Assembly (NCBI GenBank): GCA_017553785.1
Contig: JAFZKD010000042.1
Coordinates: 1 to 46,872 of the forward strand
DNA length: 46,872 nucleotides
Source of the DNA: Muribaculaceae bacterium
GTDB taxonomy: Bacteria; Bacteroidota; Bacteroidia; Bacteroidales; Muribaculaceae
Direction: 5' to 3'
In this document: positions 1-46,872 of the stretch, piece after piece
How positions within the stretch are numbered: position 1 is the first letter of the stretch
Layout: every line of letters starts with the position of its first letter
Made by a program: the position numbers and the translations under genes
Notes under the pieces: model-generated
The model's database searches: none
Seen by the model: only the letters and a program-made list of their open reading frames with translations
What the model was told of the DNA's origin: nothing

Positions 1-1086
1 ATGACCGAAATCTGGTCGCTCATCAACCTGAGCGAGAGCAAGCGTCTGCACGTGATGATGCTCGAGAACTGCTGCTACGATTTCTTTGAGCTCAATTCTC
101 TATACATGGCACAACAAGGTCTGCTGGGTGAGGTCATTTATGTGCAAGGGGCCTATCGCCACGAGTTGTCGCCCTATTGGGACGAGTACTGGAAAAACGG
201 CGCGGATGACAAGCTTGGTTGGCGTTTGGACTATAACAGCAAATTCCGTGGAGATGTCTATCCCACCCATGGACTGGGCCCCATCGCCCAGGTGCTGAAC
301 ATCCACCGCGGTGACCGCATGAAAACGCTGGTGGCGATGGATACCCGTTCGTTCAACGGCAAGGAACTGGTCAAAGACCGCACGGGTGAGGATTGCCCAG
401 ACTTTAGGAACGGTGACCACACCACCACGCTCATTTCGACCGAGAACGGCAAAGTCATCGAGGTGCACCACAACGTGATGACGCCGCAGCCCTATAACCG
501 CATGTACCAACTCACGGGCACCAAGGGCTTTTGCAACAAATATCCCGTTGAGGGCTTTGCGCTGGCTGCCGAGGAAATGAAGAATGCGGGAATCCACCCC
601 AGCAAGGAATATACAGGCCATTCCTACCTGAGCAAAGAGGATACCGAGGAGCTACTGAAGTCGTTCACTTCACCGCTGGTGGCGCGCTATGGTGAGGAAG
701 CCAAAGAGGTAGGTGGACATGGCGGCATGGACTTCATCATGGACTCGCGTTTGGTATATTGTCTGCAGAACGGGCTGCCGCTCGACATCGACGTCTATGA
801 CCTGGCCGAATGGTGTTGCCTGGCTGAACTGGGCAGCATCTCGATGGACAACGGCAACCTGCCAGTACAGGTGCCTGACTTTACTCGAGGCGAATGGAAC
901 AAGACCCGCAGCTATCACCATGCCCTGGCCACCCCCGAAGAGGAGGCCGCCACTCGTGCTGCCGCCGAGGACTTTACCAAGAAGTTGAAGGCTAAGGGCG
1001 CCAAGTATTGGAAAGTGGGTCCCAGGTATATGGAGAAGGTCGCCAAGCAGGAGGCCAAAGCCGCAAATAAAACCAAAAAGAAATAA
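1..1086 (+). CDS. GH109-type alpha-N-acetylgalactosaminidase (Gfo/Idh/MocA fold), 5' partial
   Basis: The 361 codons match the C-terminal two thirds of glycoside hydrolase family 109. These NAD-dependent enzymes of the Gfo/Idh/MocA fold cleave terminal alpha-GalNAc by a redox-elimination mechanism. Visible family motifs are MLENCCYD (about residue 20), RGDVYPTHGLGP, VLNIHRGDRM, NGDHTTT and RMYQLTGTKG. The N-terminal Rossmann domain that binds NAD is absent. Family members are roughly 440-470 residues and the first visible residues correspond to the interior, so the true start almost certainly lies upstream and the ATG at base 1 is probably an internal methionine. The Lys-rich C-terminus is complete. 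The kinase-like gene follows after 12 bases, suggesting an N-acetylhexosamine salvage operon. Exact substrate is inferred from the family. Confidence 0.85.
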   Translation: MTEIWSLINLSESKRLHVMMLENCCYDFFELNSLYMAQQGLLGEVIYVQGAYRHELSPYWDEYWKNGADDKLGWRLDYNSKFRGDVYPTHGLGPIAQVLNIHRGDRMKTLVAMDTRSFNGKELVKDRTGEDCPDFRNGDHTTTLISTENGKVIEVHHNVMTPQPYNRMYQLTGTKGFCNKYPVEGFALAAEEMKNAGIHPSKEYTGHSYLSKEDTEELLKSFTSPLVARYGEEAKEVGGHGGMDFIMDSRLVYCLQNGLPLDIDVYDLAEWCCLAELGSISMDNGNLPVQVPDFTRGEWNKTRSYHHALATPEEEAATRAAAEDFTKKLKAKGAKYWKVGPRYMEKVAKQEAKAANKTKKK

Positions 1087-1098
1087 TACTCTTGCTTT

Positions 1099-2190
1099 AT
1101 GGGAATGATTGACACTGCCGGCATCCTGGCGCAATTTGAGATAAAAGGTGCTGTCAAGGAAGTCAAGCCGTTGGGCAATGGACTCATCAATGACACCTAC
1201 CGCATCGTTACCTCAGGGGATGATGCACCCGACTATGTGCTGCAGCGCATCAACAACGCCATTTTTCAGGACGTTGACCTGCTACAACATAACATCGAGG
1301 TGGTGACTGCCCATATCCGCAGCAAACTGGAAGCCGAAGGTTCAGACGATATCGACCGCCGTGTGTTGCAATTCGTCAAGGCCCGTGACGGCAAGACCTA
1401 CTACCGTGATGAGGCTGACCGTTACTGGCGCGTGATGATTTTTATCCCCGACTCGGTTACCCATGAGGCTGTCACGCCCGAGAGCGCCTATGATTGCGGC
1501 AAGGCTTTCGGCAACTTCCAAAAGATGCTGGTCGATGTGCCTGAGGAGTTAGGTGAGACCATCCCTGACTTCCATAATATGGAACTGCGCATGAGACAAC
1601 TGCGCGAAGCCGTCCAGAATGATGCCGCAGGGCGACTCGACGAGGTGCTTGACATCGTCAAGGAACTGGAACGCGATGCCGACGAGATGTGTCAGGCCGA
1701 ACGGCTCTACCGTGAAGGCCGTTTGCCCAAGCGCATCTGCCATTGCGACACCAAGGTCAACAATATGCTGTTTGATCAGCAGGGACAAGTGCTGTGCGTC
1801 ATTGATCTCGATACCGTGATGCCATCGTTCATTTTCTCGGATTACGGCGACTTCCTGCGCACTGGTGCCAATTTCGTCGCCGAGGACGATCCCGATTTGT
1901 CAAAGGTGGGTTTCAACGAAGCCATTTTCAGGTCCTTCACACAGGGGTATCTGGAATCGGCACGCGGGTTCCTCACGCCCATCGAAATCAAGTTATTGCC
2001 CTATGCCGTGGCGCTGTTCCCCTTCATGCAGTGTGCGCGTTTCCTGGCCGACTACCTCAACGGCGACACCTATTATAAAATCAAATACCCGACCCACAAC
2101 CTGGACCGCACCCGCAACCAACTGGCTCTCTACCGCGACGTGCGTAAGCACGACGCCATGATGTCCGCCTTCATCCAAAGCCTACTGTAG
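1099..2190 (+). CDS. N-acetylhexosamine 1-kinase-like phosphotransferase (APH fold)
   Basis: This 363-residue protein belongs to the aminoglycoside phosphotransferase (APH/choline kinase) superfamily and most resembles NahK-type N-acetylhexosamine 1-kinases. It would phosphorylate GalNAc or GlcNAc at the anomeric carbon with ATP in the cytoplasm. The Brenner motif is present as HCDTKVNN (His215, Asp217, Asn222), followed by the metal-binding IDLDT (Asp236, Asp238). The N-terminal GNGLINDTY segment is the nucleotide loop. It starts 12 bases after the GH109 stop, so the two are probably co-transcribed: the glycosidase frees GalNAc and the kinase traps it. A second ATG two codons downstream (1105) is an alternative start. 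The stop is TAG, followed at once by the inverted-repeat element. Confidence 0.8.
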   Translation: MGMIDTAGILAQFEIKGAVKEVKPLGNGLINDTYRIVTSGDDAPDYVLQRINNAIFQDVDLLQHNIEVVTAHIRSKLEAEGSDDIDRRVLQFVKARDGKTYYRDEADRYWRVMIFIPDSVTHEAVTPESAYDCGKAFGNFQKMLVDVPEELGETIPDFHNMELRMRQLREAVQNDAAGRLDEVLDIVKELERDADEMCQAERLYREGRLPKRICHCDTKVNNMLFDQQGQVLCVIDLDTVMPSFIFSDYGDFLRTGANFVAEDDPDLSKVGFNEAIFRSFTQGYLESARGFLTPIEIKLLPYAVALFPFMQCARFLADYLNGDTYYKIKYPTHNLDRTRNQLALYRDVRKHDAMMSAFIQSLL

Positions 2191-2194
2191 CTCT

Positions 2195-2443
2195 TATCAG
2201 ACAACCATAAAACAACTTAATTGACAACAGTGTTTTGATATTTCTAGAATTGTTCCTTTGATATATTAAATCCAAAAAAATCATGATATTTCGGGATTGT
2301 ATTCCATAAAAATCATGATATTTCAGGAATGCGTTCCGTAAAAATCGCAATTTTTCGGGAATTCAAAGAGTATGGGAGACTTCTTTATAGTTTCTCCAGA
2401 TAGTTGTCACCTGTTGTCAATGGGTTGTTATTGTTGTCTGATA
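2195..2443. repeat. MITE-like element with imperfect terminal inverted repeats
   Basis: The 249-bp segment begins with TATCAGACAAC (2195-2205) and ends with its exact reverse complement (2433-2443). A second 11-bp block, ATTGACAACAG (2220-2230), is matched by its reverse complement at 2411-2421. With short indels between the blocks, each arm is about 36 bp. The interior is AT-rich and noncoding and holds a short tandem repeat. No clear target-site duplication is visible, so it could equally be a large transcribed stem-loop closing the upstream operon. It fills most of the gap between the kinase and the next gene. Confidence 0.55.
2281..2364. repeat. Tandem 32-bp degenerate repeat, about 2.6 units
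   Basis: Units start at 2281, 2313 and 2345 with a period of 32 bp. The core is TCATGATATTTC followed by GGRAT and a TTCC-containing tail. The third unit is diverged (TCGCAATTTTTC). All lie inside the inverted-repeat element at 2195-2443. Confidence 0.6.
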
Positions 2444-2493
2444 GACGTGAAATAATGCCATTCGTCACAAATGGGTGTTGTTTGTCCCAGAAA

Positions 2494-2525
2494 GTTGACG
2501 AATTGGGGAATGATTCGTATTTTTG
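2494..2525 (+). promoter_or_regulatory. Bacteroidota-type promoter of the helical-repeat gene
   Basis: A -7 element TATTTTTG lies at 2518-2525. GTTG at 2494-2497 lies 20 bp upstream and fits the -33 TTTG-like position. The start codon is 41 bases beyond. Confidence 0.5.
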
Positions 2526-2566
2526 CAGAGTCAACCGAGGTTATATAATAGATTATCGTTGTCATA

Positions 2567-3076
2567 ATGATTGAGCGACTGAGTCAGACATTTAGTGAGG
2601 GAGGTGCCCAAGAGATTTACCAGGAAGTGAAGTCTGGGGGAGATTTCCTCAGTTTCGCCAGGCAGTACGCTTTCAGTGATGATTATCGGGTGGCGAGGAG
2701 CGCCTTGTGGGGGCTGACCAAGGCCAGCAAAGAGGAACTGTCACAACTCCAGGTGTTATACGATGAACTGATTGACTTGGCCATGCAGACCGATAACTCG
2801 TCATTCAGACGATTGTCACTGAATATCATTGAACGCCTGGAGATGAATGAGGCTAACCTGAGAACAGATTTCTTGGATTTCTGTTTCGAGCATATGATAA
2901 ATCTTGGGGAATTGCCGGGCATTCAGTCGATTTGCATGAAACTCGCCTATCGTATGTGCAAATTCTACCCTGAACTAATGGAGGAGTTGATGCGCACGCT
3001 TGAATCGATGGAGATAGGCTATTACAAACCTGCCGTAAAATGCGTTAGAAACAGGATACTAAACGGTAAGCTTTAG
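2567..3076 (+). CDS. Hypothetical protein, HEAT-like helical repeats
   Basis: This is a 169-residue soluble protein with no signal peptide or membrane segment. It is almost entirely predicted alpha-helical, with alternating Leu-rich amphipathic segments (SFARQYAFSDDYRVARSAL, SFRRLSLNIIERL, LMRTLESMEIGYYKPAVKCV) that look like short HEAT/ARM-type repeats, usually protein-binding scaffolds. I do not recognise a named family and assign no activity. It has its own likely promoter and stands alone: upstream is the inverted-repeat element, downstream a 146-bp gap before the sigma-factor operon. Starts at 2567 ATG, 41 bases after the -7 element. Confidence 0.7.
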   Translation: MIERLSQTFSEGGAQEIYQEVKSGGDFLSFARQYAFSDDYRVARSALWGLTKASKEELSQLQVLYDELIDLAMQTDNSSFRRLSLNIIERLEMNEANLRTDFLDFCFEHMINLGELPGIQSICMKLAYRMCKFYPELMEELMRTLESMEIGYYKPAVKCVRNRILNGKL

Positions 3077-3145
3077 GAAATTCACAAAACCGTTCAGAAT
3101 AAACGGAACATAAAAAAATGACGATTATTCTGTAACTCATGTCAC

Positions 3146-3197
3146 CTTTTGCTTTCTTGACTTGTTATATAAGTGAACCGGCTCAAGAAAACAAAAG
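3146..3197. promoter_or_regulatory. 15-bp inverted repeat upstream of the sigma operon
   Basis: CTTTTGCTTTCTTGA (3146-3160) is repeated in inverted form at 3183-3197 with one mismatch, enclosing 22 bases that contain TTATATAA. It lies 26 bases before the start of the DUF6249 gene. It may be an operator around the promoter or a leader hairpin. The stem is AT-rich and lacks a T tract, so it is a poor terminator candidate. Confidence 0.45.
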
Positions 3198-3222
3198 TTT
3201 AACGTCATAATATTTTAAAAAA

Positions 3223-3669
3223 ATGAATCATTTAGCAGAAATTTTAGTGCCCATTGCATGTGGCTGCATTCTTCCCATTGCCATCATTTGGTTAATCGTT
3301 CGCCGCAGAATGAATGAGACGAACTCCCGCACCCAGATTGCCATGGCGGCCATTGAGAAAAATCCCGACATCGATATTGAGGAACTGCTTAAGAAGGTTT
3401 CCAAGGGAGGAAAATTGCTCAAAGAGAAACTGCTCACGAAACTGCTTTGGGGCACCCTGGCATCACTACTCGGCATCGGATTGATAGGCACAGGGGCATG
3501 GATGGGTTATGTGGGCGGTTCTGTCCCCGACGATATCTATGCAGTCGTGTGCTTTGGCTTGATTGCCCTCGGGGTGGGCATCGCCTTCATGATCAATTAT
3601 TTCGTGGGCAAGAAAATGCTCGCTAAGGAGATAGAGGCCGAGGAGAAAAGGCTGACAGAGCAAGAATAA
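3223..3669 (+). CDS. DUF6249-like inner-membrane protein
   Basis: The 148-residue protein has one N-terminal membrane segment (about residues 5-25, with IVRRRM at its cytoplasmic edge) and two more near residues 75-95 and 105-125. The C-terminus is charged and helical (KEIEAEEKRLTEQE). The layout resembles the DUF6249 family of Bacteroidota, often seen beside ECF sigma factors. The soluble stretch between helices (residues 35-70) contains NPDIDIEELLKK. The next gene follows 3 bases after the stop, so it is the first gene of a three-gene operon with the sigma factor and the two-TM protein. A role in membrane sensing or regulation of the sigma factor is inference from gene order. Confidence 0.7.
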   Translation: MNHLAEILVPIACGCILPIAIIWLIVRRRMNETNSRTQIAMAAIEKNPDIDIEELLKKVSKGGKLLKEKLLTKLLWGTLASLLGIGLIGTGAWMGYVGGSVPDDIYAVVCFGLIALGVGIAFMINYFVGKKMLAKEIEAEEKRLTEQE

Positions 3670-3672
3670 TCT

Positions 3673-4149
3673 GTGACGCGCGAAGTATTCATAGCGCAAG
3701 TCGAGCGTGAGCAAGAGGCCCTGCGAGGCTTCTTGCTTGCCCTGTGCTGTGGCAAGAAGGACGATGCCGATGACCTGGCGCAGGACGCCCTGGTCAAGGC
3801 ATACCTCTCGCTGACGGGTTACCAGGATAAGGGGCATTTCCGCTCGTGGCTCTTCAAGATTGCCCACAACACATTCCTCAACCACAAGGCAAATTGCCGG
3901 ACCATGGATAGCATCGACAAGGCACGGACACTCGTCAGCAGCACGGCTACCGATTCTTCTTTTGAGCACCAAGACCTCTACCTCGCCTTGCGCACCTTGC
4001 CGCCCAAGGAACGCTCTGCCATCACGCTATTCTATCTGAACGGTTACAGCATCAAGGAAATAGCCGCCATTACCGAGGCATCGGAGGACGCCATCAAGCA
4101 ACAACTCTCACGTGGACGTGACAAACTTAAAGCGAAACTACAGTTATGA
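3673..4149 (+). CDS. ECF-type RNA polymerase sigma factor
   Basis: The 158-residue protein has region 2 (about residues 10-80: DDADDLAQDALVKAY, then FRSWLFKIAHNTFLNH) and region 4 (about 100-155: LPPKERSAITLFYLNGY, then a helix-turn-helix IKEIAAITEASEDAIKQQLSRGRDKLK). This is the minimal sigma-70 family ECF layout. The start is GTG at 3673, three bases after the DUF6249 stop; no ATG lies closer. It overlaps the following gene by ATGA at 4146-4149, indicating translational coupling. It should redirect RNA polymerase to a regulon, probably including its own operon. The inverted repeat at 3146-3197 is a candidate control site. Confidence 0.9.
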   Translation: MTREVFIAQVEREQEALRGFLLALCCGKKDDADDLAQDALVKAYLSLTGYQDKGHFRSWLFKIAHNTFLNHKANCRTMDSIDKARTLVSSTATDSSFEHQDLYLALRTLPPKERSAITLFYLNGYSIKEIAAITEASEDAIKQQLSRGRDKLKAKLQL

Positions 4150-4568
4150 ACAAAGATAAAGCCCTAGAGGAACTCTTCCTCGCACATAAGCCGCATTTTG
4201 AGGATAGTGATATCTTCATGGCTTCGCTCACAAAGCGCTTGGACGCCGTGGAGTATATCAAACAGCACCAGGAAGCCACAATCCGTCGTTACAAGATGGT
4301 CATGTTTGTGGCATTGGTCGTGGGCATCATTAGCGGTGCCATCACAATGGCATTTGTTCTTTCCACACCGATTGATGAGCCCCTGTTCTCGTTCCTCGGT
4401 GGGAAAAGCAATAACCACATTGTTGCTGGCTTGATGATCTGGCTCAGTGAAAACTCCCGCCTGATAACTGCGGCTTTTCTTTCGGTGCTAATAAGTCTAG
4501 GCATAATCAGCATCGTCAACAATTATCAGGAAATCAAAGCCATGCGATACTCGCAGCAGGGTAAATGA
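4146..4568 (+). CDS. Two-TM protein coupled to the sigma factor, candidate anti-sigma
   Basis: The 140-residue protein starts in an ATGA overlap with the sigma gene. The first 45 residues are cytosolic and charged (KALEELFLAHKPHF, LTKRLDAVEYIKQHQE). Two membrane helices follow at about 50-72 and 105-125, separated by a loop of about 30 residues. Coupled translation, a short cytosolic N-terminus and a membrane anchor are what an anti-sigma factor would show. However, I see no zinc-binding HxxxCxxC motif and no FecR-like domain, so the role is inferred. The stop is 3 bases from the end of the convergent kinase reading frame. Confidence 0.65.
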   Translation: MNKDKALEELFLAHKPHFEDSDIFMASLTKRLDAVEYIKQHQEATIRRYKMVMFVALVVGIISGAITMAFVLSTPIDEPLFSFLGGKSNNHIVAGLMIWLSENSRLITAAFLSVLISLGIISIVNNYQEIKAMRYSQQGK

Positions 4569-4571
4569 GGA

Positions 4572-5099
4572 CTAGAACCTATCTAGGACTTCTTGCATTT
4601 TCAGTTCATGGTACGAGTCGATAATAGTGACCTGCTCGCCGTTTGCTCAGCAACCCTGAATGTACACCTGATTATCGGTTTTCAGGCTTTGGATTGTGCA
4701 TGACAAGTCATCAAGTCGGGGCTCGATGTCAGAGGCGTGCTCCTTAATTTCTTCGAAGTGGGCATCGATGTATTCATCGGTCATGGCAAGGCAGATAAAG
4801 CGGATAGAGGGCATGTACTGCTCGTCAAAGTCCTGCCTCCAGTTGAACGGAATGTAGCATCCTTCCACAATCAGGTTTTGATTGTTCTCAATGGCGGTTT
4901 TGATCATCTCTCTAACAATGGGCCAAAGATAGGCGGTCAGTTCGTCATCGTCTTCAGGCGTGAGACGGGTGTTGCCGCTGCGAATCAGTCCCATCTTCAG
5001 GTGGTCGATGGAAAGATAGGGATAATGGTATTTCTCCAGCATCCGCTGCGCCAACAGCGTTTTGCCCGTGTGGGACGCGCCCGTGATCAGTATGATCAT
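4572..5099 (-). pseudogene. P-loop kinase (zeta-toxin/AAA-like), in-frame TGA near the 3' end
   Basis: The protein opens with a Walker A motif GASHTGKT (residues 7-14), followed by YLSIDHLK, LIVEGCYIPFNW and IRFICLAMTDEYI. This is the pattern of small P-loop kinases of the zeta-toxin / adenylylsulfate-kinase-like group. Translation reaches TGA at 4647-4649 after 150 residues. The same frame then continues for 24 sensible codons (ANGEQVTIIDSYHEL...EVLDRF) to TAG at 4572, giving about 175 residues, the usual size. A single C-to-T change of an Arg CGA codon would explain it. The shorter product (4647-5099) may still be made. The start overlaps the acetyltransferase stop by ATGA (5096-5099). Substrate unknown. 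Confidence 0.6.
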
Positions 5100-5776
5100 A
5101 GCCTTGCCTTGATTTCTTGCTTAACCTTTTCCAAATCTTTACAGGAGAGGAGGGGCATCAGGGTTTCAATTTCCTCGATGCTTTTGTCCCACCATTTGAA
5201 TTGCAGCAACAAACTGATGAGTTCATCATCAAAACGCATCTTGACTACGCGACAGGGATTGCCCACAGCAATGGCATAAGGCGGGATATCACTTGCCACG
5301 ACCGAGTTTGTCCCGATGATGGCGCCGTCGCCGATGTGCACGCCAGGCATGACGGTCACATTCTGCCCTATCCACACATCATTGCCGATGACGGTATCAC
5401 CTTTCAGCGGCAGTTCTTCCTTGACTGGGGCGATGGCCGTTCCCCAATCACCGCCCATGATGTAAAACGGATAGGTGGTCACACAGTCCATCCTGTGGTT
5501 TGCCCCGTTCATGACAAACTCCACGCCCCGTGCAATCGCGCAAAACTTCCCGATTATCAGTTTGTCGCCGATGAACGGGTAAAAGTGCGTGACGTGCTTC
5601 TCGAACTGGTCAGCACCATCCACGTCATCATAATAGGTGTAATCACCCACGATGATGTTAGGGTTCTTCACCACATTCTTGATAAGACAAAGGCTAGGAA
5701 TCTTGGGATTGGGAAACGCCTCGTTAGAATCAGGTCGGTTGATTATCTTCATATACTCTGGATTATCAGTCGTCAT
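5096..5776 (-). CDS. Vat/CatB-like xenobiotic O-acetyltransferase (left-handed beta helix)
   Basis: The 226-residue protein belongs to the hexapeptide-repeat xenobiotic acyltransferases (Vat streptogramin and CatB chloramphenicol acetyltransferases). It has NPNIIVGDYTYYDD, the catalytic-loop motif VMNGANHRMD with the probable catalytic His94, hexapeptide turns in DTVIGNDVWIGQN and VMPGVHIGDGAIIGTNS, and the C-terminal PYAIAVGNPCR...RFDDE motif. It would acetylate a hydroxyl of a hydrophobic compound with acetyl-CoA. I chose ATG 5776 because it overlaps the nitroreductase stop as ATGA; the in-frame ATG at 5782 is an alternative. It is the second gene of a nitroreductase-acetyltransferase-kinase operon. 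The true substrate cannot be told from sequence; drug resistance is not implied. Confidence 0.8.
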   Translation of the reverse strand: MTTDNPEYMKIINRPDSNEAFPNPKIPSLCLIKNVVKNPNIIVGDYTYYDDVDGADQFEKHVTHFYPFIGDKLIIGKFCAIARGVEFVMNGANHRMDCVTTYPFYIMGGDWGTAIAPVKEELPLKGDTVIGNDVWIGQNVTVMPGVHIGDGAIIGTNSVVASDIPPYAIAVGNPCRVVKMRFDDELISLLLQFKWWDKSIEEIETLMPLLSCKDLEKVKQEIKARL

Positions 5777-6462
5777 GCCCATTGAAAGTTTTCAGTTCCG
5801 GCGCCGATTTCGAAGTGGTATCGGGCGATGCCCAGGTCCATCTGGGTGTAACCGACCAGTGAGAAATGGCGCTTGGCAAGGACGCGTGACTGCTGGCCTT
5901 CTACGGCCGGCAGTAGTTCAAACGAGAACTTCTGTTGATTGATGGCTGTTGGAGCCAGCAATGCTGCCTCCACGCCACGCTTGAACCATTCAGGGCTATC
6001 ATCGCTGACGTTGCTCACCTGGTCGATGCGTTTGATCTTGTGCGACACGCCCTGCGTCTCACCATAGCCGATGGCAATATAGCAACCGATTGTCTCATTT
6101 TCTCCCAGCTCATAAGTTCCGGGTATTTTGGTGTAGCTGAGCCCCACCCAGCATGTGTTTAGCCCGATGGTCTGGGCAAATAGCACCAGTTGTTCGCCGT
6201 AATAGCCGATGCGCTCGTCCAGGTCGTCGGCTTTTTCGCCAATCATGACGAGATAATTGCTTACTCCACGGAACTTGCCGTAGCGGGCAAACGGTCCCAG
6301 GAACGCCTTTGGTTCGTTCCGTATCAACTGGATGTGGAGCCTTCCCTTGCGGTTGAGTTCCGCAATCTTTTCTTCAAGCGCACGTGCATCTGCCTCAGTC
6401 AGCGGATGCTCTTTATATGCCCTCACACTATGGCGGGCTTTTATGGCTTCTTGTAGTGTCAT
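5773..6462 (-). CDS. Nitroreductase family protein, copy 1 of a duplicated pair
   Basis: This 229-residue flavin-type nitroreductase has the N-terminal FMN phosphate motif ARHSVRAY and, unusually late, APTAINQQKFSFEL plus FSLVGYTQMDLGIARYHFEI. This resembles the putative TM1586-type nitroreductases. ATG 6462 was chosen because a longer start at 6477 would sit almost on the predicted transcription start. It differs from the copy at 8126-8815 at about 27 residues (about 88% identical). It leads an operon: its stop overlaps the acetyltransferase start by 4 bp. Expected activity is FMN-dependent NAD(P)H reduction of nitro, quinone or enone compounds in the cytoplasm; the natural substrate is unknown. 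Confidence 0.85.
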   Translation of the reverse strand: MTLQEAIKARHSVRAYKEHPLTEADARALEEKIAELNRKGRLHIQLIRNEPKAFLGPFARYGKFRGVSNYLVMIGEKADDLDERIGYYGEQLVLFAQTIGLNTCWVGLSYTKIPGTYELGENETIGCYIAIGYGETQGVSHKIKRIDQVSNVSDDSPEWFKRGVEAALLAPTAINQQKFSFELLPAVEGQQSRVLAKRHFSLVGYTQMDLGIARYHFEIGAGTENFQWA

Positions 6463-6568
6463 AGTTGATGATATCATTATTCAAGTTTCAAAAATACTCA
6501 TAATCCCCGAGATGGCAAAAAGCAAAACCAAGGTTTTAAGGCCATTTTTACAACCCGCTGGTTATCAG
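5775..6568. repeat. Direct repeat copy 1 (nitroreductase plus promoter)
   Basis: This stretch of about 794 bp matches 8128-8920 in the same orientation. The match covers the whole nitroreductase gene, its promoter and about 70 bp further upstream, ending at GCTGGTTATCAG in both copies. The offset is about 2352 bp throughout. Confidence 0.8.
6489..6519 (-). promoter_or_regulatory. Promoter of nitroreductase operon 1
   Basis: On the minus strand TTTG (6516-6519) and TATTTTTG (6489-6496) are separated by 19 bp, matching the Bacteroidota -33/-7 consensus. The same elements with the same spacing occur in the duplicate at 8840-8870. Confidence 0.65.
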
Positions 6569-6685
6569 TTGCATCTTTAGAGAAGATGACCCGAAAAAGG
6601 TGGAGCGGAAATATTAACGAAACTTAAATGCCATATATCCTGCCTCCAGAGCACTGACGGGGCGACCATTATAAATGATGCGGTG

Positions 6686-7549
6686 CTATTTCACATAGCG
6701 GGAGAAGAACTGCCACACTTCTTCGCCAGTATCGATGTCACCGGTATGCCATGAGTGAACGCCTCCCACGACTTCGTACAACCAGACGTCGCAGCCTGTC
6801 GAGGGACTTGTGTAGCGATGCTTGATGACATGATGACCCCCGTTGCCCAGCAGGCTCATGACGCGCTCGGTCACCTCGTTGGTGCAGCGGTTCTTTGCTA
6901 TCCAGTAGCCGATTGCCACCGGCACTGGCAAGTAGGCTCCCCAACCGCCAGTGTTGTCCATGTCGCCCATCCACTCCGACACACGGTCCTCTGTGCCATG
7001 GATTTCCATGAGAGGGATGGGGCGAGGAGCCTCCATGCGCTCATATATCCATGCCATCGTCAGTCCCGCGATGGGTGCTACCGCCTTGAAAGTCGATTGC
7101 TTACTGTAGGCCATCAGGTAGCACATCTCACCGCCGTTGGACATACCTGTCAAAAAAGTGTTTTCGCGGCTTAGGCGGTAACGCTTCTGTACATATCGGG
7201 CCATACGGCACAGTGCCTTGACGTCATTCACTTTCCATCCTTGTTGGAAGGGATAGCCCACGTTCCAACTTGTTTCCCCTTTGGGGTCTTTTAATCCCTG
7301 TGGTAGGCAGACCGCAAAGCCGTGACGATCAGCAGCGCCAAGCATCGGATTCTCGCGCCAGATGCCAGCTCCGTAACCATGCAGAATAAAAACCGCTGGG
7401 GCTTTATGCTGAAGACCATCAGGCAGGTATATCACCATGTGGCGCATATAGCCGTCCACCTTGACCGAGTCCTCGATGAAGCGTCCAGCCAAGCACGTCA
7501 GCGCACACCAGCACGCCATCATGACCATTAAAGCCCTTTTCAACGTCAT
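6686..7549 (-). CDS. Secreted alpha/beta-hydrolase, LpqC/feruloyl-esterase (CE1) type
   Basis: The 287-residue protein begins with a signal peptide (MTLKRALMVMMACWCALTCLAG) and has the fold of poly(3-hydroxybutyrate) depolymerase-like / CE1 esterases. It shows an oxyanion region VFILHGYGAG, nucleophile elbow GMSNGG (Ser137), acid in HGTEDRV (Asp188) and catalytic His in GGVHSWH (His265 or 268). It probably cleaves an ester in the periplasm or outside the cell. The frame is open further upstream to 7663, but ATG 7549 gives the signal peptide and an ATGA overlap with the ClbS-family stop, so it is the start. It is the last gene of nitroreductase operon 2. The frame stays open for 23 codons past the TAG, probably by chance. 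Confidence 0.8.
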   Translation of the reverse strand: MTLKRALMVMMACWCALTCLAGRFIEDSVKVDGYMRHMVIYLPDGLQHKAPAVFILHGYGAGIWRENPMLGAADRHGFAVCLPQGLKDPKGETSWNVGYPFQQGWKVNDVKALCRMARYVQKRYRLSRENTFLTGMSNGGEMCYLMAYSKQSTFKAVAPIAGLTMAWIYERMEAPRPIPLMEIHGTEDRVSEWMGDMDNTGGWGAYLPVPVAIGYWIAKNRCTNEVTERVMSLLGNGGHHVIKHRYTSPSTGCDVWLYEVVGGVHSWHTGDIDTGEEVWQFFSRYVK

Positions 7550-8091
7550 TTCTTCCCTGCTGCAAACTGTTTTTGATGACTCTTCAGTAGTTTCACGGCT
7601 TGGGAATACGGGCTGGTCGTGATACTCTCGAAGTAGGCCGCCATGCTCGTGGTGTAGGTGCATTTATAGAAACCCTTTGTGAACAGTTCCTCAACCGTGA
7701 AACTATCGGCGAGGCGCAGCATCTCGTCATGCGTCTCGGCCAACAGGCGGTCAGCAGTCTCCAATGGCGTCTGCTGATGCTTCTCGACCAGCATCTTGTC
7801 CATCTCATGATAGTTCTTGCGGTATTCATCAGGCAGATAATCCCTCTGGTGCCCGTCACGGATGTTCTGCACAAACTCCCGCATCAGCACTTGCCACTCG
7901 TGGATGTGGATAAGCAAGTCACGAGTGCAACGGTCATACTGCCACCTGACACCGCACTTCTTTGGGTCGGCAGCAAACTCAAAAGGCGATGAGATTTCCT
8001 CTTGTGACATCTTGGCGATTTGTTCTTTCAGTTTAGCATAGCCGTCCTGCATAGCGGCCAGGAGCTCTTGTTTTGTTTTTGGTTTTGCCAT
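7546..8091 (-). CDS. ClbS/DfsB family (DUF1706) four-helix protein
   Basis: The 181-residue cytosolic protein is all-helical and matches the ClbS/DfsB (DUF1706) family. It opens with the family's MxxPKTKQELLAAMQDGYAKL-like segment, followed by RDLLIHIHEWQVLM and a central LPDEYRKNYHEMDKMLVEKHQ segment. The founding member, ClbS of colibactin producers, protects its host by hydrolysing the DNA-alkylating cyclopropane warhead. Other members, widespread in bacteria that make no colibactin, have unknown substrates. It lies 34 bp downstream of nitroreductase copy 2 and overlaps the esterase start by ATGA, so it is the middle gene of a three-gene operon. Protection against an electrophilic small molecule is a family-based inference. 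Confidence 0.8.
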   Translation of the reverse strand: MAKPKTKQELLAAMQDGYAKLKEQIAKMSQEEISSPFEFAADPKKCGVRWQYDRCTRDLLIHIHEWQVLMREFVQNIRDGHQRDYLPDEYRKNYHEMDKMLVEKHQQTPLETADRLLAETHDEMLRLADSFTVEELFTKGFYKCTYTTSMAAYFESITTSPYSQAVKLLKSHQKQFAAGKK

Positions 8092-8125
8092 TGTTCCAGA
8101 GATTTTTATCGGTTCTTTTTATATT

Positions 8126-8815
8126 TTATGCCCATTCAAAATTTTCTTTTCCGGCACCGATTTCGAAGTGGTAACGGGCGATGCCTAGGTCCATCTGGGT
8201 ATAGCCGACAAGGGAGAAATGGCGTTTGGCAAGGACACGTGCCGGCTGGCCTTTTACGGTCGGCAGTAGTTCAAACGAGAACTTTTGTTGATTGATGGCT
8301 GTTGGAGCCAGCAATGCGGCCTCCACGCCACGCCTGAACCATTCAGGGCTGTCATCGCCGACGTTGCTCACCTGGTCGATGCGTTTGATCTTGTGCGCTA
8401 CGCCCTGCGTTTCACCATAGCCGATGGCGATATAGCAACCGATTATCTCGCCTTCGTCAAGCACATAGGTTCCCGGGATTTTAGTGTAACTGAGGCCCAC
8501 CCAGCAGGTGTTCAGTCCCAGGGTCTGGGCATACAGCACCAGTTGTTCGCCATAGTAGCCGATGCGTTCGTCAAGGTCATCGGCCTTCTTGCCAATCATG
8601 ACGAGGTAGTCGGTCACACCGCTGAACTTGCCATACCGGGCAAACGGTCCTAAGAAAGCCTTCGGCTCATTCCTTATCAACTGGATATGCAAGCGTCCCT
8701 CGAGGTTGAGTTCCGCAATCTTCTCTTCCAACGCTTTTGCATCTGCATCGGTCAGTGGCTGTCCTTTATAAGCCCTCACGCTATGCCGGGTTTGAATGGC
8801 TTCTTGTAGCGTCAT
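8126..8815 (-). CDS. Nitroreductase family protein, copy 2
   Basis: The 229-residue paralogue of the gene at 5773-6462 keeps the same motifs: TRHSVRAYKG at the N-terminus, GLNTCWVGLSYTKIPG in the middle and APTAINQQKFSFEL near residue 180. ATG 8815 is preferred over 8842, because 8842 lies inside the -7 element (8840-8847). It leads an operon with the ClbS-family gene (34-bp gap) and the secreted esterase. Differences from copy 1 are scattered with no frame disruption, so both copies appear functional and under selection. The duplication carried the promoter too. An FMN-dependent NAD(P)H reductase role is expected. Confidence 0.85.
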   Translation of the reverse strand: MTLQEAIQTRHSVRAYKGQPLTDADAKALEEKIAELNLEGRLHIQLIRNEPKAFLGPFARYGKFSGVTDYLVMIGKKADDLDERIGYYGEQLVLYAQTLGLNTCWVGLSYTKIPGTYVLDEGEIIGCYIAIGYGETQGVAHKIKRIDQVSNVGDDSPEWFRRGVEAALLAPTAINQQKFSFELLPTVKGQPARVLAKRHFSLVGYTQMDLGIARYHFEIGAGKENFEWA

Positions 8816-8920
8816 AGTCGTTATTTTATTATCACGTTTCAAAAATACTCATAATCCCCGAAATGACAAAAAGCAAAACGAGGGTTTTGTGGCCAAATCT
8901 TGCAACTTGCTGGTTATCAG
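8128..8920. repeat. Direct repeat copy 2 (nitroreductase plus promoter)
   Basis: Second copy of the roughly 794-bp repeat at 5775-6568. It leads a different pair of genes (ClbS-family and esterase rather than acetyltransferase and kinase). Confidence 0.8.
8840..8870 (-). promoter_or_regulatory. Promoter of nitroreductase operon 2
   Basis: TTTG (8867-8870 on the minus strand), 19 bp, then TATTTTTG (8840-8847). Elements and spacing are identical to copy 1. Confidence 0.65.
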
Positions 8921-9168
8921 AGATGTCTTAAATCGTGATAATCATGAAAGTGGTGGTGCGCGATTGATAAAGAATGTTAAAATCATTTTCTTCTCGCTAC
9001 AAAGATACTATCTGACTCGTTGCAGAGTCAATGTCAAAAAGCAAGACATGAATGGCCAGAGATTTTTTTACATGAATGTCCACGAATGCCCACGAATTAT
9101 TCATGAATGATTGATGATTTTTACATGAATGTCCATGAATCGCCACCCAATTGAAAAGAACTCTGCAA
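8921..9168. repeat. Gene-free stretch with direct repeats
   Basis: No gene is seen here. GATTTTTACATGAATGTCC-like units start at 9061 and 9116 and continue YRAAT-like into CACGAAT or CATGAAT. A shorter related word, CATGAATGGCC, lies near 9047, and ATTCATGAAT between the units is palindromic. The function is unknown; it may be remnants of a dispersed repeat. Confidence 0.4.
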
Positions 9169-9552
9169 TTATGATTGCTTTGTTAGGAAAAGCAACTTAA
9201 AGAGGCGATAGCACAGATAACAGCTCAGCAGCGCTATGAATGTAATAACACTTAAGATGATGGCGCCTGAAACATCCATTGGACCGAACGCATTAGATAA
9301 AGAAATCAGTATTAACATCCAGTCGAAATACAGCAGTGCCAGTGTCGTCAAGATGGCTCCAGTCATGAGAAGCACACTCGCCCACTTCTTGTAGTTGTAC
9401 ATTAGTCGTGGAGCACACATCAGAATGATACAAATTGGCACGACGATGCGAAAGCCTGAATAATAAGTCGGTACAAGACATGCACAGGTGAATCCCAATA
9501 CCAGGAAATAGGTCCCTAAGTTGCGTATGCTTTTTTCTTTCGATGCGTTCAT
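9169..9552 (-). CDS. Hypothetical small membrane protein, about four TM helices
   Basis: The 127-residue protein has a short charged N-terminus (MNASKEKSIRN) and about four hydrophobic segments: residues 12-30, 34-48, 57-75 and 90-115. Family not recognised. The frame is open to 9609, but ATG 9552 sits about 24 bases after a clear -7 element (TAACTTTG), which places the upstream ATG above the transcription start. It stands alone. Its promoter shares a 26-bp block with the promoter at 10997, so the two transcripts may be co-regulated. Confidence 0.6.
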   Translation of the reverse strand: MNASKEKSIRNLGTYFLVLGFTCACLVPTYYSGFRIVVPICIILMCAPRLMYNYKKWASVLLMTGAILTTLALLYFDWMLILISLSNAFGPMDVSGAIILSVITFIALLSCYLCYRLFKLLFLTKQS

Positions 9553-9575
9553 TCTGTTTCTTTCATTGATTATTG

Positions 9576-9600
9576 CAAAGTTACAACATTTCTTGCACAA
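9576..9600 (-). promoter_or_regulatory. Promoter of the small membrane protein, extended motif
   Basis: The minus strand carries TAACTTTG at 9576-9583, preceded by TGCAAGAAATGTTG. The 26-bp block including these matches the one at 10996-11021 with three differences. Confidence 0.55.
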
Positions 9601-9648
9601 GACTGACATTTGTCAAAGGAACTGTCCTTTTGATTTATGGATTAATTT

Positions 9649-10005
9649 TCAAAATTGGATTTTTTGAGGATTGTATTCTAGAATGTCTAATACCCGTTTC
9701 TTGTTTTCATATCCAGTTAACCAGAGTATTTTCTTATTAGAGCCATTTTTATATCCTTGTTCAAGAACAATTAGACTGTCTTTCTCAGGCATAAATTGAT
9801 ATAATCCACTCTGATACTCATAGAGATTAATGAATGTATCAGGTTTTAGGACAATCATTTTCTCATACTCAGGTGCCCCAAGTCTGTCCTTTAGTTCTTC
9901 ATCACTATAAACACCATTGATTTCAACACCATTGTTTTTACAACTAAAAAACAATGATAGCAACATCAATAGCCATAATAATATGTTCTTATATCTCATC
10001 GTCAC
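9649..10005 (-). CDS. Hypothetical small lipoprotein
   Basis: The 118-residue protein has a signal sequence rich in Leu and Phe ending in a lipobox-like SLFFSC, so it is a likely lipoprotein. The rest is a compact domain with ELKDRLGAPEYEKMIVLKPDTFINLYEY, DSLIVLEQGY and RVLDILEYNP, probably beta-rich. No family recognised. An alternative ATG lies two codons in (9999). It follows the secreted protein at 10030-10935 by 24 bp and is probably in the same transcript. Confidence 0.6.
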   Translation of the reverse strand: MTMRYKNILLWLLMLLSLFFSCKNNGVEINGVYSDEELKDRLGAPEYEKMIVLKPDTFINLYEYQSGLYQFMPEKDSLIVLEQGYKNGSNKKILWLTGYENKKRVLDILEYNPQKIQF

Positions 10006-10029
10006 AATAACGGGACGGTTGTTAGAATA

Positions 10030-10935
10030 CTATGGCAATTCGGGATTGTTTTGGCGGCTTATTTCTTCTTCATTGTTTTTCTTGATTTCTTCAATGAGTT
10101 CTTCTGGTAGTATCTCTTCATCGGTAAACTCCTTTTCAATCGATTCCTCATAGAACCTTGTAATCAGTTGATCCACCTCCTCTATGGACATCTTGGGTTC
10201 ACTCAGACCTAAAGCACAGCGAGCCCCATCCATCAAATCCTCATAATCGGGGGTCTGGCCCACGGACCCAAACATGAAATCCATGAATGAAAAGAGCATA
10301 AAGGCATATATCTTGCCTGAAGTATAGCTGTTGTCATTTTTTAGCATATCAGCAATTCCGGTAGCAAAGGCTTGTCGTTTATGAATGCTGTCGGGACCAG
10401 CTAAGTCAATCCAGTCAAATCCAATTGATTGAGGGCAGTAAGCCATAGCGATGCCGAAGAGCGTTCCAAATCGGCAATCATCACCTTCAGCCGGCAACGC
10501 TTCAACGGTCTTTTCGACAAAAACATGAAGCATATCATTGAATATCCCGATGTTGTCGAATAACCCGATGGTGTCTTGCGGCAATTCGACATTGCCTGAG
10601 ACCACTTTATGAACCCCATCATAGACGCAGTCCAAATCGAATGGTTTATTCTCGGGATCAATAATCAGCATCTTCAGGACAAATAGACCAGTGTTAAATC
10701 CTTGTCCATATAAATCTGCATAGATAGAGTCTTGAATGATTGTATTCATGCACTCCTTCAGCCCCCGATAGAATTCTTCGTGGTCGGTCAGTATCAGCAG
10801 GTTGGAGTTCGCCTCAAACGCATTGCGCATGTTGTAATTTCCAAAGGCATAGGAAACAGAATCAAACGCTTCTTGAGCCGAAAGACTATCTACGAAAAAA
10901 CCAACAATAAAGGAAATCAGTATCAATCGTTTCAT
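10030..10935 (-). CDS. Secreted protein resembling the N-terminal domain of FKBP-type isomerases
   Basis: The 301-residue protein has a signal peptide (MKRLILISFIVGFFVDSLSA). The following region (DSVSYAFGNYNMRNAF, EEFYRGLKECMN, LYGQGFNTGLFVLKM) resembles the helical N-terminal dimerisation domain of Bacteroidota FKBP-type peptidyl-prolyl isomerases, where SYALG and DDFIKGL motifs occur. A second segment (FATGIADMLKN) looks similar. No FKBP catalytic domain is present. The C-terminus is highly acidic (EEILPEELIEEIKKNNEEE). The frame is open to 11010, but ATG 10935 gives the signal peptide and lies below the -7 element at 10997-11004. It could be a periplasmic chaperone-like protein; that is a weak inference. 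Confidence 0.6.
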   Translation of the reverse strand: MKRLILISFIVGFFVDSLSAQEAFDSVSYAFGNYNMRNAFEANSNLLILTDHEEFYRGLKECMNTIIQDSIYADLYGQGFNTGLFVLKMLIIDPENKPFDLDCVYDGVHKVVSGNVELPQDTIGLFDNIGIFNDMLHVFVEKTVEALPAEGDDCRFGTLFGIAMAYCPQSIGFDWIDLAGPDSIHKRQAFATGIADMLKNDNSYTSGKIYAFMLFSFMDFMFGSVGQTPDYEDLMDGARCALGLSEPKMSIEEVDQLITRFYEESIEKEFTDEEILPEELIEEIKKNNEEEISRQNNPELP

Positions 10936-10996
10936 AGTGTTCAGTAAGTATAATGAGTACGTTATTTTCTTAAATTCTGTTTGATTTTGATTGCGG

Positions 10997-11021
10997 CAAA
11001 GATACAACAATTCTTGCAGAA
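10997..11021 (-). promoter_or_regulatory. Promoter of the FKBP-N-like gene, extended motif
   Basis: The minus strand has TATCTTTG at 10997-11004 preceded by TGCAAGAATTGTTG, nearly the same block as at 9576-9600. Confidence 0.55.
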
Positions 11022-11076
11022 TACTATTGATCTCAAACCCTTTGTTTACTAGGGCATAAAACTACAACGTGTATCA

Positions 11077-12108
11077 TCACAAATACTGCTGATAGGTTTG
11101 CCAGGCGGAGTGGAGGGCGGTGGTATCGGGGGCGCCGGAGAAGAAGGCGGCTTGGCAGGTGTCCTTGAAGGGCGACCAGTTGCCGCAGATGATGCCGTCG
11201 CGGGCGATAATGGGCTGGAATATCCCGCTGTTGTTGTGGGCGCGGTGGGTGTGCTCCTTGGGGAGGACAATGTCGCGGCTCTTGTAGCCGATGAGGTATT
11301 CGTCATAGGGCGGAATCAGCAAATATTTACCCTTGCGGAAGCCCCGCGTGCGGCAGTCATCGGTCAGGTAGAACTCACGGCCTTGATACTTCTCCACGTG
11401 GATGCTGTTGCCCAACAGGGCGATGCCCTTGCGGCAGTCACTGACGTTCAACCCTGACCACCAGACGAAATCCTCCAGCGTGGCGGGCTGGTGGCTTTGG
11501 AAATACTTGCGGGCAATGCGCATCAACTCCTCGTCGCGTTCTATCTTGCCTGACGGCCTCACCTTATCGGCCGTGAGGGCATAGGTCGCCTTCATGGGCA
11601 GCAGGTCACCGCTGCAGAGGGTGCCAGACATCTCTGCCATGCGGATGTGGTAGGACAATCGATGGTCGTCCATACGGATATCTTTCGCAGCCAACGCCTG
11701 AATGAAATCCTCTTTGGTTACGCTCCCATGATCCGCAGCCGTCTGGGCAAGGATGGCACGAATTGCCATAACCTCCTCGTCGGGGATGGTGATTTTGTTG
11801 CTGTGCATCCAGCCGCGGGTGACAGCCATAGCCTTGGGCGCGCACAAGTCGAGCAGCCACCAGTAATCTTCGGCCGATACCAGTTGCCAGGTGCCGCGCA
11901 TCAGGTGCAGACGGATGATGCGTCCGCTGTCGAAGGCTTTCTTGAATGCCCGTGCCGACGGCTTGCGGGTGCGCATCTCCACAGCCCACCGCATCATGCG
12001 ATACTCCTGGGCCTGCATCGCCCCCATGTGGCTGACTACCTGGACAGGGTCGCTGAACTGAGGAACGATAAGTTGCTGGTTGAGAAGCCTGATGGCAATT
12101 GGATTCAT
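11077..12108 (-). CDS. AlkZ-like winged-helix DNA glycosylase (HTH_42 family)
   Basis: The 343-residue protein matches the HTH_42 / AlkZ-like family, built of tandem winged-helix domains. Near the N-terminus it carries MQAQEYR (Gln32-Ala33-Gln34), which fits the catalytic Q-x-Q motif of AlkZ, the azinomycin-resistance glycosylase that unhooks interstrand crosslinks. E. coli YcaQ/AlkX has Q-x-D instead. Other family stretches are RLHLMRGTWQLVSAEDYWWLL, WWSGLNVSDCRKGI, the C-terminal LLIPPYDEYLIGYKSRD, and NNSGIFQPIIARDGIICGNW. It would excise bulky or crosslinked alkylpurines. Its start lies 16 bp after DUF4298, in an operon with the exported nitroreductase. The specific lesion is unknown. Confidence 0.8.
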   Translation of the reverse strand: MNPIAIRLLNQQLIVPQFSDPVQVVSHMGAMQAQEYRMMRWAVEMRTRKPSARAFKKAFDSGRIIRLHLMRGTWQLVSAEDYWWLLDLCAPKAMAVTRGWMHSNKITIPDEEVMAIRAILAQTAADHGSVTKEDFIQALAAKDIRMDDHRLSYHIRMAEMSGTLCSGDLLPMKATYALTADKVRPSGKIERDEELMRIARKYFQSHQPATLEDFVWWSGLNVSDCRKGIALLGNSIHVEKYQGREFYLTDDCRTRGFRKGKYLLIPPYDEYLIGYKSRDIVLPKEHTHRAHNNSGIFQPIIARDGIICGNWSPFKDTCQAAFFSGAPDTTALHSAWQTYQQYL

Positions 12109-12124
12109 TTGGCGTGGCTATATC

Positions 12125-12430
12125 TCAAAAACGCTCTCCTAGTTCCTTTAAACGCTCATTCAATTCCTTACAGTCGGAGAGCATATTCCAAATGCCGTCC
12201 TCCGAGAGCACTCCTCGCTTCAGCCCCTCGGGCAAGAGCCCAGCCTCATCGTCCTCAAAGTCCTGTCGCCATTCGTTGCTGCCATAGTATTCATCTAGCG
12301 CATCGATGTCCTCTTTTGTGGCTTCATATTTGTCGAGCGCGGCAGACAGCCTTTTCACTGCTGCCAAGGCACGGTCAAGCCGCCGCTCCATCTTGCGGAT
12401 GCGTGCGATCTGTTCTTTGTTGTCGTTCAT
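12125..12430 (-). CDS. DUF4298-like coiled-coil protein
   Basis: The 101-residue acidic protein is helical. Residues 5-45 form a heptad-rich coiled coil (ARIRKMERRLDRALAAVKRL). Then come the DUF4298 signature-like segment ALDEYYGSNEWRQDFEDDEAGLLPEGLKRGVLSEDGIW and a C-terminal helix. Function unknown. It sits 7 bp downstream of the exported nitroreductase and 16 bp upstream of the AlkZ-like gene, so all three share a transcript. Confidence 0.75.
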   Translation of the reverse strand: MNDNKEQIARIRKMERRLDRALAAVKRLSAALDKYEATKEDIDALDEYYGSNEWRQDFEDDEAGLLPEGLKRGVLSEDGIWNMLSDCKELNERLKELGERF

Positions 12431-12437
12431 GATTCCA

Positions 12438-13046
12438 CTACTTGATGTATTTCACTTTGGACTCGTCGCGGGGTTTGGCATCAGGCTGCTCGTCGGGATA
12501 GCCGATGGCGATGATGTAATTCAACTTGTAGTCTTCGGGAATGTCGAGGCGGTCGATGAAGAACTTGCATTGCTCATTTGCCAACAGGAAGCGCACCGGA
12601 CCTGCGAGACAGCAAGTGCCAAGTCCCAACGACTGGGCGGCCAGCATCATGTTTTCGCCCAGCAGACCTGCATCCAGTTCGCCGCCACCCTTTGCTGGCG
12701 TACATACACAGATGAGATTCGGGGCATTGCGGAACATATTCTTGAAGTGCGGGTCGCGTTTCACCTGTTCGGGGTTCTCCCGTTTGAAGACCTCGGTCAC
12801 ATCATTAATCAGCTGTTGGTCTTCCACCACACGGATGATCCACGGTTGGCGGTTCATCCCGCTGGGCGCATTGATGCCTGCGCGAACCACAGCCACCAGT
12901 TTCTCGTGTTCGACAGGCTGGTCAAAGTACTGTCGCACCGAACGACGCGCCATGATGTTGTTGATCACTTCGTTTTCATAAACACTTTGTGCTGTAAGAG
13001 TCAGCACGCCTAACATTGCCATGAGGCATAACATCACGTTTCTCAT
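12438..13046 (-). CDS. Exported nitroreductase family protein
   Basis: The 202-residue nitroreductase starts with a signal peptide (MRNVMLCLMAMLGVLTLTAQ), so it is predicted to work in the periplasm. The core has ARRSVRQYFDQPV (FMN phosphate site), APSGMNRQPWIIRV, GLLGENMMLAAQSLGLGTC and IIAIGYPDEQP, the classic FMN-dependent layout, unlike the two cytosolic copies at 5773 and 8126. Sec export of a flavoprotein is unusual because FMN must be supplied outside the cytoplasm. It is followed by DUF4298 (7-bp gap). The GntP gene ends 45 bp upstream and no promoter was found between, so it may be read from the permease promoter. Confidence 0.8.
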   Translation of the reverse strand: MRNVMLCLMAMLGVLTLTAQSVYENEVINNIMARRSVRQYFDQPVEHEKLVAVVRAGINAPSGMNRQPWIIRVVEDQQLINDVTEVFKRENPEQVKRDPHFKNMFRNAPNLICVCTPAKGGGELDAGLLGENMMLAAQSLGLGTCCLAGPVRFLLANEQCKFFIDRLDIPEDYKLNYIIAIGYPDEQPDAKPRDESKVKYIK

Positions 13047-13091
13047 ATTGTCATGTATTTTGGTTTTAATGTCTGTGTCTTGAGAATGATC

Positions 13092-14444
13092 TTAGAGCAG
13101 GATCGCAGCGGCAAGGGTAATGAGTGCTATGGCTGTAATGCCCATGATGAGTGTCATCAGTGTCATGGTGCGGTAACCGTCCCGAGCCTTGATGCCGCCA
13201 AATCCTGTCACTACCCAAAAATAACTGTCGTTGGCGTGAGACACGGTCATCGCGCCGGCACCTATCGCCATTACCACAAGCGTTGCGGCAAGCGGGCTCG
13301 TGAAACCTAGCGCACTCATGATTGATCCCGAATCGTTGAACATGCCCATCATGCTTGCAGTCGTAGTGATGGCCACTGTCGAGGACCCTTGCGCCGACTT
13401 CAGGATAGCTGCTATCAGAAATGGAAATACCACTCCTAACATTTTGAGTGACTCTCCTGAGTCCTTGATAATGTCCACAAAACCGCTTGCCACAACCACG
13501 CTGCCTAACACACCGCCTGCAGCTGTGATGAAGATAATGGGTCCAGCTGTCATGAGCGAAGATTGGGTGATATCGTGGAATTTTCCCAACATTTTCTGCT
13601 GCATCAGCAAAGGAATGCATGTCAGCAATGCGATCATCAAAGCTATGGTGGGTTTGCCAAGGAAAGTGAGTACCTCGGCAATACCAGTCGGCAGTTCGAT
13701 TAGTGAAGCCATGCTACCCAGCGCCATGAGGATGATGGGCAGCACGATGGGTAGGAATGACATCGCGGCACTGCAACGGCACTCGCTCTCGACAATCTGA
13801 CTATCTTCGGTTTCCTCGGTCTCCTGCACCCGTTTGCCGATATAGGCAGTGAAGAAATAGGCTGGAATGAGTGACAAAAGCGATATCACGACACCAAAAC
13901 CTATTACCATTAACAGGTTGTTCTCCAACCCCACCATTCCTGCTGCCGCCACAGGGCCTGGCGTTGGTGGAATGAAAACATGCGAGGCGAACAATCCTCC
14001 AGCTAATGCCAGCATGAGCGGCACGGGCGATGTGCAGGATTGACGCGCCAGCGATTTGCCGATGGGACTAACGAGCACAAAGCCGCTGTCGCAAAACACC
14101 GGTATCGACACGATCCACCCGATGAGCATCATCGCCAACCGCGGATGACGCTTTCCCACCACACGCTCTACGGCCTTGGCCAAAGCCACCGCACCGCCAG
14201 TGCGCTCAAGGATGCTGCCAATCAACGTGCCGAAAATGATGACCAGAGCAATGCCACTGAACACGCCCCCAAAGCCTTTGCCAATCACATCGGGAATATC
14301 GGCAAAGGGAACACCCAGCATCGCCGCTAACAAAATGGCGGTGCCAAGTATCGACAAAAACGGATGCACCTTGAACCGTGCTATCGCTACCACCATGAGT
14401 ATGATAGCTGCGGCAAACAGTAATAATGTGCTGATTGCTGTCAT
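13092..14444 (-). CDS. GntP-family gluconate:H+ symporter-like permease
   Basis: The 450-residue polytopic protein has about 12 hydrophobic segments and GntP-family motifs: GFGGVFSGIALVIIFGTLIGSILERTGGA in the first third, IVSIPVFCDSGFVLVSPIGKSLA, PPTPGPVAAAGM, KSAQGSSTVAITTTASMM and SHANDSYFWVVTGFGG near the end. It would import gluconate or a related sugar acid with protons across the inner membrane. It has its own -7 element and is the first gene of the run continuing into the exported nitroreductase. No sugar-acid kinase or dehydrogenase lies nearby, so the substrate remains open. Confidence 0.9.
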   Translation of the reverse strand: MTAISTLLLFAAAIILMVVAIARFKVHPFLSILGTAILLAAMLGVPFADIPDVIGKGFGGVFSGIALVIIFGTLIGSILERTGGAVALAKAVERVVGKRHPRLAMMLIGWIVSIPVFCDSGFVLVSPIGKSLARQSCTSPVPLMLALAGGLFASHVFIPPTPGPVAAAGMVGLENNLLMVIGFGVVISLLSLIPAYFFTAYIGKRVQETEETEDSQIVESECRCSAAMSFLPIVLPIILMALGSMASLIELPTGIAEVLTFLGKPTIALMIALLTCIPLLMQQKMLGKFHDITQSSLMTAGPIIFITAAGGVLGSVVVASGFVDIIKDSGESLKMLGVVFPFLIAAILKSAQGSSTVAITTTASMMGMFNDSGSIMSALGFTSPLAATLVVMAIGAGAMTVSHANDSYFWVVTGFGGIKARDGYRTMTLMTLIMGITAIALITLAAAILL

Positions 14445-14471
14445 AACAGGATCTTTTTAGAATTCATTGGG

Positions 14472-14479
14472 CAAAGTTA
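14472..14479 (-). promoter_or_regulatory. -7 element of the GntP operon
   Basis: TAACTTTG on the minus strand, 27 bases before the start codon. No convincing -33 TTTG at 19-21 bp. Confidence 0.5.
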
Positions 14480-14576
14480 GCAACCATTTCCAACAAAACC
14501 GCATTCAATGGCATTTTTTTCACAAACGGCGAAGCTGCCCCTTGGCTTCTTATTGTGTTTTCATAGTGATTGCCAC

Positions 14577-14605
14577 AAAAAAAATCCCGCATTGTGGCAG
14601 GATTT
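14577..14605 (-). terminator. Rho-independent terminator of the CPBP protease gene
   Basis: On the minus strand a 9-bp stem AAATCCTGC/GCGGGATTT (one G-T pair, 6-nt loop) runs into eight T residues. Confidence 0.8.
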
Positions 14606-14625
14606 CTTTGATGGATCATTATCTA

Positions 14626-15492
14626 TCACACTTCCTCTTCATCGTTGATGCTCAATGGGGGTGGAGTGGGAATGCCGGTTTCCTCGGCCAATACCTCAGG
14701 CACCCAAGACCCGGTGTGGGTCAGTTTGATGACTTGCTTTACAACGAAGAATGTCAGTCCAGCGCCAACAACGAATAACAACAGGTTGACAGGCAGCGAG
14801 AAGGGAGAATCGCACGAGGCGTCGTTGGTGATGATGAACATGATTGTTGAGGTCAGGTTGTTCAAAGCGTGAACAAAAATGCAATACCAGATGTTGCGTG
14901 TGCGGTAGTAAATCCATCCGAGGAAAAGTCCGATGATCAATGCGGTGACGCCCTGAGTAAAGTTGAGGTGTGCGATAGCAAAGACAACTGCCGAAATCAC
15001 GATGGCCACCCATGGCTTCTTGCCGGCTTCCAGCAACTTGCGCTCAATGGTTCCCCTGAAGATTCCCTCCTCAAGCAGTGGTGCCAAAATACAAGCACTG
15101 ATAATGCCCAGCGGGTTCTTGAGCATGTCACCGAGGTCCTTCATGAGATCTAATTCCCATTCGAAATGAGGCAGATAGACCTGAATGGTTGATAAAACCA
15201 ACATGACTCCAATACATCCAATAGCTGCCCATAAGAACATTTTGCTTGTGTTTTGCTCCTTCACAAGGCTGTAATTGCACCATTTGTTCTTCCAGAAGAG
15301 AAAGAGAGGAAGCAACTGAGATCCGATTAGTATGGTAATCTGACTCCACATGTCCAACCCAACATCATCTGTCATGGCAGCAGAATTGTTGAGGACGATG
15401 GTGTCGAATAAAACGACGGGAAACGCAAACAAGATTGCGCCGACAATAGAAAGCCCGAAATAAATCAATAAATACTTAAGAGCAGTTTTCAT
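14626..15492 (-). CDS. CPBP (CAAX/Rce1-like) intramembrane metalloprotease
   Basis: The 288-residue polytopic protein (about seven to eight membrane segments) carries the CPBP/ABI motifs: EEGIFRGTIER (the EExxxR motif), FAIAHLNF and FVHALNN, whose Glu and His residues form the metal site within the membrane. Bacterial members act in bacteriocin immunity or protein processing, mostly uncharacterised. The C-terminus is acidic and cytosolic (SINDEEEV). It is divergent from the S24 regulator gene, with a 247-bp shared intergenic region and its own terminator downstream, so it is probably monocistronic. No bacteriocin precursor was seen nearby. Confidence 0.85.
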   Translation of the reverse strand: MKTALKYLLIYFGLSIVGAILFAFPVVLFDTIVLNNSAAMTDDVGLDMWSQITILIGSQLLPLFLFWKNKWCNYSLVKEQNTSKMFLWAAIGCIGVMLVLSTIQVYLPHFEWELDLMKDLGDMLKNPLGIISACILAPLLEEGIFRGTIERKLLEAGKKPWVAIVISAVVFAIAHLNFTQGVTALIIGLFLGWIYYRTRNIWYCIFVHALNNLTSTIMFIITNDASCDSPFSLPVNLLLFVVGAGLTFFVVKQVIKLTHTGSWVPEVLAEETGIPTPPPLSINDEEEV

Positions 15493-15642
15493 AATTGAAT
15501 TGTTTTTAGTTGTTGAATAATTGTTTTTTATCCTTTAGACTCATGAAGGGGACAAAAAGCTACATCAAATGGGAATTATTTTTTAAAAAAGGAAAAAATG
15601 TCATTATTTTACCATCATTGAGTCAAGAAATAAAGAAAAAAA

Positions 15643-15674
15643 TTTGTTTATTACAATTTTTTATGGTAATTTTG
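15643..15674 (+). promoter_or_regulatory. Promoter of the S24 regulator
   Basis: TTTG at 15643-15646, 20 bp, then TAATTTTG at 15667-15674: a full Bacteroidota consensus. The leader contains a small stem-loop (GGGGCTT at 15695 with AAGTCCCC at 15716-15723). TTACCAT at 15610-15616 and ATGGTAA at 15663-15669 flank the promoter in inverted orientation and could be operator half-sites. Confidence 0.65.
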
Positions 15675-15739
15675 CCGCGATATTAACACATAACGGGGCT
15701 TAGATGATTTTAGGCAAGTCCCCACAACAACTTTAATCA

Positions 15740-16441
15740 ATGGAACCACAAAAAAACGCAGAAATTATTGCGAGAATTAAGTATCTGATGAAGGAGATGG
15801 GTTTGAGGCAGGTCCAACTCGCTGAGCGCATCGGAGTGGATACCTCTAATTTGTCGAAGTATCTCAATGCCCACATGCCGTTGAGCGACTCATTTCTTAA
15901 CCGCCTCGTGGTCAACCTGGGTGTCTCCAAGGAGTGGCTGCTCGACGGTACCGACCTGCCGTTTGGAAAGACGCCCGTAAGAATTGATGGCACAGACGGC
16001 CAGTTGACACTGGTCAATCTGGGCAACGGCCAAGCCGGAGGCACACCAGTATATGATGTTGACGCGACGGCGGGATCTTCATCAGGACGCAATGAGTTGT
16101 TCTCCAGCGAAAATATTGTCGGTTGGATCAATCTGCCCAATGTTAGCCCCAATTGCCGCATCGTGAGGGTGAGCGGCGACTCGATGGCACCTGTTATCAT
16201 GGATGGCGATTTTGTCGCTGTCCGTGAGGTGAGCAATCCTGATCAGATCTATTGGGGGCAGATTTATGTTGTCCAACTTGATGATTTCAGGTTGGTAAAA
16301 TACCTACGCCGCCACACCGACCCTAACATGGTGGTGCTGCGTAGCGAGAATTCCAACTATGACGACATGGACGTGCGACGCGTAGACATTCATGAGATGT
16401 TGCTGGTACAGCATGTGTTGCACATCAATTCAAGACTATAA
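15740..16441 (+). CDS. XRE-family regulator with S24 (LexA/CI-like) peptidase domain
   Basis: The 233-residue protein joins an N-terminal helix-turn-helix (residues 10-60; LRQVQLAERIGVDTSNLSKYL) to a C-terminal S24 domain. The catalytic serine is in SGDSMAP (Ser148) and the lysine in RLVKYLR (Lys187). A likely Ala111-Gly112 cleavage site lies in the linker (VDATAGSS). It could self-cleave on RecA-type signalling like phage CI, or act as a stress or developmental repressor. No integrase or structural phage genes are near, so it appears to be a chromosomal regulator. The M16 peptidase starts 9 bases after the stop and is probably co-transcribed. Confidence 0.85.
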   Translation: MEPQKNAEIIARIKYLMKEMGLRQVQLAERIGVDTSNLSKYLNAHMPLSDSFLNRLVVNLGVSKEWLLDGTDLPFGKTPVRIDGTDGQLTLVNLGNGQAGGTPVYDVDATAGSSSGRNELFSSENIVGWINLPNVSPNCRIVRVSGDSMAPVIMDGDFVAVREVSNPDQIYWGQIYVVQLDDFRLVKYLRRHTDPNMVVLRSENSNYDDMDVRRVDIHEMLLVQHVLHINSRL

Positions 16442-16450
16442 GAGAACCTA

Positions 16451-17674
16451 ATGAAACAACATATTGAATATCATACTCTCTCTAATGGCTTAACGGTTGT
16501 CCATGTGTTGACCGACCATCAGGTTGCGTGGTGCGGATTGGCCATTAACGCGGGCAGCCGTGATGAACAAGACGGCCACCACGGGTTGGCTCATTTTGTG
16601 GAGCACACGATTTTTAAAGGCACCAAGCACCGCCGTGCGTGGCATATCCTCAACCGCATGGAGCGTGTGGGCGGTGAATTAAACGCCTATACGACTAAGG
16701 AAGGCACCATGCTGTATTCGGTTTTTCCCGAGCAGCACTTGAACCGTGCCATGGACCTGCTGGCCGATTTGATCCAATGGTCGGTGTTCCCGCAGGAGGA
16801 ACTGGACCGCGAGCGCGATGTGGTACTTGAGGAGGCAGCGAGTTACCGCGATACACCTAGTGATGCGGTCTATGATGACTTCGAGGACCTGTTGTTTGCT
16901 GGCAGTGAGCTAGGGCATAACATCTTGGGCAAAAAGGAGGACGTGGAACGTCTTACCCGTGACGACTGCATGCGCTATCTCAAGACATTGTATGTTCCCT
17001 GCAACATGGCGTTCTTCTCGGTGGGTCCGGCAAGTCCTGACCGCGTCTTTCGCTTGGCTGAGAAATGTTTTGGCGGCATGAGCCATGCGATGGCACCGCG
17101 TCACCGCAATGTTCCTCAAGCCACTGAACCGTTCAAACGTGTGATTCAGATCGGCACCCATCAGGCGCATACTATTGTGGGTGCAAGGATGCCCGCCATG
17201 AATCACCCCTTGCGATATGCCCTGATGCTGCTGAACAACATCCTAGGAGGACCGGGAATGAATTCATTGCTCAATGTCGAGTTGCGTGAGCGCCGTGGAT
17301 ATGTCTATACCGTTGAATCAACGTTGAGTATGCTCAGCGATTGCGGTTGGATGGAAATTTATCTGGGATGCGACCACGACGATGTGCGTTCCAGCATTCG
17401 GGTGATTGAACGCATCACGAGCAACCTCAGTCATGAACTGTTCTCTGAGCGGCGCCTTGAAGCTTACAAGAAACAGTATTGCGGTCAGCTGATTGTCGCC
17501 GCCGACAGCACTGAGTTCATAGCCATGCGTGCCGGAAGAGGGCTGCTCTATCACGGCAAAGTAGCGACTATCGACGAGACCATTGCCAACATCCAGGCCG
17601 TCACTCCCGAGCAGATTGCCCAGGCGGCAGCCTACTTGCGTGCCGATCGCCTGTCATCTCTCACTTTCATGTAA
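16451..17674 (+). CDS. M16 family zinc metallopeptidase (insulinase-like)
   Basis: The 407-residue protein has the inverted zinc motif HFVEH (residues 48-52) with the third ligand Glu in DVVLEEAASYRD (near 128). This is followed by the second inactive half-domain with NILGGPGMNSLLNVELRERRGYVYTVES (around residues 256-285), which supplies the substrate-binding R/Y pair. The length matches single-chain processing-peptidase-like members (about 410 residues). No signal peptide, so probably cytosolic. It follows the S24 regulator by 9 bp. Substrates of bacterial M16 enzymes are mostly peptides or presequence-like segments; none can be named here. Confidence 0.9.
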   Translation: MKQHIEYHTLSNGLTVVHVLTDHQVAWCGLAINAGSRDEQDGHHGLAHFVEHTIFKGTKHRRAWHILNRMERVGGELNAYTTKEGTMLYSVFPEQHLNRAMDLLADLIQWSVFPQEELDRERDVVLEEAASYRDTPSDAVYDDFEDLLFAGSELGHNILGKKEDVERLTRDDCMRYLKTLYVPCNMAFFSVGPASPDRVFRLAEKCFGGMSHAMAPRHRNVPQATEPFKRVIQIGTHQAHTIVGARMPAMNHPLRYALMLLNNILGGPGMNSLLNVELRERRGYVYTVESTLSMLSDCGWMEIYLGCDHDDVRSSIRVIERITSNLSHELFSERRLEAYKKQYCGQLIVAADSTEFIAMRAGRGLLYHGKVATIDETIANIQAVTPEQIAQAAAYLRADRLSSLTFM

Positions 17675-17703
17675 ATCCAGAAATCAATAATCAACGATGT
17701 AAT

Positions 17704-18657
17704 ATGAAAAAGATATCAATTCTTATCCCTTGTTTCAACGAGGAAAAATCCCTGCCTTTCCTGTATCCCGAATTGGTCAAACTCATGGACGGGAACAGCC
17801 AGTATGAGTGGGAACTCATGTTTGTCAACGATGGGAGCCGTGACGGTACGCTCGAGGTGCTCCAGCAGTTGCGGCAAAAGGACCAGCGGGTAAATTATGT
17901 GGACTTGTCACGCAATTTCGGCAAGGAGAACGCTATGCTGGCGGGCTTTGACTATGTGACCGGCAACTGCATGGTCATCATCGATGCCGACCTCCAGCAC
18001 CCGCCCACACTTATTCCCGAGATGATTAAGTTGTGGGAACAGGGTTACGACGATGTGTATGCCAAACGCAAGTCGCGTGGCAAGGAGAGCTGGCTGCGCA
18101 AGCGCTTGTCCCTGGAGTTCTACAAGATATTGCAGCGCTCGTCGCGTTTCGAGGTCTTGAAGAATGTGGGCGACTTCCGCCTGCTGGACCGATGCTGTAT
18201 CAATGCCTTGAAACAGTTGCGGGAGAGTGAGCGGTACACTAAGGGCATGTACAGCTGGATTGGTTTCAAAAAGAAGGAAATCGAGTTTGAACAGGGCGAC
18301 CGTGTGGCAGGTGAGTCATCGTGGAGCTACAGGCAGCTGTTCTCATTTGCCATCGATGGCATCACGTCATTCACGACAGCTCCCCTGCGCATTTCAACCA
18401 TTATCGGTTTCATTGTGTCGGTGTGCGCTTTCCTGTACATGATTTATGTGTTCTTCAAGGCTGTGCTCTTTGGCGATCCTGTTCAGGGCTATCCCACATT
18501 GGTCATCCTCATCCTGTTCCTTGGCGGCATCCAGATGTTGTCATTGGGCATCATTGGCGAATATATCGGACGCATCTATAACGAGACCAAAAACCGTCCC
18601 GACTATATCGTGAGGGAATTCAATAACCAGCGGGTATATCAACCGCTGCATGATTGA
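17704..18657 (+). CDS. GtrB-like family 2 glycosyltransferase, copy A
   Basis: The 317-residue enzyme has the GT2 catalytic domain (LIPCFNEEKSLPFLYPEL at residues 6-23, FVNDGSRDGT, nucleotide/metal motif DADLQHPP near residue 97, and GDFRLLDR). Two C-terminal membrane helices follow, at about 232-255 and 265-290, then the GEYIGRIYNETKNRPDYIVRE tail. This is the layout of GtrB/DPM1-like polyprenyl-phosphate glycosyltransferases, which load a sugar onto undecaprenyl phosphate at the inner membrane. A close paralogue lies 210 bp downstream. A terminator follows, so it may be transcribed apart from copy B. Confidence 0.88.
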   Translation: MKKISILIPCFNEEKSLPFLYPELVKLMDGNSQYEWELMFVNDGSRDGTLEVLQQLRQKDQRVNYVDLSRNFGKENAMLAGFDYVTGNCMVIIDADLQHPPTLIPEMIKLWEQGYDDVYAKRKSRGKESWLRKRLSLEFYKILQRSSRFEVLKNVGDFRLLDRCCINALKQLRESERYTKGMYSWIGFKKKEIEFEQGDRVAGESSWSYRQLFSFAIDGITSFTTAPLRISTIIGFIVSVCAFLYMIYVFFKAVLFGDPVQGYPTLVILILFLGGIQMLSLGIIGEYIGRIYNETKNRPDYIVREFNNQRVYQPLHD

Positions 18658-18696
18658 GAAATACCGCTGCCCTGCAAGCCTTTTTAGTTAACGAAT

Positions 18697-18739
18697 AACG
18701 GTCCTGAACTACGGTTTATGGACCGTTTTGTTTCATTTT
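18697..18739 (+). terminator. Rho-independent terminator after glycosyltransferase A
   Basis: An 8-bp stem AACGGTCC (18697-18704) / GGACCGTT (18720-18727) is followed by a T-rich stretch (TTTGTTTCATTTTTT). Confidence 0.7.
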
Positions 18740-18750
18740 TTAGGAAAATA

Positions 18751-18782
18751 ATTGCAGGATTGGTTCAGAATGAGTAATTTCG
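18751..18782 (+). promoter_or_regulatory. Candidate promoter of glycosyltransferase B operon
   Basis: ATTG at 18751-18754, 20 bp, then TAATTTCG at 18775-18782, a TTCG variant of the -7 element like that of frr. The leader to the start codon would be about 80 bases. Confidence 0.4.
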
Positions 18783-18868
18783 TAATCGACTTTTTCGTGT
18801 TACGGTTTTGGCGATGGCGCGTCATGAGATCGAAACAGACATTAGTTGAAATAATTAACATCCTGAAT

Positions 18869-19810
18869 ATGAAGAAAATATCATTGCTCATTCCTTGTTA
18901 CAACGAGGAGAAATCCTTGTCGATACTATATCCTGAGTTGTTGAAACTCATGGAAGCCAACAACCAGTATGACTGGGAACTCATGTTTGTCAATGATGGC
19001 AGTACCGACGGCACAATGTCTGAACTTCATCGTTTGCGTCAGCAGGATAAGCGGGTCAACTATGTGGACTTGTCCCGCTATTTCGGCAAGGAAGTCGCGA
19101 TGTTGGCAGGGTTTGACTATGTGACGGGAGATTGCATGGTTATCATCGATGCCGACTTGCAGGATCCTCCTTCACTCATCCCCGAAATGATTAAGTATTG
19201 GGAAGAAGGATATGAGGATGTATATGCCCGCCGCAAGTCGCGTGGTAAGGAGAGCTGGCTGCGCAAGCGGTTGTCGATGCAGTTCTATAAACTGCTGCAG
19301 AGTTCTTCGCGGTTTGATGTGTTGCCTAATGTGGGAGATTTCCGTCTGCTGGACCGCTGCTGTATCAATGCGCTGAAAAAACTGCGCGAGAGCGAGCGTT
19401 ACACAAAGGGCATGTATAGCTGGATCGGTTTCAAGAAAAAGGAGATTCTTTTTGACCGCGGGGACCGCATTGCCGGCAAGTCATCATGGAACTACAGGCA
19501 GTTGTTCTCGTTGGCGATTGATGGCATCACCTCGTTTACTAACCTGCCCTTGCGCATTTCTACGGTTATAGGATGCTTAGTATCGTTGTTCGCCTTTATT
19601 TACATGTTGTTCGTTTATGTCAAGGCGCTCATTTGGGGCGACCCCGTTCAGGGTTATCCCTCGATGGTGATGCTCATCCTGTTTCTGGGCGGCATCCAGT
19701 TGCTGTCGTTGGGTATCATTGGCGAATACATCGGGCGTATCTATAACGAGACCAAGAATCGTCCCGACTATCTCGTGCGTGAGTTTAACGATGAGAGAGT
19801 TGACGTCTAG
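18869..19810 (+). CDS. GtrB-like family 2 glycosyltransferase, copy B
   Basis: The 313-residue paralogue of copy A has the same motifs (LIPCYNEEKSL, FVNDGSTDGT, DADLQDPP, GDFRLLDRCC) and the same two C-terminal membrane helices and NETKNRPDYLVRE tail. The frame is open upstream to 18752, but ATG 18869 aligns exactly with the start of copy A and lies below the likely promoter. DADLQDPP versus DADLQHPP in copy A is one of few changes near the active site, so donor specificity may differ. A DUF6056-like protein follows after 12 bp, suggesting the polyprenyl-linked sugar made here is used by that enzyme. Confidence 0.88.
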   Translation: MKKISLLIPCYNEEKSLSILYPELLKLMEANNQYDWELMFVNDGSTDGTMSELHRLRQQDKRVNYVDLSRYFGKEVAMLAGFDYVTGDCMVIIDADLQDPPSLIPEMIKYWEEGYEDVYARRKSRGKESWLRKRLSMQFYKLLQSSSRFDVLPNVGDFRLLDRCCINALKKLRESERYTKGMYSWIGFKKKEILFDRGDRIAGKSSWNYRQLFSLAIDGITSFTNLPLRISTVIGCLVSLFAFIYMLFVYVKALIWGDPVQGYPSMVMLILFLGGIQLLSLGIIGEYIGRIYNETKNRPDYLVREFNDERVDV

Positions 19811-19822
19811 TATCCTGTCGGA

Positions 19823-21373
19823 ATGAAAGCAAAACGCACCGCTTCGATTGGCTCAGGCCTGATACTCGCTGTTTTAGCGATATTGGTTTTTGTGTTGTGT
19901 TATCGTGTGGTCTGGCTTGGCGATGACACCTTCTTTGCCTTTAACATCGCGGCCGAGGATTGGCTGGCGAGAATCCATACGCTGGGTGACATTTTTGAGT
20001 CACAGACTTACTACTACCTGAATAGTTTGGGACGGTATGTGACTCATTTCATCGTTCAATTCTTTTGCGGAATTGCCGGTCAAAGCCTTTTTTCGCTGGC
20101 AAATGCCGTGGTATGGGTCGCCTTTGTGATTATGCTGACTCGTTCAGCCCGTGTCAAGTTTCAGGATCATCCGTGGGTGGTGTTTGTGTTTGCCTCGCTT
20201 GCGTTCATCTGTTTGAGGACTCAGTTCTCGCCCCCTTGTCAGGTGAATTACATTTGGGCGATGACAGCTGGACTGTTGGTCGTTGATTTGTTTCTCAAGC
20301 CTGGCAAGTCCTCTCCTTTGGCCGTGACTTTACTCGTCCCGTTCTGCTTCTTGGCTGGTTGGGGACAGGAGTCCATCAGTTCAGGTATCGCGGCAGCCAT
20401 GTGGATATATGCCGTGTTGCATTTCAGGTCAATGACCTTGCGTCATTGGCTCATGGTTGTAGCCTTCACGGCTGGAATGTTGTGCTTGTGCCTGGCACCA
20501 GGCAATTTCACAAGGGTGGGCAACATGTCATCGTTGCGCATCACACCCTATGCCATAGCCTATTTTCTGCGTGCAACTTATCTGTTGGCGGCATTAGTGA
20601 TGGTGCTGCTCTTGACCAGAAAGGTCTCTTTGCTTGACATCTACAAGGAGAATGCGTTCTGGTTCAATGCGATGTTCTTCATGTTCGTGTTCAATTTCAT
20701 CGCCAAGGTGTACTGCAACCGCCAGCTGTTCGGCATTGAAGTCATGTCCATGATTATTATCGTCAGGCTATGGCGCCGTTATCCGTTGGGTGGGGCAAAA
20801 CTCAGAACCACAGCGGCCTGTGTCTTGGCCGCGCTTGTCATTTTGGCGGCGGTTGATGATTTCAGCAACATCGCCAGGCGCACGGCGGTTGTCAACCGCA
20901 TATATGAACTGTATCAAGCCAGTCCCGATGGGGTGGTGTATTGCGATATCGATGACGAGGATTACTTCTATCGTGACGAGGACGCCATGAACAGCGTCAA
21001 CTCATGGTCGCTGTATCAGTTGAAGCGTCAGTGGCTGTACGAGGGCAACGATAAACCATTGGAATGGAGACCTGTTGAAGTGAGGGGTCTGATCGGGAAA
21101 AAGTTGGATTCCCAGGTGATCAAGATGGGAGAGAAGCAGAATATTTTCTACTTGGTCTGGACGAGACAGGACTCAACTTGCGCATTCAAGATGATCGAGG
21201 ACAGGGTGTTCGGGCCGGTGACGGCTGTACGCAACGAGTATAAGGTAAAAGCCCGTGAGCTTGAGGACAGTCGCGTGGGAACCAATATCATCAATGACAC
21301 TTACTATAATGCGACTGTCTGGAGGCAGAATGGCGCGACCATCAACAGCGTTGATGTGCAGCTTGTGCGCTAG
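19823..21373 (+). CDS. DUF6056-like polytopic membrane protein, candidate GT-C glycosyltransferase
   Basis: The 516-residue protein has about ten hydrophobic segments in residues 10-350 and a C-terminal periplasmic-type domain of about 160 residues. After the first helix it carries the acidic pair LGDDTFFAFN, as GT-C enzymes do in their first outer loop. Further motifs are GRYVTHF and QVNYIWAMTAGLLV, shared with the two proteins at 22194 and 23940. GT-C enzymes transfer sugars from polyprenyl carriers to glycans or proteins outside the inner membrane. It follows GtrB-like copy B by 12 bp, a natural donor-maker. Activity is inferred. Confidence 0.65.
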   Translation: MKAKRTASIGSGLILAVLAILVFVLCYRVVWLGDDTFFAFNIAAEDWLARIHTLGDIFESQTYYYLNSLGRYVTHFIVQFFCGIAGQSLFSLANAVVWVAFVIMLTRSARVKFQDHPWVVFVFASLAFICLRTQFSPPCQVNYIWAMTAGLLVVDLFLKPGKSSPLAVTLLVPFCFLAGWGQESISSGIAAAMWIYAVLHFRSMTLRHWLMVVAFTAGMLCLCLAPGNFTRVGNMSSLRITPYAIAYFLRATYLLAALVMVLLLTRKVSLLDIYKENAFWFNAMFFMFVFNFIAKVYCNRQLFGIEVMSMIIIVRLWRRYPLGGAKLRTTAACVLAALVILAAVDDFSNIARRTAVVNRIYELYQASPDGVVYCDIDDEDYFYRDEDAMNSVNSWSLYQLKRQWLYEGNDKPLEWRPVEVRGLIGKKLDSQVIKMGEKQNIFYLVWTRQDSTCAFKMIEDRVFGPVTAVRNEYKVKARELEDSRVGTNIINDTYYNATVWRQNGATINSVDVQLVR

Positions 21374-21426
21374 GCTTCTTGACAGTTTGGCAGTTTTTGA
21401 GCGAAAACCACATTTTTGGCAAAAAA

Positions 21427-21458
21427 TTTGCAGGGTTGCCCCAAATGCACTACTTTCG
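21427..21458 (+). promoter_or_regulatory. Promoter of frr
   Basis: TTTG at 21427-21430, 20 bp, then TACTTTCG at 21451-21458. It lies downstream of the membrane-protein stop, so frr has its own promoter. Confidence 0.65.
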
Positions 21459-21506
21459 TGACCAATAAAACAAATACATAATAACAAATCAGCAAAACAG
21501 AAGATT

Positions 21507-22067
21507 ATGAACGACGTAAAATTCTATCTTGACGCAGCCGAGAAGAAGATGCAGGAAGCCGTGGATTTCCTCGATGATACGCTGGCTCACATCCGTGCGG
21601 GTAAGGCCAACGTGAAAATTCTCGACGGCATACGTGTGAACTATTATGGCAGTCCTGTGCCCATCGCCAATGTGGCAAACGTGAGCACTCCAGACCAGCG
21701 CACCATCGCTATCATGCCTTGGGAGCGCAACATGATCGGAACCATCGAGAAGGCCATCATCGACAGCAACGTGGGCATCATGCCGGTCAACAACGGCGAG
21801 GTGATCCGTCTTAATATCCCGCCGTTGACCGAGGAGCGCCGCAAACTGCTCGTTAAGGACTCCAAGGCCGAGAGCGAGAAGGCCCGTGTGAGCATCCGCA
21901 ATGCACGCCGCGAGGCCATCGAAGGCTTGAAGAAGGCTGTCAAGGACGGCATGAGCGAGGACATATCCAAGGATGGCGAGGAAAAAGTCCAGAAGATTCA
22001 TGACAAGTTCATGAAGAAGATCGACGAGATTTTTGCAGCTAAGGAGAAAGAGATATTGACCGTGTGA
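21507..22067 (+). CDS. frr: Ribosome recycling factor
   Basis: The 186-residue protein is a full-length ribosome recycling factor, which with EF-G splits post-termination ribosomes. Signature stretches are HIRAGKANVKILDGIRVNYYGSPVPIANVANVS (residues 29-61), PWERNMIGTIEKAII, GEVIRLNIPPLTEERRKLLVKDSK and VSIRNARREA. The length matches the family (about 185). It has its own promoter and a strong terminator, and so forms a monocistronic housekeeping unit inside a surface-glycan-like cluster. Start ATG 21507. Confidence 0.98.
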   Translation: MNDVKFYLDAAEKKMQEAVDFLDDTLAHIRAGKANVKILDGIRVNYYGSPVPIANVANVSTPDQRTIAIMPWERNMIGTIEKAIIDSNVGIMPVNNGEVIRLNIPPLTEERRKLLVKDSKAESEKARVSIRNARREAIEGLKKAVKDGMSEDISKDGEEKVQKIHDKFMKKIDEIFAAKEKEILTV

Positions 22068-22112
22068 TTTTGCACTCCCAAGAGATTTTACGGCTGAAGC
22101 CGTTATCATAAA

Positions 22113-22152
22113 ACGTTGCGGCAATGACCATAGTGCCGCAACGTGTTTTTTT
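22113..22152 (+). terminator. Rho-independent terminator of frr
   Basis: An 11-bp perfect stem ACGTTGCGGCA (22113-22123) / TGCCGCAACGT (22134-22144) with a 10-nt loop is followed by seven T residues. Confidence 0.9.
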
Positions 22153-22193
22153 ATAACTGAAGATCGATTAACGTTAAAAAACCACCATACGAT

Positions 22194-23909
22194 ATGAAAT
22201 CTGCACGATTATTAGACACGCCATCAGGTAAACGTTGGCACGATTTGGCCTATTGGGGCCTCTTGCTGGCGGCATGCATAGTGTTCTATGTGATGAATGT
22301 CCTCACTACGTTCAAGGAAGATGACTTGGCTTTTTCCCTCATCGAGGGAGAATGGACGCCAATGCGAACGCTGGCCGACTTCTTCAGGTCGCACTACTGC
22401 CACTACCTGACGGTTAACGGCCGCTCGTCTGATATTATCTCGCAACTGTGCTGCGGCTTGTTGGGTAAACCGGTATTCAATGTGCTCAACACGCTGGTGT
22501 TCGGCTTGATGATCCATATGCTGAGTCTCCTGATTACCGGGCGCCGCTCATTGCTGGTCATGTCGATGTTTTTAGCGTTTGTGGGAGTCTGTTATCCAAT
22601 TCCCGGCGAGACCATGCTGTGGCTCTCGGGCAGCTGCAACTACATGTGGGCCATCACGCTCTCGCTGCTGCTGGTCTATTATCTGTTGCACCACAACCGC
22701 GAGAAGCGGTTGGGATGGGGCAAAGCCATTTTGTTGATACTGTTTGGCTTGATTTCCGGCAGTTTTAATGAGGCGACGTCAATCGGTTTCGCTGCTGGCC
22801 TGGTTTTCTATTACCTTTTCAACCGCAAGCAGGTGGACCGCACGGTGGTTGTGGTGTTGATCAGCTATATTCTGGGTGTCCTGCTCATCATGTGCTCGCC
22901 AGCGACCCAGGGCCGGGCTACTAGTGGCTATATCGTGGTTGATATGGGCTTGCGTGAGCTGTTGTCTAGTCGATGGTTCATCTTCTTTGAGAAGATCCGC
23001 CGCTTCTACACACCGTTGCTCGCCATTGGTGTGGGCGTGATAGCGCTGTTGTGGAAAGGATTCAAGCCGTTGAAACAAAGTCCGTGGACTTACATTTTCC
23101 TGTGCATGATGGCCGCAATGTTTGCGTTAGGTATCGTTAATGAACGCCCCTATGCCGCGTTGGCGACAGTGGGATTTATCGTCGTTGCGATTGCAGCCGA
23201 TGTGCTGCTCGAGCGTTGGCAGTGGGTAAGACTGGCGGCGATTGTCCTAGGGTTTGCTTTGTTTGCCTATACTGGCATGTATGCCATCAAGGCGCTTCGT
23301 GCCTATAAGGCCTATGATGACCAGACCGTTAGCGAAATCGTGGCATCTCCCAGTCAAGCCGTGTTGCGGGAACGCAAGTTCGACATCTATAGCCGCTTCA
23401 TCAGGCCCATGAAATATGTCTCCACTGATTTCTTTGAACGTGAACTGGTGTATCGCAGCTATTATCAAAAGGACAATGTGCAGTTTGTGAGCGATTCGGT
23501 TTATAACCGCTTCCACTCGGGTCGTCTGCTTGATGGTGCTACGGTGCTGCCATTGGTGACTGATCGTCCTGAACTGGCCGATACGGTTCTCTCGTTCCCT
23601 GGCCAGGATTACATGGCGGTTGTGCTCAAGGTGGATTCGCTGCCGCCCACCTATCAGCAGGCGCGCTACTATTACTATGAACTCAACGGCGACCTTGATG
23701 CCCAGGAGCAGGAGCGACGCCGCAATTACGGCATCTCGGCCGAATACACGCCGCAAGGCTATTATCCCCTTTGGTATCAGGGCAAGCATCTGTTGATTTG
23801 CCCGCTTTTGGGTGATGATGTCTCAACGGTGGTGATTTCATTTGAAGGGGATATTTCTGACGGCGAAATGACGTTGAAGCGCAAGTCGGCCGAAACCCCG
23901 GCGCCGTAA
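22194..23909 (+). CDS. DUF6056-like polytopic membrane protein, paralogue 2
   Basis: The 571-residue protein has about ten to eleven hydrophobic segments up to residue 370 and a C-terminal extracytoplasmic domain. The first outer loop holds KEDDLAFSLIEGEW, and later come GETMLWLSGSCNYMWAITLSLLL and GSFNEATSIGFAAG, as in DUF6056-type GT-C-like proteins. It is clearly paralogous to the next gene along its full length, including the distal SEIV...VLRERKFDIYSRFI and YYQKDNVQFVSDSVY segments. A candidate glycosyltransferase using polyprenyl-linked sugar from the GtrB-like enzymes. It starts about 40 bp after the frr terminator; no clear promoter was found. Confidence 0.65.
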   Translation: MKSARLLDTPSGKRWHDLAYWGLLLAACIVFYVMNVLTTFKEDDLAFSLIEGEWTPMRTLADFFRSHYCHYLTVNGRSSDIISQLCCGLLGKPVFNVLNTLVFGLMIHMLSLLITGRRSLLVMSMFLAFVGVCYPIPGETMLWLSGSCNYMWAITLSLLLVYYLLHHNREKRLGWGKAILLILFGLISGSFNEATSIGFAAGLVFYYLFNRKQVDRTVVVVLISYILGVLLIMCSPATQGRATSGYIVVDMGLRELLSSRWFIFFEKIRRFYTPLLAIGVGVIALLWKGFKPLKQSPWTYIFLCMMAAMFALGIVNERPYAALATVGFIVVAIAADVLLERWQWVRLAAIVLGFALFAYTGMYAIKALRAYKAYDDQTVSEIVASPSQAVLRERKFDIYSRFIRPMKYVSTDFFERELVYRSYYQKDNVQFVSDSVYNRFHSGRLLDGATVLPLVTDRPELADTVLSFPGQDYMAVVLKVDSLPPTYQQARYYYYELNGDLDAQEQERRRNYGISAEYTPQGYYPLWYQGKHLLICPLLGDDVSTVVISFEGDISDGEMTLKRKSAETPAP

Positions 23910-23939
23910 GGTTCTTTGTCCTAAACATGGGCTTCTTTC

Positions 23940-25643
23940 ATGACAACAAGAACCGGCCATAGCTTCTTGAATCGTTCAAACCGGTGGCATGATGCCGCCT
24001 TTTGGGGCGTGCTGGCTGTGGCGTGCACGGTGTTCTTCGTCATGAATGTGCTCACCACCTTAAAGGAAGATGACCTGGCTTACTCGTTAATCGAAGGGCA
24101 GTGGACACCGATCCGGTCGCTGCTCGACGTGGCGCGTTCCCATGCCAATCACTTTGTGGACGCCAATGGACGGACTGCCAATCTGGTGGCTGCCATCTTC
24201 TGCGGATTGCTGGGCAAGACGGTATTCAACGTGTGCAACACGCTGGTGTTCGGACTAATGGCTCATCTGCTGAGCCTCTTGACAACGGGGCGCAAGTCGT
24301 TGATGGCGCTGGCGATGTTCCTGGCCATGGTGGGCACCTGTTATCCCGTTCCCGGAGAGACCATGCTGTGGCTTGACGGCAGTTGCAATTACATGTGGGC
24401 TATCACGCTCTCGTTGCTGTTGACGGCTTATCTGCTGCGATGGCAAGGCACCGAACCGTTGAACTGGGGAAAGGCGCTGCTGCTGCTGTTTGGGGCAGCA
24501 ATGGTAGCAGGCAGTTTCAACGAGGCCACATCGTTCGGCTTTTTTGGCGGGTGGTGCCTCTACTATGTCATGAACCGCGAGCGCTTGAACCGCAGGGCCG
24601 TTATCGTGTTGTTGGGCTATCTGTTGGGGCTGCTGGTGATTGTGGCTTCACCAGGCGCCTGGCATCGGGCGGCATCGGGCGATCTCGTTGTCAATCTGGG
24701 CCTTGCCGACATGTTGTCCAGCCGCTGGTTCATTTTCAAGGAGAAGATGTGGCGTTTCTACCTGCCTGTCGCCGCGCTCCTGGCGGGCGTTGTGGCGCTG
24801 GTGTGGAAAGGACCGCGAGTGTTGAGGAATTCTCCATGGGCCAGCGTGTTCCTGTGCATGGCACTGGTGATGTTCGCCTTGGGTGTGATCCATGAGCGTG
24901 CCTACGCTCCCCTGGTGACCGTGACATTTGTTATCGTGACGATAGCCGCTCATTGGCTGACCGACCGTTTCCCGTGGCTGCGGCTTGCTGCCGTTGCCGT
25001 GTGCCTGGGCTTAGCAGCCTATACCGGCGCGCGGGGCGTGAGAATGCTGTCCGCTTACAAGGCCTATGATGAGCAGACGGTGAGCGAGATCCGTCAGGCG
25101 CCTCGTCAGGCGATTCTGCATGAGCGCCTGTTTGACGGCTATAGCCGCTTTGTCAATCCCATGAACTATATTTCCTCAGAATTCTTTGCGCATGAGATTA
25201 TCTATTGTGCCTATTACGACAAGGACAACGTGCAGTTCGTCAACGATTCGGTCTATCACCGTTATCACGCAGGGCGGTTGCTGGACGGAGCGGTCAGGAT
25301 TCCTGTGAAGAGTGATCATCCTGCGATGGCCGACACGGTGATGATGGTGCCTGGCACGGATTACATGGCGGTACTCTTGAGTGCCGACACAATCCCGCAC
25401 ATGCCTCAGACCGCACGCTATTACATGTCTGACCCCACCACGGCTATGGATGCCCATGAGCAGGCGCGCCGACGCAATTACGCATTGGTCACCGATTATA
25501 ACCCCAAGGGTTTCTATCCCATTCTTTACCAGGGGCGGTGCTGGCTCATCGCCCCGCAGCCCGACAGCACCGTCTCCCGCATGGTCTTCCCCCTCGACTA
25601 TAGCCAGTCACCTACCGAGCTGACACTTACCCCCATCCGATAA
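23940..25643 (+). CDS. DUF6056-like polytopic membrane protein, paralogue 3
   Basis: The 567-residue tandem paralogue of the preceding gene starts 30 bp after it and is surely co-transcribed. It shares LKEDDLAYSLIEGQWTPI in the first outer loop, GETMLWLDGSCNYMWAITLSLLL, GSFNEATSFGFFGG, and the C-terminal DKDNVQFVNDSVYHRYHAGRLLDGA region. Compared with paralogue 2 the gene is more GC-rich and the periplasmic tail is diverged, suggesting separate acceptor or donor specificity. Probable role: sugar transfer to surface polysaccharide or glycoprotein. No flippase (GtrA-like) gene is visible in the window. Confidence 0.65.
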   Translation: MTTRTGHSFLNRSNRWHDAAFWGVLAVACTVFFVMNVLTTLKEDDLAYSLIEGQWTPIRSLLDVARSHANHFVDANGRTANLVAAIFCGLLGKTVFNVCNTLVFGLMAHLLSLLTTGRKSLMALAMFLAMVGTCYPVPGETMLWLDGSCNYMWAITLSLLLTAYLLRWQGTEPLNWGKALLLLFGAAMVAGSFNEATSFGFFGGWCLYYVMNRERLNRRAVIVLLGYLLGLLVIVASPGAWHRAASGDLVVNLGLADMLSSRWFIFKEKMWRFYLPVAALLAGVVALVWKGPRVLRNSPWASVFLCMALVMFALGVIHERAYAPLVTVTFVIVTIAAHWLTDRFPWLRLAAVAVCLGLAAYTGARGVRMLSAYKAYDEQTVSEIRQAPRQAILHERLFDGYSRFVNPMNYISSEFFAHEIIYCAYYDKDNVQFVNDSVYHRYHAGRLLDGAVRIPVKSDHPAMADTVMMVPGTDYMAVLLSADTIPHMPQTARYYMSDPTTAMDAHEQARRRNYALVTDYNPKGFYPILYQGRCWLIAPQPDSTVSRMVFPLDYSQSPTELTLTPIR

Positions 25644-25728
25644 CGGGGATGTGCCAGAATACGCGCCTGAAACAAGGATCCTGCGATAGCACGAGAAATA
25701 ACAAATAGTTGGATTATAAATCATAAAC

Positions 25729-25765
25729 TTCAGGTTCTGAAGTAGTTGACACTTCAGGACCTGAA
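25729..25765. promoter_or_regulatory. Paired 13-bp palindromes, possible operator
   Basis: TTCAGGTTCTGAA (25729-25741) and the perfect palindrome TTCAGGACCTGAA (25753-25765) lie 24 bp apart, centre to centre, in a gene-free stretch. The helical spacing suggests a dimeric regulator binding twice, but no promoter is identified beside them. Confidence 0.35.
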
Positions 25766-25814
25766 TCATAATTGCCTGTCTTAGTAGGTTTACGCCTTTG
25801 GTGTCAGGCGGCCG

Positions 25815-26168
25815 CTAGTCCTTCTGCAGCGCCAGGCGCATGCCTACAGGAAAGGTCAAACCGCTACCGTACGGATAGGGCCTGTTCGTTAATACCTATG
25901 CCACCTCATCGACGTCGTCACAGCCGGCATAAAGATAGTGCTGCGAGTGTATGACCCCACGTTTCGCCCACCGCCACTGGGCGACTGCAGGCAGGTGGAA
26001 TTCACGGCCAGTCAGCTCGTTCAGACGGGCAATGAACTCCTGGCATTCCTCCCAGGCGACACACTCGACGGGCTGCATAGGACTCGGCTCGTTCGGCACC
26101 GTCAAGGGAAACTGCGACACGCACAACAGAAGTGCGATGGCGGCTTTAGTAAAAATTCTCTTTTTCAT
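25815..26168 (-). pseudogene. Remnant of a formylglycine-generating-enzyme (SUMF1)-like gene
   Basis: The minus-strand frame starts with a signal peptide (MKKRIFTKAAIALLLCVSQ) and then carries QPVECVAWEECQEFIARLNELTGREFHLPAVAQWRWAKRG and HYLYAGCDDVDEVA. These are hallmark pieces of SUMF1/FGE-sulfatase-family proteins, in which PVxxVSWxxCQEFI and LPTEAEWEYAARGG are standard. TAG at 25896-25898 ends the frame after 90 residues. The same frame goes on to PVGMRLALQKD and a second TAG at 25815, matching the usual C-terminal GLRLAL motif. Family members are about 250-300 residues, so both the front and the middle of the domain, including the active-site region, are deleted. The gene is dead or a short secreted relic. 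Confidence 0.65.
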
Positions 26169-26307
26169 TGTTTTGACCTTCTAATAACAGTCTTTAAAGA
26201 AGAACACTGATGTCCACTAACAGGGTGTTTATTGTAGTTTTTTGTTTTTCCTGTGGGCATGGTCTTTGATTTTTCGTTGGATGTTCGGTTTTGAGCGAAA
26301 AAAACAT

Positions 26308-26315
26308 TAAATTTG
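26308..26315 (+). promoter_or_regulatory. -7 element of pepT
   Basis: TAAATTTG, 41 bases before ATG 26356. It implies transcription starts near 26322, which excludes the upstream in-frame ATG at 26320. Confidence 0.55.
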
Positions 26316-26355
26316 CAGATTGAAAAGAAATGAACCATTAACAACTTATATCACT

Positions 26356-27573
26356 ATGACAAAATTAGTTGACAGATTTTTGAAGTATGTGAAGTTCGAC
26401 ACCCAGAGTGACGAGCTCACCAACCTGACACCTTCGACCCCCGGCCAGATGGTGTTTGCCAAAGAACTGGAGAAAGAGTTGCATGCCATGGGTTTGATCG
26501 ACATCTCGCTTGACGAGAACGGCTACCTGTTTGCCACGCTGCCCGCCAACACCGACAAGCCCGTGCCAGTCATCGGCTTTATCGCCCACATGGACACCGC
26601 GCCCGACATGAGCGGCCACGACGTGAAGCCTCGGATCGTGAAATATGAGGGCGACCCCATCGTCTTGAGCGAGGAACCCCGCATCGTGCTTGACCCCGTG
26701 CAGTTCCCCGAGATGAACGACTATAAGGACCAGGAGTTTATCGTCACCAGTGGTGACACGCTGCTTGGTGCCGATGACAAGGCAGGCATCGCCGAGATCC
26801 TGAGCGCCGTCGAGTGGCTCCAGGAGCATCCCGAGGTGAAGCATGGCAACATCCGCGTGGGCTTCAATCCCGATGAGGAAATCGGCTTGGGTGCCCACCA
26901 CTTTGATGTGGAGAAGTTCGGTTGTGACTGGGCCTACACGATGGATGGCGGTGCCGTGGGTGAGCTGGAGTATGAGAACTTCAACGCCGCAAGTGCTAAG
27001 ATCTCCTTCAAGGGTCTGAACGTGCATCCCGGCGCTGCCAAGCACAAGATGTTGAACTCGATGCGTGTGGCCTTGCAGTTCGCAACGATGCTGCCCCGCT
27101 GGGAGACTCCCGAGCACACTGAGGGCTACGAAGGCTTCTACCACCTCATCAGCATGGAGGGTGGGGTAGAAAAGACGACATTGAGCTACATCATCCGCGA
27201 CCACGACCGTGCTCGCTTTGAGAGCCGCAAGCGCGAGATTGAGCACCTGTGCCGCAAGATCAATTGCGAGTTCCCCGATTGCGCGACCTGCGAGATCAAG
27301 GACCAATACTACAACATGCGCGAGAAGATCGAGCCGGTGATGAATATCATCGATATCGCCAAGCAGGCCATGGAGAATGCCGGGGTCACCCCCAAGGTGC
27401 AGCCCATCCGTGGCGGTACCGACGGTGCCCAGCTCTCGTTCAAGAAATTGCCTTGCCCCAATATCTTCGCCGGAGGAATGAACATGCACGGCCGCTATGA
27501 GTATGTGCCCATCCCCTCGATGGAAAAGGCGATGATGACCATTGTGGAAATCTGCAAGCTGGTGGCTGAGTGA
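26356..27573 (+). CDS. pepT: Peptidase T (tripeptide aminopeptidase, M20B)
   Basis: The 405-residue M20 family peptidase matches PepT over its full length (E. coli about 408). Motifs are [14 protein letters not shown] (first zinc His-Asp), [14 protein letters not shown] (bridging Asp), [29 protein letters not shown] (catalytic Glu and second zinc Asp), the dimerisation-lid sequence [24 protein letters not shown] and [15 protein letters not shown] (last His). It removes the N-terminal residue from tripeptides in the cytoplasm. The start was chosen at the second in-frame ATG from the -7 element position and family alignment. With two POT peptide transporters in the same window, peptide use appears well served. 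Confidence 0.95.
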
Positions 27574-27650
27574 TTAGCTGAAGGACATTTATCGGAGGAA
27601 TGCCGATAGCATGTGCTGAGGATAGCTATTATCAAAAAAGGGCCAAATAA

Positions 27651-27682
27651 TTTGGTGGGTATCGAAATTTGCTATACCTTTG
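27651..27682 (+). promoter_or_regulatory. Promoter of tRNA-Lys
   Basis: TTTG 27651-27654, 20 bp, TACCTTTG 27675-27682. The tRNA begins 15 bases later. Confidence 0.7.
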
Positions 27683-27697
27683 CACCGCTTTTTGGGA

Positions 27698-27770
27698 GAT
27701 TCGCTAGCTCAGCAGGTAGAGCACATCCCTTTTAAGGATGGGGTCGTGGGTTCGAGCCCCACGCGAATCA
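27698..27770 (+). tRNA. tRNA-Lys (anticodon UUU)
   Basis: The 73-nt sequence folds as a cloverleaf. The acceptor is GATTCGC (27698-27704) / GCGAATC (27763-27769) with discriminator A at 27770. The D arm is in GCTCAGCAGGTAGAGC, the anticodon stem CATCC/GGATG has loop CTTTTAA (anticodon TTT at 27731-27733), and the T arm is GTGGGTTCGAGCCCCAC. CCA is not encoded. Confidence 0.97.
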
Positions 27771-27856
27771 CAGGAGAACGTGGTCTTTTCAGGCTGCGTT
27801 TTCTTGCGTTATGGGGTCAGCATCAATGTCTCATCCGGTACACTGTTGTCGCGACA

Positions 27857-27900
27857 TAAAAAGCAAGTGACGCCTAACTTATCAAAGCAGGCGCCACTTG
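27857..27900 (-). terminator. Terminator of the CotH-dockerin gene
   Basis: On the minus strand a 12-bp stem CAAGTGGCGCCT/AGGCGTCACTTG (one mismatch, 13-nt loop) is followed by CTTTTTAT. Confidence 0.8.
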
Positions 27901-27921
27901 TGAATTGTTATGGATTACGTT

Positions 27922-29649
27922 TTAGTTCAAGATGAGATCGATGATACCGTTAAGGTCAATAATGTTGAGCTCATTGTCACTGTTGATATCAGCACGGAAG
28001 AAAGTGCCTTCATCATAGGCTGCGCCCAAGATGATATCGATCAAAGCGTTAACGTCGGCAATGTTGATTTCCTTGTCATTGTTCACGTCACCCTTCATGC
28101 CATAGTTAATTCGTTTGATGAAGACATTCTCATCGAGATATGCCATGCGGCGGCGAAGCCAATCCTCAACATAGTCCATTTCCTGGCTCAAGTCAAGCAC
28201 TTTCTTTGCGAGGTCTTGATCCCTGCTCCAACGGTTTTCCTCACGAGCGGCAGCACCGCTGTTCTCTAGTTCGTCGATGGCAGCGCGGTAACGGTTCACG
28301 AGACTGTCTGTGTTAAGTTTAGTCTCACGCAACTCGCGGTATCTTTCGAGGATTTGGTTCCAATATTCCTCAATCTGAACCATATCGGCCATCGGCACAT
28401 GACTGATCCAGTCAACTTGGCGTTCGGGCTTAATAATGTCAGGACGACTCACTTGGGGTGAATAGTCTTGACCAAGGCAGATGTCCAGATCCCAAGGCAC
28501 CATGGTCAGACGGTGGTTGTCGTTCATGTCATGGCATCCGTAATAGATGTTCTTGCTCTCGTTGTCCAAAGCCTGAAGGGTTACAATGAAGATGTAATAA
28601 TCCTGCATGACGGGCATGTCAAAGTATTCGCCGATACTGTCGATGTAGAGTAGGGTGTCTTTGTCGGCGCGACCAGCAAACTTAACTGCATTATCAAGCA
28701 CATCCCAGGTTACCTTTCTAGTCTCGTCGAGGTCGGGGTACTTGGCTTCAAATCCGTCCCAAAAACGGCTGTTGGTGCCTCGTTTCGCAGGTTTGCTCAT
28801 GGTGACGGTGCGAGTCCAGGTGTATGCGGTCCAGAGTGCGCCGTTAAAAGTCTCATTTTCCTCATCATAGCGTTTGAGTTTCAGCTGCTTGCGGTCGATG
28901 GGCTCGCACATATTATAGATGCCGGCATATTCGCCATTGAGAATGACCTCAACCATCTTACCACGGGAACCGTTATGTACGTTGGGCAAAGTGTCACTGT
29001 ACCAGGGACGGCGTGCCATGTCGAGCCACAAGTCGGTACTCACGCGGTTGCGCACGCGCAGGAAGTCCATCTGACCTGCATCCAGAATCCAGTTATTGTC
29101 TTTGCGCAAACCGAAGAAACGATGATTTTGCTTGGTGCTGTCTTCTTCGTTGACAAACTTGATGCGGTAGTTGCGTTTGTGTTTGCTCAAAGTGTTAGTG
29201 GCACCACCACGCCATTTCAGCTTAGCCATCAAGGGCTCGGCATATGCCGAGTCGGGCTCACTAACGGTTACTGTACCGTATTTGTAACTGTTGTCGAAGG
29301 TTCCTTCAAGTTCGACTATGGGCAACCACGTGAATGTGAGGTTACCAGTAATGAGACTATCCCCTGCAACAAGCGAGATGCTGTAATTCTTTCCTCCTTC
29401 GATAGCGGAAAAATAGTAAGAATCACCACTCTCGAGAGGATGCTCTTCAATGACCAAATCATAAATGTCGTCGCCATAGGTGACAACGGCGCTGAAATCA
29501 TCGCCGAACAATGACTGTGGAATGCTGCACAACCAAATATCATTGATACTGTCATGCACCGCACGGTGTCCACCGATGTTGATGGTTTGACTCCACGAAG
29601 TGGCAGCCATAAGCATCAGTGATAAAACCAGAAATAATCTATTTTTCAT
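27922..29649 (-). CDS. Secreted CotH-kinase-family protein with C-terminal type I dockerin
   Basis: The 575-residue protein has a signal peptide (MKNRLFLVLSLMLMAATSWS), an N-terminal beta-rich region, a CotH-like domain and a dockerin. The CotH part (about residues 140-480) shows SKHKRNYRIKF, NNWILDAGQMDFLRVRNR, VEVILNGEYAGIYNMCEPIDR and TMVPWDLDICLG, as in CotH-type atypical protein kinases. The last 60 residues form two dockerin calcium loops, DVNNDKEINIADVNALIDIIL and DINSDNELNIIDLNGIIDLIL (each shown in part). The frame is open to 29697, but ATG 29649 gives the signal peptide and lies below the -7 element. No cohesin is in the window, so the partner is elsewhere or the repeat only binds calcium. 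Confidence 0.85.
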   Translation of the reverse strand: MKNRLFLVLSLMLMAATSWSQTINIGGHRAVHDSINDIWLCSIPQSLFGDDFSAVVTYGDDIYDLVIEEHPLESGDSYYFSAIEGGKNYSISLVAGDSLITGNLTFTWLPIVELEGTFDNSYKYGTVTVSEPDSAYAEPLMAKLKWRGGATNTLSKHKRNYRIKFVNEEDSTKQNHRFFGLRKDNNWILDAGQMDFLRVRNRVSTDLWLDMARRPWYSDTLPNVHNGSRGKMVEVILNGEYAGIYNMCEPIDRKQLKLKRYDEENETFNGALWTAYTWTRTVTMSKPAKRGTNSRFWDGFEAKYPDLDETRKVTWDVLDNAVKFAGRADKDTLLYIDSIGEYFDMPVMQDYYIFIVTLQALDNESKNIYYGCHDMNDNHRLTMVPWDLDICLGQDYSPQVSRPDIIKPERQVDWISHVPMADMVQIEEYWNQILERYRELRETKLNTDSLVNRYRAAIDELENSGAAAREENRWSRDQDLAKKVLDLSQEMDYVEDWLRRRMAYLDENVFIKRINYGMKGDVNNDKEINIADVNALIDIILGAAYDEGTFFRADINSDNELNIIDLNGIIDLILN

Positions 29650-29694
29650 TTCAAAAAATATATGAATTATATAATAGCCCGTTTTTTTCGGCCG

Positions 29695-29702
29695 CAAAGA
29701 TA
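29695..29702 (-). promoter_or_regulatory. -7 element of the CotH gene
   Basis: TATCTTTG on the minus strand, 45 bases before the start codon. Confidence 0.55.
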
Positions 29703-29991
29703 GTAAAAATGTTTATATGTAACTGAAAATGAATGACTTTTTTTAATCAAGTTTTACTGAGTATCGATGGTAAGTCTCTGAAAATCAGCAAAATTATTAT
29801 TTCTATCATTAGATCGATTTCTATGTCGGTAAGTTGAGATGCTACTCTTGAATTTGCATGATTAGTCAGCGGTGATGTTGGTCTTCATGTCAACTGGTCT
29901 ATGCCACTCGTTTACCTTTTGTAATGCAAAGTGATGTCCGGTGACAAGGTGTCTTTGAGTCCCTAAAAATATTTTCGATAGTTTTTTCTTT

Positions 29992-30015
29992 TTTTTGTCT
30001 TATATAAGACAAAAA
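29992..30015. promoter_or_regulatory. 24-bp perfect palindrome, probable operator of nnr
   Basis: The half-site TTTTTGTCTTAT is followed by its exact reverse complement. The palindrome ends 5 bp before the -7 element at 30021 and covers the region where the -33 element should lie, an ideal position for repression. Confidence 0.55.
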
Positions 30016-30020
30016 TGAAG

Positions 30021-30028
30021 TAACTTTG
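30021..30028 (+). promoter_or_regulatory. -7 element of nnr
   Basis: TAACTTTG, 39 bases before ATG 30068. TTTG at 29994-29997 is 23 bp upstream, within the palindrome. Confidence 0.6.
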
Positions 30029-30067
30029 CTTTCTCGTTTCACAAGACTTGAAAATCACTCGATAGCA

Positions 30068-31588
30068 ATGAAAATATTTACCAACGATGGACTGCGCCGC
30101 ATCGGCGATCGAACTATAGAAAAAGAGAATATCATGATGCTCGACCTCATCGAGCGTGCTGCATCTGCAGTCTCCTATGAGCTGATTTCTCGATGGAGAA
30201 CTTCCAAGCGTTTTGTCATTTTTGCCGGCCCCGGCGATAATGGTGCAGATGCGCTTGCTGTTGCCCGCATGATGTATGAACAAGGCTACCGACCTGAGGT
30301 GTATCTGTTCAACATCAAGTCGGCACAGCTTTCGCAGTGCTGTCTTGCCAACCGAGACCGGTTGATTGAAACCGCAGGCGATGATATAGAGTTTATCGAG
30401 GTCATCCAGAACTTCACCCCACCTGAACTCGACGAGAATGATGTGGTGGTGGACGGCCTGTTTGGTAACGGCCTCCGCAGCCCGCTCAAGGGCGGTTATA
30501 CCGCGTTGGTGCAGTACATTAACTCCAGTGGCGCTTATGTGGTCTCAATAGACTTGCCGTCGGGCATGTTCGGCGAGTGGAATATGGGCAATGACAGACG
30601 TAATATCATTCGTGCCGACCTTACACTCACCTATCAGAGCAAACGATTGGCGTTTTATTTTGCCGAGAATGCCGAGTTCGTTGGCGAGTGTAAGGTGCTT
30701 GACATCGAGCTCGATCGTGAGAGCGTTGCCCGCACGCCGACTGATTTCTACCTCATTGAGCGTGAAGATGTACATGAGGTGATGCGTCCACGCGATCCGT
30801 TCATGAACAAGTATGACAATGGCACTGTGCTGCTCATCGCGGGCAGTTACGGCATGATGGGTGCCGCTGTACTCACCGCTCGTGGCGCTCTGCGAACTGG
30901 GGCAGGACTCGTGACCGTGCATGCTCCGCGTTGTGGCTATCAGGTCTTGCAGACGGCAGTCCCCGAAGCGCTTTTTGAGCCTGACCGCAATGAGATTGTG
31001 ACCAGTTCCATCGATCTGAAACACACCTACAGCGTTGTGGCTTTGGGTCCAGGCATGGGTGTCAACGACGAGACGCTTGAGGCCGTTCATCATTTTATCA
31101 TGAACTTTAGGCGTCCTTGTCTGTTGGATGCCGATGCTCTCAACTGTATCGCCCGTCGTCCCATGTTGCTCAAGAGCATTCCGCCGCGCTCAATCATCAC
31201 ACCTCATGCCATTGAGTTTGACCGTTTGTTTGGTGAGCATAACACCGATGAAGAGCGACTCAAGAAGGCCATCGACGTGTCAAGGCTCTATAACATCACC
31301 ATCGTCATGAAGGGTCATTATACCATGACTGTAAGGCCTGACAGCAAGATTTATGTCAACAGCAGCGGCAATGCGGGAATGGCAACACCTGGTAGCGGTG
31401 ATGTGCTCACGGGAGTCATCTCGGCGCTCATTGCGCAGAATTATCCGGCCGACTGGTCGGTCGTTTTAGGCGTTTATCTGCACGGTTTGGCTGGCGACTT
31501 GGCCGCCCAGGTTCATGGCACATATGGCATGATTGCCGGTGACATTGTCGACAACTTGGGTAAAGCCATTATCGAGGTGATGAAGTGA
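30068..31588 (+). CDS. nnr: Bifunctional NAD(P)H-hydrate epimerase / ADP-dependent dehydratase
   Basis: The 506-residue fusion repairs damaged NAD(P)HX. The N-terminal YjeF_N epimerase half (about residues 1-220) has FAGPGDNGADALAVARMM, VVDGLFGNGLRSPLKG and VVSIDLPSGMFGE. The C-terminal ribokinase-like dehydratase half (about 225-506) has NGTVLLIAGSYGMMGAAVLTARGALRTGAGLVT, LGPGMG, LLDADALN, ITPHAIEFDRL and the ATP-site GMATPGSGDVLTGVISAL. The start at 30068 is set by the -7 element; the frame's earlier ATG at 30026 lies on it. In the epimerase motif the usual GxGNNGGDG reads GPGDNGADA, a modest change. It is monocistronic, facing tRNA-Leu on the other strand. Confidence 0.93.
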   Translation: MKIFTNDGLRRIGDRTIEKENIMMLDLIERAASAVSYELISRWRTSKRFVIFAGPGDNGADALAVARMMYEQGYRPEVYLFNIKSAQLSQCCLANRDRLIETAGDDIEFIEVIQNFTPPELDENDVVVDGLFGNGLRSPLKGGYTALVQYINSSGAYVVSIDLPSGMFGEWNMGNDRRNIIRADLTLTYQSKRLAFYFAENAEFVGECKVLDIELDRESVARTPTDFYLIEREDVHEVMRPRDPFMNKYDNGTVLLIAGSYGMMGAAVLTARGALRTGAGLVTVHAPRCGYQVLQTAVPEALFEPDRNEIVTSSIDLKHTYSVVALGPGMGVNDETLEAVHHFIMNFRRPCLLDADALNCIARRPMLLKSIPPRSIITPHAIEFDRLFGEHNTDEERLKKAIDVSRLYNITIVMKGHYTMTVRPDSKIYVNSSGNAGMATPGSGDVLTGVISALIAQNYPADWSVVLGVYLHGLAGDLAAQVHGTYGMIAGDIVDNLGKAIIEVMK

Positions 31589-31617
31589 TTCGCGCCTCTT
31601 GGGCGAAAAATCCCTGA

Positions 31618-31663
31618 AATAAAAAACAAGCGATTGGTAATATTTTGATTATCAATCGCTTGT
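31618..31663 (-). terminator. Terminator of tRNA-Leu
   Basis: An 11-bp perfect stem (31626-31636 with 31653-31663), extended by further pairing across the loop, is followed on the minus strand by TTTTTTATT. The nnr transcript also meets this hairpin but without a T tract. Confidence 0.8.
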
Positions 31664-31665
31664 AG

Positions 31666-31750
31666 TACCTGAAGTGGGACTTGAACCCACACGGCCGCAA
31701 TGGCCAAGGGATTTTAAGTCCCTCGTGTCTACCGATTCCACCATTCAGGC
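31666..31750 (-). tRNA. tRNA-Leu (anticodon UAA)
   Basis: An 85-nt class II tRNA on the minus strand. The acceptor is GCCTGAA (31744-31750) / TTCAGGT (31667-31673) with discriminator A. The anticodon stem GGGAC-like has loop CTTAAAA (anticodon TAA), the long variable arm is TGGCCATTGCGGCCG-like, and the T arm is GTGGGTTCAAGTCCCAC. Confidence 0.96.
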
Positions 31751-31770
31751 TTGTGGTAATGATTCGGCTG

Positions 31771-31778
31771 CAAAGATA
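31771..31778 (-). promoter_or_regulatory. -7 element of tRNA-Leu
   Basis: TATCTTTG on the minus strand, 20 bases before the tRNA 5' end. Confidence 0.6.
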
Positions 31779-31830
31779 GTGCTTTTTGGCGATATATGAG
31801 CCTTTTCATGTGATTTTTTGTTTTTTGGAC

Positions 31831-33153
31831 TTACAATAAATCACACAGGGCGATATCGGGTGTTGAAGACTGCTGGTCTTCCCGCAGGGTTGTGATGCGT
31901 TCCAGCAACTGTGCGAATTGGGTATCTGCTTTGGCGATAAAGTGGGTGTTGCCCAAATCGGTCAGGGCATTGGCGGCCATGTTTACGGTCATGTCGTCGG
32001 GGTCAAAGGCTGGCTGGTAGGCCGCGTCATCATCTTTGTCTTTGGTAATCACTGTCAGCAGCCCTGATTGTTTCAGCTGCTCAAAGATCTTGTCGGCAAG
32101 TGGGCCGGGGATGTCATAGTTGCGGATGATCTCGTTGCGGGTTATCGCTTGCTCACGGTTTTTGAACCGTTGGGCGGCGAGCGCCAGGACGGCGATGGCT
32201 AGATTGTTGGCATATGTCTGGGAAACGCCTTTGGCCTTGTCGCGATGGGCAAAGCTGTCGAAGTTCTGCCACGCGTAGGTCAGAACAACCCCTGATAGCG
32301 TGATGAGCCATGACAGTTGCAACCATATCAGCACCAACGGGAGGAAGGCGAAACTTCCATAAATGGCATTGTATTTTGACACATACACTTGACCACTGAC
32401 GAAGAGCCACTGTATGACTTGGAATAGAGTTCCACATATTACACCTGCATACAATGCCCCCTTGAACTTGACTTTTGTGTTAGGTACCAGATAATAGGCT
32501 GCCGTAAAAACGAACCACGAGATTACTGTGGGCATGAATGACAGCAGTCGGTGCATCATCGGAGACAATGCGTTGTCCTGAAACAGGCGTTGGACAGCAT
32601 CGCTCATGAAGATTGTGATACCTGCCGAGCAAACCATCAGCACGGGCAGCAGCAGGAACAAGGCCGTGTAGTCGGTGATCTTGCGCTGAAGGGAACGCTT
32701 TGTGGACACATTCCAAACGTGGTTGAAAGTGTCCTCGACATTGCCCATCAGCGATACCAGTGTCCACAACAGGACAATCAGGCCGATGCCGATAAACACG
32801 CCTTGCGATGCCTGGGCCAGGTAGTTGTCCACATAGGTGAGAGCAGTCTCCAGGGCTTGGCGCTGAGCGGGGAAGTAGCGGAATAGCTCACTCTGCAACA
32901 GATTCTGGAACCCGAAACCTCGTGCTATGGCGAACAGCATGGCTAATGCAGGGACTACCGCAAGCACAGTGTTGTAGGTCAGTGCGCATGCCCGCACCTG
33001 CAAGTCGCGGTCAAGAAAGGCCTGAACGCTCAGGTTGACAATCTTCACTATCTTAACCGACCACAACGAGCGAGTGTCATTCCATACGCCGCTGATGCAG
33101 TAGCGAATGTTCTTTTCAATACGCTGCCAAAGATTGTCTTTCTGTTCGCTCAT
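31831..33153 (-). CDS. YihY/BrkB-family inner-membrane protein
   Basis: The 440-residue protein has about six membrane helices in residues 40-300 with the family motifs RACALTYNTVLAVVPALAMLFAI, GLIVLLWTLVSLMGNVEDTFNHVW, PNTKVKFKGALYAGVICGTLFQ and YNAIYGSFAFLPLVLIWLQLSWLITLSGVVLTYAWQN. A cytosolic C-terminal domain of about 140 residues follows (ALAAQRF...EIIRNYDIPGPLADKIFEQLKQSGLL), looking like a winged helix. The family was once called ribonuclease BN; its real role is probably transport or membrane-related. It is the third gene after hpt and adk, 75 bp behind adk, and probably shares their transcript. Confidence 0.88.
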   Translation of the reverse strand: MSEQKDNLWQRIEKNIRYCISGVWNDTRSLWSVKIVKIVNLSVQAFLDRDLQVRACALTYNTVLAVVPALAMLFAIARGFGFQNLLQSELFRYFPAQRQALETALTYVDNYLAQASQGVFIGIGLIVLLWTLVSLMGNVEDTFNHVWNVSTKRSLQRKITDYTALFLLLPVLMVCSAGITIFMSDAVQRLFQDNALSPMMHRLLSFMPTVISWFVFTAAYYLVPNTKVKFKGALYAGVICGTLFQVIQWLFVSGQVYVSKYNAIYGSFAFLPLVLIWLQLSWLITLSGVVLTYAWQNFDSFAHRDKAKGVSQTYANNLAIAVLALAAQRFKNREQAITRNEIIRNYDIPGPLADKIFEQLKQSGLLTVITKDKDDDAAYQPAFDPDDMTVNMAANALTDLGNTHFIAKADTQFAQLLERITTLREDQQSSTPDIALCDLL

Positions 33154-33228
33154 TGTTTGCTGTTTCGGTTAGAGGGGCTGTTCTTTCAGATACTGGCCAT
33201 GTTGCGGCAATATCCTAAAGAGGCATGG

Positions 33229-33804
33229 TTACAGGTTGTCGAGGGTTTCCCTGATGAGCTCAAAGATGTCGTCGATGTTACCCAAACCATTGATGGCGCA
33301 GTATTTGCCTTGCTCCTCGTAGTAGGCTTTCAAAGGCGAGGTCTGGTTGTGGTATACCTCCAGGCGTTTGCGGGCGGTTTCCTCGTTATCATCGGCGCGG
33401 CCACTCATCTTTCCTCGCAGCAGGATGCGCTTGATCAGTTCATCTTCGGGGACTTCAAGCCCTACCACGGCGTCAATCTTGGTACCGCGATCGGCAAGCA
33501 GCTGCTCCAATGCCTCGGCCTGAGGGATGGTGCGGGGAAATCCGTCAAAGATGACGCCTTCTTGAGCCTGTTCCTTGTTTTCGTCAAGCACTTGGGCGAG
33601 AATATCGATAATGAGCTCGTCGGGCACGAGTTGACCTTGGTCAATGAAACCCTTAGCAATTTGACCGAGTTCGGTGCCGCGGCGGATGTTGTCGCGTAGC
33701 ACGTCTCCAGTCGAGATGTGGAAGAGTTTGTAATGGTCAATGAGTTTATCGCTCTGGGTGCCTTTTCCCGATCCGGGCGCACCAAAAATGATAATGTTAA
33801 GCAT
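33229..33804 (-). CDS. adk: Adenylate kinase
   Basis: The 191-residue enzyme catalyses ATP + AMP to 2 ADP. It has the P-loop GAPGSGKGT (residues 8-16), the AMP site HISTGDVLRDNI, FDGFPRTIPQA and the short-lid segment LLRGKMSGRADDNEETARKRLEVYHNQTSPL. The short LID, without zinc cysteines, gives the 190-residue length typical of Bacteroidota. It follows hpt by 33 bp, forming a purine salvage and nucleotide balance operon. Confidence 0.97.
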   Translation of the reverse strand: MLNIIIFGAPGSGKGTQSDKLIDHYKLFHISTGDVLRDNIRRGTELGQIAKGFIDQGQLVPDELIIDILAQVLDENKEQAQEGVIFDGFPRTIPQAEALEQLLADRGTKIDAVVGLEVPEDELIKRILLRGKMSGRADDNEETARKRLEVYHNQTSPLKAYYEEQGKYCAINGLGNIDDIFELIRETLDNL

Positions 33805-33837
33805 ATTCTTGTTTTGGTTATATATAATATAATGTGG

Positions 33838-34380
33838 TTATTTCTCTTTTAACACATAGATGTCGGGCAAGTTGCGTGCCAGCCCGTCAAGGTCCAGTCC
33901 ATAGCCGAGAATGAACTTGCTGGGAATCTCAAAACCCACATACTCAGGTGGTTTGCCCACGGTCAGGGCCTCGGGTTTGAACAGCAAGGATACCATTTTA
34001 ACACTTTTGGGACTCTGCTTGTCAAGTTCCTTGCGCAGTTGTGCTGCGGTCACACCGCTGTCGATGATGTCCTCGACGATAAGCACGTTACGTCCGGATA
34101 TGTCCTCAGATAAGCCCATGATTTCTTTCACATTGCCTGTCGATGCCATGCCCTCATAGGACTTGAAGCGGATGAATGTAATCTCGGCATCATGCAGATC
34201 GCATGCGCGAAACAGGTCGGCGGCGAAGATGAAGGAACCGTTGAGGACACACAGGAACAAGGGATTCTCGTTGGCATAGTCACGTTTAATTTCCTGGGCA
34301 AGTTGGTAAACTCGCTTGGCAATATCTTCTCGTCTGATGTAAGGCTCAAACGTCAAGCCTTGATAAGTTACTTCTTCCAT
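33838..34380 (-). CDS. hpt: Hypoxanthine phosphoribosyltransferase
   Basis: The 180-residue enzyme has the PRPP-binding loop VLIVEDIIDSGVTAAQL (residues about 98-114), the N-terminal FLCVLNGSFIFAADLFR, FIRFKSYEGMASTGNVKE and C-terminal VGFEIPSKFILGYGLDLDGLARNLPDI. These fit hypoxanthine/guanine phosphoribosyltransferases, which salvage bases to IMP/GMP. It is the first gene of hpt-adk-brkB and has its own -7 element. A 15-bp perfect inverted repeat lies just upstream, overlapping its -33 position. Confidence 0.95.
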   Translation of the reverse strand: MEEVTYQGLTFEPYIRREDIAKRVYQLAQEIKRDYANENPLFLCVLNGSFIFAADLFRACDLHDAEITFIRFKSYEGMASTGNVKEIMGLSEDISGRNVLIVEDIIDSGVTAAQLRKELDKQSPKSVKMVSLLFKPEALTVGKPPEYVGFEIPSKFILGYGLDLDGLARNLPDIYVLKEK

Positions 34381-34402
34381 TGTTCATGTGAATAATAAAC
34401 TG

Positions 34403-34434
34403 CAAAGTTAGTGCAAGGTGAATACAATGGCAAG
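34403..34434 (-). promoter_or_regulatory. Promoter of hpt-adk operon
   Basis: TAACTTTG on the minus strand at 34403-34410. CTTG at 34431-34434 is 20 bp upstream. Confidence 0.6.
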
Positions 34435-34459
34435 AAAAAGTAAATTTTTCTTGCCATTG
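34425..34459. terminator. 15-bp perfect inverted repeat between POT1 and hpt
   Basis: CAATGGCAAGAAAAA (34425-34439) with its exact reverse complement at 34445-34459 and a 5-nt loop. It probably terminates the upstream POT transporter transcript and overlaps the hpt -33 element. A smaller GC-rich hairpin (GCGAGGC/GCCTCGC, 34488-34504) sits closer to the POT stop. Confidence 0.55.
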
Positions 34460-34520
34460 TTGAACAGTTTTAAAATGTTGAGGTATTGCGAGGCTAGGCC
34501 TCGCTAGTTGTAGCCGTTTT

Positions 34521-36056
34521 TTACTTGGCTACTTTCTCAAGGCGCTTCATCATGGCGAACATGAAGATGGCTGCCACAAGGCAAACGCCCAGGAACACGC
34601 TCCAGCAAGCCCACAAGGGCACCTTGCCCCATAGGGCACCGCCCACAAGGACGAGTTGGTTACCCAATGCGGTAGATACGAACCATCCGCCCATCATGGC
34701 CCCTTTGTATTTGGGAGGAGCCACCTTGCTGACGAATGAGATGCCCATCGGAGAGAGTAACAGCTCACCGAAGGTCAGCACCAGATATACGCTGATGAGC
34801 AGGTTAGGCGTCACATCGGCCACATGCTGTCCCACAAGGTTTCCAGTGGCATCAGGCGCCTGTTGTGGCATGGGCAGACCTACCGAGGCAAATGCCATGA
34901 TGGCATAGGCAATGGCGGCGACCACCATACCATAGGCAATCTTGCGTGGTGCCGACGGCTCCTTGCCCTTATTGGCCAGATAGCCAAATATGGCCATCGA
35001 GACAGGTGTCAATGCTACCACATAGAACGGGTTGAACTGTTGGAAAATGGGTGCTGCGATGTCGATGCTACCGTTGGTGCGGGTGTACTTGTAGAACAGA
35101 ATGCCCAGCGCCGCAAGAATGATGGCACCCGAGATGCCCTTAGCCTTTGCGGTTTTGCTCTGGAACAGTGAAAAGCCTGCATAGACTATGAAAATAATCA
35201 GTACGAGGTTCCACACGTCAAAGGCCATGCTCTCAAGTCCGCTCGATGTATTAGCGGTGAACTCATCGGCAAAGAAGGTGAGCGAGAGCCCGTTCTGGTG
35301 GAACGCCATCCAGAAGAATACGACCACCGCAAACACGAGGCACAAAGCCACGACGCGAGCCTTGGTGTCCTCTTTGCTCAACTCGGGTTCCTTGGCGTCC
35401 TCGCTTTTGACCGCGGCTTTCTTGCCACCCTCTGCATGGCGGAACGTGCTGCGGAACGCGTAATAGATAGCGATGGACAAAATCAGCGAGGCACATGCCA
35501 CGGCAAACGAGAAATGGTAGGCATCGTTCGACGAGAAGCCCAATGCGGTCTCGGCATACTCCTTGATTTTGACGGCTGCAGTCGGGGCGAATAGGGCACC
35601 GATGTTAATGGCCATATAGAAAATCGAGAAACCTGCGTCGCGCTTGGCTGCATAGCGGGTGTCGTCATACAGATTTCCCACCATCACCTGCAGGTTGCCT
35701 TTGAACAGACCTGTGCCAAGGCCGATGAGCAATAGCGCTCCAATCATTACAACCAATGCGAATGTGTTGCCGCCCAAGGGTATCGAAAGCAGCAGATAGC
35801 CCAGGAACATGATAATGATACCGATGGTTACCATTTTGCCGAAACCGAACTTGTCGGCCATCCAACCACCAATCAGCGGGAGGAAATACACCACCATCAG
35901 GAATGAGCTGTAGATGGTGCCGGCAACTGCGGGAGAAAGGCCATAGTTGGCCCTAAGGAACAGTGCGAACACGGCAATCATCGTGTAGTAGCCGAAACGC
36001 TCGCCAGTGTTGGCCAAAGCCAACGCGAATAGTCCTTTTGGTTGTCCTTCAAACAT
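34521..36056 (-). CDS. POT-family peptide:H+ symporter, copy 1
   Basis: The 511-residue transporter of the proton-dependent oligopeptide (POT/PTR2) family has about 14 membrane helices. It opens with LALANTGERFGYYTM, corresponding to the ExxERFxYY proton-coupling motif but with Asn in place of the first Glu. GLGTGLFKGNLQVMVGNLY and DAGFSIFYMAINIGALFAP (PTR2 signature) follow, and FGELLLSPMGISFVSKVAP lies near the C-terminus. It imports di- and tripeptides. A paralogue is just upstream in the same direction; the 99-bp gap holds a stable hairpin directly before this start, so expression of the pair may be uneven. Confidence 0.92.
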   Translation of the reverse strand: MFEGQPKGLFALALANTGERFGYYTMIAVFALFLRANYGLSPAVAGTIYSSFLMVVYFLPLIGGWMADKFGFGKMVTIGIIIMFLGYLLLSIPLGGNTFALVVMIGALLLIGLGTGLFKGNLQVMVGNLYDDTRYAAKRDAGFSIFYMAINIGALFAPTAAVKIKEYAETALGFSSNDAYHFSFAVACASLILSIAIYYAFRSTFRHAEGGKKAAVKSEDAKEPELSKEDTKARVVALCLVFAVVVFFWMAFHQNGLSLTFFADEFTANTSSGLESMAFDVWNLVLIIFIVYAGFSLFQSKTAKAKGISGAIILAALGILFYKYTRTNGSIDIAAPIFQQFNPFYVVALTPVSMAIFGYLANKGKEPSAPRKIAYGMVVAAIAYAIMAFASVGLPMPQQAPDATGNLVGQHVADVTPNLLISVYLVLTFGELLLSPMGISFVSKVAPPKYKGAMMGGWFVSTALGNQLVLVGGALWGKVPLWACWSVFLGVCLVAAIFMFAMMKRLEKVAK

Positions 36057-36073
36057 AATCTTTTTCTCTTTAA

Positions 36074-36113
36074 CTAGAGAATCTAGAAAATCTAGTCACT
36101 CTAGATTCTCTAG
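36074..36113. promoter_or_regulatory. 14-bp perfect inverted repeat between the POT genes
   Basis: CTAGAGAATCTAGA (36074-36087) pairs with its reverse complement at 36100-36113, with a 12-nt loop. On the minus strand it ends 17 bases before the start codon of copy 1. No T tract follows, so it is more likely an mRNA-processing or translation-modulating hairpin than a terminator. Confidence 0.45.
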
Positions 36114-36155
36114 ATTCTCCTGTGTTGAATGATAATTAAATGAATATCGGGATGA

Positions 36156-37721
36156 TTAATTGTCACTTGTCACGCGCTCAAGCCACTTCACCATAGCGAG
36201 CATCACGCCCATCGAAATCAGGCAGACGCAGATGAACACGCCCCAGCATTGCCACAGCGGGAACTTGTTGTACATGATGGTGCCGATGGGCAACAGTATG
36301 TTACCGACAGCCGTTGTGCCAAGCCACAGACCCTGGCAAAGGCCGAGCATGGTCTTGGGGGCAACCTTAGAAACGAATGACAGTCCCAGCGGTGAGATGA
36401 ACAGCTCAGCCACAGTAAGCAGGAAGTAGGTGACAATCATTACCCACCAACCGGCCTTCAGACCCATCTTGGTGCCAGCGTCAACCAACTTGAACTCGTC
36501 GCCCGAGGGATAACCTGCCATGTAGGAATACAAGGCCAGGAACAGGTACGCCATACCGGCAATAAACATACCATAAGCGATCTTGCGAGGGGTGGAAATC
36601 TCCTTGCCGCGTTTACTCAAGGCGCCGAAGATAACCATGATAATCGGGGTAAGCACGATTACGAAGAACGGGTTCACAGCCTGCCACAACTCGGCGGGCA
36701 ACTGGTCGCTCTTGACGAAGTCGCGGGCAAAGAATGACAAGGTCACGCCATTCTGGTGGAACGAGAACCAGAAGAAGATAACCACACCAAGCACTGCAAG
36801 CAGAGCACCCAAGCGCTGACGGAGTTCTTTGGACATAGCTTTCTTCTCTTCGGGGGTAAGTTGAACCGAAACAGCAGCGGTTTTCTTGCCCGGAGTGGGG
36901 AAGAGACCACGCTTTGCGATGAAGATGCTCAGCGAGATTAACATGGCAATCACTGATGCGATGAAGGCAAAGTGAACACCCTGGTTGAACACTTCAAGGT
37001 AACGCTGGCAAGCTTCGATAGACGCGCCGCCATCTACTCCTGCCTTAGCAAGATAGGTTTGGAGGTTAGCCATCTGGTCGGCGGGAATTGTGCCATCAAT
37101 AAACTTGTGACACAGTGCTGGCAACTCGGCAACGTAAGTGAAGCCGTGATGGCCCAACCACCATTTGCGCAGGAACGGAGCGATAAACGGAGCGAGCAAA
37201 CCACCGATGTTGATGAATACATAAAAAATCTGGAAACCAGCATCACGGCGACCTTTCAAGGCTTTGATTTCCTCTGCCGACTTGCCGGCAGCAACAGCAT
37301 CGGCCTCCATGTCATCATACATCTGACCTACGATTGCCTGCAAGTTGCCCTTGAACAGACCGTTACCGAAGGCGATCATCACCAATGCAACGCAGGTGAG
37401 CACCAGCAGCATGGTCATCGTGCCTGATGTGGCAGTGATGGGAATAGCCAGAGCAGCATAACCCAGAGCCATAATGATGATACCGGTCATGATGGTGCCC
37501 TTGTAGTTCTGGGTGTGGTCGGCGATAATACCGCCAACGAGGCTCAAAATGTAGATGGCAGCAAGGAAAATTGAGTAAATCAGGGCCGCTTTGTCATCGG
37601 CAAGGCCGAATTTGGAACATAGGAACAGCGACAATACGGCTGCCATGATATAGTAGCCAAATCGCTCGCCCATGTTGCTCAATGCGGCGGGGATTAACCC
37701 CTTGGGATGATTTTTAAACAT
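36156..37721 (-). CDS. POT-family peptide:H+ symporter, copy 2
   Basis: The 521-residue POT/PTR2 transporter is paralogous to the gene after it. It has AALSNMGERFGYYIMAAVL at the start (again lacking the first Glu of ExxER), FGNGLFKGNLQAIVGQMYDD, DAGFQIFYVFINIGGLLAP and VAELFISPLGLSFVSKVAP. It differs by an insert in residues 130-230 (DMEADAVAAGKSAEEIKALKGRR, and a loop with PADQMANLQTYLAKAGVDGG), so substrate range may differ. Start ATG 37721. No clear promoter was found upstream. Confidence 0.92.
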   Translation of the reverse strand: MFKNHPKGLIPAALSNMGERFGYYIMAAVLSLFLCSKFGLADDKAALIYSIFLAAIYILSLVGGIIADHTQNYKGTIMTGIIIMALGYAALAIPITATSGTMTMLLVLTCVALVMIAFGNGLFKGNLQAIVGQMYDDMEADAVAAGKSAEEIKALKGRRDAGFQIFYVFINIGGLLAPFIAPFLRKWWLGHHGFTYVAELPALCHKFIDGTIPADQMANLQTYLAKAGVDGGASIEACQRYLEVFNQGVHFAFIASVIAMLISLSIFIAKRGLFPTPGKKTAAVSVQLTPEEKKAMSKELRQRLGALLAVLGVVIFFWFSFHQNGVTLSFFARDFVKSDQLPAELWQAVNPFFVIVLTPIIMVIFGALSKRGKEISTPRKIAYGMFIAGMAYLFLALYSYMAGYPSGDEFKLVDAGTKMGLKAGWWVMIVTYFLLTVAELFISPLGLSFVSKVAPKTMLGLCQGLWLGTTAVGNILLPIGTIMYNKFPLWQCWGVFICVCLISMGVMLAMVKWLERVTSDN

Positions 37722-37786
37722 AACTTTTTTGGTTTATTAGTTAATATAATAATGTTGTTATCAGTTCGTGTTGTCTAGCATAGCAG

Positions 37787-38221
37787 TCAACAGCCGCCGT
37801 GGTTGCGGGCTTGGAAAGCGATGGCATAGGCGCGCACCTGCTTGACCATGGCGAGCAGTCCGTTGCTGCGGGTGGGGGAGAGATGCTCCCTCAAGCCGAT
37901 ACGTTCGATGAAGTAGAGGTCTGCATCCAGCACTTCCTGTGGGGTGCAACCATCCAGCACGCGCACGAGCATTGAGATAATGCCTTTGACAATGATGGCG
38001 TCGCTGTCGGCTTGGAGGTGCATGTGGCCATCAATGCAATCGGCCTGTAGCCACACGCGGCTCTGGCAACCGTCAATCAGGTTGTCGGGGGTCTTGTACT
38101 GCTCGTCCAGCGCGGGCATGGCGTTGCCCATGTCGATGATGACGGCATAGCGGTCCATCCAGTCGTCCAGGCCCTCAAACTCCTCAATGATTTCGTCTTG
38201 TCGCTCGTTAACTGTTGACAT
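37787..38221 (-). CDS. sufE: SufE-family cysteine desulfuration protein
   Basis: The 144-residue protein matches SufE, the sulfur acceptor that takes persulfide from SufS for Fe-S cluster assembly. The catalytic cysteine is in LIDGCQSRVWL (near residue 51), preceded by EEFEGLDDWMDRYAVIIDMG. Later motifs are GIISMLVRVLDG and GLREHLSPTRSNGL. ATG 38221 is chosen over 38254 because it aligns with the family start (MSTVNERQDEIIEEF) and because a -7 element lies at 38252-38259. It appears monocistronic; other suf genes are not in the window. Confidence 0.93.
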   Translation of the reverse strand: MSTVNERQDEIIEEFEGLDDWMDRYAVIIDMGNAMPALDEQYKTPDNLIDGCQSRVWLQADCIDGHMHLQADSDAIIVKGIISMLVRVLDGCTPQEVLDADLYFIERIGLREHLSPTRSNGLLAMVKQVRAYAIAFQARNHGGC

Positions 38222-38251
38222 TGAAAAACAGTGATGTTTTGGTTTAACCTC

Positions 38252-38259
38252 CAAAATTA
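38252..38259 (-). promoter_or_regulatory. -7 element of sufE
   Basis: TAATTTTG on the minus strand, 30 bases before ATG 38221. Confidence 0.5.
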
Positions 38260-38314
38260 CGGATTTTTTTTTGAATAAGGTGTCATTCTGCCCCTAAAAA
38301 TGCATTTTGCCCTC

Positions 38315-38353
38315 AAAAACAAACCCCGCCAGCAGTAAAACCGGCGGGGCTTG
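38315..38353 (-). terminator. Rho-independent terminator of the PpiD-like gene
   Basis: The minus-strand stem CAAGCCCCGCC/GGCGGGGTTTG (11 bp with one G-T pair, 12-nt loop) is followed by five T residues. Confidence 0.88.
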
Positions 38354-38372
38354 TGTGATTATTCAAACTTCA

Positions 38373-40454
38373 TTAATAGAAGTCGATGAGGCTTTTCTTG
38401 ACCTTGCTGGCCTTGGAAAGGATGCTGTAGATCTTGCGCGGGTTAGCAAATACCTGTGCACCGTTGCGTTGTGCATAGCGGTTGTCGAGCTCTTCCTTAG
38501 TGGGCTTGCGCTCTGACTTCTCTTGCTTCACGACTTGATATACATAGACTGCATCATCGCCCTTGAAGGGACCCTGCAGGGTGTTCAGCTTGGTGGTGGC
38601 GATGCGGCCTTGAACGCGGGGCTCGAGTTTCGGATCACCAGCACTGAACACGAAGTTGGTGGTGTCGACTGAAACGCCCATGACTGCGGCATAGCCGTTC
38701 AGGTCGTTAGCCTTGCCCTGATACTGCTTCATCAGGTCGTCAGCTTTCTTTTGGTTGCGGATGCGCCTTGCGAGGAATTCTTTACCCTGGGTAAAGTTGT
38801 AGGGGAAGTAACCGTCATCATAGATGTTGTCGAGGGCGACAGCGACCATGGTGTTGTTATTGTCGCTGAAGATGGGTGATACTTCACCTTCCTTGGTATT
38901 CTTCTCAAACGCCCACTTGATGGCCTTGCGGGTATCCTTGATGCCACCCTGACCGAATGAGCTCAAGCCCAATTGTGCGGTGCTGGGGGTAATCATCATC
39001 TCAACAGCATTAAAGCCGGCCTTTGCCGCATTCTCCTCAAAGTCTTTGGAGGTCTTGTTCTTGTTCAGGAAGTCCTGGAACTTGTCGCGCAGATTCTCGC
39101 TGGTCTTAGTGCTGGCATAGGCGTCATAGCTAACGGTTGCCAGAGTGTAGAACAATTTGGCGGGCTTCTTGCTGTCAACCTTCATCAGCGTTGCACCCTG
39201 ATCGGTTGCCATATATACAAAGTAGGCATCGTTAGCGTTGGCGATCTTGGTCTTCATGGAGTCGGGAGCGTTGAAAATGCGCTGCCATTCCTTCAATTTG
39301 CCGTCTACCTTCTGGGGATAAGCCTTCTTCACGTCGTCAAGGCTCTTGCCGGTGTTGAGTTGGTCAAGAACCGCCTTTTGGGTCTTGGCATCACCTTGCA
39401 CAATCACATAGCTCAGCTCGATTGAGTCAAGGCTAGTCTGCTTGTTAATGAGCTTGTACATAACATGGTGATTGTTTACAGTGCTGTCACGGCGGGTGGT
39501 ACCTACCTCGGCAGCTGCGAAGAAGTCACGAACCTTGGCGGGGAGATCATTCCTGGTCAGCTTGGCAGTGTCGATTTGCACAGTGCCCAGCAGACGGACT
39601 GAATCGATGCCGCGGCCCTTTTGCAGGGCGATATAAGCTGCGTCGGCAATCTTGTTGGCGGCAGCAATATCCTCCTGGTTGGGGTCAATATTAACAGCGA
39701 TATAGTGAATGAAGCGAATCTCCTCATCAGACTTGAACATGGGTTTGAGTTTCTCCCATTCGGCTTTCAGCTCAGTATCGCTAACGGGATACTTGTCATC
39801 GGGAATGGTCGAATACTCCTTCTTGGCGAAGGTAACCACATTGGTGATGGCGTCCTCGTCGGCCATATTGGCGCGGTCGAGGTTGTTGGCCTGCATACAG
39901 CCGGCCATCAGGTTCTGCAGCTTAGCGAACTTGTATTGCTTAATGATATCATCGCGGAGCCTGTAGTATTCTTTTTCTAACTCTTTAATCTGCTCTTTCT
40001 GAATACCGTGCTTGCCGGGGTTGGTAATGATGTCAAAAAGTTCGAGAGGCGATTTTGCACCAGCTTGTTGAGCGAATTGTACCACGGCGGGAGCAGCCTC
40101 CTTACCGGTCATCAGCTTAGTGATCTCGTCATCACTGACGTTGATACCCAACTTCTTGTACTCCTGCTCAAGCAGTGCCTCATTGATCATGTCTTCAAGC
40201 ACCTGCTGCTGGCGAATAGCGGGGTCGGTCTGGTTTTTGCTGTTGTTTTGCTGATCTTTTGCGACTTCCTCCTCATAACGCTGTTGGAAACGCATGACGT
40301 CAATTTTCTCATTGCCGACCATCGCGGCTGTCGTCTTGCTGCCAAATCGGCCAAACATCTCGACACCACCCTGGATGATGAATGCAAGCAAGGCACCACC
40401 GATGACGATGGTTAACCATGCTTTCTTGTTTCTAATTTTCTCTAATGTAGCCAT
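38373..40454 (-). CDS. PpiD-like membrane-anchored periplasmic chaperone / peptidyl-prolyl isomerase
   Basis: The 693-residue protein has one N-terminal membrane helix (residues 13-30, WLTIVIGGALLAFIIQGG), a SurA_N-like chaperone region (about 45-230; GNEKIDVMRFQQRYEEEVAK, EDMINEALLEQEYKKLGINVSDDEI) and weak parvulin-like regions (about 240-360 and 370-500, with LRFIHYIAVNID and VYMATDQGATLMKV). This is the PpiD arrangement; it faces the periplasm and helps newly exported proteins fold. The catalytic parvulin residues are not clearly conserved, so it may act only as a chaperone. It has its own promoter and terminator. Confidence 0.88.
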   Translation of the reverse strand: MATLEKIRNKKAWLTIVIGGALLAFIIQGGVEMFGRFGSKTTAAMVGNEKIDVMRFQQRYEEEVAKDQQNNSKNQTDPAIRQQQVLEDMINEALLEQEYKKLGINVSDDEITKLMTGKEAAPAVVQFAQQAGAKSPLELFDIITNPGKHGIQKEQIKELEKEYYRLRDDIIKQYKFAKLQNLMAGCMQANNLDRANMADEDAITNVVTFAKKEYSTIPDDKYPVSDTELKAEWEKLKPMFKSDEEIRFIHYIAVNIDPNQEDIAAANKIADAAYIALQKGRGIDSVRLLGTVQIDTAKLTRNDLPAKVRDFFAAAEVGTTRRDSTVNNHHVMYKLINKQTSLDSIELSYVIVQGDAKTQKAVLDQLNTGKSLDDVKKAYPQKVDGKLKEWQRIFNAPDSMKTKIANANDAYFVYMATDQGATLMKVDSKKPAKLFYTLATVSYDAYASTKTSENLRDKFQDFLNKNKTSKDFEENAAKAGFNAVEMMITPSTAQLGLSSFGQGGIKDTRKAIKWAFEKNTKEGEVSPIFSDNNNTMVAVALDNIYDDGYFPYNFTQGKEFLARRIRNQKKADDLMKQYQGKANDLNGYAAVMGVSVDTTNFVFSAGDPKLEPRVQGRIATTKLNTLQGPFKGDDAVYVYQVVKQEKSERKPTKEELDNRYAQRNGAQVFANPRKIYSILSKASKVKKSLIDFY

Positions 40455-40515
40455 TTACAATTATTTTTATTACTATATTTTATTCGATTTTAGGGCATTT
40501 CGCTAAAAAACCTCG

Positions 40516-40546
40516 CAAAGGTAGTTATTTTTTGTATCATACCAAA
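40516..40546 (-). promoter_or_regulatory. Promoter of the PpiD-like gene
   Basis: On the minus strand TTTG (40543-40546), 19 bp, TACCTTTG (40516-40523), a full consensus. The leader is about 55 bases. Confidence 0.7.
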
Positions 40547-40817
40547 AAAGAAAACGTTTTTTCTTGCATTTTCTTCTCTAACTCACCTTTTTCCGACATG
40601 TGGATGTCGTGCGTTTTAGCGCGGTAGTTGGCCCGTGAGTGGTAAAACCTGAAAAATTCAAAAAACATTTGTAGGTTTTTTTTAGGATTATTTTTGATGT
40701 GGCGTGAGCGCTATGTGGCAATTTATTGTTACATTTGCGGTTAATATTAATGTGACGGCACGTCTTGCTCTCTGGGCATGACGTTAGACCTGTGGAAAAT
40801 GTAATAACAATAAATAT
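40547..40817. other. Divergent intergenic region before the TPR gene
   Basis: No gene is visible. AAAACCT (near 40647) and AGGTTTT (near 40672) can pair and are followed by a T run, a weak terminator-like hairpin with no obvious transcript to stop. Confidence 0.35.
40730..40737 (+). promoter_or_regulatory. -7 element of the TPR-barrel operon
   Basis: TACATTTG, 80 bases before the start codon. No matching -33 element. Confidence 0.5.
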
Positions 40818-43800
40818 ATGAAAAAGATTAAAAAAGCCTTATTGTCAGTACTTGTTGTGGCTCCAGCGGTCGCTGTGGGTCAACCAGGCGTGATGTCAAG
40901 CGAGGCCGCCGGCTATCTTGAGCGCGGGCGGCTCATGTACGAATCCCATAACTATGTGGGCGCTATCGATCAACTGGAACACATGAAACAGTTGCCCGCT
41001 GATGCGTCGATGCGAGAACAGGCTGACTTCTATATTGCCTTGAGCAAATTTGAGCGGGGCGACAAATCCAGTCTGGCGGCTTTGGAACAGTTCATTGAGC
41101 AGTATTCGGCATCACCACTGGCCATGGAGGCGCAGCTGAAGGTGGGAAACTACTATTTTTACCGTGGCGAGTGGGAGAGCGCCCTCTTGAGCTATTCGCT
41201 CGTGCGCAATCGCTCACTGGATCTCAATAGTGACGAGGATTTGGAGTATCGCCGAGCCTACTGTAACCTGCGTCTGGGCAATTTCCGTGATGCTGAGCGT
41301 CAGTACTATGAGCTTGACAACAGTCCTCGTTATGCCGGTGCAAGTGAGTTTTATAAGGCCTATCTGGATTATGCGCGTGGTGACTATGCCGAGGCCCAGA
41401 ACAAGTTTAGCCTCATCCCGGCCGACAGTGAACTGGGTTACCAGTCCCAGTACTATCTCGCGCAGATCGCATATAACAAGAAACGCTTCAGGGAAGTCAT
41501 TGAGCAGGGGCAGGCGTTACTTGCCCAGCGGCAGAACGATTACTTTGACGCCGAGTTGAACAGGTTGATTGGTGAGAGCTATTATCATCAGGGTAATGAT
41601 GTGCAGGCTCGCACCTATCTGACCCGCTATCTTGATAATCCGGAGGGAGAGCCTTACCGCACCGCAGCCTATACCATGGGTGTCCTGAATTATCGGGACG
41701 GCAACTATCAGGCTGTGGTCAACAACATGCTTCATGTGACCGACGAGAGTGATGCGCTCACTCAGAGCGCTTATCTCTATACGGGACAGGCCAAGCGCGC
41801 ATTGGGTGATATCAATGGCGCCAATATGGCGTTCCAGCAGGCAGCGATGATGGACTGTGACAAGAGTGTGAAGGAGACGGCCTATTATAACTATGCTGTC
41901 GGTGTCAGCAAGGGAGCCCGTACCCCGTTTGACAAGAGCGTGGACTTGTTCGAGGATTTCCTCAACCAGTATCCTAATTCCCGCTACAAGGACAATGTCG
42001 AAGGCTATCTCGTGGACGCTTACATGAACACGACCGACTATCAGCGTGCCCTCACGAGCATCAACCGCATCAAGAATCCCAGTACCAAGGTTCTCGCGGC
42101 AAAGCAGAACGTCCTTTACAACTTGGGTGTGCAGGCGTTGGCGAACAACCGCAACAACGATGCCACCGACTATTTCAAGCAGGCAATCGCTGTGGGTGAC
42201 TATGACAGGACAGCGTTGAACGAGAGCCGCCTGTGGCTGGCCGAGGCGCAGTACCGTGCAGGGAACTACAAAGAAGCCGCCAAGTATCAGCAGGAATATG
42301 TGCGTGATGCAAGCAAGAGCGATGAGAACTATGGCCTTGCGCAATACAACTTGGGTTACAGTCTCTTTGGCGAGAAACGTTATGCCGAGGCCAAGACGGC
42401 TTTCCAGAACGCCATTGCCAGCAAGCAGCTCACGAGTGACCTGACTGCCGATGCTTATAACCGCATCGGTGACGCGCAGTATTACGCGCGCGACTTCGGA
42501 GGCGCCCAGTCATCCTATGACCAGGCTTCGAAAGTTGATAAGAATTCTACCGGGGACTACCCAATGTACCAGAAAGGTATCATGATGGGACTCAGCCGCC
42601 AGTATGCTGATGAGATTAAGCAGATGGACGCTCTCATCAAGGCTTATCCCAAGAGTGACCTTGTGCCGCAGGCTATGCTTGAGAAAGGTAACGCCCAGGC
42701 GTTGCTTGGCAAGAACAGTGACGCTTTGGCCACCTATGCCACCCTGTTGAATAACTACCCCAAGAGCCTTGAGGCTCGCAAGGGACTGCTCCAGACGGCG
42801 CTGGTCAACAAGGGCATGGGCAAGGAAGATGAGGCTATCGATGCTTATAAAAAAGTGATTAAGCAATATCCCACCAGCGCCGAGGCGCAAGCCGCAGCCG
42901 AGGATATGAAACTTATCTATGCCGACCGGGGACAGTTGGCTGAATTCGGCAAGTTCCTCAATAGTGTGCCTAATGCTCCCAAAATTGATGTAAACGAGGT
43001 GGAACGCCTCACCTTTGAGGCCGCAGAGAAGGCCGCCATCGATAGCAGCCCCCGCATCGATAAGTTGCAGCAGTACCTGAAAGATTATCCCGCAGGCGCT
43101 TATGTCGCCAAGGCGAAATACTACATCGCCCGCTACCATTACGGCAAGGGTGATTATGATGAGGCGATGACGGCGATCAACGAAGCGTTGAAGGGTGGCG
43201 GAGATGCCTCCTACGCTCAGGATGCCCTTGCCATGCGCAGCGATATCCTTACCCGACAGGGCAAGCTGGAAGAAGCGCTGCAAAGCTACAAAGAGCTTGT
43301 GGAGCGTGCCTCGAGTGAAGACAACCGGACGCTCGCTCAACTGGGTGCGATGCGCGTCGCGAAGCAGATGGGTAATTGGAGCGAGGTGCGCCTGCTCACC
43401 GAGAACCTGCTTGACCGTGGCGGACTCACCGCTAACGAGGAAAAGGAATGCCGTCTCGAACGAGCCCTCTCGTTCGCCCAGGTGGGCAATACCAAGGAAG
43501 CAGAGACTGCCTTGCGCACACTTGCCCAGGATCCTTCTAACGAATATGGCGCTCAAGCTTCATATGAGCTCTCACGCATGCAATATGAGATGGGTAATTA
43601 CCAGGCTGCCGAGCAGACTGTCAACGCCCTGATTGACGCGGGTACCCCCCACACCTACTGGCTGGCCAAGAGCTTTATCACGATGGCTGATGTCTGCTAC
43701 AAGCAGAACAACGTGGCCCAGGCTCGTGAATACTTGCAGAGCCTCAAGAAGAACTATCCCGGAAAGGAAGCGGAAATCTTTAACGCCATTGAAAGCCGCT

Positions 43801-43892
43801 TGAACAAGTGGAAATGTGGCAATGCCGCTTCTACGTCCAATTCCAGTTCGGACAACGGCAAAAACAAGAAAAAGAGTACCAAGAGCAAGTAA
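40818..43892 (+). CDS. Large exported tetratricopeptide-repeat protein
   Basis: The 1024-residue protein has an N-terminal export signal (MKKIKKALLSVLVVAPAVAVG) and is made almost wholly of TPR-type helical pairs from residue 30 to 985. Examples are AAGYLERGRLMYESHNYVGAIDQLE, FYRGEWESALLSYSLV, YFDAELNRLIGESYYHQGNDVQARTYL and DAYNRIGDAQYYARDFGGAQSSYDQA. It ends in a low-complexity Ser/Asn/Lys tail. Many repeats resemble YfgC/YbgF/BamD-type TPRs, so it may organise envelope complexes in the periplasm. The barrel protein follows after 27 bp, and a partnership with it is likely from gene order. No enzymatic domain is visible. Confidence 0.88.
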   Translation: MKKIKKALLSVLVVAPAVAVGQPGVMSSEAAGYLERGRLMYESHNYVGAIDQLEHMKQLPADASMREQADFYIALSKFERGDKSSLAALEQFIEQYSASPLAMEAQLKVGNYYFYRGEWESALLSYSLVRNRSLDLNSDEDLEYRRAYCNLRLGNFRDAERQYYELDNSPRYAGASEFYKAYLDYARGDYAEAQNKFSLIPADSELGYQSQYYLAQIAYNKKRFREVIEQGQALLAQRQNDYFDAELNRLIGESYYHQGNDVQARTYLTRYLDNPEGEPYRTAAYTMGVLNYRDGNYQAVVNNMLHVTDESDALTQSAYLYTGQAKRALGDINGANMAFQQAAMMDCDKSVKETAYYNYAVGVSKGARTPFDKSVDLFEDFLNQYPNSRYKDNVEGYLVDAYMNTTDYQRALTSINRIKNPSTKVLAAKQNVLYNLGVQALANNRNNDATDYFKQAIAVGDYDRTALNESRLWLAEAQYRAGNYKEAAKYQQEYVRDASKSDENYGLAQYNLGYSLFGEKRYAEAKTAFQNAIASKQLTSDLTADAYNRIGDAQYYARDFGGAQSSYDQASKVDKNSTGDYPMYQKGIMMGLSRQYADEIKQMDALIKAYPKSDLVPQAMLEKGNAQALLGKNSDALATYATLLNNYPKSLEARKGLLQTALVNKGMGKEDEAIDAYKKVIKQYPTSAEAQAAAEDMKLIYADRGQLAEFGKFLNSVPNAPKIDVNEVERLTFEAAEKAAIDSSPRIDKLQQYLKDYPAGAYVAKAKYYIARYHYGKGDYDEAMTAINEALKGGGDASYAQDALAMRSDILTRQGKLEEALQSYKELVERASSEDNRTLAQLGAMRVAKQMGNWSEVRLLTENLLDRGGLTANEEKECRLERALSFAQVGNTKEAETALRTLAQDPSNEYGAQASYELSRMQYEMGNYQAAEQTVNALIDAGTPHTYWLAKSFITMADVCYKQNNVAQAREYLQSLKKNYPGKEAEIFNAIESRLNKWKCGNAASTSNSSSDNGKNKKKSTKSK

Positions 43893-43919
43893 TTAATCCG
43901 TCAAGTATCACACATTAAT

Positions 43920-45767
43920 ATGAAGAAGATATATTTAGCCATTTTGATGGCTGCGTTTGCACTCAATGCGGTGCACGCCCAAGATCATAAGAACCTGAAC
44001 AAGGAAATCACCCTTGAGAAGGACATCGCTCCAATCGACAAGAAGGTGGTCAAGAAGAACGAGCTTCCCAAGGTGAAAAAGGCCGTCCCAACCGGCACGA
44101 AGAACGCATTGGGTTATAGTGACCTCACGACCCCTATCGAGGTGCCGACAACAATCCCGACGTTGCTGCCCTACGGCTACCGCACGGCACACAACTTCAG
44201 CAACCAGCGTGGCTATTTCGACGTTGGTGGCGGTACTCAGGGCAACTTCAGGGTGGACTTCGGCTATCGCATCATCAACGAGGAACGCGAGAAACTGGGG
44301 GTATGGCTCAATCACAACAGCACCTGGAACAGCAAGAACCCCAGTAAGCAAGTCAATCTTAACGAGAACCGAAACAAGCAGAAGTATAACGACAACACGC
44401 TGGCAGTGGATTATAGTCGCGGTTTAGGCGCGGGCACGTTCACCATGGGTGCCAAGTTCCATATTGACAGTTACAACTATTACGGTGGATGGAACGGGTA
44501 TGACGTCATCGCTTATGATGAGAATGGCGCGGAATATACTGATCATCTTAAACCGGCATATAACTGGGCGAATGATAAACAGACTTTCGTCAACTTTGAC
44601 CTGAATGCGGGTTGGGCAAGCCGCTTCATGTTACGTGACAAGCCCTTGCGCTACAATGTGGGTCTGCAATATGGACATGCAGCCTATGATAAGCCTTTCG
44701 ACGACAAGTACAAGAAGGGAGCCCATGACAATTGGGGCATCTTGACCTTGGGCGGCTCCTATGATCTCACCGAGCTGACGACGGCCGCTTTGGGCATCAA
44801 GGGCGAATACCTCAGCCGTGGTGCCAAGGCCAAGGACAGCAGTGTCAATGACCTGTTCGACGAGGTGGGAATGATAACCCTGTCACCCACCTATACCGTG
44901 CTTGGTGACATGTACAAGCTGCAACTGGGTTTGAATGCACACATCAGTTTCAGCGATGGGGCCGCATTCCGTCTGTCACCCAATGTGCGTGCTAATGTGG
45001 CGTTGGTGGATGGCTTCTCGCTGTTTGCCAACTTCCTCGGAGGCAAGTCACTGGGCTACCGTGTGCCCACTCATTTCTACAATTACCGCTATGATTATCC
45101 CCTGTTGATGTATGGCAGCATCTATACTCCGCTGGATGCCGAACTCGGTGTCAAGGCAGGTCCCTTCCAGGGGTTGAGTGGCAAGCTGTCAGTTGGATAT
45201 GCAATTGTAAAGGACCAGCCGGGCATTTGCTATTATGGTTCCTATGTGCGCAATGCTTTGATGAACGGTATGATGTCGACCTATACGGTGATTGATGGTC
45301 GTGGCTACTATTTCAATGCCGAGATTAATTACAAATATCGTTCACTCCTTGAAGCATCAGCGTCTATCAAATACGCGCCTCATGACGATGAATTGTTTAC
45401 CAGCGACAAGCACTATAACAACTACAAGTTGGGTGTTGACCGTGCTTCGACTGTGGCGAACATCGACTTGAAAGTGATACCGTGGAGACCCTTGACGCTG
45501 AATGCGGGTCTTGAGTACCGTGGCGGACGCATGGCGCTGTTCCGCACTGAGTCCTATTTTGATGGCGAAGGTCTCATCCCTGGCAACTATACCTTCGTGG
45601 ACATGGATGATGCCATCAACCTGCATGCTGGCGCCAACTATCGCTTGAATAGTAACATCAACCTGTGGCTCCAGACTCACAACCTGTTGAATCGCCGTTA
45701 CGACATACTCTACGGCCAGGGTGCCCAGCGCATCGGATTCATGCTTGGCGCTGGCTTCACCTTCTGA
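43920..45767 (+). CDS. Outer-membrane beta-barrel, TonB-receptor-like but without a plug
   Basis: The 615-residue protein has a signal peptide (MKKIYLAILMAAFALNAVHA), a Lys-rich linker (ITLEKDIAPIDKKVVKKNELPKVKK) and, from about residue 85, a run of amphipathic beta strands. Examples are GYFDVGGGTQGNFRVDFGYRI, AVDYSRGLGAGTFTMGAKFHID and LKVIPWRPLTLNAGLEYRGGRM. It ends in strands NLWLQTHNLLNRRYDIL and IGFMLGAGFTF with a terminal Phe. The end strands resemble TonB-dependent receptors, but the plug domain and a clear TonB box are missing. It probably sits in the outer membrane with the TPR protein as its periplasmic partner. Transport substrate unknown. Confidence 0.8.
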   Translation: MKKIYLAILMAAFALNAVHAQDHKNLNKEITLEKDIAPIDKKVVKKNELPKVKKAVPTGTKNALGYSDLTTPIEVPTTIPTLLPYGYRTAHNFSNQRGYFDVGGGTQGNFRVDFGYRIINEEREKLGVWLNHNSTWNSKNPSKQVNLNENRNKQKYNDNTLAVDYSRGLGAGTFTMGAKFHIDSYNYYGGWNGYDVIAYDENGAEYTDHLKPAYNWANDKQTFVNFDLNAGWASRFMLRDKPLRYNVGLQYGHAAYDKPFDDKYKKGAHDNWGILTLGGSYDLTELTTAALGIKGEYLSRGAKAKDSSVNDLFDEVGMITLSPTYTVLGDMYKLQLGLNAHISFSDGAAFRLSPNVRANVALVDGFSLFANFLGGKSLGYRVPTHFYNYRYDYPLLMYGSIYTPLDAELGVKAGPFQGLSGKLSVGYAIVKDQPGICYYGSYVRNALMNGMMSTYTVIDGRGYYFNAEINYKYRSLLEASASIKYAPHDDELFTSDKHYNNYKLGVDRASTVANIDLKVIPWRPLTLNAGLEYRGGRMALFRTESYFDGEGLIPGNYTFVDMDDAINLHAGANYRLNSNINLWLQTHNLLNRRYDILYGQGAQRIGFMLGAGFTF

Positions 45768-45808
45768 AAAAGTGTAGATAAGATTCTATAATAACATAAC
45801 AGTGTCTT

Positions 45809-46708
45809 ATGCGTTTGGGTAAGATAGTTTTCTTCATGCTTGCTTTAGCGCTGCTCACGGCATCTTGTAATGAAGATTCATCAAAGGATGAGCCTGCACC
45901 AGAGGAACTGTTGCCTGGAGCAGCCTTTGTGCCTCAAGATGTTGTGCCCAATTCCATCTTTTTTGCGAATCACGAAAGGATTGTAGGTTATGTTTTATGG
46001 CCTGAAGTCACGGTTGATGACACTGATCTCCAAGGTGAAGGTTATTTCTCGTATGATTACTGGTGGGCGCATCGTTCCGAGGCACAATCACTTGAGGATT
46101 ATATGGCATTATGTCAAGTGCCTCAGTCTGTGCTTGAGGCAATGTCCACTCGCAATCTCGTACTGACATGTTTCAAGCATCCTTATTCTCTCATCTATTC
46201 TGCCTATAATGATCAGTACTATGGTGTTATGGTTGCTATGGAAGCCAATTGTTTTCAGGAGTTGATGCGTCGGAAGACAGGGCGCGCTGAATTGCTGGAT
46301 GTGTTCAGTGATTTGCAATATGGCGACACTATCCTCACTCGGGGTGATGTGAGTTTGAACAAATGGGATTATGCTCCCGTATTGATTTGCCTGATGACCG
46401 CTGTGGATTGCGGTGTGTATGACCAGGCTCAGGTCAAGCGCATTGCCAGTGAGGTTTTCAATCAGATTGACGATATCGTGGAGTTCTATTCTGCAGCAGA
46501 TTATGTCGATTGGGATTTCTTGCGTTATCCCTACCTGGTTGGTGCGATACTGGCTCATCACAATGATGAGCAGCTGCAAGACAGCGAGAAGGAATTGCTC
46601 TACAGGTTCCTCGGCTGGCAAGGTTGGACCGGTGACACATTCTCGGCCGAAGATGTCTCCAACTCAACAAGGATTATCAGTGAAAGCCTCGAGCGCCTAG
46701 TTCAATAA
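45809..46708 (+). CDS. Hypothetical lipoprotein
   Basis: The 299-residue protein has a lipoprotein signal (MRLGKIVFFMLALALLTASC, lipid Cys20), an acidic linker (NEDSSKDEPAPEE), then a helical domain. That domain has LEDYMALCQVPQSVLEAMSTRNLVLTCFKHPY, YYGVMVAMEANCFQELMRRKTG and YPYLVGAILAHHN. I do not recognise the family. The helices and scattered Cys, Trp and Tyr suggest an all-alpha fold. It starts 41 bp after the barrel gene and may share its transcript. The strong terminator at 46783-46821 closes the unit. Confidence 0.7.
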   Translation: MRLGKIVFFMLALALLTASCNEDSSKDEPAPEELLPGAAFVPQDVVPNSIFFANHERIVGYVLWPEVTVDDTDLQGEGYFSYDYWWAHRSEAQSLEDYMALCQVPQSVLEAMSTRNLVLTCFKHPYSLIYSAYNDQYYGVMVAMEANCFQELMRRKTGRAELLDVFSDLQYGDTILTRGDVSLNKWDYAPVLICLMTAVDCGVYDQAQVKRIASEVFNQIDDIVEFYSAADYVDWDFLRYPYLVGAILAHHNDEQLQDSEKELLYRFLGWQGWTGDTFSAEDVSNSTRIISESLERLVQ

Positions 46709-46732
46709 TGTGATTCATCAAAACACTAATAT

Positions 46733-46773
46733 AAAGAGGGTGTGTCAAAATGAAGTTATGGCTCACCCTCTTT
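46733..46773. repeat. 10-bp inverted repeat, possible dispersed palindrome
   Basis: AAAGAGGGTG (46733-46742) pairs with CACCCTCTTT (46764-46773). The inner bases TGTGTCAAAATGAAG look like a degenerate form of a palindrome often found behind Bacteroidota genes; that last point is from memory. Confidence 0.4.
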
Positions 46774-46872
46774 GGAAATCAACCGCCTGAGATTGCGATA
46801 TATCTCAGGCGGCGATTTTTTGTCGGTTTGCCCGATAGGTGGCACTCTCGTGGAGTTGAGTGTGAACTGTAA
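46750..46872 (+). CDS. Doubtful 40-codon reading frame at the window end
   Basis: An ATG at 46750 opens 40 codons ending in TAA at the last base. The frame runs through both the inverted repeat and the terminator stem, which by itself explains much of its sequence (LTLFGNQPPEIAIYLRRRFF). There is no promoter or family match I can see. It is listed only because the frame is complete; it is probably not a gene. Confidence 0.12.
   Translation: MKLWLTLFGNQPPEIAIYLRRRFFVGLPDRWHSRGVECEL
46783..46821 (+). terminator. Rho-independent terminator of the TPR-barrel-lipoprotein unit
   Basis: An 11-bp perfect stem CCGCCTGAGAT/ATCTCAGGCGG (8-nt loop) is followed by CGATTTTTT. Confidence 0.85.

Follow-up and report, generated by a model that had tools for sequence, protein, structure and literature searches.

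Described relatives of the locus genes

AlkZ-like (AZL) DNA glycosylases belong to the HTH_42 superfamily, of which Streptomyces AlkZ and TxnU/LldU are examples (PMC9040887, PMC8934636). A short catalytic motif separates their classes, (Q/H)-aliphatic-Q versus YcaQ-like QxD, and those Streptomyces genes that lie inside biosynthetic clusters have DinB-type and alpha/beta-fold hydrolases as neighbours (PMC9040887). Three further families are relevant here: ClbS/DfsB proteins, which provide colibactin self-resistance and have clbS-like counterparts in non-producers; the Vat streptogramin A acetyltransferases; and TM1586-type nitroreductases, represented by PDB 1vkw. A literature search found no paper on HTH_42 glycosylases in Bacteroidetes or on DUF4298, none relevant to the pairing of a Vat-like acetyltransferase with a kinase, none on the function of TM1586-type nitroreductases, and nothing on topic, by title, for AlkZ/AlkD neighbourhoods containing a nitroreductase.

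Members of all these families occur together in the window, the 46,872-nucleotide stretch of a Muribaculaceae bacterium (contig JAFZKD010000042.1) that was analysed here; the source genus is probably a rumen-dwelling one of the Bacteroidales. The original prediction described three nitroreductase-headed operons and a possible genotoxin/electrophile defence cluster, an interpretation that is partly supported. A single pathway is not what the genes resemble; they look like changeable cargo carried in one chromosomal interval, and the best reading is a hotspot stocked with shared xenobiotic- and genotoxin-protection genes. We consider this reading rather probable: species carry different sets drawn from one recurrent stock of small genes, many of which belong to protective families, and each gene or pair would act as an autonomous resistance or repair unit.

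Organization of the interval

The cargo interval spans 11 kb between two flanks that are common to relatives, and its gene content varies by species. The features are as follows.

1-4568, plus strand: left flank, with a GH109-type oxidoreductase (truncated at the edge of the window), an APH-type kinase, an unmatched protein, a DUF6249 protein, and an ECF sigma factor with its partner
4647-5099, minus strand: small P-loop kinase (KIN), AAA_33 24.9 bits, under the cut-off of 27
5096-5776, minus strand: Vat-like xenobiotic (streptogramin A type) O-acetyltransferase, a hexapeptide acetyltransferase (NF000311, 292.3 bits)
5773-6462, minus strand: NR1, TM1586-type nitroreductase-fold protein (PF14512 TM1586_NiRdase, 3.4e-69)
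6489-6519, minus strand: Bacteroides-type promoter match upstream of NR1
6686-7549, minus strand: esterase of PHB-depolymerase / alpha-beta hydrolase type, passing the Pfam cut-offs for Peptidase_S9 and Esterase_PHB but not the NCBIfam ones, with a signal-peptide-like start by eye
7546-8091, minus strand: ClbS/DfsB family protein (DUF1706; PF08020, 1.9e-33, 116.2 bits, cut-off 24.2)
8126-8815, minus strand: NR2, paralogue of NR1 (PF14512 TM1586_NiRdase, 9.8e-67)
8840-8870, minus strand: Bacteroides-type promoter match upstream of NR2
9649-10005, minus strand: short protein without Pfam match
10030-10935, minus strand: protein without Pfam match (scanned as 10030-10971)
11077-12108, minus strand: AlkZ-like DNA glycosylase with QAQ motif at Q32 and Q34 (PF06224, 1e-46, 160.5 bits, cut-off 25.9)
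12125-12430, minus strand: DUF4298 protein (PF14131, 3.7e-26)
12438-13046, minus strand: NR3, nitroreductase (PF00881, 7.3e-26), with a signal-peptide-like start by eye
13092-14444, minus strand: GntP-type permease, interval cargo
14626-15492, minus strand: CPBP/Rce1-like membrane protease, interval cargo
15740-18657, plus strand: right flank, with an XRE/S24 regulator, an M16 peptidase and a glycosyltransferase

Most of the cargo lies on one strand, and all nine genes named in the original prediction are open reading frames of the minus strand, each matching the family assigned to it (Pfam/NCBIfam). The ATGA overlaps reported for the first two operons are present (NR1/Vat at 5773-5776, Vat/kinase at 5096-5099, ClbS/esterase at 7546-7549), while the kinase frame, once placed as ending at 4572, ends at 4647. 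The three nitroreductases are real genes of two kinds, since NR3 comes from another family (PF00881); NR1 and NR2 are TM1586-type paralogues, not NfsB-type enzymes, and have both the PF14512 match and the 1vkw fold. The NR1/NR2 pair is an old duplication (85.7% DNA identity) in which each copy has a promoter match, the copied stretch including the promoter region. The whole window has six exact matches, where 0.5 would be expected by chance, to a pattern that we take to be the Bacteroides-type promoter consensus, and these are two of them. By eye, NR3 and the esterase look exported, and AlkZ and ClbS cytoplasmic, so that the nitroreductases are perhaps spread over two compartments.

On family membership, the TM1586- and PF00881-type flavoproteins would reduce quinone or nitro electrophiles, the AlkZ-like glycosylase would remove bulky or cross-linked purine adducts, and the ClbS-type protein may shield DNA or neutralise a DNA-alkylating metabolite; Vat could acetylate a streptogramin-like hydroxyl with the kinase as partner, and the esterase may cleave esters outside the cytoplasm. 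We infer these chemical activities from homology, and likewise infer the cell locations and selection by natural-product toxins. A genotoxin/electrophile role is plausible given what is known of the families of AlkZ, ClbS and the DNA_alkylation-family repair genes of relatives. The last, a second alkylation-repair gene at the interval (PF08713, which we take to be AlkC/AlkD), accompanies 14 of 20 NR loci, one representative having been scanned.

Two other identities were considered. None of eight window proteins (NR2 being outside the set) matched PADLOC models of known anti-phage defence systems, and no polyketide or peptide synthase domain turned up among the window genes scanned with Pfam, which argues against a biosynthetic self-resistance cluster in this window.

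Turnover of cargo between species

Left-flank genes with changing cargo were found at 18 of 20 NR loci in the genus, and at three ClbS-esterase loci. The right flank is present in 3/14 relatives (L182 of G168, L262 of G170, L268 of G212) and was not found in the fetched DNA of the other 11. The scanned interval genes include no integrase, and the interval no tRNA, that would explain the turnover. These gaps weigh against the variable-interval reading, as does the mixture of apparently exported (NR3, esterase) and cytoplasmic (AlkZ, ClbS) proteins. Genes on fetched loci were called by a home-made codon-bias caller.

The idea that ClbS founded the locus is rejected: the genus yielded 49 other ClbS loci, of which only three lie in this interval. 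At 46 of the 49, ClbS was the sole match to the 23 window genes tested, bar one 34% sigma-factor match, and at 27 an HflX-type GTPase gene is close by while the flanks of the interval are missing. Of 20 AlkZ loci fetched elsewhere in the genus, 19 have neither NR nor DUF4298 (at L124, NR is about 10.6 kb away; L106 is a 6 kb contig only). The scatter of AlkZ would suit another explanation, namely shared ancestry and chance, with the genes serving unrelated house functions and having no joint anti-toxin role. Bee-gut genomes, in which ClbS homologues are reported at random positions (PMC12990990), point the same way, as does cargo of no obvious protective role in the same intervals: the GntP permease in the window, and GDPD, a xanthine-type permease, carbonic anhydrase and a tricorn-type protease in relatives. 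However, AlkZ-NR adjacency recurs in other contexts, the Vat-kinase pair is found in several, and one kinase is fused to DUF4298; we therefore hold this explanation to be unlikely.

Conservation of the neighbourhood

The original prediction proposed a search for ClbS, AlkZ and nitroreductase genes within 15 kb of each other. Among the 32 genus genomes holding all three, only the source genome itself has them so arranged, and a single conserved ClbS-AlkZ-nitroreductase cluster is thereby rejected. Pairs within 15 kb, counted among the genus genomes holding both genes, were NR-NR3 in 18/23, NR-AlkZ in 14/41, NR-Vat in 6/27, ClbS-AlkZ in 3/35 and ClbS-NR in 1/43. Because part of the synteny inside a genus reflects common descent, the 14 NR-AlkZ cases are not 14 independent events. 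These counts omit the Vat hits of G180 and G079 (35-40% identity), second short ClbS matches of G194 and G178, and a second Vat piece of G191. The exact gene set was seen in this genome only, and sub-modules of it recur in relatives. The prediction was to fall if no neighbourhood were conserved beyond the strain; since NR-AlkZ-DUF4298-NR3 and Vat-kinase are conserved, that outcome does not apply to them, but it does apply to the set that includes ClbS.

The prediction in its full form, that the nine genes constitute one integrated genotoxin-defence response in which electrophiles are reduced, acetylated or hydrolysed and the modified DNA is repaired, has some observations in its favour. In G131 and G168 the same interval holds ClbS, AlkZ and a DNA_alkylation-family gene, joined in G131 by DUF4298. 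NR, DUF4298 and ClbS are found together in four genomes from other families (G215, G411, G421, G428), the first three of which also have AlkZ, and in G215 ClbS and AlkZ are 2.3 kb apart; the hydrolase neighbours of the Streptomyces cluster genes noted above would also fit. Hypergeometric tests of co-occurrence, which ignore kinship, gave 3e-5 for NR-DUF4298, 4e-4 for both NR-ClbS and DUF4298-ClbS, 0.006 for DUF4298-AlkZ, and only 0.046 and 0.054 for NR-AlkZ and ClbS-AlkZ. This order-level test omits the source genome and short or partial ClbS hits of G387, G371 and G227; DUF4298 was sought in 344 genomes (12 with a match; hits in G532, G574 and G594 omitted), and the eight hits besides the window's own were placed within the 247 co-occurrence genomes by inference from genome labels. 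Yet co-occurrence in a genome could reflect a shared niche, and in those four genomes no gene pair save ClbS-AlkZ in G215 lies within 15 kb (ClbS-NR in G411 is at 23 kb). Together with the triad confined to one genome of 32, the separate promoter matches of NR1 and NR2 and the two likely compartments, this makes an integrated response very improbable, and the variable interval of autonomous units remains our preferred reading.

The AlkZ-like glycosylase and its recurrent nitroreductase neighbour

The window AlkZ has the (Q/H)-aliphatic-Q motif rather than the YcaQ-like QxD: Q32-A33-Q34 is invariant in 13 aligned sequences, and Q32 and Q34 line up with QAQ in the solved structure of AlkZ (5uuj), to which the overall match is only about 62 bits. 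Outside the genus, AlkZ and NR form a recurrent pair. Among 46 further AlkZ genomes, whose kinship is not given, 23 hold NR (30 copies). In 6/46 NR is no more than 10 kb from AlkZ, where a Poisson model that ignores kinship gives 0.19 as the expected number; these six cases represent three other contexts. The sample comprises 47 loci (46 genomes) hand-picked from the best 80 of 513 matches after the AlkZ neighbourhoods had been seen. Left out were genus members, interval loci, and short or duplicate contigs, among which NR is near AlkZ only in the interval loci.

The acetyltransferase and its kinase

The Vat gene is called Vat-like, as its 292.3 bits fall narrowly below the NCBIfam cut-off (NF000311, 300 bits). 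By sequence, its nearest solved structures are streptogramin/virginiamycin A acetyltransferase chains (5e-58 to 2e-57), followed by CatB-type chains (7e-48). It is a recent replacement: the copy in G145, another species, has 99.4% DNA identity, against 82-87% for most neighbours. A plasmid search with the gene returned 243 records, of which 242 are 60-80% identical to it and one is 80-90% identical; no record spans 80% of the gene.

A kinase gene lies directly downstream of Vat at 17 of the 25 Vat loci with downstream DNA, which are partly non-independent. Of 34 Vat matches, 25 besides the window's own were read and seven were not fetched; four loci from other genomes were read along with them. 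In one relative the kinase is fused to DUF4298 (L207), in another to a GNAT acetyltransferase domain (L239), and one relative narrowly exceeds the cut-off of a chloramphenicol-phosphotransferase-like model (23.9 versus 22 bits). With the recent Vat replacement, these findings would be expected if Vat-kinase-DUF4298 were the sole true module, a two- or three-protein antibiotic-modifying unit amid unrelated cargo. Nevertheless, 8/25 Vat loci are without the kinase, the DUF4298 fusion was seen once, and the window's DUF4298 gene adjoins AlkZ, 7 kb away from the kinase. Kinase homologues match AAA_33 and known kinases weakly, the long kinase of L189 matched no PDB chain by sequence, and the window kinase ends about 25 residues before its homologues. 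That this is the only module is unlikely.

A broader proposal, which we offer as speculation and think quite unlikely as it stands, is of a modular defence common to rumen Bacteroidales and directed at natural products that react with DNA or can be acyl-modified. Its chromosomal hotspots would be built from units of two or three genes that can be used again and again: AlkZ plus a TM1586-type flavoprotein (excising the adduct and reducing the electrophile) and Vat plus kinase and DUF4298 (double chemical tagging of one compound). Selection by the same rumen toxins would make these units move jointly from family to family.

If the preferred reading of a variable interval is right, AlkZ-like cross-link repair glycosylases, studied mainly in actinobacterial antibiotic producers, would be an accessory defence of ruminant gut commensals, which would imply that DNA-damaging metabolites as yet unseen occur in that habitat. 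New resistance enzymes could then be sought in the interval, and the linkage of Vat, kinase and DUF4298 would be a first testable handle on DUF4298.

Comparison with known systems

The closest described systems each resemble a part of the locus. The ClbS-family protein shares DUF1706 and a predicted four-helix fold with ClbS/DfsB (closest structures ClbS 7mtl, 6anr and 5cof, and DfsB 5civ; model confidence modest), but it is only 10-14% identical to them over the aligned part, its sequence matched no PDB chain, and no synthase was found among the window genes scanned. The acetyltransferase matches the Vat family and its solved chains over nearly the full length, but differs in lying just under the family cut-off and in having a kinase gene downstream. 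NR1 and NR2 share both family and fold with 1vkw. With the AZL glycosylases the window protein has PF06224 and the QxQ motif in common, and both are accessory and variable in position; whereas the Streptomyces genes usually lie in or near a biosynthetic cluster, the window gene sits on a contig with no synthase among the genes scanned.

The locus as a variable interval

The gene cluster is real and partly conserved, and two of its sub-modules recur more than by chance; on present evidence it does not amount to a new, integrated system of defence. It occupies an interval of variable content. On its left side, relatives share a GH109-type oxidoreductase, an APH-type kinase, a DUF6249 protein and an ECF sigma factor with its partner, beyond which the genes differ. 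Some of these left-flank genes are present in 18 of the 20 loci of TM1586-type nitroreductases (NR; exceptions are L094, where the contig ends, and L103) and in three ClbS-esterase loci. The window's right flank (XRE-S24 regulator, M16 peptidase, glycosyltransferase) is matched solely by L182, from genome G168, among the searched loci L037-L225, and by two of 13 stretches taken further to that side (genomes G170 and G212). By coordinates, the interval measures about 11 kb in the window, and its counterparts in G168, G212 and G170 span about 13, 17 and 27 kb, respectively. The G131 and G168 intervals lack NR and hold esterase-ClbS, a second sigma factor, a YjbR protein, AlkZ, carbonic anhydrase, a permease and a DNA_alkylation-family gene, with DUF4298 additionally in G131. 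A gene of the DNA_alkylation family also lies inside the retrieved stretch of up to 20 kb in 14/20 NR loci (one representative was Pfam-scanned); none is among the genes called in the window's interval.

The draft genome holding the window is 2.5 Mb, 80% complete and 5% contaminated, and the ruminant-gut origin of its relatives suggests a rumen-type bacterium. Elsewhere the window carries three DUF6056 genes with a ribosome recycling factor gene among them (19823-25643) and two POT-family transporter genes side by side (34521-37721).

Co-occurrence in the genus and the order

The original prediction joined ClbS, AlkZ and nitroreductases in one gene set. That set is not conserved among 101 genus genomes, but the AlkZ-NR and Vat-kinase sub-modules recur. 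Carriers number 50 for ClbS, 84 for NR, 47 for AlkZ, 23 for the PF00881 nitroreductase (NR3) and 32 for the Vat-like gene. Among genomes with both genes, own genome included, ClbS lies within 15 kb of NR in 1/43, of AlkZ in 3/35, of NR3 in 1/16 and of Vat in 1/22. The same distance holds for NR with AlkZ in 14/41, with NR3 in 18/23 and with Vat in 6/27, for AlkZ-NR3 in 10/22, Vat-AlkZ in 4/19 and Vat-NR3 in 4/10 (Vat counts based on 30 Vat genomes). At 46 of the 49 other genus ClbS loci, ClbS is the sole match to the window genes tested, plus one 34% sigma-factor match; an HflX-type gene lies nearby in 27 of these 49 loci. The ClbS-esterase pair is confined to the window and three relatives (G131, G163, G168).

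Among 246 further genomes of the order, NR and DUF4298 each have 8 carriers, full-length ClbS 14 and AlkZ 27. Genomes G215, G411, G421 and G428, from four other families, each hold NR, DUF4298 and ClbS, the first three with AlkZ besides. By hypergeometric p values that ignore kinship, NR and DUF4298 overlap in 4 genomes against 0.26 expected (8 x 8 / 246; p 3e-5), NR-ClbS and DUF4298-ClbS in 4 each (p 4e-4 each), DUF4298-AlkZ in 4 (p 0.006), NR-AlkZ in 3 (p 0.046) and ClbS-AlkZ in 4 (p 0.054). In these four genomes no pair of these genes lies within 15 kb, apart from ClbS-AlkZ in G215 (2.3 kb apart; L126, contig 9); the co-occurrence therefore reflects a shared gene pool, not one operon, with perhaps a shared niche behind it.

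Recurring sub-modules

AlkZ loci were gathered irrespective of NR, and 47 of them (46 genomes) were chosen by hand from the best 80 of 513 matches. NR is held by 23 of the 46 genomes, in 30 copies, and lies within 10 kb of AlkZ in 6/46 against 0.19 genomes expected under random placement, kinship ignored. Shared neighbours define three contexts: L156/L171/L199, where AlkZ comes first and NR is 11 to 15 bases away; L150/L196, with NR on the strand opposite to AlkZ in L196; and L209. DUF4298 directly adjoins AlkZ or NR in 14/20 NR loci. Speaking against such recurrence, NR and DUF4298 are both absent from 19 of 20 AlkZ loci sampled at other sites in the genus. In several genomes (L198, L201, L221 and L215), AlkZ and a carbonic-anhydrase-like gene are separated by 9 to 534 bases.

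A kinase homologue follows Vat on the same strand, 0 to 24 bases downstream, in 17 of 25 loci with downstream DNA and is absent after Vat in the other 8; four further loci end at a contig edge. These loci are partly non-independent, with several distinct contexts. In L239 (5227-6309) the kinase frame runs on into a domain of the GNAT acetyltransferase type (4.8e-9), and in L207 (18397-19173) into a DUF4298 domain (2.1e-18); the L207 fusion ties DUF4298, AlkZ's neighbour in the window, to the kinase. The window kinase is about 25 residues shorter at its end than its homologues and may be impaired. The Vat gene (5096-5776) shares 99.4% DNA identity over 681 bases with the G145 copy (L086), whereas identity is 82 to 87% for the kinase, NR1, NR3, AlkZ and the sigma factor with its partner, and 74% for DUF4298: Vat alone was recently replaced between species. 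In L133 (G312, another family), a Vat-like gene lies near a ClbS homologue, with one small gene between. The most useful leads are the pairing of AlkZ with a flavoprotein and the linkage of Vat, kinase and DUF4298.

Proposed role and precedents

The interval cargo would guard against DNA-reactive and other natural-product toxins. Aligned with solved AlkZ, the window's AlkZ-like protein keeps the QxQ motif, which, according to PMC9040887, marks the AlkZ-like class as opposed to YcaQ-like enzymes with QxD. The ClbS-type protein matches its family sequence profile, and its predicted model, whose confidence is modest at pLDDT 62.5, comes nearest to the ClbS and DfsB structures. In Streptomyces clusters, according to the same paper, AlkZ-like genes neighbour DinB-type and alpha/beta-fold hydrolases (PMC9040887), a precedent for the gene company in the window. 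A bee-gut preprint describes clbS homologues that sit in random neighbourhoods and are still protective (PMC12990990), a precedent for single-gene mobility.
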